The position numbers and the translations under genes were made by a program. Below are positions 1 through 64,000 of a DNA stretch of 64,000 nt, piece by piece. The stretch is from Halobellus sp. LT62 (lineage in GTDB: Archaea > Halobacteriota > Halobacteria > Halobacteriales > Haloferacaceae), in the NCBI RefSeq assembly GCF_037031285.1, contig NZ_JAYEZO010000001.1:1178001-1242000 (forward strand). The letters run 5' to 3'. How positions within the stretch are numbered: the stretch's first letter is position 1; each line of letters starts with the position of its first letter. The notes under the pieces are model-generated. The model was not told where the DNA came from. It searched no databases and saw nothing but the letters and a program-made list of their open reading frames with translations.

Positions 1-461
1 GAAATATTTATTGTATTAATTTCCCTATGGGAAACAATATCGTATCAGTCAATAGCAAGAGATTCCTTCTCAGGAGCACTAAAATAACACGTGTACGTGT
101 GTGATGAAAATTCAATCCCCAATCTTTCAGGTCAACTCGCGACGGCGCAGATCTGACGCTTCTCTTGACATATTCGATCGAGAATTAACCTAGTCCTCGA
201 TTGAGATAATCCTACCGCCGACGTTGGCTGTGCCGAACTGACGAGAGCATCATATCCTAACGAATTATCATCCGTTTCCTCAGAGGAAACGTTGAATACA
301 TACTAATTATTGTATTATTATATTTCGTCGATATCCCTCACCGATCGGATCACCGACGACACTGGTCGAGAATGTATCCCAATCGGACGCTTTCAGTGCA
401 CAGTATCGGACCGTAGAAGGAAGAGGGGAGGGCCTGTCCGATTACTTGAGTTTACGGACCA
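1..461. other. Intergenic region with two palindromes
   Basis: No convincing gene is seen. The stretch contains a 15-bp TTTCC/GGAAA palindrome (20-34), one copy of the GTGTAC-core motif (82-103) and a perfect 19-bp palindrome (273-291, nine-base arms CGTTTCCTC/GAGGAAACG around one base). An AT-rich stretch follows at 292-330. The nearest gene ends here from the right on the minus strand, so these sites lie downstream of it and may belong to a gene outside the window. Confidence 0.5.
82..103 (+). promoter_or_regulatory. GTGTAC-core motif, copy 1
   Basis: AAATAACA followed by CGTGTACGTGTG. The same block recurs just after two iclR genes (17916-17937, 58416-58437) and in related form at 58477-58498. 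The core is partly palindromic, as expected of a regulator site; the binding protein is unknown. Confidence 0.4.
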
Positions 462-956
462 CTACTCGGAGTGTCCATCTCGACGGTCGATTTTGCGGTT
501 CCCGTATTCGATCAGTCCCCCCGCATCGATGATCTCTTCGAGAAACGCCGGATGGGATGGGGCAGAGTAGCTTATTCCACTCGATTCGTTCGAGATCACC
601 CCGTTCGATCGGTCCACAACTACGTCGTCGCCCTGAGAAAATTTTGCTGTCGCGTCCGCAATCTCGAATACGGGCAGCCCGATGTTAATCGCGTTTCGAT
701 AAAAAATCCGTGCGAAGGACGACGCGATTATCGCGTCGGCTCCGAGTCGGCGTAGCGAGAGCGGGGCCGTCTCGCGGGATGAACCACAGCCGAAGTTCTC
801 TCCGGCGACGACGACATCGCCCTCGCCGAACTTCTCGTGAAAAGAGGGATCGACGCCGCTCATACACAACTCGACCAGCGTCTTGTCCTCGTCCGCCGTC
901 GTCGGTGCGATCAGATCCGTGTCGATGTTGTCGCCGAAGAGAAACGCCGTGCTCAT
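462..956 (-). CDS. Aconitase-superfamily dehydratase small subunit (LeuD-like)
   Basis: A 164-residue swivelling-domain subunit of the 3-isopropylmalate dehydratase / homoaconitase group. The NIDTDLIAP start and the GENFGCGSSRE loop (about residues 53-63) mark the family. With the large subunit it should hydrate or dehydrate a hydroxy-diacid in the cytosol. Its start codon follows the stop of the large-subunit gene directly (TAA at 957-959), which implies translational coupling. It has no leucine-pathway neighbours and lies downstream of redox genes, so a substrate other than isopropylmalate (for example a methylated maleate or citramalate type) is plausible. The family is clear; the substrate is not known. 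Confidence 0.85.
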   Translation of the reverse strand: MSTAFLFGDNIDTDLIAPTTADEDKTLVELCMSGVDPSFHEKFGEGDVVVAGENFGCGSSRETAPLSLRRLGADAIIASSFARIFYRNAINIGLPVFEIADATAKFSQGDDVVVDRSNGVISNESSGISYSAPSHPAFLEEIIDAGGLIEYGNRKIDRRDGHSE

Positions 957-2216
957 TTATGCCACCTCCGACGGATGGGTTAGCCGCCCCGTGACCGCGC
1001 TCGCGGCTGCGACCGCTGGACTGGCGAGGTATACCTCGCTCGACCGATGGCCCATCCGCCCGCGGACGTTCCGGTTCGTCGTTGATACGGCTACCTCACC
1101 CGGACCGAGGGCCCCCGTCCGCATACCGAAACACGCTCCGCATCCGGGATTCTCCATCGTCGCACCGGCTTCTAGGAACGTCTCCGTGAGCCCCTCTTCG
1201 ATGCACAGCCGTTCGAGTCGCTGTGATCCGGGGGTGATGATCAGACGCACGTCCGCATCGACCGTATTCCCCGAGAGGACCTTCGCCGCGGTGCGGAGGT
1301 CCGCCTCGCGACCGTTCGTGCACGATCCGATCACCGCTTGGTCGACTTGGACCTCGGGATCTTGAAGCTCCGAGAGTGACGCGACGTTCGATACTTGGTG
1401 GGGTTTCGCCACCTGCGGTTCTAGGTCGTCGCAATCGATCGTGTACGTTAACGCGTAGTCGGCATCTGGATCCGGACTGTGGAGCTGATACTCCGCGTCG
1501 GTCCTGCGGTCGACGTACTTTCTCGTCCGCCGGTCAGGATCGACGAATCCCGTGACGCCCCCCATCTCGATCGTCATATTTGCCATCGTAAACCGCTCAT
1601 CCATCGGCAGATCACCGACGACAGGGCCGCCGTATTCTACGGCTTTGTTGAGTGCCCCGCTGATCCCGACCCTCCCGATCGCGGCCAAAATAAGGTCCTT
1701 GCCACTTACCCACGTTTCGGGGTCACCGACGAACTCGAACCTGACAGTGTCCGGGACTTGGAGCCACAGTTCGCCAAACGCCATCGCATACGCCATATCG
1801 GTACTTCCGACTCCGGACCCGAACACGCCGATCGCCCCATGGGTACACGAGTGGCTGTCCGCGGCGAGCATCACGTCGCCGGGGGTGATCAGGCCCTCCT
1901 CGGGGATGTGGACGTGCTCTTGACTCTGGGTGCCTTGGGGGTAAAACAGCGTATTATGTTTCATTGCGAACTCCTTACATCGGTTGTACAACGTTATCGC
2001 CCGTTGGTTCGGCGACGGGGTGAGATGATCGGGAATAACCGCGACGCTGTCGGGGTCGAATACGGTATCGACGTTTATCCGCTCGAATTCATCGATTGCG
2101 GGCGGCAACGAGAACTCGTGGCCGGACGTAAAATCGATCGGCACCTCGACGATATCACCCGGCGTGACGGTGCCCTTGATCTTCTGTGAGAGAGTCTTTT
2201 CGGCAACAGTTGACAT
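957..2216 (-). CDS. Aconitase-superfamily dehydratase large subunit (LeuC-like)
   Basis: A 419-residue [4Fe-4S] hydro-lyase subunit. The cluster cysteines are visible in the SCTNGR motif and the PGCGACFG motif, and the DSHSCTHGA segment is typical of the family. The ATG at 2216 (MSTVAEKTLSQ) is chosen; the open frame extends nine codons further upstream to 2243 but with unlikely sequence. It pairs with the small subunit immediately downstream. LeuC and LeuD as separate polypeptides fit archaeal isopropylmalate, homoaconitate or dimethylmaleate-type enzymes. Context (UGSC-type proteins and thioredoxins upstream on the same strand) does not suggest leucine synthesis. Confidence 0.85.
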   Translation of the reverse strand: MSTVAEKTLSQKIKGTVTPGDIVEVPIDFTSGHEFSLPPAIDEFERINVDTVFDPDSVAVIPDHLTPSPNQRAITLYNRCKEFAMKHNTLFYPQGTQSQEHVHIPEEGLITPGDVMLAADSHSCTHGAIGVFGSGVGSTDMAYAMAFGELWLQVPDTVRFEFVGDPETWVSGKDLILAAIGRVGISGALNKAVEYGGPVVGDLPMDERFTMANMTIEMGGVTGFVDPDRRTRKYVDRRTDAEYQLHSPDPDADYALTYTIDCDDLEPQVAKPHQVSNVASLSELQDPEVQVDQAVIGSCTNGREADLRTAAKVLSGNTVDADVRLIITPGSQRLERLCIEEGLTETFLEAGATMENPGCGACFGMRTGALGPGEVAVSTTNRNVRGRMGHRSSEVYLASPAVAAASAVTGRLTHPSEVA

Positions 2217-2406
2217 ACAGAGAGTGCTGCAGCGTCCACCCAATTATATGTTTCTCCGAGTGCACCCCGAGCGATGGGTCTCCGGTCGCGGTATCCGAAG
2301 TGGTGTGACGATATCGGAACGGAAACAGCGCCCACAGAAATTCTCCGCGTACGATCCGGCCACAGTTTCGGTTAGATCGGTCAGCAGTTCTGATCCCCCA
2401 AACCCG

Positions 2407-3516
2407 TCAGTCGTACACGTCGGACCCCTTGCCCCACTCTCGCTCGATGGCGTATTCTTCGACGAGTTCGTCGTAGTTCTCGGGGTACTCGATTTTTTTT
2501 GTCACTGGTCCACCGAGGGTTTTTCCGATGGTCACGTTGAATCTCCCGCCCACCCCACCGATGGTGAGCACCTTCACGTTCTCCGGATCGGCTATTTGCG
2601 GCAACTGCAGGCTGGGTACTTTGCCATCATCAACCTGTTCGATCTGATTGTCGCCCCACTTTCCCCTGGCGTACTTATTCCGTGGAAGGTACGAGTTCTC
2701 ACAGAGGTACTCTTTGACCTCCTGTTTCGAGAGGCCCGCATCGCTCAGTTCTTCGGCGTTGTAGGGCGCAAGGGCGTGCACAACCGTCTGATTCCGGTCG
2801 GCGATTTCCGCCCCCGTCATCCCGGGCTCCATATGATAGACCATCCCTTCAAGGACGTGCTGTGCATCGTTCCGGTGTGGAGTCCAGCCGATGAAACTAT
2901 TCGGGCCCGCGAGCGTAATCGTGTCGTCAGTTTCATCGAACCCTTGAGAGATATGGAATGGCTCCCAAGGGCTTTCTTCCTCGTTTTCACCGGCGACGAG
3001 ACTATATTTGAACGGGTTGCCCGTCGTTGCCATATCCTTCTCGCCGGGATGAATCCCGGTCGTATTCTTGTAGGTGAGTCCGAGTGCACGGCCGAGCACT
3101 CGGTTCGTACGGAAGCCCGGACCGAACGCTCCCACACCGCATTGAACGTCGAGCTTCGATCGAATCGGTCCGTTGATCACCCACAGATAAGCCCAGGAGC
3201 CGGTACTCACCGAAAACTGAATGCTATTTGATTCGGGGTCTGCGAGCGCCTTCGCGCCGGCAATCAAGACCGGTAAATGAGGTGCGTAGCACCCAGCCAT
3301 CACGGCATTCGTCGCGAGCCGTTCGACCGTGAGTGGAGTATCGCCGTTTCCGAGGTGCCCGATGACGTGGTCGCTAGGGAGGTCCGTGCCACGAAGCATT
3401 TCGTCGACGCGGTCGTCCGTCGGTGGGACCACTGGCAGTCCATCGGTTGCCCCCTGCTTGTACAGCATATCGTTTACCTGCTCGAGCGACTGTTCAGAAT
3501 CGTTGTTTTGTGACAT
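2407..3516 (-). CDS. UGSC-system partner protein (DGLPVVPPT family)
   Basis: A 369-residue cytosolic protein with no signal peptide. It opens with DGLPVVPPTDDRV, followed by a NAVMAGC segment near residue 95 and a glycine-rich GGVGGRFNVTIG stretch near residue 325 ending in a GGPVTKKI motif. I recognise this arrangement from proteins encoded beside, or fused to, UGSC-type seleno/cysteine proteins; the biochemical role of the family is not established to my knowledge. The next gene upstream (ending 18 bases away) is the UGSC partner, so the two are almost certainly co-translated. I infer that both form one enzyme with redox chemistry. Confidence 0.6.
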   Translation of the reverse strand: MSQNNDSEQSLEQVNDMLYKQGATDGLPVVPPTDDRVDEMLRGTDLPSDHVIGHLGNGDTPLTVERLATNAVMAGCYAPHLPVLIAGAKALADPESNSIQFSVSTGSWAYLWVINGPIRSKLDVQCGVGAFGPGFRTNRVLGRALGLTYKNTTGIHPGEKDMATTGNPFKYSLVAGENEEESPWEPFHISQGFDETDDTITLAGPNSFIGWTPHRNDAQHVLEGMVYHMEPGMTGAEIADRNQTVVHALAPYNAEELSDAGLSKQEVKEYLCENSYLPRNKYARGKWGDNQIEQVDDGKVPSLQLPQIADPENVKVLTIGGVGGRFNVTIGKTLGGPVTKKIEYPENYDELVEEYAIEREWGKGSDVYD

Positions 3517-3533
3517 ATATGGTGGTTTGAGCG

Positions 3534-4115
3534 TTACTCAGGCGACACGCCTTGTTCCTTCTCTGAGAGCGGACGAGTCAGTTCCGCTTCGATCGATTCG
3601 AGCACCTCGGGTGTCAGCCGTTCGGCGATGCGATCCTTATCACGGACTTCCGAACGAACTGCCTTCGTGTTGTATCGGAGCGGCCACTGGCGTTCGACGG
3701 CGTTGGACTGATAGTCAAGCTCGAATCCGGGGTCGACGAGGCCGACTGTCGGAACGCCGGCGTCTTCGATGGCCGCGACGCCCCAAACGAGGAATTTCGT
3801 ACAGGAGCCGCAATCGCCGATCGCGGCGATGCACGCGTCGAGATCTTCTGTACGCGCCCATTCGCGGACTTCGTCGAGCTTTTCGGGATCTTTCGCATAA
3901 TTGAGGTGCTCCATCGAGTAGTAACTGAACGTTATGTCGTCGTACAGCTCGTCGATTCGTTCCCGTAGCACCTCAAGAACGGGTTCAGCCGCTAATTTCG
4001 CGTTGTCGTACAGACCGACGTGTTTTCCGTGTAGCTCATCGATACGCGGCGACAACGCGTGGAGTTCCGAAGGATCACCTGACGCAGTCGCGCCCAGTGG
4101 ATTCTTGATGTCCAT
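3534..4115 (-). CDS. UGSC-family redox protein, Cys form
   Basis: A 193-residue protein whose GDCGSCT motif (Cys102 and Cys105) corresponds to the U-G-S-C signature of the UGSC family, with cysteine where some relatives have selenocysteine. The CGSC pair is a thioredoxin-like dithiol expected to be the catalytic or electron-transfer site. The start ATG at 4115 is preceded by a TATA-like element at about 4135-4146, so this gene may head a transcript reading into the partner gene and the dehydratase pair. A thioredoxin-like gene and a thioredoxin reductase lie just upstream on the same strand, offering an electron path. The substrate is unknown. Confidence 0.6.
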   Translation of the reverse strand: MDIKNPLGATASGDPSELHALSPRIDELHGKHVGLYDNAKLAAEPVLEVLRERIDELYDDITFSYYSMEHLNYAKDPEKLDEVREWARTEDLDACIAAIGDCGSCTKFLVWGVAAIEDAGVPTVGLVDPGFELDYQSNAVERQWPLRYNTKAVRSEVRDKDRIAERLTPEVLESIEAELTRPLSEKEQGVSPE

Positions 4116-4134
4116 ACAGTTGGGTGAACAACGA

Positions 4135-4146
4135 AATATATAAAAT
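4135..4146 (-). promoter_or_regulatory. TATA box for UGSC gene
   Basis: An AT-only TATATAAAA-like run about 22-30 bases upstream of the start at 4115, the spacing expected of a haloarchaeal promoter with a short or absent leader. Confidence 0.45.
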
Positions 4147-4203
4147 ATGGTGGTGAAAGCAAGAATGATGAAAGTTCACAGGCCGAATAAAGGGGTGTTC
4201 CAC

Positions 4204-4932
4204 TCAGTCGGACTGTTCGGCCACGATTCCGATTTCCGCCCGAAGTGCTTCTGGGTTGGCCGACCCGACGATTCGTGATTCGACGCTGCCGTTGGAGCAG
4301 AACAACGTCGTCGGGGCGACTGAAACATCGTACTGCTCGGAGAGCAAGTCAGTTGCTTCGGGCCCATAGATGGCTCCAAGTGGCACGTCGACCGGAATAG
4401 CGTCTTGACTGACAAGTTTTTCGAACTGTTCTCGCATCACATCGCAGGGGGAACAGTCTTGTCTCCAACAGTAGATTATGGCGACGTCGTTTTCCTCGAT
4501 CACCGACATAATCTCGTCTGGCGAGAGGGCGATGAAACCCTCCGGAACGCCGTTGTCGATTTCGGTCTCGACCTGTTTGTCCGAAAGCCACGACCCGGAT
4601 TCGGTGCTTGGCTGAAGAATCTTGCCCAGCGCTCTCGCGGCGAGAAAGTAGTCGCTCGGCCGCTCCAGCGAGCACTGCTCTTCGAGCGCCATCCCGTTGG
4701 CCAGAACTTGGGTGTCTATCGACTCCAGTGCACACGCGGCCCCGTCGACATTCCACTCCTCCAACTTGGTGCGGCGTTCTGAACGAGTCAACGTATCGGC
4801 TACGTCGGCATATTGCGTCCTCAGTTCGGCGAATTCCGCTGTCAGGCTCAGCTGGGATTCGGCATCGGACACGAACACGTTCGCTTCGGCGAGTCGACCG
4901 ACGAACGATGCATAAGTGCTGTTCTCCGCCAT
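4204..4932 (-). CDS. Thioredoxin-fold protein with extra N-terminal domain
   Basis: A 242-residue protein with two parts. Residues about 1-125 form a mostly helical, acidic N-terminal region I cannot assign. Residues about 140-242 are a thioredoxin fold with the active-site CSPC pair (Cys160, Cys163) and the cis-Pro loop VAPTTLF. It lacks a signal peptide and is probably cytosolic. It sits between trxB and the UGSC gene on the same strand and is a plausible electron carrier from thioredoxin reductase to the CGSC centre. The start ATG at 4932 is supported by a TATA box at 4957-4966. Confidence 0.7.
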   Translation of the reverse strand: MAENSTYASFVGRLAEANVFVSDAESQLSLTAEFAELRTQYADVADTLTRSERRTKLEEWNVDGAACALESIDTQVLANGMALEEQCSLERPSDYFLAARALGKILQPSTESGSWLSDKQVETEIDNGVPEGFIALSPDEIMSVIEENDVAIIYCWRQDCSPCDVMREQFEKLVSQDAIPVDVPLGAIYGPEATDLLSEQYDVSVAPTTLFCSNGSVESRIVGSANPEALRAEIGIVAEQSD

Positions 4933-4956
4933 AGCTAAGCGATAGTGTGTTTCCTG

Positions 4957-4966
4957 TATATATATT
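4957..4966 (-). promoter_or_regulatory. TATA box for thioredoxin-like gene
   Basis: TATATATA-type run 25-34 bases before the ATG at 4932, a typical archaeal promoter position. Confidence 0.45.
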
Positions 4967-5597
4967 CATATGGCACAACGGATTTTTATCGTCTCCCTTG
5001 GACAATAATCGCCAGTGAAAACAATTTTATTATTACATTTATCGACCTTTCAATTATGGGATAGCTCGGCTTCTAACGGCCAAAATTTAGCCTTCTATGT
5101 TCATTATTGTTGATAAGTGTATTTATATAGTGAACAAAGGTGATACTGACGCGAGTGCGATGAATAGCGATAATGAGAACGTGCTGTGAAACAGAGTAAG
5201 AATGTATGCACAGTACCGATCGAGAAAGGAAGAGGTCTTTTTTCGGGCGACTTGCCCATCCAGAACAGTGCGTTTTCCGAAGTGAAACGCCCGTACCACG
5301 GTATTTCGATAGAGACGTTCTTTGTCTGGAGGTGTGACTCGAACGACGTCATCTTCATCTCGCCGCCGATTCCAATCTTCTTGTAGCTGCCGGAAGCCGT
5401 GTTAACCACGCCGGCGAACCACTGATTCACTTAGGTAGATCAGCTTTGATGTCGCGAGAGACATTGTTGGATGGCTGGTAGAAATTATCTGACTGGTTGG
5501 TCAGTCCGTTACGAACTTCGCTAGGGAAGTGTCATAAATAGGCCTATTCGCAACAAAGATGATAGTCTGTCGTCCCCAACACCCGGCGCTCTTGGCG
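4967..5597. other. Intergenic region, no confident gene
   Basis: About 630 bases between the thioredoxin-like gene and trxB. A minus-strand open frame at 5104-5430 contains a protein-like N-terminal stretch (for example the segment SLQ-to-EIPWYGRF around residues 33-49), but its C-terminal third looks random and I recognise no family. It may be a gene fragment. No RNA gene is evident. Confidence 0.35.
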
Positions 5598-6521
5598 CTA
5601 CCGGGGGTCGGCTGATTCGACGATGTATTCCTTAGCCGCGGACAGCGCCGTGACACCGTCACCGGTCGCGGCAGCGATCTCCGTCGGACTTCCCGAGCGG
5701 ATATCTCCTGCGGAGAAGATTCCAGATACCGAGGTTTCCAGCCGATCGTCGACGACGACCTGTCCGTCCTCGTTGCGTTCGACGGTTTCGGCGACGAACT
5801 CAGTGTTCGGAACGATGCCAACATTCACGTTCACGCCACTGAGTTCGATCGCTTCCGTGTCTCCATCATTGTCGACGACTTCGACGCCGTCGACGAGGCC
5901 GTCGCTCCCGAGGATTTCGGTGACTGTCGTACCCGTTCGGAGCTCGATATCGGGATGTGAACTCACCTCCTCAACGATTGTGCCGTCGGCGGGAAGTTCG
6001 GGATTTGAGTCGATCATTACCACTTCGCTCGCGTGCTTGGTCAGGAACACCGCGTCGATGAGCGCGTGGTTCCGCCCCCCTACGACGGCGATCCGCTCGT
6101 CGCGGTACAGCGGTCCATCGCACGCCGCACAGTGAAATATTCCACGACCCTCGTACTCCTCTTCGCCAGGCACGCCGAGGGACGCTTCCCTTCCACCAGT
6201 CGCCAGAATCACAGCCGATGCCTCGTATGTCCCGCTGGCAGCCTGCACCTCGTGTGGGGATCCCGGTTCGATCGACTCGACAGCCTCGAGGTTTACTTCT
6301 GATTCGTACTGCTCGGCGGCCGCGACCAACTTCGACCGCAGTTCTGTGCCAGAGATACCATCGGGGAATCCAGGGTATGAGCGGATCTTGTGCCGGTTCA
6401 CTAGGTCGCCGCCGATCGATTCCCTCTCGAAGAACAGGACATCGAGACCGCTACGGCCCGCGTACATTCCAGCAGTGAGCCCCGCCGGACCAGTTCCGAT
6501 GATGATTAGATCATATGTCAC
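5598..6521 (-). CDS. trxB: Thioredoxin reductase
   Basis: A 307-residue NADPH/FAD pyridine nucleotide-disulfide reductase of the low-molecular-weight TrxB class. The FAD motif GTGPAG starts at residue 9, the redox-active CAAC is Cys131/Cys134, and an FSAGD FAD-binding motif lies near the C-terminus. The open frame extends to 6731, but the extra N-terminal residues are unrelated, so the GTG at 6521 (VTYDLIIIG) is chosen. It should reduce thioredoxins in the cytosol; the adjacent thioredoxin-like protein and CGSC protein are likely partners. Confidence 0.9.
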   Translation of the reverse strand: MTYDLIIIGTGPAGLTAGMYAGRSGLDVLFFERESIGGDLVNRHKIRSYPGFPDGISGTELRSKLVAAAEQYESEVNLEAVESIEPGSPHEVQAASGTYEASAVILATGGREASLGVPGEEEYEGRGIFHCAACDGPLYRDERIAVVGGRNHALIDAVFLTKHASEVVMIDSNPELPADGTIVEEVSSHPDIELRTGTTVTEILGSDGLVDGVEVVDNDGDTEAIELSGVNVNVGIVPNTEFVAETVERNEDGQVVVDDRLETSVSGIFSAGDIRSGSPTEIAAATGDGVTALSAAKEYIVESADPR

Positions 6522-6796
6522 GGTCAGTATCTGAAATACCGGAAGTGAAGTAAAAAAGATTTCTCCCGTGCGGTGATCACGCAAGGAAGCGACACGTAGT
6601 GGCTTGTCGGTATCATTCCTTAGTGTGAAACTGCTCGCGTAAACGCTGCGGGTAATACGGTGAAGCGGATATTCGGACGATCGCTGAGCTTGCCCCAGAG
6701 ACGGCGGACAGTCGGGATGGACTTTAGACACCGGTTGCGTTATCGATCTTGCAATCCTTACTGGGATGCAGGGACGGAATGTGTCTCTCGATTTCG

Positions 6797-7246
6797 CTAG
6801 AACTGTTCCATCTGAGTAACCACTGGACAGTCGACGTTGAGCAGGATCTGCTGGGTGGTATTTCCAAATAGTGCCTTCCCAGTCGGTGACCGACGGCGTC
6901 CACTGATTACGAGGAACCTTGGATCCTCTTGTCCCGCTTCAGCGACTATCTCGTCGGCGATTTCACCAACCCGGCCGCGTGGATCAAGCATCGACGTGTC
7001 GAGGTCCGGGATAGTTTCAAGAGCGAACTTCCGAGCGAATCGTTCAGCACCTTCTACTTCGTCGCTCATCGAAAAGTCTTGGAATTCAGGAATCTCACGG
7101 ATTGCCTTCGTATGGTCGTTGAATTCGTCAGTGGGGATTACGTGCAACACAGCGAGCGTGTCGTCGTACCTCGTTGCAAGATCGTGTGCAACTTCGATCA
7201 CTTTTTTCGATCGCTCATTTTCGTCAACAGCGGCGAGTATCGTCAT
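6797..7246 (-). CDS. Universal stress protein (UspA family)
   Basis: A 149-residue single-domain Usp starting MTILAAVDENERS. The C-terminal VISGRRRSPTGKALFGNTTQQIL block resembles the ATP-binding G-2X-G-9X-G(S/T) region of UspA proteins. The open frame begins at 7303, but the ATG at 7246 fits the fold start. The role is cytosolic stress or nucleotide sensing, otherwise unspecified. It lies next to a decayed IS element. Confidence 0.85.
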   Translation of the reverse strand: MTILAAVDENERSKKVIEVAHDLATRYDDTLAVLHVIPTDEFNDHTKAIREIPEFQDFSMSDEVEGAERFARKFALETIPDLDTSMLDPRGRVGEIADEIVAEAGQEDPRFLVISGRRRSPTGKALFGNTTQQILLNVDCPVVTQMEQF

Positions 7247-7298
7247 TTCATATCTTACCTCACCGGGAGTATTGTAAACTGTTGCGGCTCTTGGCAAG

Positions 7299-7993
7299 GG
7301 CACTGTTCAGATAAGATGGAAAAATGAGGCGGTCGTAGTTGCTTGGTGCCTATGGAAGAAACCAACCGCCTCACCGAGTGTAGTGACTTCCCGGAGTTAG
7401 TATTCGTGGAGCGAGCGGCGACACCTGAGTCGGCGTTGAAGCTCGGTATCCAACTGCATTTAGCGGGTCTCTCGCTGTCGGATACCGCCTTTGTCCTCTG
7501 GGTTGGGTGTCGGACACTGTCGCCCCACTGTTCACAACTGAGTTCGGAAGGAAAATCTACAGCCTGCAAAGGGTCATAACCCGGATTACGTCACGGTCGA
7601 ACGAGACCGTAATCCGAGTCAATGACCAGCACTACTGGCTGTTTGCTGGGGTTGACCCCAACTCGAATCGCCTGCTGCAGGTGCGACTGTTCCCGACCAA
7701 GACTTCCGCGCTGACGGAGATGTTCCTCGCGGAACTACGAGAGAAACATCTTATCAACGACGCAATCTTCTTAGACGATGGTGCACCCTAGCTGCAGGCG
7801 GCCTGCTACCGCTACTCGCTCCGATTCCAACACGTCACCCACGGGAATTGGACGCCGTCGAACGTGTGTTTAATGAGCTGAAGCGCCGAAGTGAAGCGTT
7901 TGCTAACCATTTTAGACACGCTGATCTGAACACAGCAGAAACCTAGCTGCAAGCGTTCGCCGTCTACTTCAATCAGCTAATCTGAACAATTCC
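7299..7993 (+). mobile_element. IS6-type insertion sequence, decayed copy 1
   Basis: A 695-bp relative of the element at 22885-23581. It begins GGCACTGTTCAGATAAGA and ends with the inverted form (CTGAACAATTCC, where the other copy has AATGCC). No flanking duplication is visible (TTGGCAAG on the left, TTCGACGT on the right), as expected of an old insertion or one rearranged by recombination. Confidence 0.8.
7352..7985 (+). pseudogene. IS6-type transposase, degenerate
   Basis: Compared with the copy at 22938-23573, this frame has a two-base deletion near 7497, a Trp-to-TGA change near 7542, a one-base deletion near 7850 and an amber in place of Trp at 7944-7946. It also carries an amber (TAG 7789-7791) after GAP, exactly where the other copy has its only stop. 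The remaining match to the DDE transposase is clear. It cannot encode an active protein. Confidence 0.8.
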
Positions 7994-8001
7994 TTCGACG
8001 T

Positions 8002-9324
8002 TCACTCTCTGTCATATTGTAACCCAGAAGTGATTCCGTCTACCCATACTAACAGGTCTTCATCGGCACCGTATCGCGTTGCACACTGTATTCCAAGCGG
8101 AAGTCCACTCTCAGTCTTCCCAGCAGGGAGTCCCACGGTCGGAAGGCCCGCATACGTCCAGGGTAGGTTCATCACGGGATCACCAGTGTCCTCAAGGCCT
8201 GAAGGCGCAGGCCCTAGAGCTGCCGGCGCAATCCATACATCGATGTTGGCTTCATCCATCCGAGTTTCGAGCTTCGAGCGGAGTTGTTTTCGTCCGTGTC
8301 GGCCGCGAGCGAGTTCCGCCGTCGTCAGATTTCGTCCACGCTCGATGAGATCGTGAGTCGAATCCGCGTACTGATCGCTATATTCTTGATAAAACCCCTC
8401 GTGAGCGACTGCCATTTCGGCAGCCACAAGTTGTTTGTGCCGTTTGTTGACCGCCGAGATGTCCTTCAAGACAGTGACCCGCTCGATATCGTACCCTGCT
8501 GCCGCCAGTCTGTCAACGTGGCCTTCAAATGCCGCGTGGCCACTCTCGGTCGCCTGATCGAGATAAGGTCCGTCAGGGATACCGAGAGTCGGTTCGTCTT
8601 GAGGTGCGAGTGATCGCCAGTCCTCACAGAGAAGCGCCGCTGTGAGCTGTGCACCTTCCACGTCCTGTGTGAAGTATCCGACAGTATCGACTGACGGAGA
8701 AGATGGAATCAACCCGTCGGTCGGAATACGGTTATAACTCGGTTTGACGCCGACGATTCCACAGAAGGCGGCTGGACGACCGATCGATCCGATCGTCTGC
8801 GTACCGAGTGCGAGTGGGCAGAGTCCGCTGGCGACTGCGGCTGCAGATCCGCTACTTGATCCGCCAGGGGTATGGTTCGTATTGTGGGGGTTGCGTGTCG
8901 GTCCAGGCTCAGAAGATGCGAACTCGGTGGTCTCGGTCTTCCCGAGGATGATTGCCCCAGCGTCTCTCAGTCGAGCCACGGCTGCCCCCTCCGAACCTGT
9001 TAGAACCTCTGGAGGGAGGTCGGATCCGGCCCGCGTCTCGAAGGCATTAACGTGAAAGATATCCTTCACTCCGACCGGGACACCATATAACGGTGGCCGT
9101 GCCCCTGCTGAGGGGTATTGATCGTCCAGTTCGGATGCACGCTCACGAACACGTTCCCACTGGTTTACGTCTGAGACAAAGGCTTGGACCTCTGGGTCGA
9201 TCACCGCAGCTCTGGAATCCAATTTCTCAACGTAAGCATCCAACTCGGTACGGCCGCGTCGTAGGTTGTCAGTAACTTCCGCCAGTGGTTCATCGTGCAG
9301 CACGACTGAACTAATCCTCTCCAC
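8002..9324 (-). CDS. Amidase signature family enzyme
   Basis: A 440-residue Ser-cisSer-Lys amidase. The catalytic Lys is in GVPVGVKDIF, the glycine/serine-rich signature is GGSSSGSAAAVA, and the nucleophilic Ser follows in TQTIGSIGRP. The family hydrolyses amide bonds of small molecules (amides, carbamates, ureas) or acts as GatA; the absence of gatBC neighbours and the divergent C-terminus favour a catabolic amidase. The GTG at 9324 is used as start. The gene is intact although it is bordered by decayed genes on both sides. Confidence 0.85.
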   Translation of the reverse strand: MERISSVVLHDEPLAEVTDNLRRGRTELDAYVEKLDSRAAVIDPEVQAFVSDVNQWERVRERASELDDQYPSAGARPPLYGVPVGVKDIFHVNAFETRAGSDLPPEVLTGSEGAAVARLRDAGAIILGKTETTEFASSEPGPTRNPHNTNHTPGGSSSGSAAAVASGLCPLALGTQTIGSIGRPAAFCGIVGVKPSYNRIPTDGLIPSSPSVDTVGYFTQDVEGAQLTAALLCEDWRSLAPQDEPTLGIPDGPYLDQATESGHAAFEGHVDRLAAAGYDIERVTVLKDISAVNKRHKQLVAAEMAVAHEGFYQEYSDQYADSTHDLIERGRNLTTAELARGRHGRKQLRSKLETRMDEANIDVWIAPAALGPAPSGLEDTGDPVMNLPWTYAGLPTVGLPAGKTESGLPLGIQCATRYGADEDLLVWVDGITSGLQYDRE

Positions 9325-9574
9325 TGATTTGGCTGTTTTGTTCGCATAAAGGGAAGAGCACTTTCGTCATAAACTCTCCTTCTGGCTGTGAGAAATGTCG
9401 AAATTGCTTCCTAACGACGATCAGACGGAGAGATCAGAAGAGATATGCAGTTCTTCGGTTTGCCACCTCACGTACGCCTACGCGAAGAGCTCTTGTTTAT
9501 AGTTGGAGGAAAGCTAGTCAGTGGTGACGACGGATATACAGGACTGTCCGTGCTTTCGACTGGGTATGCCTTGA

Positions 9575-10087
9575 TTGAGTGAGCAAATGAGCGAGACGAA
9601 GGATATGGGTGAAGAGACCGGTTATTTTACTGATGGCTTCTTCTGCCGAAGTTGCATACGAAAGTCAGTAGCGATTTTCCCGACACAACATTTCCGCAGT
9701 TATGATACGAATGTTGTTGAAACGGAGACCTACGAAGTTGAAGTGGTGATTGAATCTAAAGATAGGTCACAGAGTGCCTGTCGTCTTCGGGCAGCAGCGC
9801 GACGACGAGAGCGCTCGGCTCGATATCCAGTGGAGCGAACTGGGGATGTATTCGTTTCACTACGTCGATAGCGACGACGTCAGTTGGCGCTTCGATCGCC
9901 ACCCGAACACCCACTCACCGAGGTTCATTTCTATCCCTCGCCTGAGGCCGCCACGACGGCAGCCGAACCGCCCTGTATCGACGTGATCGAAGTGTCACTC
10001 GTGACTCGTGCAATCCATACGATGTGGCGAGCAGCGTACGAGGATGATGAACTGGATCGGCTGAATAGTGCATCAAACCCACTGTAA
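9575..10087 (+). pseudogene. Haloarchaeal conserved hypothetical, two frameshifts
   Basis: Three overlapping frames join into one plausible protein: TYEVEVVIES, then DESARLDIQWSELGMYSFHY, then EVHFYPSPEAA through DDELDRLNSASNPL. The breaks are near 9770 and 9920, each a one-base change. The central HYVDSDDVSWRFDRHPN segment looks like a conserved haloarchaeal family of unknown function. The decay resembles that of the next four genes. Confidence 0.5.
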
Positions 10088-10279
10088 GGATGGATCCCGC
10101 GAGAGTCTGGAAGGGAAATCCACTTTGCGACACGTCAATATTCCGGTGTTCCCGTAGTGTTGTTGGTACGGTACTGCAACAGTATTGTGCTTCTCGCAGA
10201 GCGAGACCGTTCCAGTCCGGAGCGAAAGCGAGAGCGACGTATCGGTTTTCCCGTTCGCGCTGGAAGACTATCCAAGCAT

Positions 10280-11099
10280 ATGGACATAACCGAGGACGCG
10301 GTTCGGGACATCTGCACGGATGCAGTCTTCGAACGCGGCGAACGATACCGTGCTGAGGGCCGTATCCGCGAGATTCACCGCGTCGACAGCACCGTCACCG
10401 CCGTCGTGAGCGGCAGCCGTCAGTACGATGTCCGTGTTGACCTCGCCACTGACGGGTTTGCCCCGTGGTGCGACTGTCCGTACGACGGACCGGGTACGTG
10501 CAAGCACGTCGTCGCCCTATTGCTTCGGTGTGTTGACGACCCACCTCCAGACGAAAGTAACGACTCGACGCTGCACTCGATGGCGCCGACGCCGACGAAC
10601 TCCGCGTGTTCCTGCGTGAAGAACTCGCGACCGATGCGATCTCCGCGATCGGTTTCTCGCCCGAGTCGGCGAGCCGACGAGACAGTCGACCGACGAGCTT
10701 CGCACCTCAATCGACCGGCGGTTCAAAGAGACGAACCCCGAGTACCACGTCGTCTTCGAGCCGATCGACTTCACGCAGTGGTTCGATCTCGCGAACGAGT
10801 ACCGCGAGCGTGGGCGGTACGCGTCAGCGGCGACTGTCTACCGGGCACTCATCGAGTCGCTCGACGACAACATAGAGCGCGTTGACGGCGCGTACGACCA
10901 CTTCTCGAGTGCGTTCAGTCGGGCACTCGATGGGTACGTCAGCTATGTCGCGGCCGCAGATCGCGACGCTGATGCCGTCACTGACGCCGTCGCATTCCTC
11001 AACGAGCGGGCGATGTCGGGAACGCCGTTCCTCGCGGAACACTTCGAGAAGGCCGCGGTCGAACTCCGGGAAAAGGCGGACGAGCAGTCTTGCGAGTAG
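10280..11099 (+). pseudogene. SWIM zinc-finger protein, two frameshifts
   Basis: The N-terminal frame from 10280 (MDITEDAVRDIC) carries a SWIM finger, CDCPYDGPGTCKH, a CxC...CxH zinc site found in DNA- or protein-binding proteins. The frame is lost near 10560-10575 and again near 10630. The downstream frame reads FKETNPEYHVVFEPIDF and continues helical and acidic to a stop at 11097-11099. The reconstructed length is about 270 residues. Two single-base indels make it a likely pseudogene unless they are sequencing errors. Confidence 0.65.
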
Positions 11100-11144
11100 C
11101 TGTGTTGACCTCGATGACGCCCGCAAGTTCGAAGATCACGAGAA

Positions 11145-11696
11145 TTAGTTTCTCACACGGTCAGCCACGTTGATCCACTGTTCGCGAGCGGCTTCGACAT
11201 CCGAGTAGAGCGCCAACGCGTGCTTGATGAGCCGGCGGTCTTCCAGATTCTCCTCCCAGCGCGTAATCACGTCGCGGCGGTCGCGGAGCTCCGCACTTGC
11301 GAGGTCGCCGTCGACGAGCGACTGTTCGAGTTCCTCCCACGTCTCGACGTCGTAGGCCGCCTGCCACTCCTTGATCTCCTCGGTGATCGCGGCCAATTCG
11401 TTCCGCAGCTCCTCGCGCGTGTTCTCCTCGTTGAGCGTCCGGATCTCCACGAAGAGCAGTCGCGTGTAGTCCGGCTGGTAGCGCGTCGTCTCGCCAGCCT
11501 CGACGTGGCGCAGCTTGCCTTGGTCAACAAGAGCCTGAAGTTCCTCGTTGGTTGTACTCTAGGCGGCGTCGGCCTGTTCGCTGATCCAGTTGACCGACCG
11601 AGGTTCGTGAAGCATCTCGGCGACCGCCCGAATACGGTCGCGGGCGCTCATCGACTCGGTCCACGATTGGACGCCATCTCGCGAGGATTCGGACAT
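11145..11696 (-). pseudogene. Haloarchaeal HTH regulator (DUF7342-like) with in-frame amber
   Basis: One frame runs from the ATG at 11696 to 11145 (183 residues), interrupted only by TAG at 11559-11561 between QADAA and STTNEEL. Relatives, as I recall them, have Trp there (AAWSTTNEEL), so this is a TGG-to-TAG change. The N-terminal half looks like a winged-helix DNA-binding domain (MSARDRIRAVAEML, then RSVNWISEQADA); the C-terminal half is an acidic coiled region. Either it is inactivated or the stop is read through. The family name is from memory and unverified. Confidence 0.6.
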
Positions 11697-11820
11697 ACGT
11701 GGCACCTCTTCCAACAGTGTTGGCGTCCTACTCCCACATATGTTTGTACTCTCTTGTATAATCAAGAGTGCGTTGCGAGCATAAGCGTCCGGACGTTGAA
11801 ATGCGAAACCGACAGAAGCT

Positions 11821-12545
11821 ATGAGCCAACCGATGCACAACCGGTATTCTGACTTCGAAGAGCTGCAGCCGACCGGCGAGGCATCCCACATTCCGGACAC
11901 GAGGCTGGACGACGGGTGTGAGGGTGACCCCCGGCGGCAATGCGTCGCGACGAGCACTGGTGGCTACCCCGATGCGCCGACGACCACCGACGGCGAGTGC
12001 CGATCCGGTGGGAAGTCAGTCCCAGTCGGGCAGACGAAATGTCGGTTCTGTCTCACCAACCATCTCGGGAGTGACGCCACTAGCACGGACGAGTCAGCGT
12101 CGACGACGTTCCTTGGCATCGTCCACCTGGTCGTCGAGTCGACCACGTTCTACGGCGCCGTGGCGAAGGGCGGCGCCGCGGCGAACCTCCTCTCTGCCAA
12201 CGAGGCGGAGCCGGCCGTCGACGACTACACGCTCATCTACGACCTCGACGAGGCGCCGGCACGCCAGCTGGCCGATCGCTGGCCCTCACTCCCTACCGCT
12301 GTACAGGTGCGTCAGAGGAGAGTGAGCGGCTTCTCAGTGCCGCCCGTGACTGGACTGGCCGGAAGGGGCAGGGAGCGTCGGAGCGTCAGGAGCAGGCCCC
12401 AACGCGGCTCTACGACCAGCGGGGGAACGGCATCCGCGGCGCATCACGGCTCACTGGGGTCCTCGAGGACGCCGACGATGCCGTGTGGCTGGTTCCAGCG
12501 ATGGTGCTGAGCGAATCCGCTGTCGAGGCCGAGGCTAATCGCTAG
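11821..12545 (+). pseudogene. Haloarchaeal zinc-ribbon protein of unknown role, frameshifted
   Basis: The frame from 11821 (MSQPMHNRYSDFEELQ) contains a damaged zinc ribbon (GECRSGG...CRFC; the first CxxC lacks its second Cys) and a hydrophobic FLGIVHLVVESTTFYGAVAKGG stretch near residue 100. It is lost near 12305. The rest continues in another frame (AARDWTGRKG..., DDAVWLVPAMVLSES) to TAG 12543-12545. I recognise it as a common haloarchaeal plasmid-type gene without known function. Confidence 0.5.
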
Positions 12546-12715
12546 GTGTCGTCGGTACCGACGACTCAGGAACTCGACTGTCAGAGCTGTGGACGGGTGA
12601 CCGACCATCGGTTCAAGACTCACGAGTCGGTCCCGGATGAGGCGTGGACGGGACAACCAATTTGGGAGTGCCAAGTGTGTGTGGGACAGTTCGCTACGGG
12701 CACGCTCTCGAATAG
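12546..12715 (+). pseudogene. Small zinc-finger protein, 2-bp slippage frameshift
   Basis: It starts with GTG directly after the previous stop (VSSVPTTQELDCQSCG). Two CxxC pairs (CQSC and CQVC) suggest a zinc ribbon. After CQVC an extra GT in the run GTGTGTG shifts the frame; removing it restores GTVRYGHALE and a stop at 12713-12715, giving about 56 residues. The adjacent start suggests coupling to the preceding gene. Confidence 0.55.
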
Positions 12716-12735
12716 TGGAGGGACAAGTTCGCTGA

Positions 12736-12776
12736 TTAACCAACACAGACGAATGAGGTCGATTTACGTTGGTTAA
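12736..12776. repeat. TTAACCAAC/GTTGGTTAA inverted-repeat element, copy 1
   Basis: Nine-base perfect inverted arms separated by 23 bases. A second copy with identical arms and the same 23-base spacing lies at 38038-38078, and a weaker one at 30825-30864. Each lies just beyond an accessory gene or beside mobile DNA. The function is unknown. Confidence 0.6.
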
Positions 12777-12806
12777 TAAGGTGATCACCCTCGAGTTCAG
12801 CGATAA

Positions 12807-12977
12807 TCACGGTGTAGAGTCTATCCGCGCCCGCGCTCCGCGCCGTTCCGACTCCGATCGGTTCAGCGTCTTCGGTCGCGGCACTCGTCCGCTCGCCGGC
12901 AGCCTCTCACCGGCCACAGGGCCGGCCATCGACACCACGAGGACGAGTGCTGCGACCGTGCTCAGGGTTCGGACCAT
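12807..12977 (-). pseudogene. Truncated secreted protein, signal peptide only
   Basis: From the ATG at 12977 the frame reads MVRTLSTVAALVLVVSMAGPVAG, a good Sec-type signal peptide, and then becomes a basic, Arg-rich, random-looking stretch to 12807. It looks like the 5' end of a gene whose body was deleted or replaced. Confidence 0.4.
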
Positions 12978-13092
12978 AGATGGGCACCGGGGATCAGCGT
13001 CGCCAACCACCCCGGCGACCCGATCCCTGCCGGGATATCTCGGGGGAGGTGTAAATGATACTACTAGGTATTTTCGAGATACTTCTAGATTG

Positions 13093-13950
13093 TTAAACCG
13101 AGAAAACCATCCCGTCTTCACCAATGATGATATTTCCATCATAAGCCGTCTGTATAATTTCCTTGGTCGAATTTTTATCTCGGTAAGGTAATAAGTGGGT
13201 TAATACTAGAGTATCCACGTCAGATTGTGTAGCAATCTCGCCACATTGCTCTGCAGTGCAATGAACTTCTGCAATTCTATCTTTTTTGTTTGTTGAAATT
13301 CCAGTAATATAGTTATCCCAAACAAATTCATCCTCCGGACGCTGGGGATCGCCACTGGGCGGAGCAATACTGCAGTCCTGAATCAATAGATCGGCATTAT
13401 TTGCAGCCTGTATGACACTATCTGTTTTCTTTGTATCCCCAGAAATTACTGTCGTAGACCCTGTGGATTCCTCTGTAATCATAAATCCGTATGTCTCAAT
13501 TGAATGTTCAACTGCAAAGGCCTCAACAGTCCACTCTGTTGCAGAAAAGGTAGCTTCATCTTTGACTTCGTGTGTCGGAATATTCTCAATCATCTCTGGA
13601 TCTGACCGTGCCGAAGTTCGGTACTCAATGTCCTCTTCATAAATCTCATACATACTCGATAAAAGGGTGTCCGTGGTAGGTTGCGGACCAAATATACTGA
13701 GTTCGTCCTCCCCACGTGTCCAGTTTGTGATCACAAAATAGTAGAAGTCTGCATTGTGGTCGATATGATGGTGAGTAAAGAACAATGCATCAATTGAACC
13801 CGGTGTAATCCCGTTCTCCACCATCCGGTGCATTGACCCAGGGCCACAATCAAATAACAGTCTATTTCCCCCAATTTCAATGAGGACACTAGATCCTGCT
13901 CGATTAGGTAGTGGGACGGGCGAGCCTGTGCCAAGTAGAGTAACTTCCAT
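13093..13950 (-). CDS. MBL-fold hydrolase, RNase Z-like
   Basis: A 285-residue metallo-beta-lactamase-fold protein. The metal motif THHHIDHNAD (about residues 59-68) provides HxHxDH, and later ligands are in VISGDTK and LTHLLPY. The layout resembles RNase Z and arylsulfatase-like MBL enzymes of catabolic clusters rather than a true tRNA nuclease. No signal peptide. It is convergent with decayed genes on the left and lies downstream of the CoA-ligase-like gene on the same strand. Confidence 0.8.
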   Translation of the reverse strand: MEVTLLGTGSPVPLPNRAGSSVLIEIGGNRLLFDCGPGSMHRMVENGITPGSIDALFFTHHHIDHNADFYYFVITNWTRGEDELSIFGPQPTTDTLLSSMYEIYEEDIEYRTSARSDPEMIENIPTHEVKDEATFSATEWTVEAFAVEHSIETYGFMITEESTGSTTVISGDTKKTDSVIQAANNADLLIQDCSIAPPSGDPQRPEDEFVWDNYITGISTNKKDRIAEVHCTAEQCGEIATQSDVDTLVLTHLLPYRDKNSTKEIIQTAYDGNIIIGEDGMVFSV

Positions 13951-14146
13951 ATTCCCACATTATACTAACTATCTATATATTTAACGATATATGAAAAAAT
14001 AAAATATTTATTACAAATAGATCTTTGCGATGTATTAAAACGGTCTAATTCACCAGATTCTCAAATATCTATTTTTATAATATTACATACTGTAGCTAAT
14101 TACTATCAGTTTAATTATATCCTTGGTCACTAAGATCTGAGGGGAG

Positions 14147-15706
14147 TTAATCCAGTGAGTTCTTGACCCCAGCTCTATCAAGCTTGTTAGTGGCGGTACG
14201 CGGAAGCGATTTGTCTACAAAGTTGTACTCCCGTGGGCGCTCGAAACGGGCCAGATTGTCACTCTTTAGACACCAATCGTCCAGCTCGCCAGCTGTGAGG
14301 TTAGCATCAGCACGATGAACTACGGCGGTCACTTTTTCCCCATATTCGTCGTCTTCTACACCGACGACTGCAGATTGAGCCACCTTTGGATGAGAATTAA
14401 GCACCTCCTCGATGGGGGCTGGATAGACCTTGATACCCTTCGAGAGAATCATAAAGTCTGAACGACCCTCTAAGTAGATGTAACCATCCTCATCTTGATA
14501 CCCGAGATCCCCTGAGTACCACCAGCCGTCTACGAATGCTTCTTGGGTCTTTTCGGTATCTCCCCAAGCCCACGCGACGCTATCCGGAGCTTTGACGATG
14601 ATTTCTCCTGTCTCATTTGGTGGCATTATATCAGTAGGGTTGCCGTCTTGCTCGATGATACGAACTTCTGTTGAGATTGCCGGTTTTCCCACACTCTCAA
14701 CTCGTTCATCATCCATCTCTTTGTTTGAGAGTGATGTTGCCATCACCTCAGTCGCAGCGAACGCATTATACACGAGACCACATACTTCAGATTCGAGGCG
14801 TTCAAGCGTTGTTGCGTCTAAGCGTTCACCAGCCGCTGTAATTCGTTCAAGTGATCCTAAGTCATACTCGTCAAACGATGCGATGTTTAGAACTTCTCGC
14901 CACATTGAGGGTACTAACGTTGCCATTGTTTGTTCTTTTTCCTCAATGAGATTGAGATACTTCTTTGGATCCCAATCCTGCAGAAAACAGGTTGCTGATC
15001 CTGTTAACATAGCGGGCATCGTCCCTGTAAACCACGCAGCAAATGATGGTGACAGTGTTTGTATGCGTCGCGTTGTTCGACTGATATTGAGTGCGCTCAC
15101 CAATTTCATCCCACGCATCACGGCGCTCCGATGTGTGAGACACCACCCCTTTGGCTTTCCAGTTGTCCCTGAGGTCCATAACACACTTGAGATCTCATCT
15201 TCCCCAATCTGGACATCGGGTGGCTGGTCAGACCGCTGTCGAAGAAATGGGGACATTTCGATCTCATACGAGGTTTGAGGCTCACCCGTCGTTATGACTG
15301 CATCCACACCTGTCGTGATATCATCGTAGATTTCCTCTTTAAAAAATTCTGAGTATTGCTCATCTAGGACGATTACGCTCGGATGGAGACGATCAATACA
15401 GTTCCGCATCGTCTTCGGTGAAGACTTCACGTGAAGATTTGAGACGACACAGCCGGCTTTGATTCCACCATTCCAGAGTGTGACGTGGTTCACTGATGCG
15501 TCACAAATGAATGCGATTCGGTCGCCTTGCCCCACATAGTTGCTAAATGCGTTCGCTGCTTGGTTACTTTCAGTATCGAACTCACTCCACGTTACACAAC
15601 GGCCATCTTTACCATCAGCAAACGCTTCGCGATTCGGATCACTCGCCGCTGCTATTCTTGACAGCTCGGTAAGTGGCACTGTATCGGCTGACATCGAGTT
15701 AATCAT
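14147..15706 (-). CDS. AMP-forming acyl-CoA ligase (ANL superfamily), paralog 1
   Basis: About 519 residues. It has the phosphate-binding loop WTSGTTGKPKG (near residue 185), the YNAFAATEV adenine-site motif, the GWWYSGDLGY hinge region and a C-terminal catalytic Lys region (PRTATNKLDR). It should activate a carboxylic acid to its AMP ester and CoA thioester. The open frame extends to 15727; I use the ATG at 15706 (MINSMSADTV), though MSADTV further in is also possible. It lies four codons or so downstream of an amidohydrolase, suggesting an operon. A paralog lies at 26835. Confidence 0.85.
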   Translation of the reverse strand: MINSMSADTVPLTELSRIAAASDPNREAFADGKDGRCVTWSEFDTESNQAANAFSNYVGQGDRIAFICDASVNHVTLWNGGIKAGCVVSNLHVKSSPKTMRNCIDRLHPSVIVLDEQYSEFFKEEIYDDITTGVDAVITTGEPQTSYEIEMSPFLRQRSDQPPDVQIGEDEISSVLWTSGTTGKPKGWCLTHRSAVMRGMKLVSALNISRTTRRIQTLSPSFAAWFTGTMPAMLTGSATCFLQDWDPKKYLNLIEEKEQTMATLVPSMWREVLNIASFDEYDLGSLERITAAGERLDATTLERLESEVCGLVYNAFAATEVMATSLSNKEMDDERVESVGKPAISTEVRIIEQDGNPTDIMPPNETGEIIVKAPDSVAWAWGDTEKTQEAFVDGWWYSGDLGYQDEDGYIYLEGRSDFMILSKGIKVYPAPIEEVLNSHPKVAQSAVVGVEDDEYGEKVTAVVHRADANLTAGELDDWCLKSDNLARFERPREYNFVDKSLPRTATNKLDRAGVKNSLD

Positions 15707-15730
15707 ATGATGCGATCCTATCTCCACAGC

Positions 15731-16813
15731 TTAAACATCGACGTACTGTCGGAACATTCGATCATCTTCAACTTCGATGTCGAAGAGACGAACGGCATTC
15801 CCACCCAGAATGAGATTGAGTTCCTCTTGAGGCAAGTCCTCCTGTATCGCGAACTTTTGGAGCTGTCTTAGACTCGGTCCCCAATAATCCGATTGGTGAG
15901 CAGGAAGGCCGCGGTCGTTGATTTGCTCCCAGTAGTACGGTGGATCTTCGTTTGGCTGGCTGTGTTCGACCATCGACGCTCCCCAGTCAGTACCCCACAA
16001 GATTTGCTCGATGCTGATATTCGGGTCGTTCAGCGGTTTTTTCATTAGTTCAGGCCAGTAGAGCCCAATTTCAAGATAGACATCATCGAACGAAGCAGCG
16101 ACCTGACAGCACTTTTCGACGTGTTGCTCCTGCCACCCAGCCTGCATCCCTCCGTGGTCAAAAATGATCGGCACCTCGGGATATTCCGCTTTCATCTGAC
16201 TAGCAAGCGTTGGATCGCTCCAGTCTGGGAAGAGATTGAACAACCCGTGAGCACCGCCGTAGCCGGAGACATATCCAGTATGCCATCGAACCGGTACCTC
16301 GTGCTTCGCAGCTACATCAAAGACGTGACGCATATCCTTCTTCCGTTGCGACCACTCAACTGGTTCATCTCGCGTTGGATCACCACGAATACCCTCGCCG
16401 GACATACGAAAACCATCCTTTGAGAGCCACTCATCGAGTTCTGCTGCAGCAGCCTCCCAAGACCACTCCTCTTCACCGCGCAACGCTTTCTTTTTTGTTT
16501 GTACGGGGGCAGCTGCTGCAATGAATTTCCCGGGGTTCTCCTCCATAATTTGTTGATTAATTTCGTTCGTCATTCCGAAACTGGGAAGAAGAACACACAT
16601 ATCCACACCATAGGTCTCCATATCGCGTAAGACGCGATCAGAATTGTCGTAGACAATGACATCCTCATCACCATCAGCGTCATCAGCCGGTACAGCCATT
16701 TTCATTTTGTCTGGCAGCGTCCCATATGAGGAGTCATCCCCATCATTCTGAATTCGGGCGGCGTGTCGCTGGCCGTGACAATGCGTCTCAATGATGAATC
16801 GTCCAAGCTTCAT
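15731..16813 (-). CDS. Amidohydrolase family protein (Amidohydro_2), paralog 1
   Basis: A 360-residue TIM-barrel metal hydrolase or decarboxylase. The first metal motif is THCHG (His11, His13), a later His is in VRWHTGYVSG, another in FDHGGMQ, and the catalytic Asp in WGTDWGAS. The C-terminal LNLILGGNAVRLFDI is shared by all three paralogs here. The family includes ACMSD, LigW-type decarboxylases and lactone hydrolases. A TATA box precedes the start at 16839-16848. Neighbouring CoA ligase and IclR genes point to catabolism. Confidence 0.85.
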   Translation of the reverse strand: MKLGRFIIETHCHGQRHAARIQNDGDDSSYGTLPDKMKMAVPADDADGDEDVIVYDNSDRVLRDMETYGVDMCVLLPSFGMTNEINQQIMEENPGKFIAAAAPVQTKKKALRGEEEWSWEAAAAELDEWLSKDGFRMSGEGIRGDPTRDEPVEWSQRKKDMRHVFDVAAKHEVPVRWHTGYVSGYGGAHGLFNLFPDWSDPTLASQMKAEYPEVPIIFDHGGMQAGWQEQHVEKCCQVAASFDDVYLEIGLYWPELMKKPLNDPNISIEQILWGTDWGASMVEHSQPNEDPPYYWEQINDRGLPAHQSDYWGPSLRQLQKFAIQEDLPQEELNLILGGNAVRLFDIEVEDDRMFRQYVDV

Positions 16814-17148
16814 CTCATAATTCTGGATCCGTCACTACTATAAATATTTGGTGTACAACCGACGAATTTCCACTTTACGGCAGGGGAATGAACCAGCAAA
16901 TGACCGTTGCTACAGTAGTATCTCCTGTTTGCGAGCTACCCAGCGAGACAGAACAAAGATCAAAATCCGTGTGAACTATTTACACACATTGTTTAGACAA
17001 TATCGAAAGAGATAGTGAATACATTTCGCCTGCGCTACTATGTGAGTCTAAGTCTTGATTGGGAATCCTGCCCGCCAAACTCCACGATCTATCATCATAT
17101 ATCTGTTATGCAAAAAATTATAACCTAATGTAACCAAGTTGTCCGTAT
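16814..17148. other. Divergent promoter region between amidohydrolase and iclR
   Basis: It contains TATA elements for both directions (about 16839-16848 minus strand; about 17117-17127 plus strand) and a small inverted repeat ATTGT/ACAAT at 16988-17001. Such sites between an IclR gene and its divergent target are typical operator locations. No gene is seen. Confidence 0.45.
16839..16848 (-). promoter_or_regulatory. TATA box for amidohydrolase 1
   Basis: ATATTTATAG-type run about 26-35 bases upstream of the ATG at 16813. Confidence 0.45.
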
Positions 17149-17913
17149 ATGAAAAACAACCCACAATCGCGGTCAATCAAGTCCGCCGAAAGAACTTTCG
17201 ATATTCTCGAAATCGTTCATCAGCACGATGGGGCCACATTAACAGAAATCTCTCAAGAGATAGATCTTGCACGAAGTACCCTTCACGATTACCTCAAAAC
17301 CCACGTGAACGCAGGGTACCTAGTAAAGGAGGGAAAACAGTACTACGTTTCGCTGCGGCTATTAGAATTGGGCCAGCAGGCGAAAATCACCCGGACAGCG
17401 TGGGAACAAGTCAAACCAGTGCTCCGAGAGATCGGAAATGAAACGGGGGAACACGTTTGGTTTGTGGTTGAAGAGCACGGAAAGGGCGTCTATGTCGACA
17501 ATTATGCCGGAGAGCACGTTATTTCACTGTTCAACACGCCCGGGGTTCGTCATCACCTCCACTGTACCGCTGCCGGGAAATCGATTCTCGCGCATCTTCC
17601 TGAACAACGAGTGGCAGATATCCTCGAAAGCTATGGTCTCCCGGAATTCACCGATCAAACGATCACCAATGAATCAGCCCTGCGTGACCAACTTGCAGAG
17701 ATTCGCGAGACCGGTGTGGCCTTTGCAGACGGCGAATGGAATGAAGGACTGAGAGCTGTTGCGTGCCCTGTTATCCGTGATGATGAGCTTATCGGAGCCA
17801 TCACACTCGGTGCCCCCTCAAAACGTCTAAGCGGCAGTTACTACCGAGACGAGATCCCCAGCATCGTTTCTGGGGCAGTAAATCGCCTTGAGCTCTCATT
17901 TACCAAGAGGTAG
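17149..17913 (+). CDS. IclR family transcriptional regulator 1
   Basis: A 254-residue two-domain regulator. Residues about 8-65 are a winged helix-turn-helix (SAERTFDILEIV, TLTEISQEIDLARSTLHDYL). Residues about 75-250 form the GAF-like effector domain (VRHHLHCTAAGKSILAHLPEQR and GLRAVACPVIRDDELIGAI). It is divergent from amidohydrolase 1 and most likely controls the surrounding unit. Its stop is followed within three bases by a GTGTAC-core motif that is also found after a second iclR gene. Confidence 0.9.
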   Translation: MKNNPQSRSIKSAERTFDILEIVHQHDGATLTEISQEIDLARSTLHDYLKTHVNAGYLVKEGKQYYVSLRLLELGQQAKITRTAWEQVKPVLREIGNETGEHVWFVVEEHGKGVYVDNYAGEHVISLFNTPGVRHHLHCTAAGKSILAHLPEQRVADILESYGLPEFTDQTITNESALRDQLAEIRETGVAFADGEWNEGLRAVACPVIRDDELIGAITLGAPSKRLSGSYYRDEIPSIVSGAVNRLELSFTKR

Positions 17914-17915
17914 TA

Positions 17916-17937
17916 AAATAACAAGTGTACGTGTGTC
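17916..17937 (+). promoter_or_regulatory. GTGTAC-core motif, copy 2
   Basis: AAATAACAAGTGTACGTGTG immediately follows the iclR stop codon. Near-identical blocks occur at 82-103 and 58416-58437. It could be an operator for downstream-reading or convergent transcription, or a conserved 3' element. Confidence 0.5.
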
Positions 17938-18263
17938 ATTTTATACGTGTGGATTGTTGTCGTGGGGGCGAGTCTACCTTTCGATAGTATCGAAATATAC
18001 TCAGGCGTCATTCCTCATAAGCTCTCGATGATCCCCTGTATTGAGATGCACTCCAAAGCCTACCTCACGCTATCCGTGATGATCAGAGTGAACGCAAAAT
18101 CCACGGACTAGTCGCACAACTCAAGCCTTATCCAATTCTCTCGCCGTGGCTTCGACTCCGACCTAATAGCTGTTGAGCGCTGAGCTGTAGACAGTTATTG
18201 CATTGCTTATGGTGAATAACCGGGGAGAGGCCCTGTGAGACCTGTGAAGTTATTCAGGTGGTT
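17938..18263. other. Intergenic region, convergent
   Basis: About 325 bases between the ends of iclR and amidohydrolase 2. Several stop-rich frames run through it; a stretch around 18040-18160 could be old transposase debris, but I cannot assign it. No gene or RNA is seen. Confidence 0.35.
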
Positions 18264-19340
18264 TTAGAGATATTCTGGGAACAATCGAGTTTCGGGCGGT
18301 TCGATATCGAGTAATCGACACGCATTGCCGCCAAGAATGAGATTGAATTCATCTTGGGGGAGCTCTTCATCCCAGACGAATTTTTTGAGTTGCCGGATTG
18401 ATGTTCCCCAGTAGTCAGGCTGATGCGCAGGGAGCCCCCGACTCTGGATCTGATCCCAGTACATTGGCGGGTCCTTTGTTGGTTGGGAGTGCGCCACCAT
18501 TGACGCACCCCAGTCGGTCCCCCATAGGAGTTGACTGATATCGATGCTCGGATCATTGAACGGTTTCTGGATGAGATCTGCCCAGTACAGACCAATCTCG
18601 AGATAGACGTTGTCGTGGCGGGCTGCGACCTTGCACGCAGCGTCAACGGTGTCTTCGTGCCAAGTTCCTTGCATTCCCCCGTGATTCACGATGATATCCA
18701 CGTCATCATACTCTGCTGCAAGCTCTGAGACGAGCGAAGGATCCTCCCAATCAGGATAGACGTCCAGGGAGGACTTCCCATCTGAATACCCGGATACAGT
18801 GCCCGAATGCCAACTGATCGGCACATCGTGGGCATCAGCGACCTCGAAGGCCTGTCTGAGTTCGTCGCGTCGTTCGCTCCACTCTATCCGCTCGTTTCGA
18901 GTCGGATCAGTTGGGGCAGATTCTCCAATTCCGATAAATTCCTCTTCCTGAAGTACCTCGTCGAGTTCCTCGCAAGCCCGTTCGATTGTCCATTCTTCTT
19001 CACCACGGGCGGCGGCCTTGTCTGTCTGCACAGGCGAGGCCATAGCACTGAACCGCTCTGGGTATTCTTGGACCATTTGTTGGTGGATTTCGTTGGTCAT
19101 ACCAAACCCAGGGAGAAGCACACACCGGTCCACTCCATAAGAGTCCATATCATGGATGATGCGATTGGTGTTTGGATACACGATCACATCATCGTCCTCG
19201 GTGGCCTCGTCGGCGGGGGTCGCAGTCCGCATTACGTGAGAAATACTTTCGTAGCCGGCGTCGGTCGCCGATTGCTCGAGCCGAACAGCGTGTCGCTGTC
19301 CGTGTACGTGGGTGTCGACGACGAATCGGCCGGGTTTCAT
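18264..19340 (-). CDS. Amidohydrolase family protein, paralog 2
   Basis: A 358-residue homolog of the proteins at 15731 and 19566. It starts KPGRFVVDTHVHGQRHAV (metal motif HVH), has VPISWHSGTVSGYS, a VNHGGMQGTWHED motif and GTDWGASMVAHSQPTKDPP, and ends with LNLILGGNACRLLDIE. All metal-binding positions seem intact. It follows paralog 3 on the same strand with 225 bases between. The duplication suggests either different substrates or dosage. Confidence 0.85.
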   Translation of the reverse strand: MKPGRFVVDTHVHGQRHAVRLEQSATDAGYESISHVMRTATPADEATEDDDVIVYPNTNRIIHDMDSYGVDRCVLLPGFGMTNEIHQQMVQEYPERFSAMASPVQTDKAAARGEEEWTIERACEELDEVLQEEEFIGIGESAPTDPTRNERIEWSERRDELRQAFEVADAHDVPISWHSGTVSGYSDGKSSLDVYPDWEDPSLVSELAAEYDDVDIIVNHGGMQGTWHEDTVDAACKVAARHDNVYLEIGLYWADLIQKPFNDPSIDISQLLWGTDWGASMVAHSQPTKDPPMYWDQIQSRGLPAHQPDYWGTSIRQLKKFVWDEELPQDEFNLILGGNACRLLDIEPPETRLFPEYL

Positions 19341-19565
19341 ACAATCATCACCTCTGAATCAGTAGGCGAGTTGCACTGGTGTTTCTGTTCGTGATGTTGG
19401 TGGTCGTTGTGTACGTGCATTGGCGGTGTGTGTTTGTTGTTGGTGGGCTGTGCCGCGGTGGGTTCTGTCCCAGAAGGTGTGCGCCCACGCGGTCGACGGC
19501 TAGTTTGGGTGCGATTGCCAGAGTGCATCGATAGATTGCGTTGGGTGCTTGATGACTCGATGACG

Positions 19566-20663
19566 TTAGAGGTATTCCGGGAACATACGGGATTCTGGCG
19601 GCTCGAATCCGAAGAGATCACACGCATTCCCACCGAGAATCTGATTGAGTTCGTCCTGTGGCAATTCTTCATCCCAAGTGTACTTCTCGATCTGTCTGAG
19701 CGAGGTACCCCAATAATCTGGTTGATGCGCTGGAAGCCCACGTTCGCTGATTTGATCCCAGTATATTGGGGGATCTTTTGTTGGCTGTGAGTGCGCGACG
19801 ATCGATGCTCCCCAGTCGGTTCCCCACAGTAGTTGGCTGAGATCGATGCTGGGATCATCCATCGGCTTCTTGAGGAGATCAGCCCAGTACAGACCGATCT
19901 CGAAGTGTACATTGTCGTGGCGGGCCGCAACTTTGCAGACGGTATCGACTGTATCTTCCCGCCACCCTCCCTGCATTCCGCCGTGGTTGAGCATAATGGA
20001 AACATCGGGGTACTCGGCAGCGAGTTCTGAGACCAATGAGAGGTCCTTCCAATCTGGGTAGTACTGAGGGAAGCTCCCACCTTCTGTTGAACCACTCCCT
20101 GAGTAGCCCGTTGCCCGCCCAGCGTGCCAACTCACCGGGACGTCGTGCTTTGCTGCGACGTCGAACACTTTCCTGATCTGATCTCGCCGTCGGTCCCACG
20201 GGACGTGTTCAGTGACCGTTGGGTCACACGGCAGCCCTTCACCGATTCCGACGAAGGCGTCCTGTGAAAGGAGTTCATCGAGTTCCTCACATGCAGCGTC
20301 ATAGGAGTATTCTTCTTCACCCCGAATGGCGTTTTTCATCGTCTTGACAGGTGCTGCCATCGCCTTGAAGCGATCTGGGTGATCTTCGACCATCTCTCGG
20401 TTCAGTCTGTTCGACATCCCAAATCCAGGAAGTAACAGACATCGATCTACCCCGTACGCATCCATATCATACGTGAGACGGTCCGTGTTTTTGTATACAA
20501 TCGCTTCATCCGTTTCATCGGCCTCGTCAGCGGGGACAGCTGTTCGCATCTCACCAGCGAGGGATCCGTAATTTGCCTCCCCAGTATTTGCCTCGAAGTT
20601 TACCGCGTGTCGTTGACCGTGCACGTGTGTATCGATAACAAACCGCCCTGGTTTACCACGCAT
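19566..20663 (-). CDS. Amidohydrolase family protein, paralog 3
   Basis: A 365-residue homolog of paralogs 1 and 2, with THVHGQRHAVNF, VPVSWHAGRATGYSG, LNHGGMQGGWRED and GTDWGASIVAHSQPTKDPP. Residues about 195-205 contain a short GSGSTEGGS insertion absent from the others. The start ATG at 20663 has a TATA box at 20685-20694. It is probably the first gene of a minus-strand pair with paralog 2. Confidence 0.85.
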   Translation of the reverse strand: MRGKPGRFVIDTHVHGQRHAVNFEANTGEANYGSLAGEMRTAVPADEADETDEAIVYKNTDRLTYDMDAYGVDRCLLLPGFGMSNRLNREMVEDHPDRFKAMAAPVKTMKNAIRGEEEYSYDAACEELDELLSQDAFVGIGEGLPCDPTVTEHVPWDRRRDQIRKVFDVAAKHDVPVSWHAGRATGYSGSGSTEGGSFPQYYPDWKDLSLVSELAAEYPDVSIMLNHGGMQGGWREDTVDTVCKVAARHDNVHFEIGLYWADLLKKPMDDPSIDLSQLLWGTDWGASIVAHSQPTKDPPIYWDQISERGLPAHQPDYWGTSLRQIEKYTWDEELPQDELNQILGGNACDLFGFEPPESRMFPEYL

Positions 20664-20684
20664 AGCATCGTATTCAAAAACCTT

Positions 20685-20694
20685 CTATATAATA
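20685..20694 (-). promoter_or_regulatory. TATA box for amidohydrolase 3
   Basis: TATTATATAG on the minus strand, 22-31 bases before the ATG at 20663. Confidence 0.5.
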
Positions 20695-21017
20695 CTTATT
20701 CATTTACATACAAATGAATGTCACGTCCTCAATTACACTGTCGAGAGATATGGAAGAGAGGATCTTGGAGTGTGCTTCTCTACAAATAGCGAGAATGTTT
20801 TCTGATTAATTCTTCAGTGAGGGCCTCGCCCTTTACCGTAGTTGCCGAACCTGACTGACACTCTTTACGCTGGACTCCGTTGGTCAACAGGTGGTCCAGA
20901 CAGCTGAAGCGAAACAGGTCTGTCGTGCTGTATTATCGGTGCTGTTTCTGGAACTCGAATTCGGTATCAAATGTGGGTTCTACCAAGTCCACGTCGTTGC
21001 GGAGTTAGAACAGCAGA
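20695..21017. other. Intergenic region upstream of transposase remnant
   Basis: No intact gene. The part from about 20820 on may be the worn 5' half of the transposase remnant that is recognisable from 21018; I see no terminal repeats. Confidence 0.35.
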
Positions 21018-21478
21018 ATGTTGTATTACATTGAGCGTGCGTGCCCGAGTAGCGGAATGGAAGGCCATCTCAGCGCTGGCGCTGGGACGGTCGCCCACGA
21101 GTACACGATGCAACGAAAGCGCAAACCAACCGCGTCAGTAGATGACACGGTATTTACGGTTCCGCACCGCAGAACCGAAGACGAACACGTGTGGTTCGTA
21201 ACAAGCTTGCACGTAGATCCGTCGACAGCGAAATCGTAGGCGGCGGCGCTCCGCTGCCGCTGGGGATCGAAATATCATATCGACAGATCGGAGATCTCCT
21301 CCCGAGAACGTCGTCGCCGATGTTCTCGGTGTGGCTGATCTACTTTCTGTTCGCGGTTTCGCTGTACAAACTCTGGGGATTGGCTAACGTCCTAGCCCCA
21401 ACCGAAACAGTTCCAGAGACACCGCTGATCTCGACACGGATCTTCCGCAGGTTCGTTCTCTCAACAGACTACGGTTGA
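21018..21478 (+). pseudogene. DDE transposase C-terminal remnant
   Basis: Two frames give parts of a haloarchaeal IS4-like transposase: VAHEYTMQRKRK followed by DEHVWFVTSLHVDPSTAKS, then GIEISYRQIGDLLPRTSS (the Glu of the catalytic triad) and FRRFVLSTDYG at the C-terminus. They are separated by a frameshift near 21230. It is an old, inactive insertion remnant between two catabolic transcription units. Confidence 0.6.
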
Positions 21479-21688
21479 ATGCGTTCTCGGAGTCGGCAGG
21501 GATGACCGGTTAGTACGCACTTTGCGGAGAGGCATCGCTCTGGAACCCGTCCCAGCGGCGTTCCCTCGCTCTCTCAGAGAGTTCGGTCCAGCGTAATCCG
21601 CAACGATTTCAAGATTTGTGAGCTCAACAATTTAGTTAGCGCAGAGCAGAATTTGATTCGACAACTACTGTTTAGCGCGAGGGTGACA

Positions 21689-22834
21689 TCACGCGTCTTG
21701 ACGGTCTGCGACATTTATTCTCTGTTGGTCCTCGAATATCCGAACGTGTTCCTGCGGGACTCGTATTTGAATTGGATCCCCGACGTCGTGGTCCAATGGT
21801 TCGAGGCTACGGAAAGTAATCTGTTCGTCGTCGATTGCGATGTGATACTCTGTAAAATCACGCGTTGCTGCCTTCTGCTCAAGAATCCCATCAAGAGAAG
21901 CAGCGTACTCTCGATCGGCCGTCCTGCCGGTCGCTTTTGGATAGTCGCAGAATTTCGGGCGGAAAGAGATGATAATCTCAGTTCCAACGGTCGCCGCTGG
22001 TTGGATACGAGACCTCTTGACGGTGAATTCACCGATTGGCGTCTTAACGATTGAGTTGCTCTCGCCGACTTTTGTGACGCTTCCCCCGAAGGTGTTAGTG
22101 TGGCCCATAAAGTCCATAGCGAACAGACTATCCGGATCAGTGTGGAGCGATTCAGGACTATCCTCTTCGACTATTGCGCCTTCATTCATTAACGCAATCG
22201 TATCGGAAAGGAACATCGCTTCGTCTTGGGAGTGCGTAACGTATAGAGTCGTAATATCGAGTTCATCGCTGAGTCGCTTGATCTCTTCGCGCATTTCCCG
22301 TCGGAGCTTTGCATCGAGGTTCGAGAGTGGCTCATCGAATAATAGGATTTCTGGCTCGATCACAAGCGCACGTGAAATTGCGACCCGCTGTTGTTGGCCG
22401 CCACTCAATTCAGTCGCCATTGCATTTTGGTAGCGTTCGAGGCCAACCATCTTCAACATCTCAAGGACGCGCTCTTCACGCTCTTGTTTTGTTCCGATAC
22501 CGCGGACCTTCAACGGGAATCTGACGTTCTCTTTGACCGTCATATGCGGCCAGATCGCATAAGACTGGAATACCATCCCAATATCCCGGTTTTCTGGTTT
22601 CATGTGCACTCCCTCATCGGGGGCCGACACGAGCTCGTCATTAATGTACATTCGACCTCCGTCTGCCTTTTCGATTCCAGCAATACAACGGAGAGTTGTT
22701 GTCTTCCCACAACCGGAAGGACCGAGGAGTGATTTGAACTCGCCTTCTTCGATAGTTACCGAGAGTCCATCGACAGCAACTGTCTCCCGATAATTCTTGG
22801 TGAGTCCCTCTACACGTAATGTGCGTGATGACAT
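21689..22834 (-). CDS. ABC transporter ATP-binding protein (spermidine/iron class)
   Basis: A 381-residue ATPase of the PotA/FbpC/UgpC type. It has Walker A GPSGCGKTT (about residue 38), the signature LSGGQQQR, Walker B LLFDEPLSNLDA, and a C-terminal TOBE-like domain from about residue 290. It energises the importer whose binding protein and fused permease are encoded divergently at 23667-26599. A TATA-like TTTATAA lies at about 22859-22868 between the start and the IS insertion, so its own promoter probably survives. Confidence 0.9.
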   Translation of the reverse strand: MSSRTLRVEGLTKNYRETVAVDGLSVTIEEGEFKSLLGPSGCGKTTTLRCIAGIEKADGGRMYINDELVSAPDEGVHMKPENRDIGMVFQSYAIWPHMTVKENVRFPLKVRGIGTKQEREERVLEMLKMVGLERYQNAMATELSGGQQQRVAISRALVIEPEILLFDEPLSNLDAKLRREMREEIKRLSDELDITTLYVTHSQDEAMFLSDTIALMNEGAIVEEDSPESLHTDPDSLFAMDFMGHTNTFGGSVTKVGESNSIVKTPIGEFTVKRSRIQPAATVGTEIIISFRPKFCDYPKATGRTADREYAASLDGILEQKAATRDFTEYHIAIDDEQITFRSLEPLDHDVGDPIQIRVPQEHVRIFEDQQRINVADRQDA

Positions 22835-22875
22835 ACCTCACTCCAAAGCTGGAGGTCATTATAAATTTTTGTGTT

Positions 22876-22884
22876 GTGGATCAC
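22876..22884. repeat. Target duplication, left
   Basis: GTGGATCAC directly before the IS; the same nine bases follow it at 23582-23590. A recent insertion is implied because both copies are identical. Confidence 0.75.
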
Positions 22885-23581
22885 GGCACTGTTCAGATAA
22901 GATCGAAAAGTGAGGCGGACGTAGTTTCTTGGTGCCTATGCCAGAAACAAGCCGCCTCACAGAATGGAGCGACTTCCCGGAGTTAGAGTTTGTGGAGCGA
23001 GAGGCGACACCCGAGTCGGCGATGAAGCTCGGTATCCCACTGCATTTGGCGGGTCTCTCGCTGGCTGATACCGTCTCTGTCCTCCGTGGCTTGGGTGTCG
23101 GACACTGTCGCCCCACTGTTCACAACTGGATTCAAAAGGCTAGCCTACAGCCTGCAGAGGGCCACAACCCGGATTACGTCGCGGTAGATGAGACCGTAAT
23201 CCGAGTCAATGACCAGAACTACTGGCTGTTTGCGACGGTTGACCCCGACTCGAATCGCCTACTGCACGTGCGACTGTTCCCGACCAAGACTTCCGCGCTG
23301 ACGGAGATGTTCCTCTCGGAACTCCGCGAGAAACATCTTGTTGACGACGCTATCTTCCTAGTCGATGGTGCACCCTAGCTGCAGGCAGCCTGCCATCGCC
23401 ACTCGCTCCGATTCCAACACGTCACCCACGGGAATCGGAATGCCGTCGAACGCGTCTTCAAAGAACTGAAACGCCGAATTGAAGCCTTCGAAAACCACTT
23501 CAGACACGCTCAGCCCGAGACAGCAGAAACGTGGCTCCAAGCGTTCGCCGTCTGCTTCAATCAGCTAACCTGAACAATGCC
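22885..23581 (+). mobile_element. IS6-type insertion sequence, copy 2
   Basis: A 697-bp element with inverted ends GGCACTGTTCAG... and ...CTGAACAATGCC, flanked by a nine-base direct repeat. It carries one transposase gene with an internal amber. It lies in the divergent promoter region of an ABC transporter, 50 bases from one gene and 85 from the other. Confidence 0.85.
22938..23573 (+). pseudogene. IS6-type transposase with single in-frame amber
   Basis: The frame is continuous for 211 residues from the ATG at 22938 to TGA 23571-23573 except for TAG at 23376-23378 (after LVDGAP). The DDE residues are the Asp in VAVDETVI, the Asp in FLVDGAP and the Glu in VERVFKELKRR; the amber separates the second from the third, so a truncated product would be inactive. 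Relatives have Trp at this position (GAPWLQAA). The decayed copy at 7352 has the same amber. Confidence 0.75.
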
Positions 23582-23590
23582 GTGGATCAC
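23582..23590. repeat. Target duplication, right
   Basis: GTGGATCAC directly after the IS, identical to 22876-22884. Confidence 0.75.
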
Positions 23591-23666
23591 ATATATGTGG
23601 GTTCGATATTCTTAATGATCGAATGGGAAAACAATTATATGAAAGTATCTCACATAGTGGGTCGTA

Positions 23667-24800
23667 ATGTCGCAGCGAGAGCACTACAGCCGGAGATCGT
23701 ATCTCAAAGGAGCAACTGTCGCGAGCATAGCAGCCCTTGCAGGCTGCTCGGGGGGTGGTGGCGGAAATGAAGGTGATGGGGCAGAAACCAGTGGCGGTGA
23801 AGAAACGAGTGGCGGAGACGGAACAGTCACTGGCGGGACGACAAGTTCGAACTCAATGGCGGATACCGTCGTTTACTATGGTTCTGCTTCCAGACCTGGG
23901 TTTTTTGAGGCATTCGAGGAAGAAACTGGAATCACAGTCAACGCTGTCACTGCGCCCGGATATCAGTCAGTTTCTCGATTCCAAACAGAGGAGTCAAATG
24001 GAAACCACAGTGCAGACGTCCTGAACTCGGTCTCCCAGGTCTTCTTGCGTGATGACTTGGTCCCATACTTCGCCGAGATAGATATGTGGGAGGAATACAA
24101 GGACGTGTATTCCCAAAACCTCGTTGATAAAGTGGAAAGCACTGCCAATGAGAACGAACGGAGCAAGATGCTGCCAGTCACGACGAACAACTATATGGCA
24201 GCGTATTCGACATCTCGGACAGACAGTCCCCTCGAATCGTGGGAAGGAATCCTACAATCCCAGTTCGAGGATAATGTTGGAGCGCCCACATTCACGATGT
24301 CGTCGATGTACTGGATTATGCGGCGAGAGATGAGTGAAGAGGAAGCGGACCAGTACTTTACCGATCTTGCGGACCTCGGCACCCAATTTGCTGGACAATC
24401 AACGAGTGCATTTACAGAATCTGTCGTCGCTGGGCAATCGGATGTCGCATTCGGTGTCGCAGCCAGTACGGCGATTGCTCCATTCCTTGCAGACGGTGCT
24501 CCGATTGCACCCGTTACCCCGAGTTGGACTGGATCTACGGTTTCACCCATTGCCATCTCGAAGAACGCCCCGCACCCAAAAGCTGCTCGACGGCTTGTCG
24601 AGTTTATGATCTCGAAACAGGGTCAGGAAGCAAACGCCAATTATGATGCCGGGCGTGCCGCGATCCGATCCGACGTACCTCACGGAAACGAACAGATCAG
24701 AGAGGCTGTCTCAGATATGGACGTCTATCCGATGTTTGTTACACCTGAAACGAAGAACCGAGTCATTGAGAAAGCAAATTCCCTCCTGCCTCTCTCATAG
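23667..24800 (+). CDS. ABC transporter substrate-binding lipoprotein (iron/spermidine class)
   Basis: A 377-residue exported binding protein. The N-terminus has a twin-arginine signal (SRRSYLKG) and a lipobox ending AALAGC, so it is probably anchored to the membrane by the Cys near residue 27. A Gly/Ser/Glu-rich linker (to about residue 62) leads to a two-lobed type II periplasmic-binding fold (TVVYYGSASRPGFFEAFEEETGI). The fold is that of Fe3+-, polyamine- or organic-acid-binding proteins; the ligand is unknown. It is followed 53 bases later by the permease gene. Confidence 0.85.
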   Translation: MSQREHYSRRSYLKGATVASIAALAGCSGGGGGNEGDGAETSGGEETSGGDGTVTGGTTSSNSMADTVVYYGSASRPGFFEAFEEETGITVNAVTAPGYQSVSRFQTEESNGNHSADVLNSVSQVFLRDDLVPYFAEIDMWEEYKDVYSQNLVDKVESTANENERSKMLPVTTNNYMAAYSTSRTDSPLESWEGILQSQFEDNVGAPTFTMSSMYWIMRREMSEEEADQYFTDLADLGTQFAGQSTSAFTESVVAGQSDVAFGVAASTAIAPFLADGAPIAPVTPSWTGSTVSPIAISKNAPHPKAARRLVEFMISKQGQEANANYDAGRAAIRSDVPHGNEQIREAVSDMDVYPMFVTPETKNRVIEKANSLLPLS

Positions 24801-24853
24801 ATACTATTTGACGAGCTTCGCAATATCTTCCCCCTACGAACTAAGATCCAACA

Positions 24854-26599
24854 ATGAGTGATAGTAAGACAGCAAATCCCATCTCTCGAACTTGGCAGCG
24901 AATACAACACCGATACAGTGCAAACCGTAATTATTGGATTGGCGTTGGGATCGTCGTCGGATTAGTCCTCCTGAATGTGGTCCCCTTCGTAATCGTCGTC
25001 CTTTCCAGTTTCCGGGCCTCTGCAACAAACCTTTGGGCAGATTTCACCTTACAGAACTGGGTGCTGTTCGTCGAGAACAGCGGCCCGGTCATCGTGAATA
25101 CATTCGTCTTTGCAGGCGGATCAGCAGTTCTGACAACATTATTTGCAGGCGGGATCGCGTGGGTAATTGCCCGTACTGACGCCCCATTCCGCCGACTCTA
25201 CTACTTTACACTCTTCTTGGTGTTCTTCTATCCTCCAGTCGTTATCGAAACCGTGTGGATCCGCCTCCTAGGCGAAAATGGGCTCTACCCAGCATTGGTA
25301 GGAATCGATTCCTTCAATATCTATTCGATGGCTGGTATGGTCATCGTGCAGTCGATCCGAATGTTGCCAATCGGGATGATTCTCCTTATTCCACTCTTCA
25401 AGAGTATCGATAAGACCCTTGAAGATGCTGCTCGAACGTCTGGCGCTGGATTATTCCAGACGGTTCGGTACGTTACGGGGCCGCTTCTTGTCCCAGGAAT
25501 GGCAGTCGTATTCGTGTTTTCGTTTCTCATCTCGCTTGAATCGTTCCGCGTACCGCTCATTATTGGACTTCCTGCCGAGATTCCTGTGCTGGCCATTGAA
25601 GTCTACCAGAGTACAAATACGCCTCCTGTCGAGTACGGCTTTGCGATGGCACAAGCTGTCTTCCTCGTTGGTGTGTCACTCCCATTGTTGTACCTCTACA
25701 AACGATTGCTAGGTCGCACAAATCAGTACGTTACCGTCTCCGGTGAGGGATTTGTCGCCGATAATGTTGAAACCGGCCGCTGGAAATATGTCTATTCTAC
25801 GCTGGCAGGCATCTTCATTTTCTTCACTGTCATCGTTCCGGGACTGTTTATGGTGTATAATTCTCTGCTCCCGTACTATATGCCACCGCATATTATGCCA
25901 CTCGAGCAGATCGTATCATCATTCAGTCTTGAGGGATACAGAGCACTCTTCGAGAACTCCGAGTTGCTCGCCGCAGCGAAGAACAGCTTCCTTGTTGCGT
26001 TCATTTCTGCGTTCCTGCTCACTGGCACTGGGATTGTGATCGCGTGGGTCGTCAACAAGTCTGATATCAGATTCAAAAAGCTCATCGACTATTTAGCGTT
26101 CTTCCCGATCGGAATTCCAGCCGTCTCGCTTGCACTCGCTATGATGGTCCTCTACCTACGGTTCCTTGACTTCATCCCAATCTACGGAACTCTTGGTATC
26201 TTCCTTGTCGCATTCTACATCAAGTACATCCCTTCGAATGTCCGAACTATGGAAACAGCTGTGTTACAGGTAGATAAGTCACTTATTGAGGCCGGCTCAG
26301 TAGCCGGCGCGAGCGTCAGCCGATCAATCTACAGTCTGCTGGTGCCTGTGATCTTCAATCTCACGCGCATCTCTTGGATTCTCTCGTTTAGCTTCATCGC
26401 AATGGAAATGCCGATTGTGATGATGCTACGGAGTCCTGAAACGCCGATGGTGTCATCAATCCTGTATCGAATTTCAAACCAAGCCTCATCGGGAGCTGAG
26501 ACGTACGCCTTCGGGGTTTGTATTACGGTCTTGTTTGTAGCCGTCGTCTTGCTCCTTCATACGACAAAATACAAACGCTTCAACCTCTTCCGGTGGTAA
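24854..26599 (+). CDS. ABC transporter permease, fused two-domain (FbpB type)
   Basis: A 581-residue membrane protein with about 12 hydrophobic segments in two halves, each with a binding-protein-dependent transport motif: EDAARTSGAGLFQTVRYVTGPLL near residue 195 and EAGSVAGASVSRSIYSLLVPV near residue 480. Fused permeases of this kind serve ferric, thiamine and related importers. It works with the binding protein just upstream and the divergent ATPase. Confidence 0.9.
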   Translation: MSDSKTANPISRTWQRIQHRYSANRNYWIGVGIVVGLVLLNVVPFVIVVLSSFRASATNLWADFTLQNWVLFVENSGPVIVNTFVFAGGSAVLTTLFAGGIAWVIARTDAPFRRLYYFTLFLVFFYPPVVIETVWIRLLGENGLYPALVGIDSFNIYSMAGMVIVQSIRMLPIGMILLIPLFKSIDKTLEDAARTSGAGLFQTVRYVTGPLLVPGMAVVFVFSFLISLESFRVPLIIGLPAEIPVLAIEVYQSTNTPPVEYGFAMAQAVFLVGVSLPLLYLYKRLLGRTNQYVTVSGEGFVADNVETGRWKYVYSTLAGIFIFFTVIVPGLFMVYNSLLPYYMPPHIMPLEQIVSSFSLEGYRALFENSELLAAAKNSFLVAFISAFLLTGTGIVIAWVVNKSDIRFKKLIDYLAFFPIGIPAVSLALAMMVLYLRFLDFIPIYGTLGIFLVAFYIKYIPSNVRTMETAVLQVDKSLIEAGSVAGASVSRSIYSLLVPVIFNLTRISWILSFSFIAMEMPIVMMLRSPETPMVSSILYRISNQASSGAETYAFGVCITVLFVAVVLLLHTTKYKRFNLFRW

Positions 26600-26604
26600 G
26601 CTGT

Positions 26605-26667
26605 TAGCTGAGAGTAGGCGCTGTTTCCACCTCTCTGCTCGCTCCCTGAGGAAAGAGACTTGGCCTA
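26605..26667 (+). terminator. Hairpin after ABC permease
   Basis: Just after the permease stop, GAGTAGGC (left) can pair with GCCTACTT (right), giving a stem-loop of about 60 bases. Part of it (CTCGCTC..CTGAGGAA) resembles the hairpin of the tnpB element at 62.2 kb, so it may be a worn PATE rather than a terminator. Confidence 0.35.
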
Positions 26668-26834
26668 CTTTCAGCTAAAACTCCGTCCCCAGCGCGGGGA
26701 GGATGTCATCAGATTGCCGAACTGTCCAAAAGTTTATTATCAATACTAAGTAAGCTGAGGTAGATGTTCGCTCAACTGAATCATCAGTGTAGAGACTACA
26801 ATTCAACTGCAGACGGTCATATGAAGGCGTAACA

Positions 26835-28385
26835 ATGTCTTCACTTGATACACAGCCGACGCCGCTTAGCGAGCTCTCGACAGTGAATGCCGAGAACCAT
26901 CCCAATGGTCTCGCATTCGCAGACGACACAGGCACAGAGCTCACCTGGCGTGAGTTTGAGGATCGAAGTACTGCTGTCGCCGAATCGTTTGCTAGCAACC
27001 TACGCCACCGCGACCGTGTCGCATTCCTCTGTGAGACTGGGGTTGAGACGGTGGTCGCTTGGAATGGCGCCATCAAAGCGGGTGCAATCACGTCATTCGC
27101 GCATACTCAATCATCTCCGGAAACAATACGCTACACCATTGATCACTTCGATCCGTCTCTCCTCGTGATCAGTGAGAGCCATTCCGATTTCATCCACGAT
27201 CGTATTGTGGACGATCTCGAATCCAATCCAAATGTTATCGTCTTGGGCTCGGCGACTTATTCCAATGAACAGTCCCTCTCAGAGTTTATTGAAACGACCG
27301 ATTCGGTCAGCCCTGATACCCATATAGATGAATCGGATATTGGAGCGGTGATCTGGACATCAGGCACAACCGGTCGACCAAAAGGTTGGTGCCACACTTA
27401 CAGCAATCTTCGGACGAAATCCGGTGATCTGGGCGTCATCATCCAGCGCTCAGATACGCGAATGAGTCAAACAATGCCGTCGCTTGGCGGGTGGTACAAG
27501 ACCGTCATTGCGACACTTCTCGCAGGCAGCTCACTCGTCTTGCTCAAAGAGTGGGAAGCAACTCGATGGCTCTCGTTCGTTGAGGAATATGAAGTCACAC
27601 ACGGATCGATGGTCCCAACGATGTGGCGAGAAGTATTGCAACTCGACACTGATACATACGACTTGAGTTCACTCAAAGGCGTCCTTTGTCTAGGGGAGAA
27701 AGTCGAACCACAAACCCTCAGGCGGATCCGCTCGCAAGTCTGTGAGAACGTAATGAACGCCTACGCCTCGACTGAAGTCGATGTCTCCATCTTGGAAAAC
27801 AAGGAGTTCACTGAGGACCGTCTCGGAAGTGTTGGAAAGCCCTCGGGTGGAACGCGAGTTCGGATTATTGAAGAGAACCAAGAGCCGGACGCGACGGTGC
27901 CAACTGGCGAGATAGGCGAGGTCATCGTGAAGGCCGCCGATCGCCCGGTTTGGGCGTGGCACCGGAGCGAGGTCGTTGAAGAAGAATTCACTGATGGATG
28001 GTGGTACTCAGGCGATCTTGGATACAAAGACGAAGAAGGTTACCTATACCTCGAAGGTCGCAAGGACTTTATGATCAAATCGAAGGGCGTTAAGGTGTTC
28101 CCAAGTCCGATTGAAGGTGTCCTCAACGATTATCCTGGCGTCGAAGAGGCGGTTGTCGTTGGGGTTGATGATGAAGAATATGGTGAAAAAGTAACGGCAC
28201 TTGTCCGTCGGAGTGACTCAACAGTCACCTCCGAGGAGCTTGACGAAGCTTGTCTTGAAAGCGATGCTATTGCTCGCTTCGAACGCCCGCGTGAGTATCG
28301 CTTCATTGACTTCGAGATACCGCGTACACCGAGCCAAAAAATTGATCGACAAAGTGCTGCAGAAAAGCTTGATTCGTTCAAGTAG
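26835..28385 (+). CDS. AMP-forming acyl-CoA ligase (ANL superfamily), paralog 2
   Basis: A 516-residue paralog of the enzyme at 14147. It has WTSGTTGRPKGWC (near residue 175), the MNAYASTEV motif, GWWYSGDLGYKDE and a C-terminal PRTPSQKIDR with the catalytic Lys. Similarity to paralog 1 runs the whole length, including the rare KGWC after the phosphate loop. The gene follows the transporter on the same strand. An imported acid activated to a CoA thioester is the natural reading. Confidence 0.85.
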   Translation: MSSLDTQPTPLSELSTVNAENHPNGLAFADDTGTELTWREFEDRSTAVAESFASNLRHRDRVAFLCETGVETVVAWNGAIKAGAITSFAHTQSSPETIRYTIDHFDPSLLVISESHSDFIHDRIVDDLESNPNVIVLGSATYSNEQSLSEFIETTDSVSPDTHIDESDIGAVIWTSGTTGRPKGWCHTYSNLRTKSGDLGVIIQRSDTRMSQTMPSLGGWYKTVIATLLAGSSLVLLKEWEATRWLSFVEEYEVTHGSMVPTMWREVLQLDTDTYDLSSLKGVLCLGEKVEPQTLRRIRSQVCENVMNAYASTEVDVSILENKEFTEDRLGSVGKPSGGTRVRIIEENQEPDATVPTGEIGEVIVKAADRPVWAWHRSEVVEEEFTDGWWYSGDLGYKDEEGYLYLEGRKDFMIKSKGVKVFPSPIEGVLNDYPGVEEAVVVGVDDEEYGEKVTALVRRSDSTVTSEELDEACLESDAIARFERPREYRFIDFEIPRTPSQKIDRQSAAEKLDSFK

Positions 28386-28694
28386 CTCCGCCAAAATTTC
28401 TAAAATTTAATAGGATAATAATGTCTAATTGAATTTGTTTTACATCTTCCTCGACTCTAATTCTCTGCTTTTGGTCCGACGTGGATGTCAATTAGACCGC
28501 CGAAATATCCAAAATTGTACTATTCGTATTAATCGATATTTTTAGAAGGCTATGAATACGCTCATAGCTATAGACGAAACCGGGCAGAAGCCTGTCCAAA
28601 GATAGCAAGCACAATTCGAAAGCCAACGAGAAGCGAATGTAATTGCCCGTGACCTCGGAGACAGAGAGTTCGAGGTGACCGCCTATCGGACGCT
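28386..28694. other. AT-rich intergenic region
   Basis: No intact gene. From about 28560 there is a short open stretch starting MNTLIAIDETGQ that stops quickly; it may be the worn 5' part of the following sensor-kinase remnant. Confidence 0.35.
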
Positions 28695-28988
28695 GTGGTT
28701 CGGGCTCAGTACGACTCGGTGACAGTCGAACACGGAGGAGCGGGCGTGACGGTTAGAGTCGGTGATCTGGCCGACGGATTCTTCATTGAGGATGACGGAC
28801 CCGGGATCCCCGAGGAATCACGCGCTCGAGTACTCGAAGCCGGCTACACCACTACCGACGAGGGGACAGGGTACGGGCTCCAAATTGTCAACGAAATCGC
28901 CGTCGCCCACGGGTGGAAGGTCACCGTAACTGAATCCGAGGATGGGGGTGCCCGGTTTGACATCACTGGCGTCACCCTGAATGAGTGA
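28695..28988 (+). pseudogene. Histidine kinase ATPase-domain fragment
   Basis: About 95 residues corresponding to the end of an HATPase_c domain: the N-box remnant VEHGGAGVTVRV, the G1 box DDGPGIP and the G2 box GTGYGLQIV. The sensor and dimerisation domains are missing, so this is the truncated 3' end of a haloarchaeal sensor kinase. Confidence 0.65.
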
Positions 28989-29176
28989 GGTGTGTAGATG
29001 AGGTATTCAACGAACCGCTGACCACGCAAACCACTACTTGGAGGAACATCCTTGGGTACCGAACCCAGAACAGGTTCGTCGTACATAGAAAGTCTGAGAA
29101 TCAATTGACGATAACTCATACAGGATTGCAATTTCTTTGCCCTACACCGATGGTGAAAGAGACACGATAGGATGAT

Positions 29177-29565
29177 ATGGCGACAAGGATGGCCACCCGG
29201 CTCGAGGACTTCTTCGAGCAACGAACGGTGGTAAGCTCCGTAGTATCGTGAAATACGAGCAGGACACGTACGAGATCGTCCATCTCAGGGATGATGTCGC
29301 TGAGCAATATACGACAGACGAACTCGAATCTGCAATCGATGGTTCCCGAATGGAATCGTTAACGGCGCCAATCTACGAGAACACCTTCTCGGAAGACCAC
29401 GGGCAGCTCACGTGCCTTGTTCAATGCTTCGAGAGCGTGATCGAGATGAATTTCGTTCTCGAAGATGGGGTTGGAGCCGCAGTCGCTCTTGATGCAGAAG
29501 CGATGGTCGATGCCCACGGACTTGTAGCTGAAGCAAGGCAGATCGTCCTCGAAGAACGGCAATAG
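29177..29565 (+). pseudogene. Small haloarchaeal protein (DUF7522-like), probable N-terminal frameshift
   Basis: The frame from 29248 (GTG) encodes 105 residues (EIVHLRDDVAEQYTTDELESAI). The matching start of the family (a RLEDFFEQR segment) lies upstream in another frame from 29177; one base change near 29227 would join them as QRTGGKLRSIVKYEQ. It is paralogous to the intact gene at 29733. Use of the GTG start cannot be excluded. The family name is from memory. Confidence 0.45.
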
Positions 29566-29732
29566 CAGCTTCAGTAGGGCCATCCCAATCCCGTCTCTGA
29601 CTCTCCGGTCACCGTTCCCACTCTCTATCTGAGATGATGACACGACAGCAGAAATTTCGTATGATATTGTAGCCATCGAAGAGGCAATTGATAGGGAATA
29701 CCATTAAGTCGAACCTTTGAATATATCCATCA

Positions 29733-30092
29733 ATGACCGAAGGTGCACTTATCGATTACCTCGAAAGGAAGGCTGGTGAGTACCATCGGGGGACAGTTCG
29801 ATACGACGGTAATGACACCGATGTACTGCACCTTCGGGACGACGTGAAAGAAACGCGTCTGACGAGCCAAATAGACAGAATGTTGAAACGAATCCGGCCG
29901 GAATCCTCGCCTCAAGAGGAACGCTCCTTCCCGTTTGGTGAACTCAACGCCACAGTTCGGCTTTTTCAAGAAGCGATCATTATCCACTTTCCTCGAGGAA
30001 ATGACCGTGGGATCCTCGTCTCCCTCGAGCCGGAGACGGCGCGTGATCTCAGCACATTCATCGGCGAATGTGAAAAGTTGATCAACAACTAA
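29733..30092 (+). CDS. Small haloarchaeal protein of unknown function (DUF7522-like)
   Basis: A 119-residue acidic cytosolic protein: LIDYLERKAGEYHRGTVRYDGNDTDVLHLRDDV, then a central Phe-rich strand pattern and LEPETARDLSTFIGECEKLI at the end. It matches its upstream neighbour in the HLRDDV core and general layout. No catalytic motif is visible. Families of this kind often sit near sensor kinases in haloarchaea; the function is not known. Confidence 0.6.
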   Translation: MTEGALIDYLERKAGEYHRGTVRYDGNDTDVLHLRDDVKETRLTSQIDRMLKRIRPESSPQEERSFPFGELNATVRLFQEAIIIHFPRGNDRGILVSLEPETARDLSTFIGECEKLINN

Positions 30093-30197
30093 GCCGCAGA
30101 ATCGGAGCTCTATGCTTTTCAGCTAGGCAGAACTAATCGCTGGTGCTCATTCAAGTCACGACTCAGCTTCGGACGTTGGCTTGCGTACAAGCCGTTG

Positions 30198-30647
30198 TTA
30201 TACTGTCTCGACACTAGGTGTCTCAACCGCAGTGTTAACTTCCAAGACTTCAGTGCCGGCAGTCGTATTTTCACGAAGGAATGTGCCGACAGCAGGACCG
30301 TTTTGGAGTAATCTGCTCAGGAGTTTCTGCCAAGTGGCTTGCTGATTCGCCCCAACCACGATGATGTCTGTGTCGATCTGCGTGGCCTCCTCGAGAATTA
30401 CCTCTTCAACGAGAAAGCCCTGACGTGTAGTTACAGATGCCTCGACGCCATCGAGTGTCGACGAGATTGCTTGAGTCAGTTCTCTTGTTTGTGTATTGTC
30501 CCCCGTCTGGTACAAATTGACGTGAAGCACCCTGAGATCCGCTGGTTTGTGATTATGTGCGAGACGGCCAGCAGCTGCAAGAGTCTGGGCACTCTGGTCG
30601 GTGAGTGGATATCGGATAGGCACGAGAATTGTGGTTAGATCTGCCAT
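30198..30647 (-). CDS. Universal stress protein (UspA family)
   Basis: A 149-residue Usp starting MADLTTILVPIRYPL. Residues 90-105 (DIIVVGANQQATWQKLL) occupy the place of the nucleotide-binding loop, but the typical GxxG motif is degraded, so ATP binding is doubtful. It lies between accessory genes and the tRNA-fragment/integrase remnant. Confidence 0.75.
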   Translation of the reverse strand: MADLTTILVPIRYPLTDQSAQTLAAAGRLAHNHKPADLRVLHVNLYQTGDNTQTRELTQAISSTLDGVEASVTTRQGFLVEEVILEEATQIDTDIIVVGANQQATWQKLLSRLLQNGPAVGTFLRENTTAGTEVLEVNTAVETPSVETV

Positions 30648-30824
30648 ATGACGATTCTATCTCACATATCAGACGTAATCGTGATTATTCTAACGGAGAG
30701 GTTATCAAAATATATAACGGCAGCGAATACAGGAGTGGTGATATCAACTGTTGCTATCTGTGTACTGGGATTGCGATTGAACTGTAAATCTTGGTAACTT
30801 GATAAACGAGCTTCCATTCTCACA

Positions 30825-30864
30825 GTAACCAACAGAGGACCGTTCAGATCAGGTGTTGGTTAAC
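30825..30864. repeat. TTAACCAAC/GTTGGTTAA element, weaker copy
   Basis: GTAACCAAC and GTTGGTTAA arms with a 22-base spacer (23 in the two good copies; one arm mismatch). It lies about 50 bases before the tRNA fragment. Confidence 0.4.
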
Positions 30865-30912
30865 GTGGTGTTGTTTTTACGCCCGGGAGAGGGGCGCAGG
30901 GCGCGAGACAAT

Positions 30913-30961
30913 GCGGACGCTGTCTTGTAGGAGTTCACAGGTTCGAGTCCTGCCCCACGCA
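30913..30961 (+). other. tRNA-Leu 3'-end fragment (attachment-site-like)
   Basis: The segment ends in a T-arm (ACAGG, TTCGAGT, CCTGC) followed by CCCACGC and A. That is the 3' half of a haloarchaeal tRNA-Leu with its long variable arm (GTCTTGTAGGAGTTC). The 5' half and a pairing acceptor strand are absent. Integrative elements duplicate such tRNA ends on insertion, so this is a likely att site scar. Confidence 0.6.
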
Positions 30962-31089
30962 CTCAGATTCTCTCGTCGCCTCGTGGTTTTGCTTGCCGCC
31001 AGCAACCATAACCGCGAAAAAGTCAGAACGCTGTACCATTCAAATCGAACCCGCGCGCAGCATCAAAACCGCGCCCGAACAAGAAACGC

Positions 31090-31328
31090 CCCAACGAACA
31101 GCAACACGCAGACTACGCAGACCACCGCCACCGTTTCATCCAGTGGCTGCGTGAAGTCGGGAAAAACCGAGAAGAGAGAAGAGTATTCGGATTACACCAC
31201 GTACGAAACCTCGTACCGCACCGGGCGATTCGACTGATGAGTATGGGCAAAAGGGAGGATACTCTTTCCCACCGTTCCCCGAACACGCCGACGAGTACAT
31301 CAAAGAAGACGTCATTTACCGGGGCTGA
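31090..31328 (+). pseudogene. Tyrosine integrase N-terminal remnant
   Basis: Frames join to read DYADHRHRFIQWLREVGKN, then SDYTTYETSYRTGRFD, then GGYSFPPFPEHADEYIKE, the pattern of the SAM-like N-terminal core-binding domain of haloarchaeal phage integrases. The catalytic domain with its Tyr and RHR residues is missing. The position directly after a tRNA end supports the assignment. Confidence 0.5.
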
Positions 31329-31498
31329 GTAAGCTGAGGAAGCGTTCATCCAGTACTACCGGTATCAGCTCCAATCACTCTGGGTGCGCGTGGGACCACG
31401 ACCAATGGCTTTCGTCGAGTGACGACGACTCTCCGAGAAACTACCTTACTCGGCGCGAACGGCGCCGCGTGTGCGAAGTTGCACTCGCAAGTGGAGGC

Positions 31499-32152
31499 TC
31501 AGTCGAGAAGCTCCAGCGCCATCTCGTTTAACTCGCTGATCTTCTCTCGTGCTGCTTCCGGTAATTCTTCTTGTGGCTCAGCTAGCCCCGGCTCACCGTC
31601 AGTATCAGGATTTCCGACGACGACGGCACCGAGCATCCCCATCGACTCGTGGGGGCTGCAATAGTAGTCGTAGACGCCTTCTACTTCGAACGTCTGTTCG
31701 AACGTGTTACCGCCCTCACTGAGCGTACCACTATCCCACGATTTCACGCCATTCGGGATCCGTTCCGGCGTGTCATTGTCAGCGTGATACGCAGTCGTCG
31801 TGTGAGTTCCGCTTTCGAGCCGCCACGTAACGGTTCCACCGGTATTGACCCACACTAGGTGGGGATTGAAGTGGTGTTCGGAACCATCGGAATACATCTC
31901 CACGGTAACGCTGTCGGACGGTTCTTCGGGAAGTTCATTATGGCTATGGGATTCGTCGTGTTCGTCGTCTTCATCGTGTTCTTCTCCATCACCGTGAGTG
32001 TGGGACTCGTCGTTGGATCCATCAGTCTCGTCGGGTGAGTCTTCCTGTGCGTCTGAGTTGCCTATGCATCCTGCGGTAGCGACAGCTGCTGTCGCCACCA
32101 CGGTCGTCTTCAGGAACCGTCGTCGTTGTATACATCGAGTATTGTGTTTCAT
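31499..32152 (-). CDS. Halocyanin-like cupredoxin lipoprotein
   Basis: About 217 residues from the ATG at 32152 (the frame extends to 32269 with unlikely sequence). A twin-arginine motif RRRFLK and a lipobox ending in Cys29 target it to the outer face of the membrane. A His/Asp/Glu-rich linker (about residues 40-75) precedes a plastocyanin fold with type I copper ligands His (SGTHTTTAYH), Cys and His (YYCSPHESMGM) and Met. It would carry electrons outside the membrane; the His-rich linker may bind extra metal. It is last in a DtxR-MCO-ZIP-cupredoxin series. Confidence 0.85.
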   Translation of the reverse strand: MKHNTRCIQRRRFLKTTVVATAAVATAGCIGNSDAQEDSPDETDGSNDESHTHGDGEEHDEDDEHDESHSHNELPEEPSDSVTVEMYSDGSEHHFNPHLVWVNTGGTVTWRLESGTHTTTAYHADNDTPERIPNGVKSWDSGTLSEGGNTFEQTFEVEGVYDYYCSPHESMGMLGAVVVGNPDTDGEPGLAEPQEELPEAAREKISELNEMALELLD

Positions 32153-32268
32153 TGCGTTCGAATCACGTGCTTTCCGTCGTTTGGGATCTCCAAGCGTATC
32201 GTGCTGGTGTCGTGTCCATCGTTTGCATTTGGGAGGCCATCTGTTTCGCCTCGAACTCGGCGTCTGCA

Positions 32269-33519
32269 CTAGAGCGCGACGAACAGGTCGGTGATGTACA
32301 TCACACCGAGGCCGACGAGGAACGCCAGCAAGTTCGTTGCACTCCCAACGCGTCCACCTTGCGTGCGGATCATTCCTGCAATCTCCCAGTTGACCTGGAG
32401 GATTGCGCCGACGCCGATGGCGAGGAAGAACGCCCCGAGCGTGGGCGAGTAGGCGAGCCCGCCGATCCAGCCGCCGAGGATGACCGGCGCACCCGCAATC
32501 AGTCCGAGAGCGACGAAGTGGTACCAGCTTGGACGCTCGTCACGAGCAACGGGTGCGACGACCGCTGGCCCCTCGGTCACGTTGTGCAACATAAAGCCGA
32601 TCACGAGGAACGCACCGAGCGAGACGCGACCGAGCGCGAACGAACTCCCGATAGCTAGCCCTTCAGCCAAGTTGTGCAGCCCGATGCCAAGTGCGACGAG
32701 GTAGGCGACCCACAACCCGCTGCTCGCGCGTGTGTCGCCTGCGGCTGCCCGCCCTTCGCGCCAGGCACTGACCGACTGGACGAGCAAGAGCGCCCCGAGG
32801 ATGCCGAGGACCACGAGGGCAGTTCCCTCGTACGCCCCGGGGATTTCCTCGGCGAGTTCGAATGCCTCGAAGCCCGCATCGACCGCGAGGAACGCGAGTA
32901 CCCCCGCGGCGAACGTGAGCACGGCGTGTAGCCAGCGATTGCTCATAGCCCGAATGAACGGGAACCATAGCATTCCGAGCGCAACCGGGATGACGCCGAC
33001 GAACACCCCAATGAGCGCGAGCGACCAGAGGACATCGGTGGTGAGCCCCGGCGTTTCACTCGGTGCGACGATCGTGTGGCCGAACGTCGTCCCGTCAGAG
33101 ACGACGAGCGCAGTGTGAATGTCCCAGCCGGGCTGCCAGTGATACGGTACGACGACCTGAGCGCTCTCCATCGGAGCGAGCGTCTGATCTCCACTAGCGC
33201 CCTCAACCTCGAAGTTCCAGTACGCGTCGTTGATGAGAACCTGTGAGATCGTCACCGCGTCGGGTCCGTTGTTGGTCACGTGTAGAACGATGGTGTCCTC
33301 GCTCGGCAGCGTCGTGTGCGAAATCGTCAGATCCGGAAGTGGCTCACCGCTCTGAACACCTGCAAGGGGGGAGGTGAGTACGAACGCGCCGATAACGAGG
33401 GCCAGCAAAACGAGCGGCAACACGGCGACGACCCAGGACGGAAGTCCGAAGGGTTGTCTCGGTTGTTCATCAGCGGCGATCCCACCCTCGGTCGATTTGG
33501 TCGGATTTTGGTCGGTCAT
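32269..33519 (-). CDS. ZIP family metal transporter with N-terminal extracellular domain
   Basis: A 416-residue membrane protein. After an N-terminal helix (about 28-50) there is a beta-rich soluble domain (about 55-145, DLTISHTTLPSEDTIVLHVTNNG), then about eight helices of a ZIP transporter. The metal-binding motifs ALGIGLHNLAEGLAIG and MLHNVTEGPAVV are intact. It should move divalent metals such as Zn, Mn or Fe into the cytosol. The gene is joined to the multicopper oxidase upstream (its start is adjacent to that stop). The extra domain is unusual for ZIP proteins. Confidence 0.85.
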   Translation of the reverse strand: MTDQNPTKSTEGGIAADEQPRQPFGLPSWVVAVLPLVLLALVIGAFVLTSPLAGVQSGEPLPDLTISHTTLPSEDTIVLHVTNNGPDAVTISQVLINDAYWNFEVEGASGDQTLAPMESAQVVVPYHWQPGWDIHTALVVSDGTTFGHTIVAPSETPGLTTDVLWSLALIGVFVGVIPVALGMLWFPFIRAMSNRWLHAVLTFAAGVLAFLAVDAGFEAFELAEEIPGAYEGTALVVLGILGALLLVQSVSAWREGRAAAGDTRASSGLWVAYLVALGIGLHNLAEGLAIGSSFALGRVSLGAFLVIGFMLHNVTEGPAVVAPVARDERPSWYHFVALGLIAGAPVILGGWIGGLAYSPTLGAFFLAIGVGAILQVNWEIAGMIRTQGGRVGSATNLLAFLVGLGVMYITDLFVAL

Positions 33520-34776
33520 CTACACCACCTCGAAGAAGCTCATCCAGCCAAGTTCGGCGAACTCGGACTGGTGGGCGTGGAACATATATAGCCCCGGCTC
33601 GTGTTCGGAGTAGTCGATTTCGAGGATTCCACGCTGGGCCTGACACTGCATGATCGTATCCACGTTCTTGAGCGTTGGTTGGAGTGTCGTGCCGTGATCG
33701 TAGTAGTCGAAGAACTGCGAATGCGTGTGAAACGAGTTGATGGGATCGAACTCGATGACGTTCGAGAGATACACTCGCTGGAGTTGGTTTCGGTCGATCT
33801 GAATCGGGCGCTTGGTTTCGCCAGCCTCCCAGTTCCCCTTCCCGTCAGTACTTCCAACACCGTAGGCGAACGCCTGCGTGTTGGCGGCGTAGACCTCGTT
33901 GTCGCCGTCGAAGTTGGTGTCGAACCCGTTCATCATCATCACCATCTCGTTGACGTCGTCGTTCTCAGCGTACTCGTGATTGCGAGAACGTGCGATTTCG
34001 ACGAGTTCGTCTCGGTACTCGTCGGTGATCGGCCCATGGTAGTTCACGTAATCGCGTGGATTCTCACGGACCCGGTCCGGCTCCGGATCGACGATAATCG
34101 TCCCGTAGAGGCCGCGGTGGATGTGTTCCTTGAGCGGCATCGAGTGGCAGTGGTAGAAATGCATCCCCGTTGGCTGGGCGATCCATTCGTAGGTGAACGA
34201 TTCACCCGGTGCGATTGCACCAGGGCCGTTCTGGGGCACACCGTCCATCGTCGGATCGAGATTTCGAAGGTGCGGGTGAATCGTATGGGCGTGGCGACTT
34301 CCATTGGAGAACTTCACCCGGATGAGATCGCCTTCAACGACTCGGAGCGTCGGCCCGGGAACCTGGCCGTTGAACGCCCACGCATCAAACTCGATCCCGG
34401 GAGCAATGGTAATCGGGACGTCGACAGCCGTGAGTTCGAACTCCCGGACGGTTCGTCCGTCCTCCTCGTAGACGTCTTGTCGAACATTCTCTTGGCCATC
34501 TCGCCCGGTGTTGAACGCCGTGAGATACTCGTGCGGGTCGAAGTCAGCGTCCTCGAATTCGCCGACGACTCCGTGTCCTCCGTGTCCATCGTGATCGTCG
34601 TGCCCGCCGCTGCTCGCTTCGCTTCGACCGACGCCAAGCGCAGCACTGCCAGCGACCCCAATACCCCCGAGTACGGAACGTCGCGTGGCGGTTACATCGG
34701 ACTGAAGTCGCTCAACCAACCGTTTTTCTAGCGTTCGCGTTACCTCCTCTGCTGTGCCGTAGTCTACAGAGGGCAT
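33520..34776 (-). CDS. Multicopper oxidase, TAT-exported
   Basis: About 418 residues from the ATG at 34776 (a GTG at 34827 would add 17). The N-terminus has a twin-arginine signal (TRRSVLGG) and a His-rich stretch (GGHDDHDGHGGHG). Copper ligands are in HTIHPHLRN, FYHCHSMPLKEHIHRG, NSFHTHSQFF and MFHAHQSE. The arrangement is that of a two-domain MCO/NirK-like enzyme with the type I Cys in the first domain. It may oxidise Cu(I), Fe(II) or Mn(II) outside the cell next to the ZIP importer. Confidence 0.85.
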   Translation of the reverse strand: MPSVDYGTAEEVTRTLEKRLVERLQSDVTATRRSVLGGIGVAGSAALGVGRSEASSGGHDDHDGHGGHGVVGEFEDADFDPHEYLTAFNTGRDGQENVRQDVYEEDGRTVREFELTAVDVPITIAPGIEFDAWAFNGQVPGPTLRVVEGDLIRVKFSNGSRHAHTIHPHLRNLDPTMDGVPQNGPGAIAPGESFTYEWIAQPTGMHFYHCHSMPLKEHIHRGLYGTIIVDPEPDRVRENPRDYVNYHGPITDEYRDELVEIARSRNHEYAENDDVNEMVMMMNGFDTNFDGDNEVYAANTQAFAYGVGSTDGKGNWEAGETKRPIQIDRNQLQRVYLSNVIEFDPINSFHTHSQFFDYYDHGTTLQPTLKNVDTIMQCQAQRGILEIDYSEHEPGLYMFHAHQSEFAELGWMSFFEVV

Positions 34777-34852
34777 TCGCCCCTCCGCATAACCAATCGT
34801 AATTCGGTCATCGCCAAATTCTTGCACCCACTCACTCTTAAATTTGACTGAT

Positions 34853-34880
34853 CTAAATTTAGTCTTCGCCTAATCTAATC
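34853..34880 (-). promoter_or_regulatory. Candidate DtxR-type operator upstream of multicopper oxidase
   Basis: A perfect ten-base palindrome CTAAATTTAG (34853-34862) is followed by CCTAATCTAAT (34869-34879), so that TTAG/CTAA arms repeat. It overlaps the TATA-like region of the oxidase gene and lies 15 bases beyond the end of the DtxR gene, a natural metalloregulator site. Confidence 0.45.
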
Positions 34881-34894
34881 ACGGGTAGAGCGCA

Positions 34895-35575
34895 TCACAC
34901 AGTTTCTTCCCTCACAGGACGGACACGAATTGAACGGGCTACCTCTTTCGGGAACGAAACGAACTCTGTGTGATCATTCAGTTGGAGCGTAATCATACCG
35001 AACGGAGCGATCTCGATGATTGTGGCCTGGGTTCCGGGGTTGATCCCTGTTTTAGACAGATACGAAAGCGTCTCTTTGTCTTGATCGCTCACCCGTGTAA
35101 CCAGTACTCGATCACCTACTGCATATTCTACGAGTCTGCGTGACTGATCCATATCCGGGACCGTAAGCTCCGGGCCAGGTATCGGATCGCCGTGTGGGTC
35201 CGTCGTCGGTTCGTCGAGAATCTCGGTGAGTCGCTCGGCAAACTGATCGCTGATGTGGTGTTCGAGTCGATCTGCTTCCTCGTGAACCTCGCTCCAATCG
35301 TATTCGAGATGCTCAGCTAGATACCGTTCCAAAAGCCGATGATGACGGATGACTTCGAGTGCGATTGGTTCACCGGTTTTCGTCAGTTGTACGCCGTGGT
35401 ACGGTTCGTGTTCGACGAGACTATGATCAGCTAATTTCTTGATCATACTCGTCGCAGTTGGCGGTTGTACACCGATGTATGCCGCTAAATCGGAGGTAGA
35501 GACCGTTCTATCCGTTTCCGTCTGAAGAATATAGATTGCCTTGAGATAGTCCTCCATACTGTCGCTCAAGATCAT
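34895..35575 (-). CDS. DtxR/MntR family metal-dependent regulator
   Basis: About 226 residues. A winged helix (residues about 5-65, TSDLAAYIGVQPPTATSMIKKL) is followed by the dimerisation and metal-binding region (RHHRLLERYLAEHL, EEADRLEHHISD with metal-ligand His and Glu residues) and a C-terminal FeoA/SH3-like domain (GINPGTQATIIEI). It senses Fe or Mn and binds DNA when metal-loaded. The ATG at 35575 is preferred over the TTG at 35581. It is the first gene of the strand series DtxR, oxidase, ZIP, cupredoxin and probably controls them. Confidence 0.9.
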   Translation of the reverse strand: MILSDSMEDYLKAIYILQTETDRTVSTSDLAAYIGVQPPTATSMIKKLADHSLVEHEPYHGVQLTKTGEPIALEVIRHHRLLERYLAEHLEYDWSEVHEEADRLEHHISDQFAERLTEILDEPTTDPHGDPIPGPELTVPDMDQSRRLVEYAVGDRVLVTRVSDQDKETLSYLSKTGINPGTQATIIEIAPFGMITLQLNDHTEFVSFPKEVARSIRVRPVREETV

Positions 35576-35723
35576 CGTCAACTATTAGAGGCGGCTAAAG
35601 CATAAATTGCACTCATCAAAATACACTATTCAGGGTTGCTTCTTCAGCGGTCCCATCCGGTCGATGATGAACTGAAAACCCAACCAAGAAGGCTGATACG
35701 GATAGCGGTCATCCGTTTCGGCA

Positions 35724-36365
35724 ATGCGTGAGTTCGTCTTCGCTCTCGAATTTGAACCTGAAGCTAATCCTCTTGCCGATATCCTAGCGGAGTGTCTAGA
35801 GACTCGCCTCCGTTCGTTATCCTGCCACGTCACCGCAGATACCCTCTAGCGTGTGGATCGCGTTACTGGCCCTGAAGACGCCCTTGACGCCGTTACTACG
35901 GCTGATTATTACGCCGACTGTCTCGTACGACGGGACTGCGGAGGCGAATGGGAACGCGAACACTCGACCGCTTCCCTGAGACGCTCATCCTCTACTCCTA
36001 CTGGAACCGAACCCAGTCCTGTACGCCGATCCCCCATCTCGCGCTCGAACACTTCGGCGACGGGCTCATCTTTGAGACGACGTGGCACGACCGCCGGTAT
36101 CAATGGCGGTTCGTCCTTTCGGGCGACGTCCAGAACTTCCGGACCTGGTGGGAGGAGATCCTCGCGCAGGTCGAACTCGTCGCCGACGATCTCTTCGAGT
36201 TTATCCGCGACGCGCAGGACATCGAGTTCGATTTCTCGGAGCTTCCGTTCACTGTCACGGAGTTCTACAGTCTGCTCGGCTTCCCGGACTACCTAGCCGA
36301 GCGCGTCGAACGAGCCTACGAAGAGCAGTTGGAAGCGGACGGTGACGACGGAGCGCAGGCGTCAC
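35724..36365 (+). pseudogene. Bacterio-opsin-activator-like protein, amber and frameshift
   Basis: The frame from 35724 (MREFVFALEFEPEANPLADIL) has TAG at 35847-35849 between DTL and RVDRVTGPEDALD, where relatives have Trp (LWRVD). It shifts near 35955 and continues FPETLILYSYWNRTQ and HLALEHFGDGLIFETTWHDRRYQWRF. The opening resembles haloarchaeal Bat-type HTH regulators. The later part (WWEEILAQVELVADDLFEFI to YEEQLEADGD) may be a different gene joined here. Not functional as it stands. Confidence 0.5.
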
Positions 36366-36449
36366 TCGCCTGCGTGACTTCGCGTCCTGTTTTTCGTGCC
36401 CCCCGGAGAGAGCGAAGGCCCCTTCGAAGGCCCTCAGAGGTGACTTTCA

Positions 36450-36797
36450 GTGAGTCAACAACAGAGTCCCGACAACGTCTCGATCGACGACATTCCGGTC
36501 GATATCGACAACACGCAATCAGCGGAAATCGACCCCACCGACGTCCCCGACAAAATCGAGTCCATCACCCGTGGGCTCGCTGGTGAACAGCCGCCGACGG
36601 ATCCCATAGTGTTTCTCAAAGCGGCTCGCTGGTGGTATCTACACGGCAAGGGCGGCACGGATCTCGCCTTCCAATGGGCCATCGAGTGGGCACGTCACCT
36701 TGCGACCGACACGCCCAGCGATGTCGAACGGTTCGACGAGTTCCTCGAGTACCTCGTCACGGTCGGCTTCGCTGAGGAGCGATCAACGCTTCGCTAA
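36450..36797 (+). CDS. Conserved haloarchaeal accessory protein, unknown function
   Basis: A 115-residue acidic protein starting with GTG (VSQQQSPDNVSIDDIPVDID). The core KAARWWYLHGKGGTDLAFQWAIEWARHLATDTPSDVERFDEFLEYL is helical and aromatic-rich with no known catalytic motif. I know this pattern from haloarchaeal plasmid-like regions, often near ArdC-like genes, as here. It is intact, unlike its upstream neighbour. Confidence 0.6.
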   Translation: MSQQQSPDNVSIDDIPVDIDNTQSAEIDPTDVPDKIESITRGLAGEQPPTDPIVFLKAARWWYLHGKGGTDLAFQWAIEWARHLATDTPSDVERFDEFLEYLVTVGFAEERSTLR

Positions 36798-36944
36798 TCA
36801 GATCTCGTAGCACGCAACATCTTCAGCACCGCAAGTTGGACACTCATCAGCATTCTCTGAGAGTGTCTCCCCACAGTTTCGGCACTCCCACAGGGTCGAT
36901 GACTCTCCTTCAACGGCCCTGCGGAGTGTACTCAAAATTCCCAT
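36798..36944 (-). CDS. 48-residue zinc-ribbon mini-protein
   Basis: An intact short gene, ATG at 36944 to TGA at 36798-36800, encoding MGILSTLRRAVEGES, then WECRNCGETL and DECPTCGAEDV. Two CxxC knuckles form a rubredoxin- or rubrerythrin-like zinc site. Haloarchaea carry many such one-domain zinc mini-proteins, some linked to stress or motility. It abuts the stop of the convergent gene on the plus strand with no spacer. Confidence 0.65.
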   Translation of the reverse strand: MGILSTLRRAVEGESSTLWECRNCGETLSENADECPTCGAEDVACYEI

Positions 36945-37100
36945 CCGAGCGAGATGAGGTTCCCTCGGTTGTTAACACTATCCTCTAATTGCCACCCCTA
37001 CTTAAACAGCATTCGCGGAGAGCTGTTTCTGCTGCGCCTCTGAGGGGTGCAGCGCTGTCTGAACTGATGCAGTCGCCGTGACCTCGATTCGGTGAACACA

Positions 37101-38033
37101 ATGGCTACGACCAGTGACTCGTCGGTCTCCTTCGAGCAGACCGACACACGATCCGACGAGATGAACAGCACCACCGAACAGTGGATCGACGACCTCATCG
37201 CCGGCGTCGACGACGCGCAGGCCAGCGAAGAGTTCCAGGAGTGGCTTGACGTCCAGAGTCGGTTCCACGACTACTCCTACCGGAACACGCTCCTTATCAA
37301 GCGCCAGTGTCCCGAGGCGACCCGGGTGGCGGGCTATCGGACGTGGCAGGAGGAGTTCGACCGTCACGTCCAAGAAGGTGAATCAGCTATCTGGATCTGG
37401 GCGCCAATCATCACGAAGCAGTGCTCTGAATGCGAGAACTCGCCGAGCTACCACGAGGACAATGGCTGTGAGTACGACGAGACGCCGCCCGAGGAGTGGT
37501 CCGAGGGCCTCGTCGGGTTCAAGCCCGCGCCGGTGTTCGACATCTCCCAGACCGAGGGAGAGCCGCTTCCCGACCTCGACACGGAAGCGACCGGGGACGC
37601 CGGCGACCTAGTTTCCCAGTTGACTGCCGCTGCTGATGAGCTCGGCGTGACGGTCCGGATCGTTCCCGACGAAGACTGGACCCACGGGGAGGCGAAGGGC
37701 ATCTGTGAGCAGCTGAGTCTCGTCGATATGCAACCGCGGGTCGAGGTGCGTGATCGGGAGAATGATGCCGATCTTGCGCGGACGTTGATCCACGAGTACC
37801 CCCACGCCCTGCTTCACTTCGACGTCGACGACGACACCGTGCGGTCGAAACGCGTAGTCGAGGCCGAGGCGGTCGCCTACGCCGTCGGGCGCTACTGCGG
37901 GCTGGATACCAGTGGGTCGGTGTTCTACTTGGCCGCGTGGGAGGCGGATGATCCGGAGGTCATTCGCGACCGTTTCGGGCGGATCAGTCGGACAGTAGAA
38001 GATCTCATTTACGTGCTCGAAGACGACACCTAA
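37101..38033 (+). CDS. ArdC-like antirestriction protein with zincin domain
   Basis: About 310 residues from the ATG at 37101 (an in-frame GTG at 37092 is possible). Residues about 20-120 resemble the ArdC N-terminal ssDNA-binding domain (FQEWLDVQSRFHDYSYRNTLLIKRQCPEATRVAGYRTWQ pattern split by inserts). Residues about 180-260 hold an ImmA/IrrE-type metalloprotease with HEYPH (HExxH) and a downstream EAEAVAYAVG helix supplying the third ligand. Such proteins travel on plasmids and integrative elements. A four-Cys insert near residue 115-130 may bind zinc. Confidence 0.7.
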   Translation: MATTSDSSVSFEQTDTRSDEMNSTTEQWIDDLIAGVDDAQASEEFQEWLDVQSRFHDYSYRNTLLIKRQCPEATRVAGYRTWQEEFDRHVQEGESAIWIWAPIITKQCSECENSPSYHEDNGCEYDETPPEEWSEGLVGFKPAPVFDISQTEGEPLPDLDTEATGDAGDLVSQLTAAADELGVTVRIVPDEDWTHGEAKGICEQLSLVDMQPRVEVRDRENDADLARTLIHEYPHALLHFDVDDDTVRSKRVVEAEAVAYAVGRYCGLDTSGSVFYLAAWEADDPEVIRDRFGRISRTVEDLIYVLEDDT

Positions 38034-38037
38034 ATCG

Positions 38038-38078
38038 TTAACCAACATCCTGTTCTAAGTCTCAATTTCGTTGGTTAA
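38038..38078. repeat. TTAACCAAC/GTTGGTTAA inverted-repeat element, copy 2
   Basis: The nine-base arms and 23-base spacer are the same as at 12736-12776, while the spacer sequence differs (about 8 of 23 bases match). It starts five bases after the ArdC-like stop codon. Confidence 0.6.
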
Positions 38079-38145
38079 GCCTGTTTGTCTCCGTTATCCG
38101 TGGCAGTCGCAAGCTAAAGCAGGCCCGAGTTCAGATTCCATAGAA

Positions 38146-38215
38146 GTAAACTCCCCCATCCTACTCGCTCGCTTCGCTCACTCAGTGAGGAAGAGGCCTT
38201 AGCGCTCCCAATTGG
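38146..38215 (-). mobile_element. PATE (palindrome-associated element), minus orientation
   Basis: A 70-bp non-coding element matching the joined ends of the tnpB element at 60709-62225. Read on the minus strand it follows TTAC, carries GCGCTAAGG and a hairpin of GAGCGAAGCGAGCGAG, and ends GTAGGATGGGGGAGTTTAC. It has no gene, so it would depend on a transposase supplied elsewhere. Confidence 0.6.
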
Positions 38216-38583
38216 GTAAAACAGGTCCGTATCGGGACCTCCGATACCGAGCTGTCGGTTCTGGGTAGAGGGAATTCAGTCGATACACCCTCTGTCATAG
38301 TAGGTCTCCGCTTGTGAATATCAGTATATCTATTTTTATTTAAATACATCATAATGAATGGAGGACAGAACGGAACCTCCACACCGCCGTCAGAGTGAAA
38401 GGCATCGCAAATATCTCGAGGGAATTGAGAAAACCACTGGACAAGTCGGGGATACAACGTGGAAATCACGAGAGGGAAGTTGAATGATTCCGCAAATCTA
38501 TACTCACAGGGTAGATAACTCACTATACATACCAATTTAGAAATTATTATTATTCCCTGATAAAAGTCCCATAGCGGGACGGT
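38216..38583. other. Intergenic region, AT-rich
   Basis: Between the PATE and the end of the lpd gene. A minus-strand open frame fills part of it (38182-38535), but its composition looks random and I do not support it. No RNA or promoter is evident. Confidence 0.35.
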
Positions 38584-39993
38584 TCAGCGGTTGAGCGTGT
38601 GGATCGCCAGATCCAGTTCGTTGGCTGCGGCTTCTCGGATCGCTTCCGAGAGCGTCGGGTGTGGGTGGATCACTTCGGAGAGTTCGGCAGTCGTCAGTCC
38701 CTCCTCGACAGCGAGCGTGATTTCTGAGATCAGCTCCGATGCCTCCGGGCCGACGATTTGCCCGCCGAGCACAACGCCGTCGTCGCCGCTTACGAGACGG
38801 ACGAATCCATCGGTGTGACCCGTCGTGAGCGCACGTCCGCTGGCGCGCATCGGGAACTCTCCGACTGAGACGCTGTGGTCGGTTTCTTCAGCCACCGCTT
38901 CGGTCAGCCCAACCGTCGCGATCTCCGGGGAAGTAAATACGACGGAGGGGATCGCACGGTCTCCAGCGGAAGAGTCCTGACCGGCAATCTCTGCGGCGGC
39001 GATCTCACCCTCCATAGACCCGACGTGCGCGAGCATCGGTTCGCCCGCCAAGTCACCGACTGCGAACACGTGATCAACATCCGTGCGCCCGTACTCGTCC
39101 GTTGGAACGAACCCGTCCTCGTCCTGTTCGAGACCGATCCGGTCTAGATCCATCGTATCGGTCACAGGATTCCGACCCACTGCGACGAGTACCGCGTCCG
39201 CAACGTACTCTCGACGGTCGCCGCTGTCGACGTCTTCCGTAGCGACCGAGACACCCTCCCCAGTCGGGCGACACGCCGAGGCGAGTTCGCCATAGTTCAC
39301 CTCGATTCCGAGATCGGACGCTGCCGACGCGACCGGCGCGACCACATCCGAGGAGAACACGGGCATCATCGAATCGAGCGCCTCCACGACGGTAATGTCG
39401 ACGCCCAGTTTCGCGAACAGCATCGCGAGCTCCATCCCGATGTAGCCTGCGCCGACGACCACCAAACTGTCCGGCAGTTCGTCGAGCGCCAGCGCATCTT
39501 TGGCATCGAGCACCCCGGGCCGATCGAACTCGAACCCCGGGAGTTCGATCGGACAGCTGCCCGTCGCCAACACGGCGTGCTCGAAGGTGAGTTGCTTCGG
39601 CTCGCCGTCCAGTCTCTCGATCCGGACCGAATGCTCGTCCTCGAAGGCTGCGCGCCCTTCGATGATCGAGACGCCGTTGGCCCTGCAGAGCTTCCCGACG
39701 TTCCAGTTCATATTTCGGACGACGTCGTCTTTCCATTCGACCATCCGCCCGAACTCGACGTCTATCTCGGCCGTGATCCCCATCTGCGATCCGGTTCGCG
39801 CCTCGTGGACGACGTCAGCTGCCGATATCAACGCCTTCGAGGGGATACAGCCGCGGTTGAGACAGGTCCCTCCCAAAGTATTCATCTCGACGAGCGTCAC
39901 GTCAAGGTCGTATTGTGCCGCTCGGATCGCGGCAACGTACCCCGCCGGACCGCCGCCCACGACGAGGACACCCGTGTCGAATTCCTCACTCAT
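38584..39993 (-). CDS. lpdA: Dihydrolipoyl dehydrogenase
   Basis: A 469-residue FAD/NAD disulfide reductase, the L-protein. The FAD motif VVGGGPAGYVAA begins near residue 10, the redox disulfide is in GGTCLNRGCIPSK, and the C-terminal HPHPTLSEAIREAA provides the His-Glu dyad. It reoxidises the dihydrolipoyl arm of GcvH, producing NADH. The ATG at 39993 is chosen; upstream codons lie inside gcvPB, which it overlaps by eight bases. Last gene of the gcv operon; a dedicated lpd in the operon is notable because haloarchaea usually also keep one with their 2-oxoacid dehydrogenase genes. Confidence 0.92.
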   Translation of the reverse strand: MSEEFDTGVLVVGGGPAGYVAAIRAAQYDLDVTLVEMNTLGGTCLNRGCIPSKALISAADVVHEARTGSQMGITAEIDVEFGRMVEWKDDVVRNMNWNVGKLCRANGVSIIEGRAAFEDEHSVRIERLDGEPKQLTFEHAVLATGSCPIELPGFEFDRPGVLDAKDALALDELPDSLVVVGAGYIGMELAMLFAKLGVDITVVEALDSMMPVFSSDVVAPVASAASDLGIEVNYGELASACRPTGEGVSVATEDVDSGDRREYVADAVLVAVGRNPVTDTMDLDRIGLEQDEDGFVPTDEYGRTDVDHVFAVGDLAGEPMLAHVGSMEGEIAAAEIAGQDSSAGDRAIPSVVFTSPEIATVGLTEAVAEETDHSVSVGEFPMRASGRALTTGHTDGFVRLVSGDDGVVLGGQIVGPEASELISEITLAVEEGLTTAELSEVIHPHPTLSEAIREAAANELDLAIHTLNR

Positions 39994-41428
39994 CGTGGCC
40001 CTCCACGTCCCGCCACGAGAGTCGCGGGTTCCGTGCGGCACTCAGTTGGTCGATGCGCGCTGCGGCGGTCGTCGTGGGTGTCTCAGAGAGTTCCTCTGTG
40101 GTCTTCCGATCCGTCGCGGCGAACGCCGCTGCCAACACATCGAGTTGGTCCTTGCTCAGCGCCTCCGTGGGCTCGGTCATCAGCGCCTCGTCTACGATCT
40201 CGGGCCACTTCGTCGTCGGGGGATGGACCCCCTCGTCGAGCATTCCCTTCGCGAACTCCGCGGCGTCGACGTCTCCGGCGCTGGCGACGAACTCGTGGTG
40301 GAACGGCCCGTACGGGATGTCAAGATCGATCTGGGAGGCGAGGTAGTTCGCGTTCAGAACGGCCATCGCCGATGTATCTTTAAGTCCGCCATCACCGAGT
40401 CTGGAGATGTACGCGTAGGTCTTAAGCAACACCAGCCAGTTGCCGTGGAACCCGTGAACCTTTCCGATGCTCTCGGCGGGCTCGTAGAACTCGAAGGATC
40501 CGTCTTCGGTCTCGCGGACGTGTGGATCGGGGAGGAACTCGGTAAGCTCTTCGACGACGCCAATCGGTCCGGCCCCCGGGCCGCCGCCGCCGTGCGGCGA
40601 CGCGAACGTCTTGTGCACGTTGTAGTGCATAATATCGAAGCCCATATCACCGGGACGGGCCCGCCCGAGCAGCGCGTTGAGATTCGCACCGTCGTAATAG
40701 AGCAAACCGCCGGCGTCGTGGACGATCTCCGCAATCTCCTCGATGTCCCGCTCGAACACGCCGACAGTGTTGGGATTCGTCAGCATCAGCGCTGCCGTCG
40801 AATCGTACACGGCCTCTTCGAGCGCATCGACTGGGACGCGTCCGTCCTCGTCGCTCGGAAGTTCGACGACGTCATAGCCGGCCATCGCCGCGCTTGCGAA
40901 GTTCGTTCCGTGCGCAGACGAGGGCACGATCACCTCGCGACGCTCACCGTCCTCGCCATTCGATCGGTGATAGGCGCGCGCCACGAGCAGCCCGGTGAAC
41001 TCCCCCGCCGCCCCGGCGGGCGGTTGCAGGGTGGCGGTCTCCATCCCGCCGATCTCCGCCAGATAGTTCTGTAGTCCATAGAGGACCGCGAGGGTCCCCT
41101 GGGCGTATTCGTCGGGACGGTCGGGATGGATCGCCCCGTTTTCCAACGCGGCGACGTCCTCGATGAACTTCGGGTTGTACTTCATCGTGCAGCTCCCCAG
41201 GGGGTAGGGCCCGTGTTCGACCGAGTAGGTCATCTGCGAGAGCCGCGTGTAGTGGCTCGCGACTTCGGGTTCGGCCGGTTCGGGAAGCGTCAGCTCGTCG
41301 CGAACCAGTTCGTCGGGGAGGTCGACGTCGTAGGTGACTGTCTGGGTCCGCTTTTCGGACAGGAGCGGTTCGTTGACCTCCTCGCTGTTGTCGGTCTTAC
41401 GGTCCCAGGACGCCTGTCGATAGTTCAT
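39986..41428 (-). CDS. gcvPB: Glycine dehydrogenase (decarboxylating) subunit 2
   Basis: A 480-residue PLP subunit of the split P-protein. The PLP lysine lies in [16 protein letters not shown], and [15 protein letters not shown] and [16 protein letters not shown] are typical blocks. Together with GcvPA it decarboxylates glycine and transfers the aminomethyl group to lipoyl-GcvH. The ATG at 41428 overlaps the gcvPA stop by four bases (ATGA), showing coupling. Confidence 0.93.
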
Positions 41429-42792
41429 ACGAGCACCTCCCTGACGGCCGCGACCAGGTCGTCCACTGCGTCGCTGTTGGTCTCCGTGACGCACACTTGG
41501 ATCTCGAACTCCCCGAGCTCGTGGACGAGGAAGCCCCGGTCCGCCAGTTCGTCGACCACTTCAGTGGCGGGGCGCTCCGTGCGCGCGACGAACTCGCGGA
41601 AGTGGTGGCGATCGTCGACCGGGGCCGAAGCGCCGTCGACGTCGTCGAGTCGAGCCGCGGCCTCGGCGGCCTGCGTCAGGGACTCCTCAGCGAGAGCCGC
41701 CAACCCCGTCGCACCCAACGAGGCGATGTGGATCGCCGTTCGGAGCGCGACCCACGCCTGGTTCGTACAGATGTTCGACGTGGCCCGTTCCTTCCGGATG
41801 TGCTGTTCTCTGGTCTGGAGGGTCAGCGTGTACGCACGCCGTCCATCAGCCGTCTCGCTCGTTCCCACGAGCCGTCCGGGAACCTGTCGCAGATACGCCT
41901 CTTTGACGGCGAACAGGCCGAGTCCCATTCCGTAGCTGGCTGAGAGGCCGAGGACGCTCGCATCGCCGATGACGATGTCCGCGCCCACCGCAGCCGGCTC
42001 CTTCAGCACCGCCAGTGCGACGGGATCCGATCCGAGACAGAACGCCGCCTCGTGGTCGTCCGAGAGAGTCGCGATCGCCGACAGTTTCTCCTCGATAGCA
42101 CCCCGGGCAGTCGGTGATTCAGCGTACACCATCACGACGTCCTCGTCGATCAGGCCCGAGAGCGCTTCGAGGTCGGTGTTCCCTGCGTCCAGCGGATAGG
42201 TCTCGACCGTCAGTTCCGCGCCGTCGGCGTGATTTTCCAACACGCTGCGGCGCTCCGAGCGGATGGTCTCGGGGACGAGTACCCGCGACCCGCTGGTCTC
42301 CCGAACGCGCGCGGCGAGTGTGGCCGCCTCGCCGAGCGCGGTCGCGGCGTCGTACATCGAGCAGTTGGCGACGTCCAGTCCGGTCAGTTCGACGATCATC
42401 GACTGGAACTCGAAGAGCGCCTGGAGGAATCCCTGCGACGTCTCCGGCTGGTACTGCGTGTAGGAGGTCAGAAACTCCGAACGCAGAGAGAGGTAGTCGA
42501 CGACCGACGGCACGTAATGATCGTAGTGGCCGCGCCCGAGGAATTCGGTCCGGTCCGCGTTCCGTCCGAGCAGGCCCTCGATCTCGCTTCTGACCTCGTA
42601 CTCCGATTTCGCCTCGATATCAAAGTCACCCCGGAACGTGACCGCCTCCGGGACGTCGAACAGTTCTTCTACGCTGTCGGCACCGGTCGCCGAGAGCATC
42701 GCCTCTACGTCCTCCGGCGTCTGTGGAGCGAAGGGGCTCGGTTCGTCCGGGTCGTGCGACAGGTCCGTTTCGTCGTGCTGTATTCGTTGCAT
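41425..42792 (-). CDS. gcvPA: Glycine dehydrogenase (decarboxylating) subunit 1
   Basis: A 455-residue alpha subunit of the split archaeal P-protein. Recognisable blocks are [32 protein letters not shown] and the [13 protein letters not shown] segment. It has the PLP fold but not the PLP lysine, which lies in GcvPB. An N-terminal extension of about 25 residues is Asp-rich. It follows gcvH with five bases between. Confidence 0.93.
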
Positions 42793-42797
42793 TGTCG

Positions 42798-43172
42798 TTA
42801 TTCGATCTGCTCGCGGTATTCGTCGACGTCGAGCGCGTCGTCGGGTACTTCTCCATCGATTTCGAAGAGCCAGCCCTCACCGTACGGATCGGTGTTGAGC
42901 AGTTCCGGTTGATCGAGAACGTTGTCGTTGGCCGCGGTCACGGCCCCGGAAATCGGCGTGTAGATGTCCGAGACCGCTTTGATGCTCTCGACGACGGCGC
43001 AGGCCGTCCCACTTTCGAGAGATTCGCCCTCCTCCGGGAGTTCGACGAACACGACGTCGCCGAGTTCGTCCTGCGCGAAGTCGGTGATCCCGATCCGCCG
43101 GACGTCTCCGTGGTCGTCGATCCATTCGTGTGAGTCGGTGTACTGTAAGTCGTCGGGCGTCTCGTTCGTCAT
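42798..43172 (-). CDS. gcvH: Glycine cleavage system H protein
   Basis: A 124-residue lipoyl carrier. The lipoylated lysine is Lys65 in VESIKAVSD, flanked by the [12 protein letters not shown] and [12 protein letters not shown] hairpins of the barrel. It shuttles the aminomethyl group between the P- and T-proteins and passes electrons to Lpd. It lies 69 bases downstream of gcvT and directly before gcvPA. Confidence 0.95.
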
Positions 43173-43241
43173 TGTTTCTGATATTCGCTGAGTGCGTTGT
43201 TCGTCATCGTTTCTGTCGATGTTGAGGGAAGTCGGTGTGCG

Positions 43242-44339
43242 TTACTCGCCACACGATTCGAGGAACGGCGTGTCGACAACGGTCGCATCGACGGACCGAT
43301 CGCGGATCGAGATCGAGAGATCCGTGCCGGAAGATGCGAATTCGGCGTCGACGTATCCAAGTGCGATCGGGACTCCGAGCGTGGGACTCATCGTCCCGCT
43401 CGTCACCTGACCCGCGGGGGCGCCGCCTGAGCTTATTTGGTGTTCGTGACGAGCGATCGCTCGCTCCTCGAGGCGGAGTCCGACAATCCGCTCGTCGATT
43501 CCTTCTTTTTGGGTCTGTTCCAAGGCCGAACGACCGACAAAATCCCCGCTATCGAGGTCGACAGCGAATCCGATATCGGCCTCGAAGGGATCGTGAGGTT
43601 CGTCCTCGGGATCGAAGTCCTGCCCGGAGAGTAGCAGTCCCGCCTCGAGCCGGAGGGTGTCTCTGGCCCCGAGCCCACAGCGCTGCACGTCGTCGAACAG
43701 GCGGTCGATCGCTGTCGCATCTTCACCCGGAAACAGGATCTCGACGCCGCCTTCACCGGTGTATCCCGTACGAGCGACGAGACACTCGACCTCGCCGACC
43801 GATGTTTCCTCCAAGGCAAACGGTTCCAGTTTATCGATTTGTTCGTCCGCCTCATCGTCGACCCGCTCTACTGCATCGGGCCCCTGGACCGCGATCATTC
43901 CGGTCTCCGTAGTTCGGTTCTCGAGGGAGACATCGAGACTCCAACGGACGGCGTATTCGCGCAGTCGACCGTACAGTTCCTCGTCGTGGCCGGCGTTCGG
44001 AACGACGACGTACTCGCTCTCGTTCGGGTGATCGTACACGACGATGTCGTCGAGCATCACGCCGTCAGACCGGAGAAAGCACGAGTACTGTGCCTCGCCG
44101 GGTTCGAGTCCTCGAACGTCGCTCGGAATGAGTCGATGCAACAACGTCTCCGCATCGGGTCCGTCGACAGCCAGCTGCCCCATATGGCTCACGTCGAACA
44201 ATCCGACACCCTCCCGGACGGCTCGATGCTCCTCCCGGATCGAGTCGAACGAGACCGGCATCTCCCACCCGCCGAAGTCGGTGAAGTCCGCACCCGCTCG
44301 ACGGTGAGATTCATACAGCGATGTTCGCTTGGATATCAC
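43242..44339 (-). CDS. gcvT: Aminomethyltransferase (glycine cleavage T protein)
   Basis: A 365-residue tetrahydrofolate-dependent T-protein. It opens with SLYESHRRAGADFTDFGGWEMPV, has VGLFDVSHMGQL, and the folate-site block ARTGYTGEGGVEI. It releases ammonia and forms methylene-THF. It is the first gene of the operon; a TATA-like element lies at 44361-44370. The whole operon (T-H-PA-PB-L) is complete, so glycine can be fully oxidised. Its location beside a folate-linked demethylase gene 14 kb away is discussed under findings. Confidence 0.94.
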   Translation of the reverse strand: MISKRTSLYESHRRAGADFTDFGGWEMPVSFDSIREEHRAVREGVGLFDVSHMGQLAVDGPDAETLLHRLIPSDVRGLEPGEAQYSCFLRSDGVMLDDIVVYDHPNESEYVVVPNAGHDEELYGRLREYAVRWSLDVSLENRTTETGMIAVQGPDAVERVDDEADEQIDKLEPFALEETSVGEVECLVARTGYTGEGGVEILFPGEDATAIDRLFDDVQRCGLGARDTLRLEAGLLLSGQDFDPEDEPHDPFEADIGFAVDLDSGDFVGRSALEQTQKEGIDERIVGLRLEERAIARHEHQISSGGAPAGQVTSGTMSPTLGVPIALGYVDAEFASSGTDLSISIRDRSVDATVVDTPFLESCGE

Positions 44340-44360
44340 AACCCACAGAATACAACTGCA

Positions 44361-44370
44361 AGTATTTATT
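44361..44370 (-). promoter_or_regulatory. TATA box for the gcv operon
   Basis: AATAAATACT on the minus strand, 22-31 bases before the gcvT start. Confidence 0.45.
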
Positions 44371-44770
44371 CGTTTTTAACCTAAATGATCGCCCATTCAT
44401 TGTATTAGATCCCGATATATTTCGTTATATGTGAATAGAAGTGGCCAGTCGTCGACACACTCCGACCCCGATCACGGTCCATTCGAATAGATGCCGGGAT
44501 CAGACTCGACAGTCCGTAAGAGGCGTATATCCAGCGAGAACGCGCGTCCGACCGATCAGGTTCGCCGATCGTCGTCTCGTCGAGGCCGAGACGGAGTTCG
44601 CTCCTGCGGAATCGAGAAAGTACACATCTTGGTTCGATAGTGCCCGGAGAGGACCCAATTACAAATTTATCGACCGATTGGTGACCAACGCGTGATTATT
44701 CCAGTCGTGAGCACTTTCAATCCCCCGGGCCCGCACTTCGAGACGACATATTAATTCGCCCCTCGTGAAT

Positions 44771-44780
44771 ATTTATATAG
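44771..44780 (+). promoter_or_regulatory. TATA box for iclR 2
   Basis: ATTTATATAG, 23-32 bases before the GTG at 44803; consistent with a near-leaderless transcript. Confidence 0.5.
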
Positions 44781-44802
44781 ATCACTCACGAACGATGAAT
44801 CT

Positions 44803-45573
44803 GTGCCAGAACACGGACGCGAACTGACGACGACCGCCACCTCGCTCCGGGTCATCGACGCGATCGACCAACAGGAGGGAGCCCGAATGAGCGAGATCGC
44901 CACGGAGCTGGAGCTGGCCAACAGTACCGTCCACGCGCACCTGACGACGCTACGTAACCACGAACTCGTCGTGAAGGAGGGCAACGAGTTCCACCTCGGC
45001 ATCAAGCTCTTTCACCTCGGCGAACAGGCGCGACACCGGAAGCCCGAGTACGAGATAGTGCGGCGGCACGCTCACGAACTGAGCAACCGCCTCAACGAGG
45101 AGGTAGCGTTCGCCATCACCGAGCACGGCCGGTCGGTCATCATCTTCGACGAGAACAACGACCCCGCGAAGGAGGGGTTCCAAGTGGGACGGTACTTCCA
45201 TATGCACAACTCCGCGAGTGGAAAGGCGATGCTCGCAGAGTGGTCTCGCGAGCGCGTCGACGAGGTGCTCGATCGGTGGGGGCTCCCCAAGGAAACGGAG
45301 AACACTATCCAGAACGCAGTGGAACTCTACGAAGAACTGGAGCGGACCCGCGAACGCGGCTACGCGCTCAACCGACAGGAGGCGCTCGAGGGGTTGATGG
45401 CCGTCGGGATGGCCATAACGAGCCCAGACGGGAGCGTACTGGGTTCTCTGGACGTGTCGGGACCGCCGTACCGCCTCTCCGAAGAACAGATCGTCCCGGA
45501 GTTACGTGAGGCCGTAACTCAAATTGAACGGGAGATCGCATCCCGGTATGGACCGGATGATCGCGATCAGTAG
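44803..45573 (+). CDS. IclR family transcriptional regulator 2
   Basis: A 256-residue regulator starting with GTG. The winged helix occupies about residues 9-65 (MSEIATELELANSTVHAHLTTL). The effector domain has FHMHNSASGKAMLAEWSRERVDEVLDRWGLP and LMAVGMAITSPDGSVLGSLDVSG. It overlaps the convergent NTF2-like gene by seven bases. Candidate targets are the SnoaL/ALDH genes to its right or the divergent gcv operon to its left. No GTGTAC-core motif is seen next to this one. Confidence 0.9.
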   Translation: MPEHGRELTTTATSLRVIDAIDQQEGARMSEIATELELANSTVHAHLTTLRNHELVVKEGNEFHLGIKLFHLGEQARHRKPEYEIVRRHAHELSNRLNEEVAFAITEHGRSVIIFDENNDPAKEGFQVGRYFHMHNSASGKAMLAEWSRERVDEVLDRWGLPKETENTIQNAVELYEELERTRERGYALNRQEALEGLMAVGMAITSPDGSVLGSLDVSGPPYRLSEEQIVPELREAVTQIEREIASRYGPDDRDQ

Positions 45574-46046
45574 TCGTGGATCGGGTCGTCGTCGTCGGTG
45601 ACCGCTTTGATGTAGCCGATTTTGTCGTAAGCGATCCATTCCTCGACGTATTTCCACTCGCCGTTGACCTTCTGAATGAGGCAGTTCGCGATGCCGAGGT
45701 TCTCTTCCATCGTCTTCCCTGTCGGCGGTCCGTATTCTGTCGGTCCAGTGTTCTCTGCGGTGATGGTTCGCACCATCGAGGTGTAGTACCCGTCTTCGGG
45801 ATTGCCCTCCCAGATGATCTTCTCGATTTTCATCTCGGTCTCGGGGAAGGCGTTCAACCGTGCCAAGGTGTCTTCGACGAGCGCTTCGGAGCCGACAATA
45901 TCTCCCTCGCCGCCGTGGACAACCACGTCATCGTCGTAGTACTCGTAGATCTTACCGACCAGCTTTTCATCCCATATTTCCCGGGTGCTCTGTCGAATCA
46001 TTCGCTCGACGTCGAGCTCGTCGGCAGTGCGCCAGTCCTCGGTCAT
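45567..46046 (-). CDS. NTF2/SnoaL-like protein, single domain
   Basis: A 159-residue alpha/beta-barrel protein. The WDEKLVGKIYEYYDDDVVVHGGEGDIVG start and the EYGPPTGKTMEENLGIANCLIQKVNGEWKYVEEW end match the SnoaL-like polyketide-cyclase/NTF2 fold. Such folds act as isomerases, cyclases, dehydratases or hydrolases on small ligands in the cytosol; the reaction is not predictable. It is followed on the same strand by three larger relatives, so the group probably belongs to one pathway. Confidence 0.75.
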   Translation of the reverse strand: MTEDWRTADELDVERMIRQSTREIWDEKLVGKIYEYYDDDVVVHGGEGDIVGSEALVEDTLARLNAFPETEMKIEKIIWEGNPEDGYYTSMVRTITAENTGPTEYGPPTGKTMEENLGIANCLIQKVNGEWKYVEEWIAYDKIGYIKAVTDDDDPIHDY

Positions 46047-46243
46047 CGCCGCACTCCTACAACAGACGGTGTCCGATTTTCGATACCTGCATCGATGTAC
46101 GTCGCAGCGTGGTAACTTGGTTGTATCACTGCTAAACCCATCAGGAGATCTCTATCATAGGATTTAAAGATTTCGTAAATTATGTTACTCGGTATCAGTA
46201 TCTCTAAAAGCGCCCACTCGGTGGTTTCCTGGAGTACCGACGT

Positions 46244-47233
46244 TCAGAAGTACTGCTGATCGTTACGGAGACGCTCGAAGACGTCAACCCCCATCTGCTG
46301 GAGTAAGTCGATCTTGTCGATCAGTACCCAGTTTTCAGCGAGCCGGTCGCCTTCCCGCCGCCAGAAGTCCATTACGCGCATCCCGACCGGATCGTCCGTC
46401 GCCGGGAGTCCCATCCAACCGTCTCCCAAATGTGTCGCCCTGACGGACGGCCACCCCGTCGAAGCGCAGTAGTTGCCCTCGGCAAACCGAGCGACGTGGT
46501 CTCCGCCTTCACGGTCGGGGAATGCTTCCAAGAAGGGTGCTTGGTGGTACTCCTGGAATCCGTCGATACCGCGGGTCGTTCCGGTTCCCGCCGGCCCGTA
46601 CCACATAAAGTCCTCGTGCCAGAACTTCTCGAGGCCCATTCCGTCTAACCCCTCCTCCTCGTAATCGTGGAGGCCGTCGATCATTCCCTCGACCACCTCG
46701 AGGGTCTTTTCTGACTCCTCGTCGTCCTGTTCACCGAGCAGAACGCCGTCCTGCGTCATCGGCCCCGGGATCACGACCTCGGGTGCGAGCGCCGGGACAA
46801 ATTGATAGCCGGCCTGCCGCATCACGTCGAGAACGTCGACGAGTAAGCGGGTCTCAGCGATCTTTCCATCGGCCACACGGTGGAACTCGCCATACCGAAG
46901 CCACGTCGCGTGTCCGGTCGCGGGAATGTCGAGCCAGTCGTCCTCGAACGTCCCGACCAAGTTACCGGCCGCACAGACCCACTCGCTCCCCTCGAATTCC
47001 CCGCCGAAGAGGATGTAATCGTTCTTTTCGAGGTCGGGAAACGCCTCGAGGAGCGGCACCCAATACGCGTCGTTTATTGAGTCGATCCCTTCTACCGCGT
47101 TGATCGGCTCGGGGCCATGCCACTCCGCGTCGGCGTGGTAGTAGTTGGGGAGAACGTCTCCGATGGTCGCTGCTGTCGCGTCGTGGATCGCCTGAGAAAA
47201 CTCGTGGGCTAACTGCTTACGCTCGGACGTCAT
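46244..47233 (-). CDS. Tandem SnoaL/NTF2-fold protein, paralog A
   Basis: A 329-residue protein made of two related NTF2-like domains (about 1-150 and 170-325). Landmarks are YHADAEWHGPEPI, LEAFPDLEKNDYILFGGEF and DWLDIPATGHATWLRYGEFHR in the first, and WHEDFMWYGPAGTGTTRGIDGFQEYH, FLEAFPDREGGDHVARF and GDGWMGLPATDDPV in the second. The family (SnoaL-like ester cyclases) acts on hydrophobic or aromatic small molecules. The start ATG at 47233 is clear. Two close paralogs follow at 47525 and 48715. Confidence 0.75.
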   Translation of the reverse strand: MTSERKQLAHEFSQAIHDATAATIGDVLPNYYHADAEWHGPEPINAVEGIDSINDAYWVPLLEAFPDLEKNDYILFGGEFEGSEWVCAAGNLVGTFEDDWLDIPATGHATWLRYGEFHRVADGKIAETRLLVDVLDVMRQAGYQFVPALAPEVVIPGPMTQDGVLLGEQDDEESEKTLEVVEGMIDGLHDYEEEGLDGMGLEKFWHEDFMWYGPAGTGTTRGIDGFQEYHQAPFLEAFPDREGGDHVARFAEGNYCASTGWPSVRATHLGDGWMGLPATDDPVGMRVMDFWRREGDRLAENWVLIDKIDLLQQMGVDVFERLRNDQQYF

Positions 47234-47291
47234 ATGGCATACTCACACGAAAGGTGGGGAGTAACACAATAAAATAAGTACCGGTCCTTAC

Positions 47292-47360
47292 CTAAAAGTA
47301 GGCGCTAAATCCCCTCATCAACGAACGAGCGAAGCGAGTTGGTAGGGTGGGGTAATTCAC
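47292..47360 (+). mobile_element. PATE (palindrome-associated element), plus orientation
   Basis: A 69-bp element lying directly after TTAC (47288-47291). It starts CTAAAAGTAGGCGCTAAA, contains the hairpin arm GAACGAGCGAAGCGAG and ends GGTAGGGTGGGGTAATTCAC. The left part matches the left end, and the right part the right end, of the tnpB element at 60709-62225. It is an internal-deletion derivative without genes, inserted between two paralogous SnoaL genes. Confidence 0.7.
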
Positions 47361-47524
47361 TGTCTGTCGAGGTCCGCCGGGTCCGATGGGGTGGAGAACA
47401 TTGCGGACCACAACGTAAGCATCACACCTCCTGAGAGGGATACGCCAGACCGGTTTTATCCAAAAGCGATTTCGGGCTAGGCCCTCATTTCAGAACCACA
47501 ACAAGATGACCTCGTTCGGATCTA

Positions 47525-48544
47525 TCAGGGCTTCCCCGACCACTGAACTGATGCAGGATTGTTCCGAAGCCGCTCGAAGACATCGACGCCGAGCTGGTCG
47601 AGGAGGTCGATCATATCGATGAACACCCAGTTCTCCGCGAGGAGGTCGTCTTCGCGACGCCAGACGTCGATGACTCGCATATCGGCGGAATTCCCCGTTG
47701 CAGGGAGACCCAGCCACCCATCGCCCAAGTGGGTCCCGACGACGGCGGGCCACCCTGTCGAAGCACAGTAGTCGCCCTCGGCGATTCGTGAGTCGTGATG
47801 CCCGACCTCCCGGTCGGGAAACGCCTCCAGAAACGGGTTCTGATGGAAGTCTTGGAAGCCGTCGATTCCCCGAGTGCTTCCGATGCCGGCAGGACCGTAC
47901 CACATAAAGTCCTCGTGCCAGTACTGTTCCATCCCCATATTCTCGAGGCCCCGCTCTTCGTAGGAGTTCAGTCCGTCGAAGAGCATCCCTTCGACCAGTT
48001 CCATCGTCTGTCGTGACTCTTCCTCGTTCTGTTCGTCGAGGAGAACGCCGTCTTGGGTAGTCGGACCGGGTATGACCACTTCCGGTGCGAGAGACGGAGC
48101 GAACCGATATCCTGCCTGCTGCAACACGTCTAAGATATCGACGATTGTTCTGGTCTCGGCGATCTTCCCATCCTCGAACCGATGGAACTCGCCATACCGA
48201 ATCCACGTGGCGTGGCCCGTCGCGGGGATGTCGAGCCAGTCGTTCTCGAACGTACCAACGAGATTTCCGGTGGCACAGACCCATTCATCGCCCTCGAACT
48301 CACCGGCGAACAGCACGTAATTGTTCTTTTCGAGATCCGGGAACGCCCGCAGCAACGGCCGCCAGAACTCCTCAACCAGTTCAGTCCTGCCCGCGAGTCC
48401 GTCGATCGGTGCTGGCCCGTGCCACTCAACGTCCTCGTGAACATACTCGGCCAGCAGACTGTCAACGTTGTCTGCAGTTATCTCGTGAATACGACTCGAG
48501 AGTTCGTGTACTGACTGTTTATTGTCCAATCTCATAGTTGTCAT
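47525..48544 (-). CDS. Tandem SnoaL/NTF2-fold protein, paralog B
   Basis: About 339 residues with the same two-domain design as paralog A: YVHEDVEWHGPAPIDGLAGRTEL and DWLDIPATGHATWIRYGEFHRFEDG in domain 1; EDFMWYGPAGIGSTRGIDGFQDFHQ and GDGWLGLPATGNSADMRVIDVWRRE in domain 2. The ATG at 48544 (MTTMRLDNKQ) is used; ATGs at 48553 and 48535 are alternatives. It lies between paralogs A and C, on the same strand, with about 170-290 bases on either side, so each may have its own promoter. Confidence 0.75.
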   Translation of the reverse strand: MTTMRLDNKQSVHELSSRIHEITADNVDSLLAEYVHEDVEWHGPAPIDGLAGRTELVEEFWRPLLRAFPDLEKNNYVLFAGEFEGDEWVCATGNLVGTFENDWLDIPATGHATWIRYGEFHRFEDGKIAETRTIVDILDVLQQAGYRFAPSLAPEVVIPGPTTQDGVLLDEQNEEESRQTMELVEGMLFDGLNSYEERGLENMGMEQYWHEDFMWYGPAGIGSTRGIDGFQDFHQNPFLEAFPDREVGHHDSRIAEGDYCASTGWPAVVGTHLGDGWLGLPATGNSADMRVIDVWRREDDLLAENWVFIDMIDLLDQLGVDVFERLRNNPASVQWSGKP

Positions 48545-48714
48545 AGCTTTCACCGACTGGGTTGTTCTCGTCGCGAACAGAATAAAATACTATCGAAGGT
48601 ATAAACAGGGCAGACGCTTTCGAGTGCTGCGCCAGATTTCGTCTCAACAATCGATTGCGTTCGATGACCCGGTTGCGTAATCGAAGTCTCTCAACACCGG
48701 CGAGCTGACGTCGG

Positions 48715-49716
48715 TTAGAAGTGCTGCTGACCGTTCCGCACTCGCTCGAAGACGTCGACACCGAGCTGGTCGAGGAGGTCGATCATATCAATTAAAACCC
48801 AGTTTTCCGCCAGGAGATCGCCCTCGCGGCGCCAGAAGTCCATAAGCCGCATCTCGACTGACTTCCCTGTTGCAGGGAGCCCCATCCATCCGTCGCCGAG
48901 GTGAGTCGCATCCAGACTCGGCCATCCGGTCCACGCACAGTACGTTCCTTCGGCCAGACGGATATCGTCGCTGTCAGCCTTCCGGTCGGGGAACGCCTCC
49001 AGAAACGGCTGTTGGTGATACGCCTGGAACCCGTCGATCCCCCGAGTGCTGCCGATGCCGGCAGGACCGTACCACATAAAGTCCTCGTGCCAGTACTGCT
49101 CCATTCCCATTCCGTCGAGTCCTTCGTCTTCGAATGATTCCAACCCCTCAAAAATCATTCTCTCAACCAGTTCTAGCGTCTGTGCGGTATCAGTGGCGTC
49201 CGCTCCATTGAGGAGGATACCGTCGGTCGTCGCCGGTGCTGGCGCGACAATTTCGGGGGCGAGCGCGGGTACGAACCGATAGCCAGCCTGCCGCAATACG
49301 TCGAGGATATCGACGAAGAGTCGGGTCTCAGAGATCTTCCCGTCTTCGAACCGATGGAATGTCCCGTGTCTGATCCAAGTTGCGTGCCCTGTCGCGGGAA
49401 TATCGAGCCAATCGTTTGCGAATGTGCCGACGAAATTTCCCGCAGTACACACCCAGTTGCTGTCCCGGAACTCTCCACCGAAGAGGATGTAATCGTTCTG
49501 CTCGAGGTCAGGGAACGCTTCGAGAAGCGGCTCCCAGTAGTCTCGGCGGATTTCCTCGCGACCAGCCAACTCATCTAACGGGGCTGGACCTTGCCACTGT
49601 GCGTCTGCGTGATAGTATTCCTCCAGTACCGTTGCGATACCGTCGGCCTCCGTGTCTTGAACCTCTCGGGCGAAATCGTATACTCGGCGCTTGCACTGTC
49701 CGCTTTCGTCGCTCAT
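48715..49716 (-). CDS. Tandem SnoaL/NTF2-fold protein, paralog C
   Basis: A 333-residue homolog from the ATG at 49716 (MSDESGQCKRRVYDF). The frame is open to 50130, but upstream codons overlap the divergent MBL gene and do not resemble the family; the ATG at 49728 is a second option. Domain 1 has YYHADAQWQGPAPLDEL, domain 2 EDFMWYGPAGIGSTRGIDGFQAYHQ. The C-terminal LIDMIDLLDQLGVDVFERVRNGQQ is shared with A and B almost word for word. It is divergent from the MBL hydrolase, with which it may share control. Confidence 0.75.
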   Translation of the reverse strand: MSDESGQCKRRVYDFAREVQDTEADGIATVLEEYYHADAQWQGPAPLDELAGREEIRRDYWEPLLEAFPDLEQNDYILFGGEFRDSNWVCTAGNFVGTFANDWLDIPATGHATWIRHGTFHRFEDGKISETRLFVDILDVLRQAGYRFVPALAPEIVAPAPATTDGILLNGADATDTAQTLELVERMIFEGLESFEDEGLDGMGMEQYWHEDFMWYGPAGIGSTRGIDGFQAYHQQPFLEAFPDRKADSDDIRLAEGTYCAWTGWPSLDATHLGDGWMGLPATGKSVEMRLMDFWRREGDLLAENWVLIDMIDLLDQLGVDVFERVRNGQQHF

Positions 49717-49881
49717 TGTTAACTCCATAACTCGATGCGTTCCACCGGGATAAAAAACCATTGGGGGGGTGCTCTCTCGACAACTGACGAAGCAACGGTG
49801 ATTCGACGGCAACTCGGTCCATCGACATTGGCGGAAACAAGTGACGATAACTATTTGTATCTCGATAGAATCTCTCATCGT

Positions 49882-50676
49882 ATGTCGGAGACTGCTCCAA
49901 TCGTTAGAACGCTCGATATCGCCGATACCGTGTACGACATCACTTGGCAAGCTGCGGATGAAGGCCCCGAGATAACCCAAGGCGAACGCCACCGCACGTA
50001 TTTCTTCGACCTGCCGGGCGACGTCCCGACCCTCGTAGACACCTGCTTCCAGAACCGTGCTGAGTACCTCTTTGAGGGGATTGGCCAGATCGGAGTCGAA
50101 CCCGAGCGTCTCATCATCACTCATCGACACCTAGACCACGTCGGTGCCTTTGATGAAACCGTCGAGCGGTACGACCTAGAAACTTGGGTGCCGGAAAAAG
50201 ACAACGTGGTCGAGATCGATGACTATGGGATCGATATTCAGACCGAACCGGACCACCTCTTCGGTGACAAAGAACAGATCGGTCGGTTCGAGACCGTACA
50301 CGTGCCCGGACACTCACCCGGGAACTCTGTGCTCGTCGACGAAGAGGCGGGGATCGCTCACTGCGCCGATGCGGTCTCCGGCTCAGATCGTCGTGGTCTC
50401 CCACCAGGTTATCTGCTCCACCCGCCGCAGGCGACGCATACAAACCAACCAGCCGAAGCGGCTGTCGAAGCCGAAAAGAATCTCGAAAAACTGCTCGACT
50501 ACGAGTTCGATGTCGCCCTTCTTAATCACGGGACGCCGGTGTTCAAAGATGCCTCGAAGAAACTCGAACGGTACGTGAACTTCGAGTCGAACTTTAGCGG
50601 AGAGGGCCGATCGATCCACGCTAACGATCGGAAAACGATCAATGCAGACGAACTGTACAGCCGCCTTGACGAGTAA
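49882..50676 (+). CDS. MBL-fold metallohydrolase
   Basis: A 264-residue metallo-beta-lactamase-fold enzyme. ITHRHLDHVGAF gives the HxHxDH site, HVPGHSPGN the next His, HCADAV the bridging Asp and LLNHGTPVF the last His. The ATG at 49882 (MSETAPIVRTLDIAD) is chosen over an upstream frame start at 49735 because the fold begins there. It likely hydrolyses an ester, lactone or thioester. It stands alone on the plus strand between the SnoaL genes and a convergent oxidoreductase gene that starts two bases after its stop. Confidence 0.85.
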   Translation: MSETAPIVRTLDIADTVYDITWQAADEGPEITQGERHRTYFFDLPGDVPTLVDTCFQNRAEYLFEGIGQIGVEPERLIITHRHLDHVGAFDETVERYDLETWVPEKDNVVEIDDYGIDIQTEPDHLFGDKEQIGRFETVHVPGHSPGNSVLVDEEAGIAHCADAVSGSDRRGLPPGYLLHPPQATHTNQPAEAAVEAEKNLEKLLDYEFDVALLNHGTPVFKDASKKLERYVNFESNFSGEGRSIHANDRKTINADELYSRLDE

Positions 50677-50678
50677 CG

Positions 50679-51578
50679 TTATTCCGCGCTGACTCGATCT
50701 TCCAGTTCCCGTTCGAACATCTTCACCACGGCGCCGACGTCTTCCTCACCGAACCCCTCGTCACTAGCCTGTGTGTACAGCTGGTGGACCATGCTCCCCA
50801 TCATCATAGGAAAGTCCTCTGAATCGGCCATATCGACGGCGAGGCCGACGTCCTTACGTGCGAAGTCTACGCTGAATCCCGCCTCGAAATCTCGTTCAAG
50901 CACCCGAGGCATTCGGCTCTCGAACGCCACCGAAGTGGCGCTGGCGTTCCCGAGTATCTCCCAGAGGCGTTCGCTGTCGATTCCGTATCGAGCGCCGAGT
51001 GCGACAGTCTCCATCGCCAGCAGAAGGTTCCCCATCGACATAGTGTTGTTCAGCAGTTTCATTGCGTGTCCCGCTCCGGATGATCCCGCATAGTGGAGCT
51101 CCGCACAGAGTGCCTGCAACACATTCTGAGCGTGCTCGGATTCGAAGACCGTCTCATTCCCGCCGACGAGCCCGGTGAGCGTTCCCTCACGGGAGTTCTC
51201 CGGTCCACCCGTAATCGGCGCGTCCAGAATCTCGGCGGGCGTCTTTTCGACGGCAGCTGCCACGACTTCGGTCGTCGGCGGCGCGATTGTACTCATCTCC
51301 AGAAACGTGGTCTCGATGGATTCGTGAGCTAGTCCACCCTCGCCGGTGTAGACGCCCTTCACGATCTCGGAGTTTGGAAGGCTCGTGATAGTGACGTCAC
51401 TCTGTCGAGCAACATCCCGAGTGTCGTCAGCGACGATTCCACCGTAGTCAGCGAACGCTTCGCGAGCCTTCGGCTGAAGATCGTATCCGTACACCTCGAA
51501 GCCTTCGTCTAAGAGATGCTTCGCCATATTGCCACCCATCTTGCCGAGTCCGACGACTCCAGCAGTGGTCTCAACCAT
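50679..51578 (-). CDS. 3-hydroxyisobutyrate dehydrogenase-family oxidoreductase
   Basis: A 299-residue beta-hydroxyacid dehydrogenase. The N-terminal Rossmann motif GLGKMGGNMAKHL is followed by a DAPITGGPENSREGTLTGLVGG substrate region and the catalytic Lys in GHAMKLLNNTMSMGN. The family reduces or oxidises 3-hydroxyisobutyrate, tartronate semialdehyde or similar acids with NAD(P). The aldehyde dehydrogenase gene just upstream on the same strand suggests a semialdehyde intermediate shared by both enzymes. Confidence 0.88.
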   Translation of the reverse strand: MVETTAGVVGLGKMGGNMAKHLLDEGFEVYGYDLQPKAREAFADYGGIVADDTRDVARQSDVTITSLPNSEIVKGVYTGEGGLAHESIETTFLEMSTIAPPTTEVVAAAVEKTPAEILDAPITGGPENSREGTLTGLVGGNETVFESEHAQNVLQALCAELHYAGSSGAGHAMKLLNNTMSMGNLLLAMETVALGARYGIDSERLWEILGNASATSVAFESRMPRVLERDFEAGFSVDFARKDVGLAVDMADSEDFPMMMGSMVHQLYTQASDEGFGEEDVGAVVKMFERELEDRVSAE

Positions 51579-51678
51579 AGAAAAAAATCAGACTGCCCAG
51601 TATTATATCTACCGACTGGTGAGGGATCTAGAGAGTCGACAGAATCAGGAATTTCCCTCCCGAATCAACCGGAGTCTC

Positions 51679-53121
51679 TCACTGGAAGTTGTGATAGACT
51701 GATTTGATCTGCGTGTACTTCAGCGCGCCGTGTTTACCGTCTTCACCACCCAGACCGGACTCGTTCCAGCCGATGTGGTGGCCCTGTTGAGCGCCACCGC
51801 TTCCGTTGATGAACGTCTCACCGAAATCGAGATCCTCCGTGATCTGCATCGCGTTTCGGTAGCTCTCAGTAAACACGTACGAAGAGAGCCCGTACCGCGA
51901 GTCGTTGGCATATTCGATGGCCTGGTCCAAAGAATCTACCTCGATGAGGGGCGCCACCGGCCCGAAGACTTCCTCCTTGACAACGTCCATCTCTTGGTCG
52001 ACGTTGGCGAGCACAGTCGGCAGTACCCAGTGGCCCTCGTCCGTCGGCGGATCACTCACCTCAATTCCGCCGGTAAGGACCGTCGCCCCCTGTTCGATTG
52101 CTTGCTTGATCGCCCGCTGGGTCTTGTCCTGTTCGGCCGCGCTTACCTGTGGGCCCATATCAGGATCGTCTCTCGGGTCGCCTATCTCCAGTGACTCCAT
52201 CGCGTCGACGAAGAGCGGCTGGAACTCCTCGTGCACGTCCTCGTGGACGTAGACGCGTTCGACGCACGTACACGCTTGCCCGGCATTGACCGTCCGCGAG
52301 GAGACAATATGACTCACAGCGCTTTCGATATCGGCGTCAGAACAGACAATCGCGGGAGCTTTCCCCCCGAGTTCGAGCGAGACACGAGTCAGGTCGTCGG
52401 CGGCGTTCCGCATTATCGCTTTCCCCGTCTCGACGTTCCCGGTCATTGTGACATAATCCACCTCGTCGTCGCTGACGAGTTTGGCACCGACGTTTCCGCC
52501 ACCGGCCACGACGTTCAAGACGCCCGGTGGAAGGTCGATTTCTTGGTGTATGAGATCCGTCAATTCGAGAGTCGTCAACGGCGTCAGCTCGCTCGGCTTG
52601 AGGACCGTGGTGTTACCCGTGACAAGCGCTGGGGAAAATTTTCTGACAAACACCGAGATGGGAAAGTTCCAGGGAATAATCCCTGAAACGACGCCGTACG
52701 GCCTGCGGAGAAGCGAGATCGACTGCCGTGGAGCGCTCCCCGGAACGACGTCGCCCTCGATACGACGGTCCCACTCCGCCATATACCGCGCGATGTCCGC
52801 CGATGCGCGAATCTCGTACGCAGCCACAGAGCGGGTCTTCCCCTGCTCTTCAACGAGCGTCTCCGCCAGGGAATCCACGTTCTCTTCGATGAGGTCGGCA
52901 ATTTCCCGGATCAGATCGCCGCGCTCTTTCGCCGGTCGACGCTGCCAGTCGTTCTGGGCTCTCCGGGCGGCTCTCGTCGCTCGCTCGACGTCTCTCTCGG
53001 TCGCCGAGGGTATCGATCGGATCTCTTTCCCGGTCGTCGGGTCGTGGACCGCAATCTTCTCGCCACCGCTTGATTCTGCCCACTCGCCGTGGATATAGAG
53101 GGGACTCATATCTACAGCCAT
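51679..53121 (-). CDS. NAD(P)-dependent aldehyde dehydrogenase
   Basis: A 480-residue ALDH superfamily enzyme. It has the WNFPISVFVRKFSPALVTGNT cofactor segment, the general base Glu in SLELGGKAP and the catalytic Cys in NAGQACTCVERVYV; the pattern is close to lactaldehyde/glycolaldehyde dehydrogenases (AldA group). It oxidises an aldehyde to an acid. The ATG at 53121 is used; ATG 53109 is also possible. It is upstream of the 3-hydroxyisobutyrate-type dehydrogenase and downstream of a complete ABC importer on the same strand. Confidence 0.88.
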   Translation of the reverse strand: MAVDMSPLYIHGEWAESSGGEKIAVHDPTTGKEIRSIPSATERDVERATRAARRAQNDWQRRPAKERGDLIREIADLIEENVDSLAETLVEEQGKTRSVAAYEIRASADIARYMAEWDRRIEGDVVPGSAPRQSISLLRRPYGVVSGIIPWNFPISVFVRKFSPALVTGNTTVLKPSELTPLTTLELTDLIHQEIDLPPGVLNVVAGGGNVGAKLVSDDEVDYVTMTGNVETGKAIMRNAADDLTRVSLELGGKAPAIVCSDADIESAVSHIVSSRTVNAGQACTCVERVYVHEDVHEEFQPLFVDAMESLEIGDPRDDPDMGPQVSAAEQDKTQRAIKQAIEQGATVLTGGIEVSDPPTDEGHWVLPTVLANVDQEMDVVKEEVFGPVAPLIEVDSLDQAIEYANDSRYGLSSYVFTESYRNAMQITEDLDFGETFINGSGGAQQGHHIGWNESGLGGEDGKHGALKYTQIKSVYHNFQ

Positions 53122-53289
53122 TCGGTTGGAGATTAGAGTGGGGGAATAAATAATTAGCTACTGGCGAACACTGACCCTTCGACAATCGGCCCAGTTCGGC
53201 TTGTGAGACACGAAGGTAACACACTCAACGATCGCGACGTCAGGAGTCCAGGGAGTTGAAAACAGCGGACGAGATAACAAGAACTTACG

Positions 53290-54156
53290 CTAGGTGCTAA
53301 CGGTGACCGCTTTGAACCCGACGAGGCGGGCGATCAGCACCACCAGTACTAATACGAGAAGGATCTGCACGGTGGCGACCGCGGCGATCAGCGGGGAGGA
53401 GTCGAACTGAAGGAAGAGGAAAATCTCCACCGGGAGCGTCGTCGTGTTCTTTCCGGACAGGAACAGCGCGACGATGGCATCGGTAAAGGAGAGGATAAAC
53501 GCCAGCAGGAACCCTGAGACGACGCCGCTCTTCATCAGCGGGAGCGTCACTTTCCGGAACGTCTGGAACTGCGTTGCACCAAGATTTCTAGCCGCCTGTT
53601 CGAGTTCCAGATCGATCGACTGAAGCGCCGTCATCGCGGTGAGGAAGGTGTATGGCAGCGTGATTATGATGTGGCCGGCGACGATCTTCAAGAACTGCGG
53701 GATAAAGTTCAGGAAATTGAAATTCATTGTGATCATCAGCGCCAGCGCGATGATCGCCGGCGGGATGATCAACGGCGAGATGAAGTACATCACGATCTCG
53801 TTCTCGAAGGGGAGTTCGCGCCTCGTGACGACGTAAGCAGCCATAATTCCGAATATGGACGCCACGAACGCAGTCGCTAGCGCGATCGGGACGCTCACCA
53901 AGAAGAACGCGTCGAAGAACGAACTCGAGAAGAACTCCGAGTACCACTGCAGGGAGAACCCCGCGGGCGGGAACGCCTGCGATTCTGTTGGGCTGAGCGA
54001 GATGCCGACAACGATTACGATGGGAAGGATCAGAATCGCGAACGAGAGCGCGAGCGCACCGTAGTAGAGCCCTTTGCCGGCGACGAGGGCCGGTGCTGAA
54101 AGTGACCGCGAGCCGCGGCCGGTGAGGACGCCCGAGACGACGCTCATCAGTCCCAT
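53290..54156 (-). CDS. ABC transporter permease (PotC type)
   Basis: A 288-residue membrane protein with about six helices and the transport motif EQAARNLGATQFQTFRKVTLPLM near residue 190. Its start overlaps the end of the partner permease gene (ATGs at 54156 and 54147). It forms the channel with the PotB-type protein for the binding protein at 56291. Confidence 0.9.
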   Translation of the reverse strand: MGLMSVVSGVLTGRGSRSLSAPALVAGKGLYYGALALSFAILILPIVIVVGISLSPTESQAFPPAGFSLQWYSEFFSSSFFDAFFLVSVPIALATAFVASIFGIMAAYVVTRRELPFENEIVMYFISPLIIPPAIIALALMITMNFNFLNFIPQFLKIVAGHIIITLPYTFLTAMTALQSIDLELEQAARNLGATQFQTFRKVTLPLMKSGVVSGFLLAFILSFTDAIVALFLSGKNTTTLPVEIFLFLQFDSSPLIAAVATVQILLVLVLVVLIARLVGFKAVTVST

Positions 54157-55055
54157 GCTGCCACCCCGAGCCGGTTGCGAACGAACTTGAAGTATCCGTA
54201 CACAAGAGCAGTGGTCGTGAGCGTCAGGACGGTTCCGATCGCGCTAGCGAACGGCCAGTTCAGACCGCCCACCGCCTGATCGTAGATCAGCAGCCCCATC
54301 GTAAGGTCAGAACGGCCGCCCAGCAAGTCTGGCGTGACGACGGCGTTCATCGTGAGGACGAAGACGAAGATCGTCCCGGTGACGAGGCCTGGAAGACTGA
54401 GTCTGAAGGTGATCTTCCAGAAGGCCTGGAGCTGGTTGGCCCCAAGGTTCCTAGCCGCCGGCACTAGCGAATCCGGAATGTCCTCAATGGAGGAGTAGAC
54501 CGGTAAAACGATCAGCGGTAAGTAGACGCCAATCAGCCCGATCGTCACCGAGAGGGTATTGCCGAGCAGATCGATGTTCAAGCCGATGACGCCGAGCACG
54601 TCGTTGACGATACCGTTCGTCGCAAACAGAACGATCCATCCGTACACCCGGATAACGGTTCCGACCATCAGCGGAAGGAAGACCGAAAACAGCGCTAGCT
54701 GCCGTTTCAACGGCGTCGTAGTCGCGATGAAGTACCCGAGCGGATAGCCTAACAGCACGCAGCACACCGAGACGATCACGGACAGTTTGACGGTGTACCA
54801 GAGCAGCCCCCTGTAGAACGAATCGAACAGGAGTTTCTCGTAGTGCTCGGTTGTGAAGTTCCACGATATGATCGTGGTGGCGCTGTACTCGAAGAAACTG
54901 ATGTAGACCGTGTACAAGATTGGGAGTATGAGGAATGCAGCGAGATACACCGCCGGCGGAAATGCCGGCAGCAGTTTGTCCAACCGTTCTGACCGCTCCT
55001 CGCCGAGAATACGGGTGAACGCGGAGTCCGTCGCTTCCGAAAGTGACCCCGACAT
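54147..55055 (-). CDS. ABC transporter permease (PotB type)
   Basis: A 302-residue permease with about six helices and the motif VPAARNLGANQLQAFWKITFRLSLPG near residue 200. Its start follows the stop of the ATPase gene by one base. Transporters of this class import polyamines, opines, organic acids or related solutes. Confidence 0.9.
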   Translation of the reverse strand: MSGSLSEATDSAFTRILGEERSERLDKLLPAFPPAVYLAAFLILPILYTVYISFFEYSATTIISWNFTTEHYEKLLFDSFYRGLLWYTVKLSVIVSVCCVLLGYPLGYFIATTTPLKRQLALFSVFLPLMVGTVIRVYGWIVLFATNGIVNDVLGVIGLNIDLLGNTLSVTIGLIGVYLPLIVLPVYSSIEDIPDSLVPAARNLGANQLQAFWKITFRLSLPGLVTGTIFVFVLTMNAVVTPDLLGGRSDLTMGLLIYDQAVGGLNWPFASAIGTVLTLTTTALVYGYFKFVRNRLGVAAWD

Positions 55056-55056
55056 C

Positions 55057-56100
55057 TCACACCTCCAGTAGCCCGTAATCGTTGAAGTAGAGGCTCACGT
55101 CGTCGCCCTTTTCATATTTCGGTGCACCCAAGTTAGTGACGAGGAACTCGTCGTCGCCAACTTGCACCTTGTACTCCGTCACGGAACCGAGGTGAACCGT
55201 ACTTACGATCGTGCCGGCGTACGTCCGTTCCGGTTCCCCCTTTGCGTCGATTTCTATGTCTTCCGGCCGGACGTAAAGTACGGCATCGGAGACATCGTCG
55301 TCCGCCTCTTGTAGAGGAAGCGAGAAGATACCTTTCTCGAACGTAATTTCGTCACCTGTCGTCTCGATACTGCCGGAGATGAAGTTCGAGTCACCGACGA
55401 AGTTCGCGCAGAACTCCGACTGTGGGTCCTGGTAGATCTCCGAGGGTGGCGCGTACCTGTCGGTCTGGCCCTCGCGAAGCACGAGGACTCGATCCGATAG
55501 TGTTAGGGCTTCACGCTGGTTGTGTGTGACGTAAATCGAGGTGATCTCCAAGCGTTCGTGGAGATCCTTAATCTCCCGACGCATCTGTTCTCGGAGTTGT
55601 CTGTCGAGATCGGAGAGCGGTTCGTCATAGAGGAGGAGGTCGGGTTCCAAGACGAGGACGCGTGCGAGGGCGACGCGCTGTTGTTCACCACCGGAGAGGT
55701 TCTGGATGCTCCGTTCCTCATAGCCCGGAAGCGAGACGATCTCTAGGATGTCTGCGATGCGGTCTTCGAGTTCCTCCTGAGATAGGTTTTCCCGGTGTCG
55801 AAGGCCGAAGGCGATATTGTCGAACACCGACATATGGGGAAACAACGCGAGGCGCTGGAAGACTAGGCCCATATTCCGGTCCTCCGGCGGGAGTCCGATC
55901 ATCTCGTTCCCGGCGACAACGATGTTCCCTCCATCTGGGTCGACGAAGCCAGCGATTGACTTCAACATCGTCGTCTTCCCCGACCCCGACGGACCGAGTA
56001 TCGAGACGAACTCGCCCTCCTCGATGTCCAGAGAGATGTCGTCAACGGCGACGACATCGTCGTACGTTTTTCTCAAATTCTGTATATCTACGAACGCCAT
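55057..56100 (-). CDS. ABC transporter ATP-binding protein (PotA type)
   Basis: A 347-residue ATPase with Walker A GPSGSGKTT, signature LSGGEQQRVALAR, Walker B LLLYDEPLSDLDR and a TOBE-like C-terminal domain (about 270-345, VLYVRPEDIEIDAKGEPERTYAGTIV). It is the second gene of a four-gene importer operon (binding protein, ATPase, two permeases) on the minus strand. Confidence 0.92.
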   Translation of the reverse strand: MAFVDIQNLRKTYDDVVAVDDISLDIEEGEFVSILGPSGSGKTTMLKSIAGFVDPDGGNIVVAGNEMIGLPPEDRNMGLVFQRLALFPHMSVFDNIAFGLRHRENLSQEELEDRIADILEIVSLPGYEERSIQNLSGGEQQRVALARVLVLEPDLLLYDEPLSDLDRQLREQMRREIKDLHERLEITSIYVTHNQREALTLSDRVLVLREGQTDRYAPPSEIYQDPQSEFCANFVGDSNFISGSIETTGDEITFEKGIFSLPLQEADDDVSDAVLYVRPEDIEIDAKGEPERTYAGTIVSTVHLGSVTEYKVQVGDDEFLVTNLGAPKYEKGDDVSLYFNDYGLLEV

Positions 56101-56290
56101 CTTGTGAGTCTACTCGTATATCGAAATCCCCGTATTTATCCTTTGTGGGAGACGCTCATAGGCAAACTGTTAGCACACCCAACAGAAGAGCGGAGAAACG
56201 GCTATCGATTACACACAGCGTGTACCTCAGTGATTCCCATACCGAAAGGGTGCCACGACCGATTCGCCCCGCAGAGACTACCTGGCGGTA

Positions 56291-57466
56291 TTAGCCGGCT
56301 ATGATCTTGCGGAACTTTTCTCCGTCCTCGTTGGACTGTTTGGCCGCTTGGACCCAGTCTACGTCCACGTTGTAGCGTTCCATCTGCTCCTCGGACGGCT
56401 GGATCATCGGGTGGTTTTCGAGGGCCTCATCCGAGATGTGCTCGACAGCGTCAGGGTTGGCCGGGGGATAGCCCATTACTTCTGCGAACATCGCCTGTGG
56501 CTGTGGTTCGAGGCATCCATCAGCGAAGATTCGGGCCTGTTCGTGTCTGTCCTCGCCATTGTGCTTCGTAAGGGGATAGCCCCAGAAGTCCTGCGGCGCT
56601 CCGCCCTCGGGTACGGAGAATCCAATCTCGAGTCCTTCGTCGATTTCGAGGTTCTCCGCGCGGGCAGAGAGGAACGGCGCAACGTCCATCTCGTCGTTCG
56701 TCCAGAGCTGGAGAGCCTGGTCGATGGAGTCGAAGATGATGGGATCGGTGGTCTCGACGAACTCACGAAGCCACTCCAGTCCGGGTTCGAGGTTGTCGAG
56801 GTCGCCGCCCTTTGCGGCGTTGATCACGTAGAAGTACTTCGAGCCCGCGTTGTTCCACGGCTCGAACCCGACGCGGCCCTCGAGTTCCGGATCGATGAGG
56901 TCGTCCCAAGTGTTGAACTCCTTGTCCGTCTTATCCTCCCGGTAGGCGATTCCGCGAGGAAAGTACACGGTCCCGCACATATACTCGTTTCTGAAGGCCT
57001 CCGGAATGTTGTCGAAGTTGTCCAGCTCCTCCGCTTGGCTCGATACGGCATCGTTCTCGCCCAAGAGCGCCGCGCGCTGTCCGTCCAATTCGATAGCGTC
57101 GTACGCCGGATTCTCCGGATCCCGCTGGAGCTCCGAGACGTACTGCTCGGCGGCGATGCCTGAAAACTCGAGGTTGTGTTTGTCGTCCCAGGCAAGTTCT
57201 CCGTTGCGGAAGGGGTCATAGAACCCCTCGGCTCTCGACTCCCCCCAGCTTCCACCAGTGCCCGCGACACGCACGGTCGCCTTCTCACCGCCGCCGGAAT
57301 CGCTACCAGAACTGTCGCTGCTTCCGTCGCTGGAACCGCTGTCACCGCTGCCGCCACTGTCGCCACCGCTTCCGCCAGAACAACCGGCGAGACCGGCGAT
57401 CCCGGCACCGGCGCCGAGCGATTTTATCACTGTCCTCCGAGTCAGGGGGCTGTCATTGACACCCAT
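56291..57466 (-). CDS. ABC transporter substrate-binding lipoprotein (PotD type)
   Basis: A 391-residue exported binding protein from the ATG at 57466 (57472 is an alternative). It has a twin-arginine motif RRTVIK, a lipobox ending GLAGC, and a long Gly/Ser linker (about residues 25-60), then a two-lobed binding fold (TVRVAGTGGSWGESRAEGFYDPF). It is head of the importer operon; direct repeats flank its TATA box, and the divergent iclR at 57635 is the likely regulator. Confidence 0.87.
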   Translation of the reverse strand: MGVNDSPLTRRTVIKSLGAGAGIAGLAGCSGGSGGDSGGSGDSGSSDGSSDSSGSDSGGGEKATVRVAGTGGSWGESRAEGFYDPFRNGELAWDDKHNLEFSGIAAEQYVSELQRDPENPAYDAIELDGQRAALLGENDAVSSQAEELDNFDNIPEAFRNEYMCGTVYFPRGIAYREDKTDKEFNTWDDLIDPELEGRVGFEPWNNAGSKYFYVINAAKGGDLDNLEPGLEWLREFVETTDPIIFDSIDQALQLWTNDEMDVAPFLSARAENLEIDEGLEIGFSVPEGGAPQDFWGYPLTKHNGEDRHEQARIFADGCLEPQPQAMFAEVMGYPPANPDAVEHISDEALENHPMIQPSEEQMERYNVDVDWVQAAKQSNEDGEKFRKIIAG

Positions 57467-57476
57467 AGGCATCCAT

Positions 57477-57508
57477 TTTGATAAGAACATATAAATCTTT
57501 TTGATAAG
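57477..57508 (-). promoter_or_regulatory. Promoter with TTTGATAAG direct repeats
   Basis: TTTTGATAAG occurs at 57477-57486 and again at 57499-57508 on the plus strand, 22 bases (two helical turns) apart, on both sides of a TATA element (ACATATAAAT, about 57487-57496). The layout suggests a regulator site for the importer operon. Confidence 0.5.
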
Positions 57509-57634
57509 GCTTGATATGTACTCTTTGTACTCTCGGCCATTGAGGGCACCCTGAATTGTTCAATATCTTTGAACCAACTCGTACTGATGGCCTGAAAGAA
57601 AAGATTGTTACGAGTAGGTAGCATACGCCGTGCT

Positions 57635-58405
57635 ATGAATAAACAAGGCAATGTGCTCAAGTCGGTTGGGAAAGTGTTCAAGATGCTCAAACACTTGAAA
57701 GAGGGAGGAGGAAAAACCGTGACAGAACTTTCAAAGGAGCTAGATATGCCCAAGAGCACCGTACAGGTGTACCTCAATACTCTCTATGCTCACAAATTTG
57801 TCGTGAAGAACGACGGCAAGTACGAGATCGGACTGCAGTTTCTGGAGTATGGGATGTACGCGCTCTGGAACGAACCTGCCTTTCCGAGCATCAAGTCTAA
57901 AGTGGAAGAACTGGCGGATACCTCCGGCGAACTGGCAGCCTGTTTCGTCGAGGAACTGGGGGAAGCGGTGTACGTCTACGGGACCGAGGGTGAAAGGGCC
58001 ATACGGACGGACCTCACGATGGGCGATCGGTCGGGGCTGCACTGCACCGCCAGCGGGAAGGCGATATTCGCTCACCTACCACCGAATCGAATTGACCAAA
58101 TCATCGAGACGCACGGGCTCGAAGCGAAAACTGAGCACACGATCACTGATCCCGACCAATTGAAAGAGGAACTGGCCTCGATCAGAGAGCGCGGGTACTC
58201 ATACTCCAGAGAAGAGTCCATCGAAGGAATGCGGTCCGTCGCAGCTCCGATCTTGATAGACGGCGTGGTCGTCTGCTCGATCAGCCTAGCGGGCCCCGCG
58301 AATCGCTTTGTCGGTGAGCGATTCCAAGAGGAGATTCCGAACATCGTCAGAGGTGCAGCGAACGAAATTGAACTGAAGCTGACCTACTCGGAGAGCGGTC
58401 TCTAA
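57635..58405 (+). CDS. IclR family transcriptional regulator 3
   Basis: A 256-residue regulator from the ATG at 57635 (the frame opens at a TTG at 57605). The winged helix is at about residues 5-60 (TVTELSKELDMPKSTVQVYLNTLYAH) and the effector domain has LHCTASGKAIFAHLPPNRIDQIIETHGLE and GMRSVAAPILIDGVVVCSISLAG. It is divergent from the importer operon and upstream of the LigM-like gene. Two GTGTAC-core motifs lie between its stop and that gene. Confidence 0.9.
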   Translation: MNKQGNVLKSVGKVFKMLKHLKEGGGKTVTELSKELDMPKSTVQVYLNTLYAHKFVVKNDGKYEIGLQFLEYGMYALWNEPAFPSIKSKVEELADTSGELAACFVEELGEAVYVYGTEGERAIRTDLTMGDRSGLHCTASGKAIFAHLPPNRIDQIIETHGLEAKTEHTITDPDQLKEELASIRERGYSYSREESIEGMRSVAAPILIDGVVVCSISLAGPANRFVGERFQEEIPNIVRGAANEIELKLTYSESGL

Positions 58406-58415
58406 TATACAATTG

Positions 58416-58437
58416 AAATAACAAGTGTACGCACGTT
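58416..58437 (+). promoter_or_regulatory. GTGTAC-core motif, copy 3
   Basis: AAATAACAAGTGTACGCACG, then TT. Twelve of 18 positions of AACAAGTGTACGCACGTT are symmetric. It starts 11 bases after the iclR 3 stop, the same relation as copy 2 to iclR 1. Confidence 0.55.
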
Positions 58438-58476
58438 ATAATTTAGTTTGCAGGATATGTTCTCTAATTAATTTCA

Positions 58477-58498
58477 CTATCAAGTGTACACACGTTAC
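58477..58498 (+). promoter_or_regulatory. GTGTAC-core motif, copy 4
   Basis: CTATCAAGTGTACACACGTT with a fully palindromic GTGTACAC centre, 59 bases after copy 3 and about 200 bases before the LigM-like start. A pair of sites here could control that gene. Confidence 0.5.
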
Positions 58499-58672
58499 TA
58501 TCTGTGTGGATGAGTCCGTTCAGAGAGAAGACATCGTTTAACGATTTTGAATAGCCAATTGACTGTTGAGTAGATAGTGCATCAATGATGAATCGGAGCC
58601 AATTCAATAGTGCTACAACTGATCGAAGGATAGCGTGTGTTCGACCTCGGGTCAAAATACGACTATCCAAAA

Positions 58673-58682
58673 ATTTATATAT
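58673..58682 (+). promoter_or_regulatory. TATA box for LigM-like gene
   Basis: TTTATATATA, 22-31 bases before the ATG at 58704. Confidence 0.55.
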
Positions 58683-58703
58683 AGAGACGGTAATCGGACT
58701 ACT

Positions 58704-60056
58704 ATGGCTAACCAGAGTCTACAGTCAGCCTTAGATGCAGCTGAAAGCCCGGTTGATATGCTAAAGGACGCGGGGGGACGTTGGACTTGGCCGCGAGAAG
58801 TCGCCCGCGAGTACACAAACTGGATGGACGAATTGCGTGCCGTCCGGGAAACGTGCGTGCTCGCGGATCTCTCACACCACCAGATGGACCAGATCATCGA
58901 GGGTCCAGACGCCTTCGAACTTCTGAAGCGACTCTCCACCAACAGCTTCGATGGGTTCGATGTAGGGAAGGCCAAGCAGGCGATTATGAGCAATCCCGAC
59001 GGAAAGTTCATCGGAGATGGCGTCCTCCAGCGCATCGGAGACGAAGAGTTCGTGATGAGCGGAAAGGTCCCGGCCGCTCACTGGGTCGCATACAACTTGG
59101 AGGCTGGGGGGTACGATGCGGAACAGACTATCTATCCGAAGTCCTCGAAATCCGAGAACGGCCCGCACTTCTTCACCTACCAGGTACAGGGACCGAACGC
59201 CCTCGACGTGATGCGGGAGGTCACCGATGATACGCTCACCGACATCCCCTTCTTCAATTTCAAAACCATCAACATCGCGGGCGAGGAGATCCGAGCGTTG
59301 CGCCACGGAATGGCCGGCGAGATCGGCTTCGAGCTGCAGGGCCCTTACGAGATTGGCGACCTGATCAAGGACGTGCTCCTCGAGGCCGGTCAGGAATACG
59401 GAATCAAACGCCTAGGCACGCGCGCGTACGAACCACTTAGCGTGAAGCTGGGCTGGGTAACCACGCACGTACCCGCAATCTACACAGGAGAGGAGATGCG
59501 CGAGTACCGCGAGTGGCTCGACGCCGACACGTACGAGGGAACGTACTCCATCGCGGGGAGCTATCTCTCCGACGACATCACCGATTACTACCTGAGCCCG
59601 ATCGACCTCGGCTACGACCATATGATCAACTTCGATCACGACTTCGTCGGCCGGGAGGCACTCGAGGCCGAGGCCGAAGACCCCGACCGCACCCGCGTTA
59701 CGCTCGTCTGGGACGACGAGGATGCCGCGGGGATATTCGCCTCCCTCTTTCAGGACGAGGAGCTCCCTCACAAGCTCTTTGACCTGCCGCGGGATCGCTG
59801 GGGCGGCCACCACGACAAGGTGCTCGACGGCGAGGATGTCATCGGGTTCTCGAAGAGTTTTGCTTACTCCTACAGCAACCGCGAGATGATCTCCATCTGC
59901 TCGATCGACAAAGAATACAGCGATCCCGGAACGGAAGTTTCCTTCATCTGGGGAGAAAAAGACGGTCAATCGCCAAATCCGACGGTAGAAGCACACTCGC
60001 AAACAGAGATATCTGCGACAGTCGCACCGAGTCCGTACCTCAACGATTCGCGATAG
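58704..60056 (+). CDS. GcvT-fold, LigM/DesA-like THF-dependent O-demethylase
   Basis: A 450-residue protein of the aminomethyltransferase (GcvT) fold, longer than GcvT or DmdA (about 365-370) and matching the length and layout of LigM/DesA, which move the methyl group of vanillate or syringate to tetrahydrofolate. Shared-looking blocks are LADLSHHQMDQIIEG, ALRHGMAGEIGFELQGPYE, VPAIYTGEEMREYREWL, INFDHDFVGREALEAE, the LFDLPRDRW region and a C-terminal SVAPSPY-like ending (VAPSPYLND). The ATG at 58704 fits the TATA box. Predicted products are a demethylated substrate and 5-methyl-THF. The substrate is inferred, not shown. Confidence 0.75.
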   Translation: MANQSLQSALDAAESPVDMLKDAGGRWTWPREVAREYTNWMDELRAVRETCVLADLSHHQMDQIIEGPDAFELLKRLSTNSFDGFDVGKAKQAIMSNPDGKFIGDGVLQRIGDEEFVMSGKVPAAHWVAYNLEAGGYDAEQTIYPKSSKSENGPHFFTYQVQGPNALDVMREVTDDTLTDIPFFNFKTINIAGEEIRALRHGMAGEIGFELQGPYEIGDLIKDVLLEAGQEYGIKRLGTRAYEPLSVKLGWVTTHVPAIYTGEEMREYREWLDADTYEGTYSIAGSYLSDDITDYYLSPIDLGYDHMINFDHDFVGREALEAEAEDPDRTRVTLVWDDEDAAGIFASLFQDEELPHKLFDLPRDRWGGHHDKVLDGEDVIGFSKSFAYSYSNREMISICSIDKEYSDPGTEVSFIWGEKDGQSPNPTVEAHSQTEISATVAPSPYLNDSR

Positions 60057-60272
60057 ATCGGGTATCGCTTAAAGCGGTCACGTGAGTCGTAATTTCCGCG
60101 TGAGCGTCTTTCTAACCCGTTCCTTCATTATCGTCGTCAACCTGCAGCCGAGGCGCCTACTAGTCAGTAGTAGACCCGTTCGATGGAATCGATACCACCG
60201 ATCTACTGGTGGACTTCGCCGTTGCTGATGTCGACTGCCTCCCACGCGACTGCTCCCAGTGGAGATCGAGCG
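60057..60272. other. Short intergenic region after LigM-like gene
   Basis: No gene seen; convergent with the dioxygenase remnant. Confidence 0.4.
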
Positions 60273-60683
60273 TCAAATAACTCCCCCGTATTGATCTCGG
60301 CTCGGCGGAGGACCGACGGAGTTGTTTTTTTTTTTTGACGGCTCATATATGCAATTCTTGAGGTTCGATCGCTGCTCCGCTGCGGGTTTCGGCTTTTCTA
60401 TCGTTCGATAAAGTTCGAACCAATGGCCGCTCGGTATCTCGAACTGGACCGCCTCTCCTTGTCGGGGCTTTGTGCCATCCTCAATCAAGGTGAGGTCGAA
60501 CCCCTACTGTTCGAACTTCTCCGCAAATCTGGTCACGTCCTCGGGTTCTGCTGTTTGTCATCCAATGTGGTCGACGCCCTCCACGGTTTCAATCCCGACG
60601 GCGTCGTGAAAGAACGGCAGTGATTCTTTGAGATTCGGTGTCTCGAGCGAGACGTAGTCTAGCCGTGCGACTTCGGGCACCAT
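60273..60683 (-). pseudogene. Extradiol dioxygenase-like (VOC) gene, broken
   Basis: From the ATG at 60683 the frame reads MVPEVARLDYVSLETPNLKE and continues with DHIG, a TGA (60558-60560) and QTAEPEDVTRFAEKFEQ, an amber (60504-60506), then GFDLTLIEDGTKPRQGEA and IPSGHWFELYRTIEKP. The order matches catechol 2,3-dioxygenase-like proteins, with the metal-ligand region near GVDHIG and the final Glu in HWFELYRT. The middle of the protein is missing (about 100 residues remain of about 300), so it is a deletion plus two stops. Both stops fall where Trp would fit. Confidence 0.65.
60325..60336 (+). terminator. T12 run
   Basis: Twelve consecutive T on the plus strand, about 270 bases after the LigM-like stop; archaeal transcription often ends at such runs. 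It lies inside the 3' tail of the broken minus-strand gene. Confidence 0.35.
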
Positions 60684-60708
60684 AGATCGAGGATTTGAGG
60701 GCGCTTCA

Positions 60709-60850
60709 GTGAACTACCCCACCCTACCACTCGCCTGACGGCTCGCGCTTGAGGGTGGGGTTTCCTGTTTCCACGACGCGCTTTGCATCCACAACTGAGG
60801 ACGCAGGGAGCGCAGTCTCCACAGGCGTTGATTCGGAGCGTCCCGCTCCT
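60709..60850 (-). ncRNA. Candidate omega-RNA (reRNA) scaffold of TnpB
   Basis: By analogy with characterised TnpB systems, the 3' end of tnpB plus the right end forms the guide-RNA scaffold, and the guide is the flanking sequence beyond 60709. The right end here has complementary GAGGGTGGGG/CCCCACCCT blocks that can fold. The exact 5' end is not visible. Confidence 0.35.
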
Positions 60851-61947
60851 AACCGCTTCTTGATTCCGCGAGAAAGAATGTTCCACGCCGCGTTCGCATC
60901 TCTATCTGCCTCGAAACCGCAGGCAGGACAGGAATGTTCGCGCACCCACAGCGGCTTGTCTGTCGAGACGCCGCAGGACGCACACTCTTTTGTCGTCCCT
61001 CTCGGATTCACGGCGACGAAGTGCGTTCCCTCGCGTTCGCACTTGTATTCGAGCATCCGAAGGAACGCCCCCCACGCCGCACCTGCCCGGTTCCGAGAGT
61101 TGCCCGGCAGTTCGACCAAGCCCTTCGCGTCCAAGTCCTCGACGGCCACGAGGTCGTACTCCCGAGCGTAGTAGGCCGAGAGTTTGTGGAGGAAGTCGTG
61201 GCGCTTGTTCTTCAGGTCGGCGTGGCGTTCGGCCACAACGCGGCGCTGTTCCTCCCAATTCGCAGACCTGCGTTCCTTCCGCGAGAGGTTACGCTGTGCG
61301 CGTTCTAACCGCTCGCGCTCGTCGGACAGGTCGAGCGACTCGACGGCGGTGCCGTCGGTGTCGTGGGCATACTTGAGAATGCCAACGTCGATACCGACGC
61401 ATTTCTCGGGATTCTCGGGTTTCTCCGGCGGGTTGTCGGGAGTTTCGACGCCGAGGATAGCGTACCACTTGCCGGTGGGTTCCTGCTTGACCGTGACGGT
61501 CTTAATGTCGGCTTCGTCGGGGAGGTCGCGGTGGAAGGTGAGTGGGACTTCTCCGAGTTTCGAGAGCCACAGTCGCGTCCGACCGCTCGTGTTCTTGAGC
61601 TTGAAGCCGGATTGACTGTAGGTGAAACTACGGTACTCGCCCGGCGCTTTCCACTTGAGCGTCCCGACGCGGTAGCCGTTCTCTTTGCGACCGCGAAGCG
61701 TCGTGAGATTGTCGTACAGCCGTTGAACGACCTTCTGTAGCACTTTTGAGTGAACGCTCGTGAGGTCGTTCCACCACTTCTTGAGGCTCGGCAAGAGTTT
61801 CTGTTCGCTGTATGCCGAGGTGTCGTCGGTTCGGTTGAGTCGGTGGAGGAAGTGGTTGTAGACCTGTCTACAGGTATCGGCAGTCCACGCTAACTGCTGT
61901 TCGAGAGCGTCGGGCGGTCGAAGTCGATACCTGTAGTTGTAGTTCAT
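60724..61947 (-). CDS. tnpB: RNA-guided endonuclease TnpB
   Basis: A 407-residue complete TnpB. The RuvC residues are Asp187 (GIDVG), Glu270 (VAVEDLD) and Asp350 (DRDANAAWNIL); the zinc finger is Cys322/Cys325 and Cys340/Cys343. The N-terminal region (YNYRYRLRPPDALEQQLAWTADTCRQVYNHFL) is the usual helix-turn-helix/WED part. It cuts DNA next to a motif under guidance of an RNA from its own 3' end. Its ATG directly follows the TAG of the small upstream gene. Confidence 0.9.
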   Translation of the reverse strand: MNYNYRYRLRPPDALEQQLAWTADTCRQVYNHFLHRLNRTDDTSAYSEQKLLPSLKKWWNDLTSVHSKVLQKVVQRLYDNLTTLRGRKENGYRVGTLKWKAPGEYRSFTYSQSGFKLKNTSGRTRLWLSKLGEVPLTFHRDLPDEADIKTVTVKQEPTGKWYAILGVETPDNPPEKPENPEKCVGIDVGILKYAHDTDGTAVESLDLSDERERLERAQRNLSRKERRSANWEEQRRVVAERHADLKNKRHDFLHKLSAYYAREYDLVAVEDLDAKGLVELPGNSRNRAGAAWGAFLRMLEYKCEREGTHFVAVNPRGTTKECASCGVSTDKPLWVREHSCPACGFEADRDANAAWNILSRGIKKRLGAGRSESTPVETALPASSVVDAKRVVETGNPTLKREPSGEW

Positions 61948-62070
61948 CTACGAGCGTTCTTCGATTAGTTCGTCAAGTTTCTCTTGGACGAACGACGAGA
62001 GGTTGAGGTGGTTCTCCTCAACCCACTCGGCTTGGTCGTCGCGGATGGAGATGTTCTTGCGCGTTGCCAC
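61948..62070 (-). CDS. Small ribbon-helix-helix protein of the tnpB element
   Basis: A 40-residue protein from the GTG at 62070 (VATRKNISIRDDQAEWVEEN, then LNLSSFVQEKLDELIEERS). One beta strand and two helices match the ribbon-helix-helix fold of CopG/MetJ-type DNA binders. The stop TAG abuts the tnpB start (TAGATG). Such a gene in front of haloarchaeal tnpB genes may control its expression. Confidence 0.7.
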   Translation of the reverse strand: MATRKNISIRDDQAEWVEENHLNLSSFVQEKLDELIEERS

Positions 62071-62273
62071 ACCACATAATACACAAACTACACAACTAAG
62101 AGTTGCGATTGCGTGGGCCTGTGGGCCGAGCGACGAACGTGTTTGCTACTCGTGCAGCGCTGTACCCTTCCTACTCGCTCCCTCCGGTCGCTCGTTGAGG
62201 AAGGGGCCTTAGCGCCTCAATTTAGGTAAATCACTGCCACCCGTTCACTGAAAGGAAATTACAACAGAGTGTT

Positions 62274-63056
62274 TCAGTTACCGTTGTGGATCGTCCTGAG
62301 TCGCTCTCCGATTGTTGCGTCGATGGAGTTGAGGTCACCACCAACACGGAGGATCTGATATCCTCTCCGTTCTGCCTCCGCTATCGATTTTGTGTCGTTC
62401 CTGATTCCACCCAACGGGACATCGGCAGCAATACACGCGTCTTCAATGGCCTTAATCTGGTTGTTTACTTCGGGATGGTCCTTCTCTGACGGATGGTTCA
62501 TTTGCACCGAAAGGTCCGACGGGCCAATGAAGACGAATCCCAGCTTGGGGACGTCAAGGATTGCTTCGAGATCGTCGATAGCGGTCGTCTTCTCGATCAT
62601 CACACCGAGACAGACTTCCTGGTCCTCGGTTTGGATGTAGTTTTCAGCTGTCCCCCAACTACTGGACCGACCGCTTGCTTTCCCACGTTCTCCAGGTTGA
62701 CTGCCGTAGATAAATCGCGTTGCTTCGACTGCTTCGCGGACTTCGTCTGCAGAATCCACACGTGGGATGAGCAGATTCCGCACGCCCGCATCCAAGACCT
62801 TCCTGATAAGCGATGGATCCCCGTTCGGGATCCGAACGAACAGTTCCGTTCCCCCGACTTCAGCGGCGCGGGTGAGGTCTTCGAACACCCGACTGTCCCA
62901 CGGACTGGGTCCCATATGTTCGAAGTCAAGCCAGACGAAATCGACACCCAACTCACCGAAGACCTCGATGACAGTCGGTGAGAACGTCGACGCGCGTGCT
63001 CCATAAACGGTACCACCGTCTTCGATCTTTCGACGAAGGCTGTTGCTCTGATCCAT
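62274..63056 (-). CDS. HpcH/HpaI family aldolase
   Basis: A 260-residue metal-dependent class II aldolase of the HpaI group. It has DFVWLDFEHMGPSPWD, the VRIPNGDPSLIRKVLDAGV repeat, LIPRVDSADEVREAV, the GVMIEKTTAIDDL metal-ligand region and FIGPSDLSVQM. HpaI cleaves 4-hydroxy-2-oxo acids to pyruvate and an aldehyde, for example at the end of meta-cleavage pathways for aromatic acids. It lies just beyond the tnpB element and before a VOC protein on the same strand. Confidence 0.88.
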   Translation of the reverse strand: MDQSNSLRRKIEDGGTVYGARASTFSPTVIEVFGELGVDFVWLDFEHMGPSPWDSRVFEDLTRAAEVGGTELFVRIPNGDPSLIRKVLDAGVRNLLIPRVDSADEVREAVEATRFIYGSQPGERGKASGRSSSWGTAENYIQTEDQEVCLGVMIEKTTAIDDLEAILDVPKLGFVFIGPSDLSVQMNHPSEKDHPEVNNQIKAIEDACIAADVPLGGIRNDTKSIAEAERRGYQILRVGGDLNSIDATIGERLRTIHNGN

Positions 63057-63143
63057 TCGCAGGTCGACGTCGTTACGCGTTTGTAGTAACTATTTCGGAA
63101 GGTCAGCAAAAACGGAGGTATGGCGTGATACCAGCTATGCAGA

Positions 63144-63509
63144 TTAGTCGTCGTCCGAAACGACTTGGAACCGATTCCCGTCTGGGTCTCTGAAGTTCGT
63201 GATCGTACGACCTGTCTTGTCGACGTCGTACGGCCCCACGATCGAGTCGATATCCGCTTCTTCTAACTGCTCAGAGACCTGTTCGATGTCATCGACTGCG
63301 AAGGCGATGTGATTGATTCCCGGTGTTTCTTCGCCGGAGACCGTATGGATCTCGAAGAGTGGGCCGTCTCCATTAGCAGGGACGTATTCGTAGGATTCTC
63401 CGTGGTGTTCGGTTTGCCGATGCTGCTCGTATCCGAGTTTTTCAAAGAATTCCGCCATCTCTGAAGCATCGCTTACTTCTATCTCAATGTGGTCGATTTC
63501 ACTAATCAC
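63144..63509 (-). CDS. VOC family (glyoxalase/dioxygenase-like) protein
   Basis: A 121-residue single vicinal-oxygen-chelate domain. Likely metal ligands are the His in IDHIEIEV, the Glu in FEIHTVSGEE and the His in INHIAFAV, with FRDPDGNRFQVV at the C-terminus. The family includes glyoxalases, epimerases and extradiol dioxygenases; a single-domain protein of this length is more likely a glyoxalase or isomerase. It is 87 bases upstream of the aldolase gene on the same strand and probably co-transcribed. Confidence 0.82.
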   Translation of the reverse strand: MISEIDHIEIEVSDASEMAEFFEKLGYEQHRQTEHHGESYEYVPANGDGPLFEIHTVSGEETPGINHIAFAVDDIEQVSEQLEEADIDSIVGPYDVDKTGRTITNFRDPDGNRFQVVSDDD

Positions 63510-63605
63510 AGTGTTGTGTGCTGGGTACAGATATTTAAATATTTTTATTAAGTGGTCGGGTGATGTCCAGATTTTGTCAGCGATCTATGCTGGGGCAGTA
63601 AGACT

Positions 63606-63737
63606 TCGGTCGACATTTTCCCGAAAGTTGGTCGGGGCGTATTAGATCATCAAATAAACGTCGGACTCACTGAAGCAGACCTGAATGGAGCTTTACGAAT
63701 TTACGATGAAGATGGTCGAGAGTTCGATATCATCTGA
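63606..63737 (+). pseudogene. Short conserved-looking coding fragment
   Basis: A frame without a start reads VDIFPKVGRGVLDHQINVGL and continues GALRIYDEDGREFDII to TGA 63735-63737. The composition is protein-like, but I cannot name a family. It may be the end of a lost gene. Confidence 0.3.
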
Positions 63738-63796
63738 CCGGGTGACGAGGAACTAGTCAGTCACTGCTATCAAATACGTAGCGATCGGACGAGGGA

Positions 63797-64000
63797 TCAG
63801 ATCGAGGTAACGCGTGCGAAGTTGTCGTCGAGTGCCTGCGCGTCTTCGGGCAGCAGTGCCACGACGAGGAAATCCGCGTAATCGGCGAAGTACTCGACGA
63901 GTCTGGCGATCCGGTCGGAGTCGATCGCTTCCAGCGAGTCCAACAACATAAACGGTACCGTCTCGTGGAGATCGTGGACGAGATAGCCCGCTAGCGCGAA
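63797..64000 (-). CDS. Archaea-specific SMC-related protein, C-terminal part
   Basis: A partial frame that enters from the right edge and stops at 63797-63799 (67 residues visible). PFMLLDSLEAIDSDRIARLVEYFADYADFLVVALLPEDA is the Walker B/D-loop region of haloarchaeal SMC-like ABC ATPases (Sph/archaea-specific SMC-related), with a short VTSI tail. The rest is outside the window. Confidence 0.65.
   Translation of the reverse strand, partial: FALAGYLVHDLHETVPFMLLDSLEAIDSDRIARLVEYFADYADFLVVALLPEDAQALDDNFARVTSI

Follow-up and report, generated by a model that had tools for sequence, protein, structure and literature searches.

What reaction does a cysteine-form protein of the UGSC family serve in a haloarchaeon, and what do the genes encoded around it contribute? 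The window analyzed here, a stretch of 64,000 nucleotides (G000:C1:1178001-1242000) of a haloarchaeal genome of 3.23 Mb, carries such a protein on its minus strand. The order of transcription is a universal stress protein (6797..7246; PF00582, 1.1e-19), a trxB-like gene, a thioredoxin-fold protein with the motif CSPC, the UGSC protein, a protein with the motif DGLPVVPPT and a LeuC/LeuD-type pair; further left of this pair lie enolase-superfamily and dehydrogenase genes, as judged by eye. The universal stress protein is a recurrent neighbor in haloarchaeal loci, with relatives in L021, L031 and L056. The preliminary description had reported a Cys-form UGSC protein with the sequence GDCGSCT together with the DGLPVVPPT protein, the CSPC protein and trxB, and all four were found where it had placed them. 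The UGSC gene (3534..4115) lies just upstream of the DGLPVVPPT gene (2407..3516), with 17 bases counted between them in place of the 18 described. The trxB-like gene (5598..6521) and the CSPC gene (4204..4932) do precede the pair on the same strand, but they are not contiguous, as 665 bases separate one from the other. This gap contains a remnant of an aldehyde dehydrogenase (5302..5430, minus strand) consisting of the C-terminal 43 residues, whose identity with the ends of L021:11197-12633 and L031:2347-3783 in two related loci was 65-67%.

With the UGSC family (PF24696, NF041046) the window protein shares the Pfam membership (2.1e-20, 74 bits vs a cut-off of 25) and a Sec or Cys at the CGSC motif, but it falls below the NF041046 equivalog cut-off (61.9 bits vs 125). 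All 21 members of the UGSC alignment (A1) matched PF24696, and C102-G-S-C105 (bases 3801-3812 in the window) was invariant among them. To our knowledge, no function has been described for the family to date. In marine metagenomes, UGSC ranked among the most abundant families of selenoproteins, with 255 sequences (PMC2398784). The earlier statement that some relatives carry selenocysteine was confirmed in Paracoccus and Acidovorax: an in-frame TGA was located exactly at the first Cys in Paracoccus versutus, P. ferrooxidans and Acidovorax sp. T1 (NUGSC, DUGSC). A nearly identical hairpin begins a few bases past the UGA in the Sec-form genes, and its stability was 1.5 to 2.3 standard deviations beyond that of shuffled sequences (-17.5 vs -11.9; -19.3 vs -14.9). 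In P. ferrooxidans, selB was found 3.5 kb from the UGSC gene. The haloarchaeal members seen here had the Cys form.

The DGLPVVPPT protein (motif at residues 25-33, bases 3418-3444) matched no Pfam or NCBIfam family, either as the window protein alone or as 28 relatives. Its alignment (A2) showed strict conservation of Cys76 (bases 3289-3291), Thr105, Asn138, Arg143, Glu177 and His188, and Cys76 was present in 33 of 33 sequences of the tree. Among 293 Halobacteriales genomes, UGSC was found in 13 and DGLPVVPPT in 14, with 13 common to both and a single genome carrying DGLPVVPPT without UGSC (Fisher p about 1e-21 for the co-occurrence); the collections searched are samples and the frequencies approximate. 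As 13 of 13 UGSC genomes carried DGLPVVPPT, the linkage claimed for the window extends to other haloarchaea, and the two proteins form a real, obligate unit. Plasmid records added members of the pair from Variovorax, Acidovorax, Paracoccus, Neorhizobium, Roseovarius, Arthrobacter, Embleya, Vibrio and Sporomusa, while the viral contigs searched contained no relatives. The genes adjoin in either order or are fused as UGSC-DGLPVVPPT; both the split and the fused arrangement, which had been described earlier, were seen (Variovorax boronicumulans, Acidovorax sp. T1, Vibrio and Sporomusa). A fusion of UGSC with a conserved domain, UGSC/Unknown_1, was reported in the Global Ocean Sampling selenoproteome, where it was characterized only as a fusion and given no functional role (PMC2398784). 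The joined domain is probably the DGLPVVPPT domain.

Many haloarchaeal loci contained a triple arrangement, DGLPVVPPT-UGSC-DGLPVVPPT. In the tree, the upstream and downstream DGLPVVPPT copies formed two groups (support 99/97 for the downstream group and weaker, 86/74, for the upstream group), and their order was conserved across genera, which suggests a heteromeric enzyme. The single copy of the window branched outside both groups. Its own genome encodes two UGSC and four DGLPVVPPT proteins in total.

The trxB-like gene of the window encodes an FAD/NAD(P) disulfide reductase of an apparently dedicated subfamily with a CxxC motif (CAAC; Pyr_redox_2, PF07992, 1.4e-43; TRX_reduct, TIGR01292, 5.8e-85). 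The closest paralog, 66% identical, is located beside the second UGSC locus of the genome and the next TrxB is 39% identical; the two UGSC-linked paralogs therefore look dedicated. Across 15 loci, a CxxC-intact TrxB-like gene was found 0.1-6.3 kb from UGSC. A gene of this kind lay within 10 kb in all 9 loci of clade A, the haloarchaeal clade that includes the window, and in 6 of 11 bacterial loci, where chance would give about 2% per locus (three such genes per 3.2 Mb), and all UGSC-linked TrxB relatives retained the CxxC. Eight loci of the other haloarchaeal UGSC clade had an intact CGSC and no linked trxB within the stretch seen. In Arthrobacter the gene order was trxB-trxA-DGLPVVPPT-UGSC. 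The CSPC protein is a two-part thioredoxin-fold protein whose C-terminal half matches the thioredoxin domain of Pfam (PF00085, 2e-6); the motif occupies residues 160-163 (bases 4444-4455). It recurs at two other haloarchaeal loci (L008 and L031) with C160, P162 and C163 invariant, and it is likely the dithiol carrier. The chain proposed in the preliminary description, from NADPH through TrxB and the CSPC protein to a reductase, thus gained support from the recurrence of the TrxB-like neighbor in archaea and bacteria, the last member being a putative reductase.

The UGSC profile was compared by hhalign with a profile of GrdB and PrdB. The sequences for the latter came from annotated plasmid records and comprised GrdF of P. 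acidaminophilum, GrdH of E. gilvus, two PrdB and two unannotated sequences; the annotated matches confirmed the probe fragment used to collect them. The two profiles aligned over 84 columns with a probability of 96.2 and a score of 71.8. Cys102 was placed on the selenocysteine and Cys105 on the next Cys, and the CGSC/UGTC, IE..GIP and HP blocks were aligned. The score was still 44.8 when six motif columns were masked. As controls, the reversed profile scored 19.8, 100 column shuffles reached at most 21.5, and unrelated families (about 57) stayed at or below 25.6; higher scores came only from clusters that contained natural fusions. Each UGSC subclade alone matched GrdB/PrdB (window clade 80%, other haloarchaeal clade 95%, bacterial 93%), and a GrdB/PrdB HMM search of every ORF in the collected loci had UGSC proteins in its top 16 places. 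None of 21 UGSC proteins matched the Pfam family GRDB (PF07355), even at E values of up to 5. Judged by the profile comparisons, UGSC is a homolog of the domain that carries the active-site selenocysteine in GrdB/PrdB, selenoprotein B of the glycine, betaine, sarcosine and D-proline reductases. This kinship is the main new result and was absent from the preliminary description. A search of the openly readable literature found no paper linking UGSC with GrdB/PrdB or naming the DGLPVVPPT motif; the relation may have been noted earlier in other sources.

The partner protein gave a different picture. DGLPVVPPT as a GrdE/PrdA homolog with Cys76 as the pyruvoyl-forming residue was unsupported, its profile scoring under 18 against the GrdE/PrdA pyruvoyl subunits. 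Neither PF09338 (GrdE/PrdA) nor GrdA (PF04723) matched in the window's own genome, and the control genomes were likewise silent for both. Despite a resemblance visible by eye, racemases of the Asp/Glu and hydantoin types scored no higher than 25 and were discarded as relatives of UGSC, GrdB or DGLPVVPPT.

AlphaFold models were obtained from shallow alignments (3 and 5 rows) and had pLDDT values of 57 for UGSC and 35 for DGLPVVPPT. Strands and helices alternated in a Rossmann-like manner in the low-confidence UGSC model. Foldseek/VIA matched this model weakly to OxyR/LysR effector domains, TolB and anticodon domains of aminoacyl-tRNA synthetases, with a best Z of 6.2, and these matches were not considered meaningful. 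Searches of PDB sequences with the UGSC and DGLPVVPPT profiles yielded nothing convincing, and no structure of GrdB or PrdB was found in the PDB.

From homology and gene context we infer that UGSC and DGLPVVPPT, on balance, probably constitute a two-component thiol/selenol reductase resembling GrdB or D-proline reductase and supplied with electrons by NADPH via TrxB and the CSPC protein. In a mechanism modelled on that of the glycine and D-proline reductases (PMC10298544), the binding pocket would be formed by DGLPVVPPT, which would position a small substrate, either an organic acid or a ketone. The first active-site residue of UGSC, Cys102 (Sec in some bacteria), would attack the carbon next to the carbonyl and displace a substituent, so that the bond cleaved would be adjacent to a carbonyl or carboxylate. 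Cys105 would then break the C-S (or C-Se) bond and form a disulfide with C102; NADPH would reduce this disulfide through the dedicated TrxB and the CSPC protein. Counted against such a reductase were the lack of a DGLPVVPPT-GrdE/PrdA relation, the restriction of the homology to one domain, the trxB-less haloarchaeal loci and relatives with MGTS in place of CGSC.

The CxxC/UxxC motif and the linked TrxB would also fit a general thioredoxin-type thiol oxidoreductase, i.e., a disulfide, peroxide or sulfoxide reductase whose protein or small-molecule substrate is bound by DGLPVVPPT, and UGSC was earlier proposed as a probable thioredoxin-fold protein (PMC2398784). That proposal gained no support from the profiles: the UGSC profile matched GrdB/PrdB and not the local thioredoxin family (score 13.5, a family of only 3 sequences). 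The neighbors are mostly catabolic enzymes and not stress genes, and an oxidoreductase of this kind would not need DGLPVVPPT, yet DGLPVVPPT accompanies every UGSC. We regard this explanation as unlikely.

In the fused members of Vibrio and Sporomusa, MGTS replaces CGSC and an aconitase-X gene pair lies beside the fused gene; no linked trxB was found for either of them. These forms point to members that function without redox cysteines. They would suit a non-redox enzyme (a hydro-lyase, isomerase or C-X lyase) with Cys102 as a nucleophile and TrxB serving only to keep the CGSC reduced, as would the invariant Cys76, Glu177 and His188 of DGLPVVPPT itself and the hydro-lyase genes that adjoin the pair in the window. 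The latter encode a LeuC/HacA-type large subunit (957..2216, minus strand; TIGR01343, 2.5e-143, under the LeuC equivalog cut-offs) and a LeuD/DmdB-type small subunit (462..956, minus strand; TIGR02087, above cut-off). The LeuCD-like neighbors, which the preliminary description had named for a neighborhood survey, were rejected as a conserved feature, since no LeuC/LeuD relative occurred in any related locus searched. Both Cys, or Sec and Cys, are retained in 25 of 25 UGSC members listed, TrxB linkage is missing from the MGTS forms, and the proteins homologous to UGSC form a redox family; a non-redox enzyme is rather improbable.

The wider neighborhoods bear on the substrate of the proposed reductase. 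In haloarchaeal relatives and in Variovorax SRS16 the pair is flanked by GMC oxidoreductases, an aldehyde dehydrogenase and TrxB, a context that fits the conversion of an alcohol through the aldehyde to the acid, on which the pair perhaps acts next. The neighbors of other relatives include TRAP/TTT carriers, CoA transferases, CoA ester lyases and relatives of isocitrate lyase/PEP-mutase. Because alcohol and aldehyde dehydrogenases, CoA ligases and transferases, and TRAP/TTT carriers are found around the pair, a catabolized organic acid is the likely substrate, and it perhaps originates from an alcohol. Relatives of GrdB/GrdE have been tied to fluoroacetate reduction, and those of GrdB to C-F cleavage in addition to C-N cleavage (PMC10838667), so the leaving group is not predictable from homology. 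In L031, from a relative of the same genus, the CSPC gene comes right after an intact aldehyde dehydrogenase gene; together with the stump in the window, this indicates that the window locus is a shortened version of the cluster with dehydrogenases, now beside LeuCD-type genes. That the copy in the window is what remains, in decay or put to a new use, of a GMC/aldehyde dehydrogenase/TrxB/UGSC cluster, its dehydrogenases lost, its ancestral pathway possibly abandoned and LeuCD a possible new partner, would agree with the stump at 5302-5430, with the absence of a GMC or ADH gene beside the pair, with the UGSC score, lowest of its haloarchaeal clade in the collected loci by a small margin, and with the second, fuller UGSC locus of the genome, but none of the four reading frames is broken and both the active-site residues and their spacing are conserved, and we consider it the least probable of these explanations.

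More tentatively, the pair may represent a separate, largely aerobic branch of the glycine/D-proline-reductase type, in which a new substrate-binding subunit replaces the pyruvoyl subunit and alpha-substituents of organic acids (C-O, C-N, C-S, C-halogen) are cleaved with NADPH and thioredoxin. The many paralogs and neighborhoods would then point to many substrates. If true, bond-breaking chemistry of strict anaerobes would extend into aerobic catabolism. The ties of UGSC to GrdB/PrdB, to an obligate partner and to a TrxB chain turn a redox protein into a concrete enzymological question and offer a large selenoprotein family its first testable job, the removal of a group from a small organic molecule with thiol electrons; the Cys-form haloarchaeal proteins allow tests without selenium machinery.

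Among known systems, the pair resembles GrdB/PrdB (PF07355) in the active-site domain with aligned UxxC, IE..GIP and HP and in the presence of a second subunit, and it resembles glycine reductase in the thioredoxin-type electron supply. Glycine reductase depends on thioredoxin dithiols and employs a C-Se bond mechanism (PMC10298544, PMC10838667). UGSC differs in that it is without the N-terminal half of GrdB, the homology spanning one domain, and in that its partner is DGLPVVPPT, whereas that of GrdB/PrdB is GrdE/PrdA. Unlike the hosts of GrdB/PrdB, those of UGSC include haloarchaea and proteobacteria generally regarded as aerobic. The proposed fluoroacetate reductase FarB/FarE of Synergistota, although a true member of the GrdB/GrdE family and anaerobic, provides a precedent for GrdB-type proteins whose target next to a carboxylate is not a C-N bond (PMC10838667).

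Between the trxB gene and the CSPC gene, only the last 43 C-terminal residues of an aldehyde dehydrogenase are left in the window (5302-5430, minus strand), and this stump is evidence of a deletion within an ancestral catabolic cluster. Near the UGSC/DGLPVVPPT locus, a series of genes for amidohydrolase-2 proteins, acyl-CoA ligases and IclR regulators (13093-20663) is probably a catabolic region. To the right of the stress-protein gene (7349-7990), open frames interrupted by a stop look transposase-like, on inspection by eye alone.

Among the related loci collected, selenocysteine UGSC genes were found on plasmids of Paracoccus versutus (L063:7672), P. ferrooxidans (L068:7663) and Acidovorax sp. 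T1 (L064:7704). They are marked by an in-frame TGA and a hairpin, and were unannotated and absent from the annotation tables used. In fused UGSC-DGLPVVPPT proteins on plasmids of Vibrio europaeus (L061:9227-11059) and Sporomusa termitida (L059:9323-11047), MGTS replaces CGSC; these fusions, adjoined by aconitase X and DUF126, make up a branch whose redox cysteines have been lost. The Neorhizobium galegae VafX2 fusion (L067:7308-8976) has CSTC instead of CGSC and is apparently broken in two by a frameshift. The DGLPVVPPT gene also occurs as an orphan with no UGSC nearby in the window's own genome (L022:8087-9175; contig C1, 582090-583172) and in Haladaptatus halobius, whose genome is without UGSC (L065:7974-8981).

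Phosphosulfolactate-synthase-like genes lie near UGSC in Arthrobacter (L062:7713-8501) and Natrinema zhouii (L073:4877-5344), a possible hint of C-S substrates.

Follow-up and report, generated by a model that had tools for sequence, protein, structure and literature searches.

A LigM/DesA-family protein of Halobellus sp. LT62 is a probable tetrahydrofolate-dependent aryl-O-demethylase

Introduction

The closest described relatives of the protein reported here are LigM, the vanillate/3-O-methylgallate O-demethylase of Sphingobium SYK-6 (PDB 5x1i-n and 5tl4), and DesA, a syringate O-demethylase. In SYK-6, LigM and MTHFR make up a one-carbon route (PMC12585457), which served as our model for the similar pairing of LigM-family and MTHFR genes in haloarchaea. 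The demethylenases SesA and BrdA are also tetrahydrofolate (THF)-dependent enzymes of the GcvT superfamily that act on plant aromatics, but they form a separate branch; according to PMC5547118, BrdA is much nearer to GcvT (44-50% identity) than to LigM/DesA (only 26.7%). Archaeal aryl-O-demethylation is described in PMC10989822 for archaea outside the halophilic class (Archaeoglobus, Methermicoccus and Bathyarchaeia). Those corrinoid systems are four-part cobalamin methyltransferases, whereas the protein proposed here would carry out such a reaction alone, with folate, in what is presumed to be an aerobe.

With regard to haloarchaea, the eLignin review names five isolates of archaea, every one a halophile, on benzoate-, cinnamate-, hydroxybenzoate- or phenol-type substrates (PMC6486533), and a review of hypersaline environments gives gentisate routes (PMC4005966). 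Across the literature searched, archaeal aryl-O-demethylation was corrinoid-dependent, and haloarchaeal aromatic catabolism concerned mainly benzoates and gentisate. No LigM/DesA-type or folate-dependent O-demethylase was reported for haloarchaea in the open-access literature searched. A preliminary description of the present locus had remarked that aromatic O-demethylation of this type was not known to be described in this group; the remark holds provisionally, because most subscription papers lay outside the search.

We analyzed a 64,000-nt stretch of the Halobellus sp. LT62 genome (the window) that encodes a LigM/DesA-like protein, P0001. Our preferred reading, to which we assign a probability of roughly 0.78 on the basis of sequence comparisons and a predicted structure, is that P0001 acts as a THF-dependent aryl-O-demethylase whose products enter meta-cleavage and folate one-carbon metabolism.

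Results and Discussion

The P0001 open reading frame is uninterrupted on the plus strand from the ATG at 58704 to a stop codon ending at 60056 and encodes 450 amino acids. Its start methionine is common to its orthologues, and comparison with three of them gave a dN/dS of about 0.11-0.16, indicative of purifying selection; on these grounds P0001 is a real protein-coding gene. The best NCBIfam model was DesA, matched over the full length at 451.7 bits, yet the curated cut-off of that equivalog (NF047633) is 800. The LigM equivalog (NF047885) was also matched over the full length, at 435.4 bits compared to a cut-off of 580. Both scores were far above those for other members of the fold, namely sarcosine oxidase alpha (100 bits), GcvT (83.5 bits, and 65.2 bits for TIGR00528 with a cut-off of 235.85), TMAO demethylase (81 bits) and DmdA, the DMSP demethylase (49.4 bits, cut-off 410). 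A PDB search returned LigM first at 3e-110 and the next enzyme at 5e-19, and the alignment with LigM had 185 of 441 positions identical (about 42%). An AlphaFold2 model built on a 29-sequence alignment had a mean pLDDT of 90.2. In Foldseek comparisons, the model matched LigM chains with query TM scores of 0.89-0.95 at about 40% identity, compared to no more than 0.67 for GcvT, DMGDH and DmdA structures, with GcvT identity of about 20%. P0001 as a GcvT, DmdA, DMGDH/sarcosine oxidase or TMAO demethylase was ruled out by the profiles, the PDB search and the fold comparison. The preliminary description had called the protein a LigM/DesA-like enzyme of the GcvT fold, a call with which profiles, PDB search, tree and model all agree; placement with DmdA, dimethylglycine enzymes or GcvT, which it had named as a refutation, was seen neither in the profiles nor in the fold comparison, nor, for GcvT, in the tree.

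Two trees were drawn. An 86-row quick tree of 85 family rows and one GcvT outgroup, with no DmdA or DMGDH rows, was taken from a 112-locus set, LigM and 4 extra copies after near-identical and some bacterial rows were dropped. P0001 grouped with LigM/DesA in this tree, the outgroup was on a very long branch, and the haloarchaea occupied one side of a branch with a support of only 79. In a tree of 59 hand-picked rows, one branch (100/99) had 28 of the 29 bacterial rows and LigM on one side and all 30 haloarchaeal rows on the other. A single Streptomyces row (L163) with a long branch fell inside the haloarchaeal side and was without the His60 and Tyr247 equivalents. The topology, in which the root is left unfixed, fits a single acquisition followed by radiation in haloarchaea. 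When rows were scanned against the cut-offs, 7 of 7 bacterial rows passed LigM and 3 of these (L119, L073 and L164) passed DesA as well, while three paralogues from the host genome passed neither; the rows over the DesA cut-off lie on the bacterial side of the tree. By these sequence criteria, P0001 belongs to the LigM/DesA family, on its haloarchaeal side, and is neither a LigM nor a DesA equivalog.

The host genome has eight full-length family genes, P0001 and seven others at 44-53% identity, as well as seven further, weaker GcvT-type matches. In a survey of 292 haloarchaeal genomes, with up to five candidates scored per genome, a family match (E of 1e-60 or better) was found in 13 genomes and in 5 of 77 genera. 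Eight of the 13 positive genomes belong to one genus, and the co-occurrence counts given below are not independent. The rows from a genome of the same genus (L014) and from Halobellus inordinatus (L046) were identical. Six family places were found on a Halobellus limi plasmid record, and in the stretches examined of H. limi plasmid NZ_CP031313.1 (L165 and L149) five LigM-like genes are annotated. Some of the plasmid genes are near CoA ligase, enoyl-CoA hydratase, CoA-transferase and RraA-family genes, neighbors that would suit hydroxycinnamate breakdown.

Residues of the active site were compared using LigM numbering set by a single offset of 3, which fitted all eight residues considered. We take the THF-binding and catalytic set of LigM to be Gln165, Glu215, Trp256 and the catalytic Tyr247, and we presume that His60 is also a functional residue and that Tyr29, Tyr31 and Arg122 form the vanillate pocket, with Arg122 holding the vanillate carboxylate. 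P0001 keeps His59 (LigM His60), Gln160 (Gln165), Glu210 (Glu215), Tyr242 (Tyr247) and Trp251 (Trp256), and thus shares with LigM the THF-site residues, His60 and Tyr247 in addition to length and predicted fold, the latter at a TM score of 0.94. In contrast, Lys121 replaces Arg122, and Trp27 and Trp29 replace Tyr29 and Tyr31. The aromatic-binding residues that the preliminary description had proposed to inspect were retained in part: of the LigM pocket, P0001 keeps the His and a Tyr and has the Arg and two other Tyr replaced. The likeness of P0001 to vanillate/syringate demethylases held for family, fold and pathway context, but P0001 as a vanillate or syringate equivalog was ruled out by both cut-offs together with the changes at Arg122, Tyr29 and Tyr31.

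The loss of Arg122 extends beyond P0001. In the 112-locus alignment, Arg122 was present in 60 of 60 bacterial rows (the best 60 of 551 relatives) and absent in all 52 haloarchaeal rows, P0001 counted. Orthologues of P0001 have Lys at this position, and other haloarchaeal rows have Met, Val, Thr, Pro, Ala, Gly, Tyr or Ser. L027, a divergent LigM-like protein of genome G256, was the only haloarchaeal row without the His60 and Tyr247 equivalents. Arg122 is not universal in bacteria, since in a second set of 24 bacterial ORFs (eight shared with the 112-locus set) three had His, Met or Ala instead; one H. limi copy in that set had Glu. One of the three, a Rhizobium gene (L151), adjoins a dioxygenase and a maleylacetate reductase gene. 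Some bacterial loci combine a catechol-2,3-dioxygenase-like (C23O-like) gene with a retained Arg122, so the loss is not simply tied to the type of dioxygenase. Because Arg122 is Lys here and an uncharged residue in the other haloarchaeal rows of the 112-locus set, vanillate is unlikely for P0001, and the substrate is probably another compound, although Lys121 could still hold an acid. Our tentative suggestion, slightly more apt to prove wrong than right, is a guaiacyl-type methyl ether that has no ring carboxylate or has its acid placed differently. Separately, the paralogue L040 (G000:C2:1254937-1273937) and the clade of L003, L015 and L046 have Thr at the Arg122 position and lie next to an ABC transporter of their own and a gene that, from its first residues, resembles glycerol kinase, with no C23O seen near these loci; that clade may act on a different substrate.

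Downstream of P0001 we found a feature that the preliminary description had not picked up, a pseudogene of a catechol-2,3-dioxygenase-like class I extradiol dioxygenase (60167..60683, minus strand), recognized by comparison with an intact H. limi orthologue of 313 amino acids (L149:25385-26326). The C23O-type gene of the window is not intact: homology is confined to residues 1-150 and 267-313, the sequence changes frame, has in-frame stops and carries an internal deletion, and the part that would hold all three iron ligands is missing. A run of about 12 T is found near the junction of the two remnant parts. The H. limi protein scored 248 bits with TIGR03211, below the cut-off of 320.2, and its best structure matches were catechol and homoprotocatechuate dioxygenases. 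Intact orthologues keep the His-His-Glu iron site (H155/H219/E270) of class I extradiol enzymes. A homoprotocatechuate route from homovanillate, considered for the HpaI and HpaD matches, was judged weak, as the positions of 1f1r Arg243 and Arg293, which we take to hold the homoprotocatechuate carboxylate, are Asp and His.

An intact C23O adjoins the P0001 orthologue in H. limi, in G275 and in Salinigranum. Intact copies at LigM loci were those of L041 (G275, 78%), L044 (Salinigranum, 75%), L071 (57%) and L045 (45%). The host genome has two intact homologues elsewhere, one of 62% identity 12 kb from paralogue L004 and one of 42% about 20 kb from paralogue L002. The 62% homologue may replace the dead enzyme of the locus. 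Also about 20 kb from L002, together with C23O, are genes for an aldehyde dehydrogenase, a DmpE/HpaH-like hydratase, a 4-hydroxy-2-oxovalerate aldolase (469 bits, cut-off 286) and an acetylating acetaldehyde dehydrogenase (385 bits, cut-off 282), a set that by its profile matches is a lower meta-cleavage pathway. A C23O-like gene with a near-complete lower meta-cleavage set was noted in the host genome at L158:1104-8211 (G000:C1:997000-1016500). In LigM of SYK-6 the associated ring cleavage is of the LigAB type, whereas the P0001 locus is tied to a VOC-type dioxygenase; searches of the host genome gave 0 matches to the LigB (protocatechuate 4,5-dioxygenase) family and 0 to the intradiol dioxygenase families.

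Of the 292 haloarchaeal genomes, 16 had a C23O-like gene; 10 of these belonged to the 13 LigM-positive genomes (Fisher 2e-12, uncorrected for kinship, with 8 of the 13 from one genus), of which the other three had none at the threshold. Seventeen of the 28 C23O-like genes, in ten genomes and leaving out the window pseudogene, were within 25 kb of a scored LigM gene, and 11 were farther than 25 kb from any scored LigM gene or on another contig. In the fetched flanks of 78 genome-contig loci, C23O-like genes were present at 3 of 18 haloarchaeal and 8 of 60 bacterial loci, MTHFR at 6 of 18 and 15 of 60, and LigB-like genes at 0 of 18 and 3 of 60. Bacterial LigM-like loci with both MTHFR and ring-cleavage genes exist.

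Since the local ring-cleavage gene is broken, the pathway of the P0001 locus may be crippled or decaying in the host genome. In its strongest form, this would make P0001 a decaying remnant, intact but no longer useful in this organism, as the dioxygenase pseudogene lying alongside a TnpB gene would suggest; the IS200/IS605-type TnpB (60724..61947, minus strand, by profile match) adjoins the pseudogene. However, the reading frames of the demethylase, the regulator, the transporter and the enzymes are all open, the dN/dS of P0001 is low (a value averaged over divergence between species and insensitive to recent decay), and the genome retains the intact 62% homologue. We regard a remnant as unlikely, and it would be compatible with aryl-O-demethylation as the function of the family.

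The genes around P0001 form a conserved block. Toward the end of the window, all on the minus strand, are an HpaI/HpcH-type aldolase (62274..63056), linked to the LigM orthologue in L041, L042, L043 and L149, and a small VOC-superfamily protein (63144..63509), linked in L041, L043, L044 and L149. On the other side, beyond the regulator described below and likewise on the minus strand, is a PotABCD-like ABC transporter made up of a solute-binding protein assigned by its PotD-like position and synteny, with no NCBIfam match (56291..57490), a PotA-like ATPase (55057..56100) and PotB-like (54147..55055) and PotC-like (53290..54156) permeases. These are followed, on the same strand, by an aldehyde dehydrogenase (51679..53121; best NCBIfam PRK10090, 520 bits, above the cut-off of 500), a beta-hydroxyacid dehydrogenase family oxidoreductase (50679..51578), four SnoaL-domain proteins syntenic with the LigM locus (45567-46046, 46244-47233, 47525-48553 and 48715-50130) and glycine cleavage genes (38584..44339) for Lpd, GcvPB, GcvPA, a 124-aa product in the GcvH position, and GcvT. 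G275 and G217 share the whole order, in which the glycine cleavage genes come first, then SnoaL, beta-hydroxyacid dehydrogenase, aldehyde dehydrogenase, PotCBAD, IclR, LigM and finally the aldolase. The glycine cleavage set is syntenic in two congeneric genomes, and linkage is what would tie it to the demethylase pathway. The host genome differs in this respect from SYK-6, which has no glycine cleavage system. A second set was apparent by eye at L143:1880-6268.

In H. limi, whose orthologue WP_103992714 is 80% identical to P0001, the annotated order is VOC protein, aldolase, 313-aa VOC protein, LigM-like protein, IclR, solute-binding protein, ABC ATPase and two permeases, followed by aldA, an NAD(P)-dependent oxidoreductase, an MBL protein, five 'ester cyclases' and a MetE-like protein. 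Salinigranum has a shorter version of the gene set, and Halorubrum vacuolatum conserves LigM, aldolase and VOC protein. The tandem run of SnoaL-domain genes is unusual and is tied to the locus in H. limi (L149:36760-41829) as in the window.

The HpaI-type aldolase, beta-hydroxyacid dehydrogenase, aldehyde dehydrogenase and PotABCD genes could also serve sugar-acid catabolism. P0001 might then use folate to demethylate a non-aromatic donor, for instance a methylated sugar acid or quaternary amine that the PotABCD-like transporter takes up, and the three enzymes would complete a sugar-acid-like pathway. The resemblance of the aldolase and the beta-hydroxyacid dehydrogenase to GarL/GarR-type enzymes, the replacement of LigM Arg122 and Tyr29/31 and the position of a LigM cluster near sugar-acid genes on the H. 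limi plasmid agree with such a donor. They are opposed by the C23O-like gene adjoining the orthologue in three genomes and left as a pseudogene in the window, by the enrichment of C23O in LigM-positive genomes and by the retained equivalent of Tyr247. Sugar-acid catabolism was demoted as the main reading of the gene block because a dioxygenase was found in the H. limi locus and as the window pseudogene, and we now consider a non-aromatic donor improbable.

The aromatic reading is further joined to folate metabolism by MTHFR. MTHFR (PF02219) was present in 71 of the 292 haloarchaeal genomes and in all 13 LigM-positive ones (hypergeometric 4e-9, uncorrected for kinship). A LigM gene was 235-1,031 bp from the MTHFR match in seven of the 13 genomes, and the gap was 2.6 kb in an eighth and 11.5 kb in a ninth; G095 had no MTHFR on the contig of the LigM gene, and in G030, G048 and G256 it was more than 60 kb away or on another contig. 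In the host genome, MTHFR does not adjoin P0001, and FolD is present. In Salinigranum (L044), the P0001 orthologue, dioxygenase and MTHFR are within one 17-kb locus, and this MTHFR is 64% identical to the LigM-adjacent MTHFR of the host genome. The linkage points to 5-methyl-THF as the product. A SesA/BrdA-like demethylenase that opens methylenedioxy rings to give 5,10-methylene-THF would share the GcvT superfamily, the use of THF and, according to PMC5547118, the action on plant aromatics, but is very improbable given the MTHFR linkage and the identities of P0001 to LigM and to GcvT structures, the opposite of the BrdA pattern in that source.

Under aryl-O-demethylation, the divergent PotABCD-like importer would take up a phenolic methyl ether, which would bind in the LigM-type pocket of P0001. 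Tyr242 would give a proton to the leaving phenolate, and N5 of THF, held by Gln160, Glu210 and Trp251, would accept the methyl group to yield a catechol and 5-methyl-THF. MTHFR working in the oxidative direction would then convert 5-methyl-THF to 5,10-methylene-THF for FolD, serine or glycine metabolism, and a VOC-type extradiol enzyme resembling catechol-2,3-dioxygenase would act on the catechol, followed by an aldehyde dehydrogenase and an aldolase. Weighing against this scheme are the sub-cut-off scores, Lys121, Trp27 and Trp29, the broken local dioxygenase and the lack of an adjoining MTHFR. Taken together, family placement, predicted fold, catalytic residues and pathway context support the THF-dependent aromatic O-demethylase suggested in the preliminary description.

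We also consider, with somewhat better than even confidence, that in Halobellus above all and in a few other haloarchaeal lineages one acquired LigM/DesA-type enzyme gave rise to as many as eight folate-dependent aromatic O-demethylases with rebuilt pockets. Several would have their own importer and IclR regulator and be coupled to MTHFR and VOC-type meta-cleavage dioxygenases, for an aerobic, cobalamin-free metabolism of methoxyaromatics (lignin monomers) whose substrates do without the LigM-type carboxylate contact. If true, hypersaline archaea can use methoxylated plant aromatics as a source of both carbon and one-carbon units. The family would then offer a natural pocket series (Arg122 to K, M, V, T, P, A, G, Y and S, with the catalytic Tyr kept) for testing substrate choice, and salt-adapted enzymes of possible use in lignin conversion.

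The upstream elements named in the preliminary description, an IclR gene, a TATA box of the P0001 gene's own and two candidate operators, were all located. The IclR-family regulator (57635..58405, plus strand) matched PF01614 at 127 bits and PF09339 at 38 bits; its best NCBIfam models were BhcR (155.6 bits, cut-off 350) and then PcaR/PcaU/PobR (126.9 bits, cut-off 284.75). A TATA-like box, tttatatata, was read from the sequence at 58674..58683 (plus strand), its center about 26 nt ahead of the P0001 ATG, a spacing expected for a leaderless haloarchaeal transcript. The 15-mer AAGTGTACnCACGTT, operator-like by inspection, is present twice in the spacer between the IclR gene and P0001, as site 1 (AAGTGTACGCACGTT, 58423..58437) and as its repeat, site 2 (AAGTGTACACACGTT, 58482..58496). 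With up to 2 mismatches allowed, AAGTGTACnCACGTT had no match in the orthologous loci; the corresponding places in the orthologous spacers have similar palindrome-like sites, such as ATAACATATGTACATTTGTTAT. IclR would control P0001, probably through the two spacer sites.

A last observation concerns a MetE-like gene of the 'methionine synthase II family' that recurs near LigM-type loci of Halobellus and Novosphingobium (L149:41996-43153; L147:3743-4897, first residues only; L164:9780-10907). It could be another methyl-handling enzyme.
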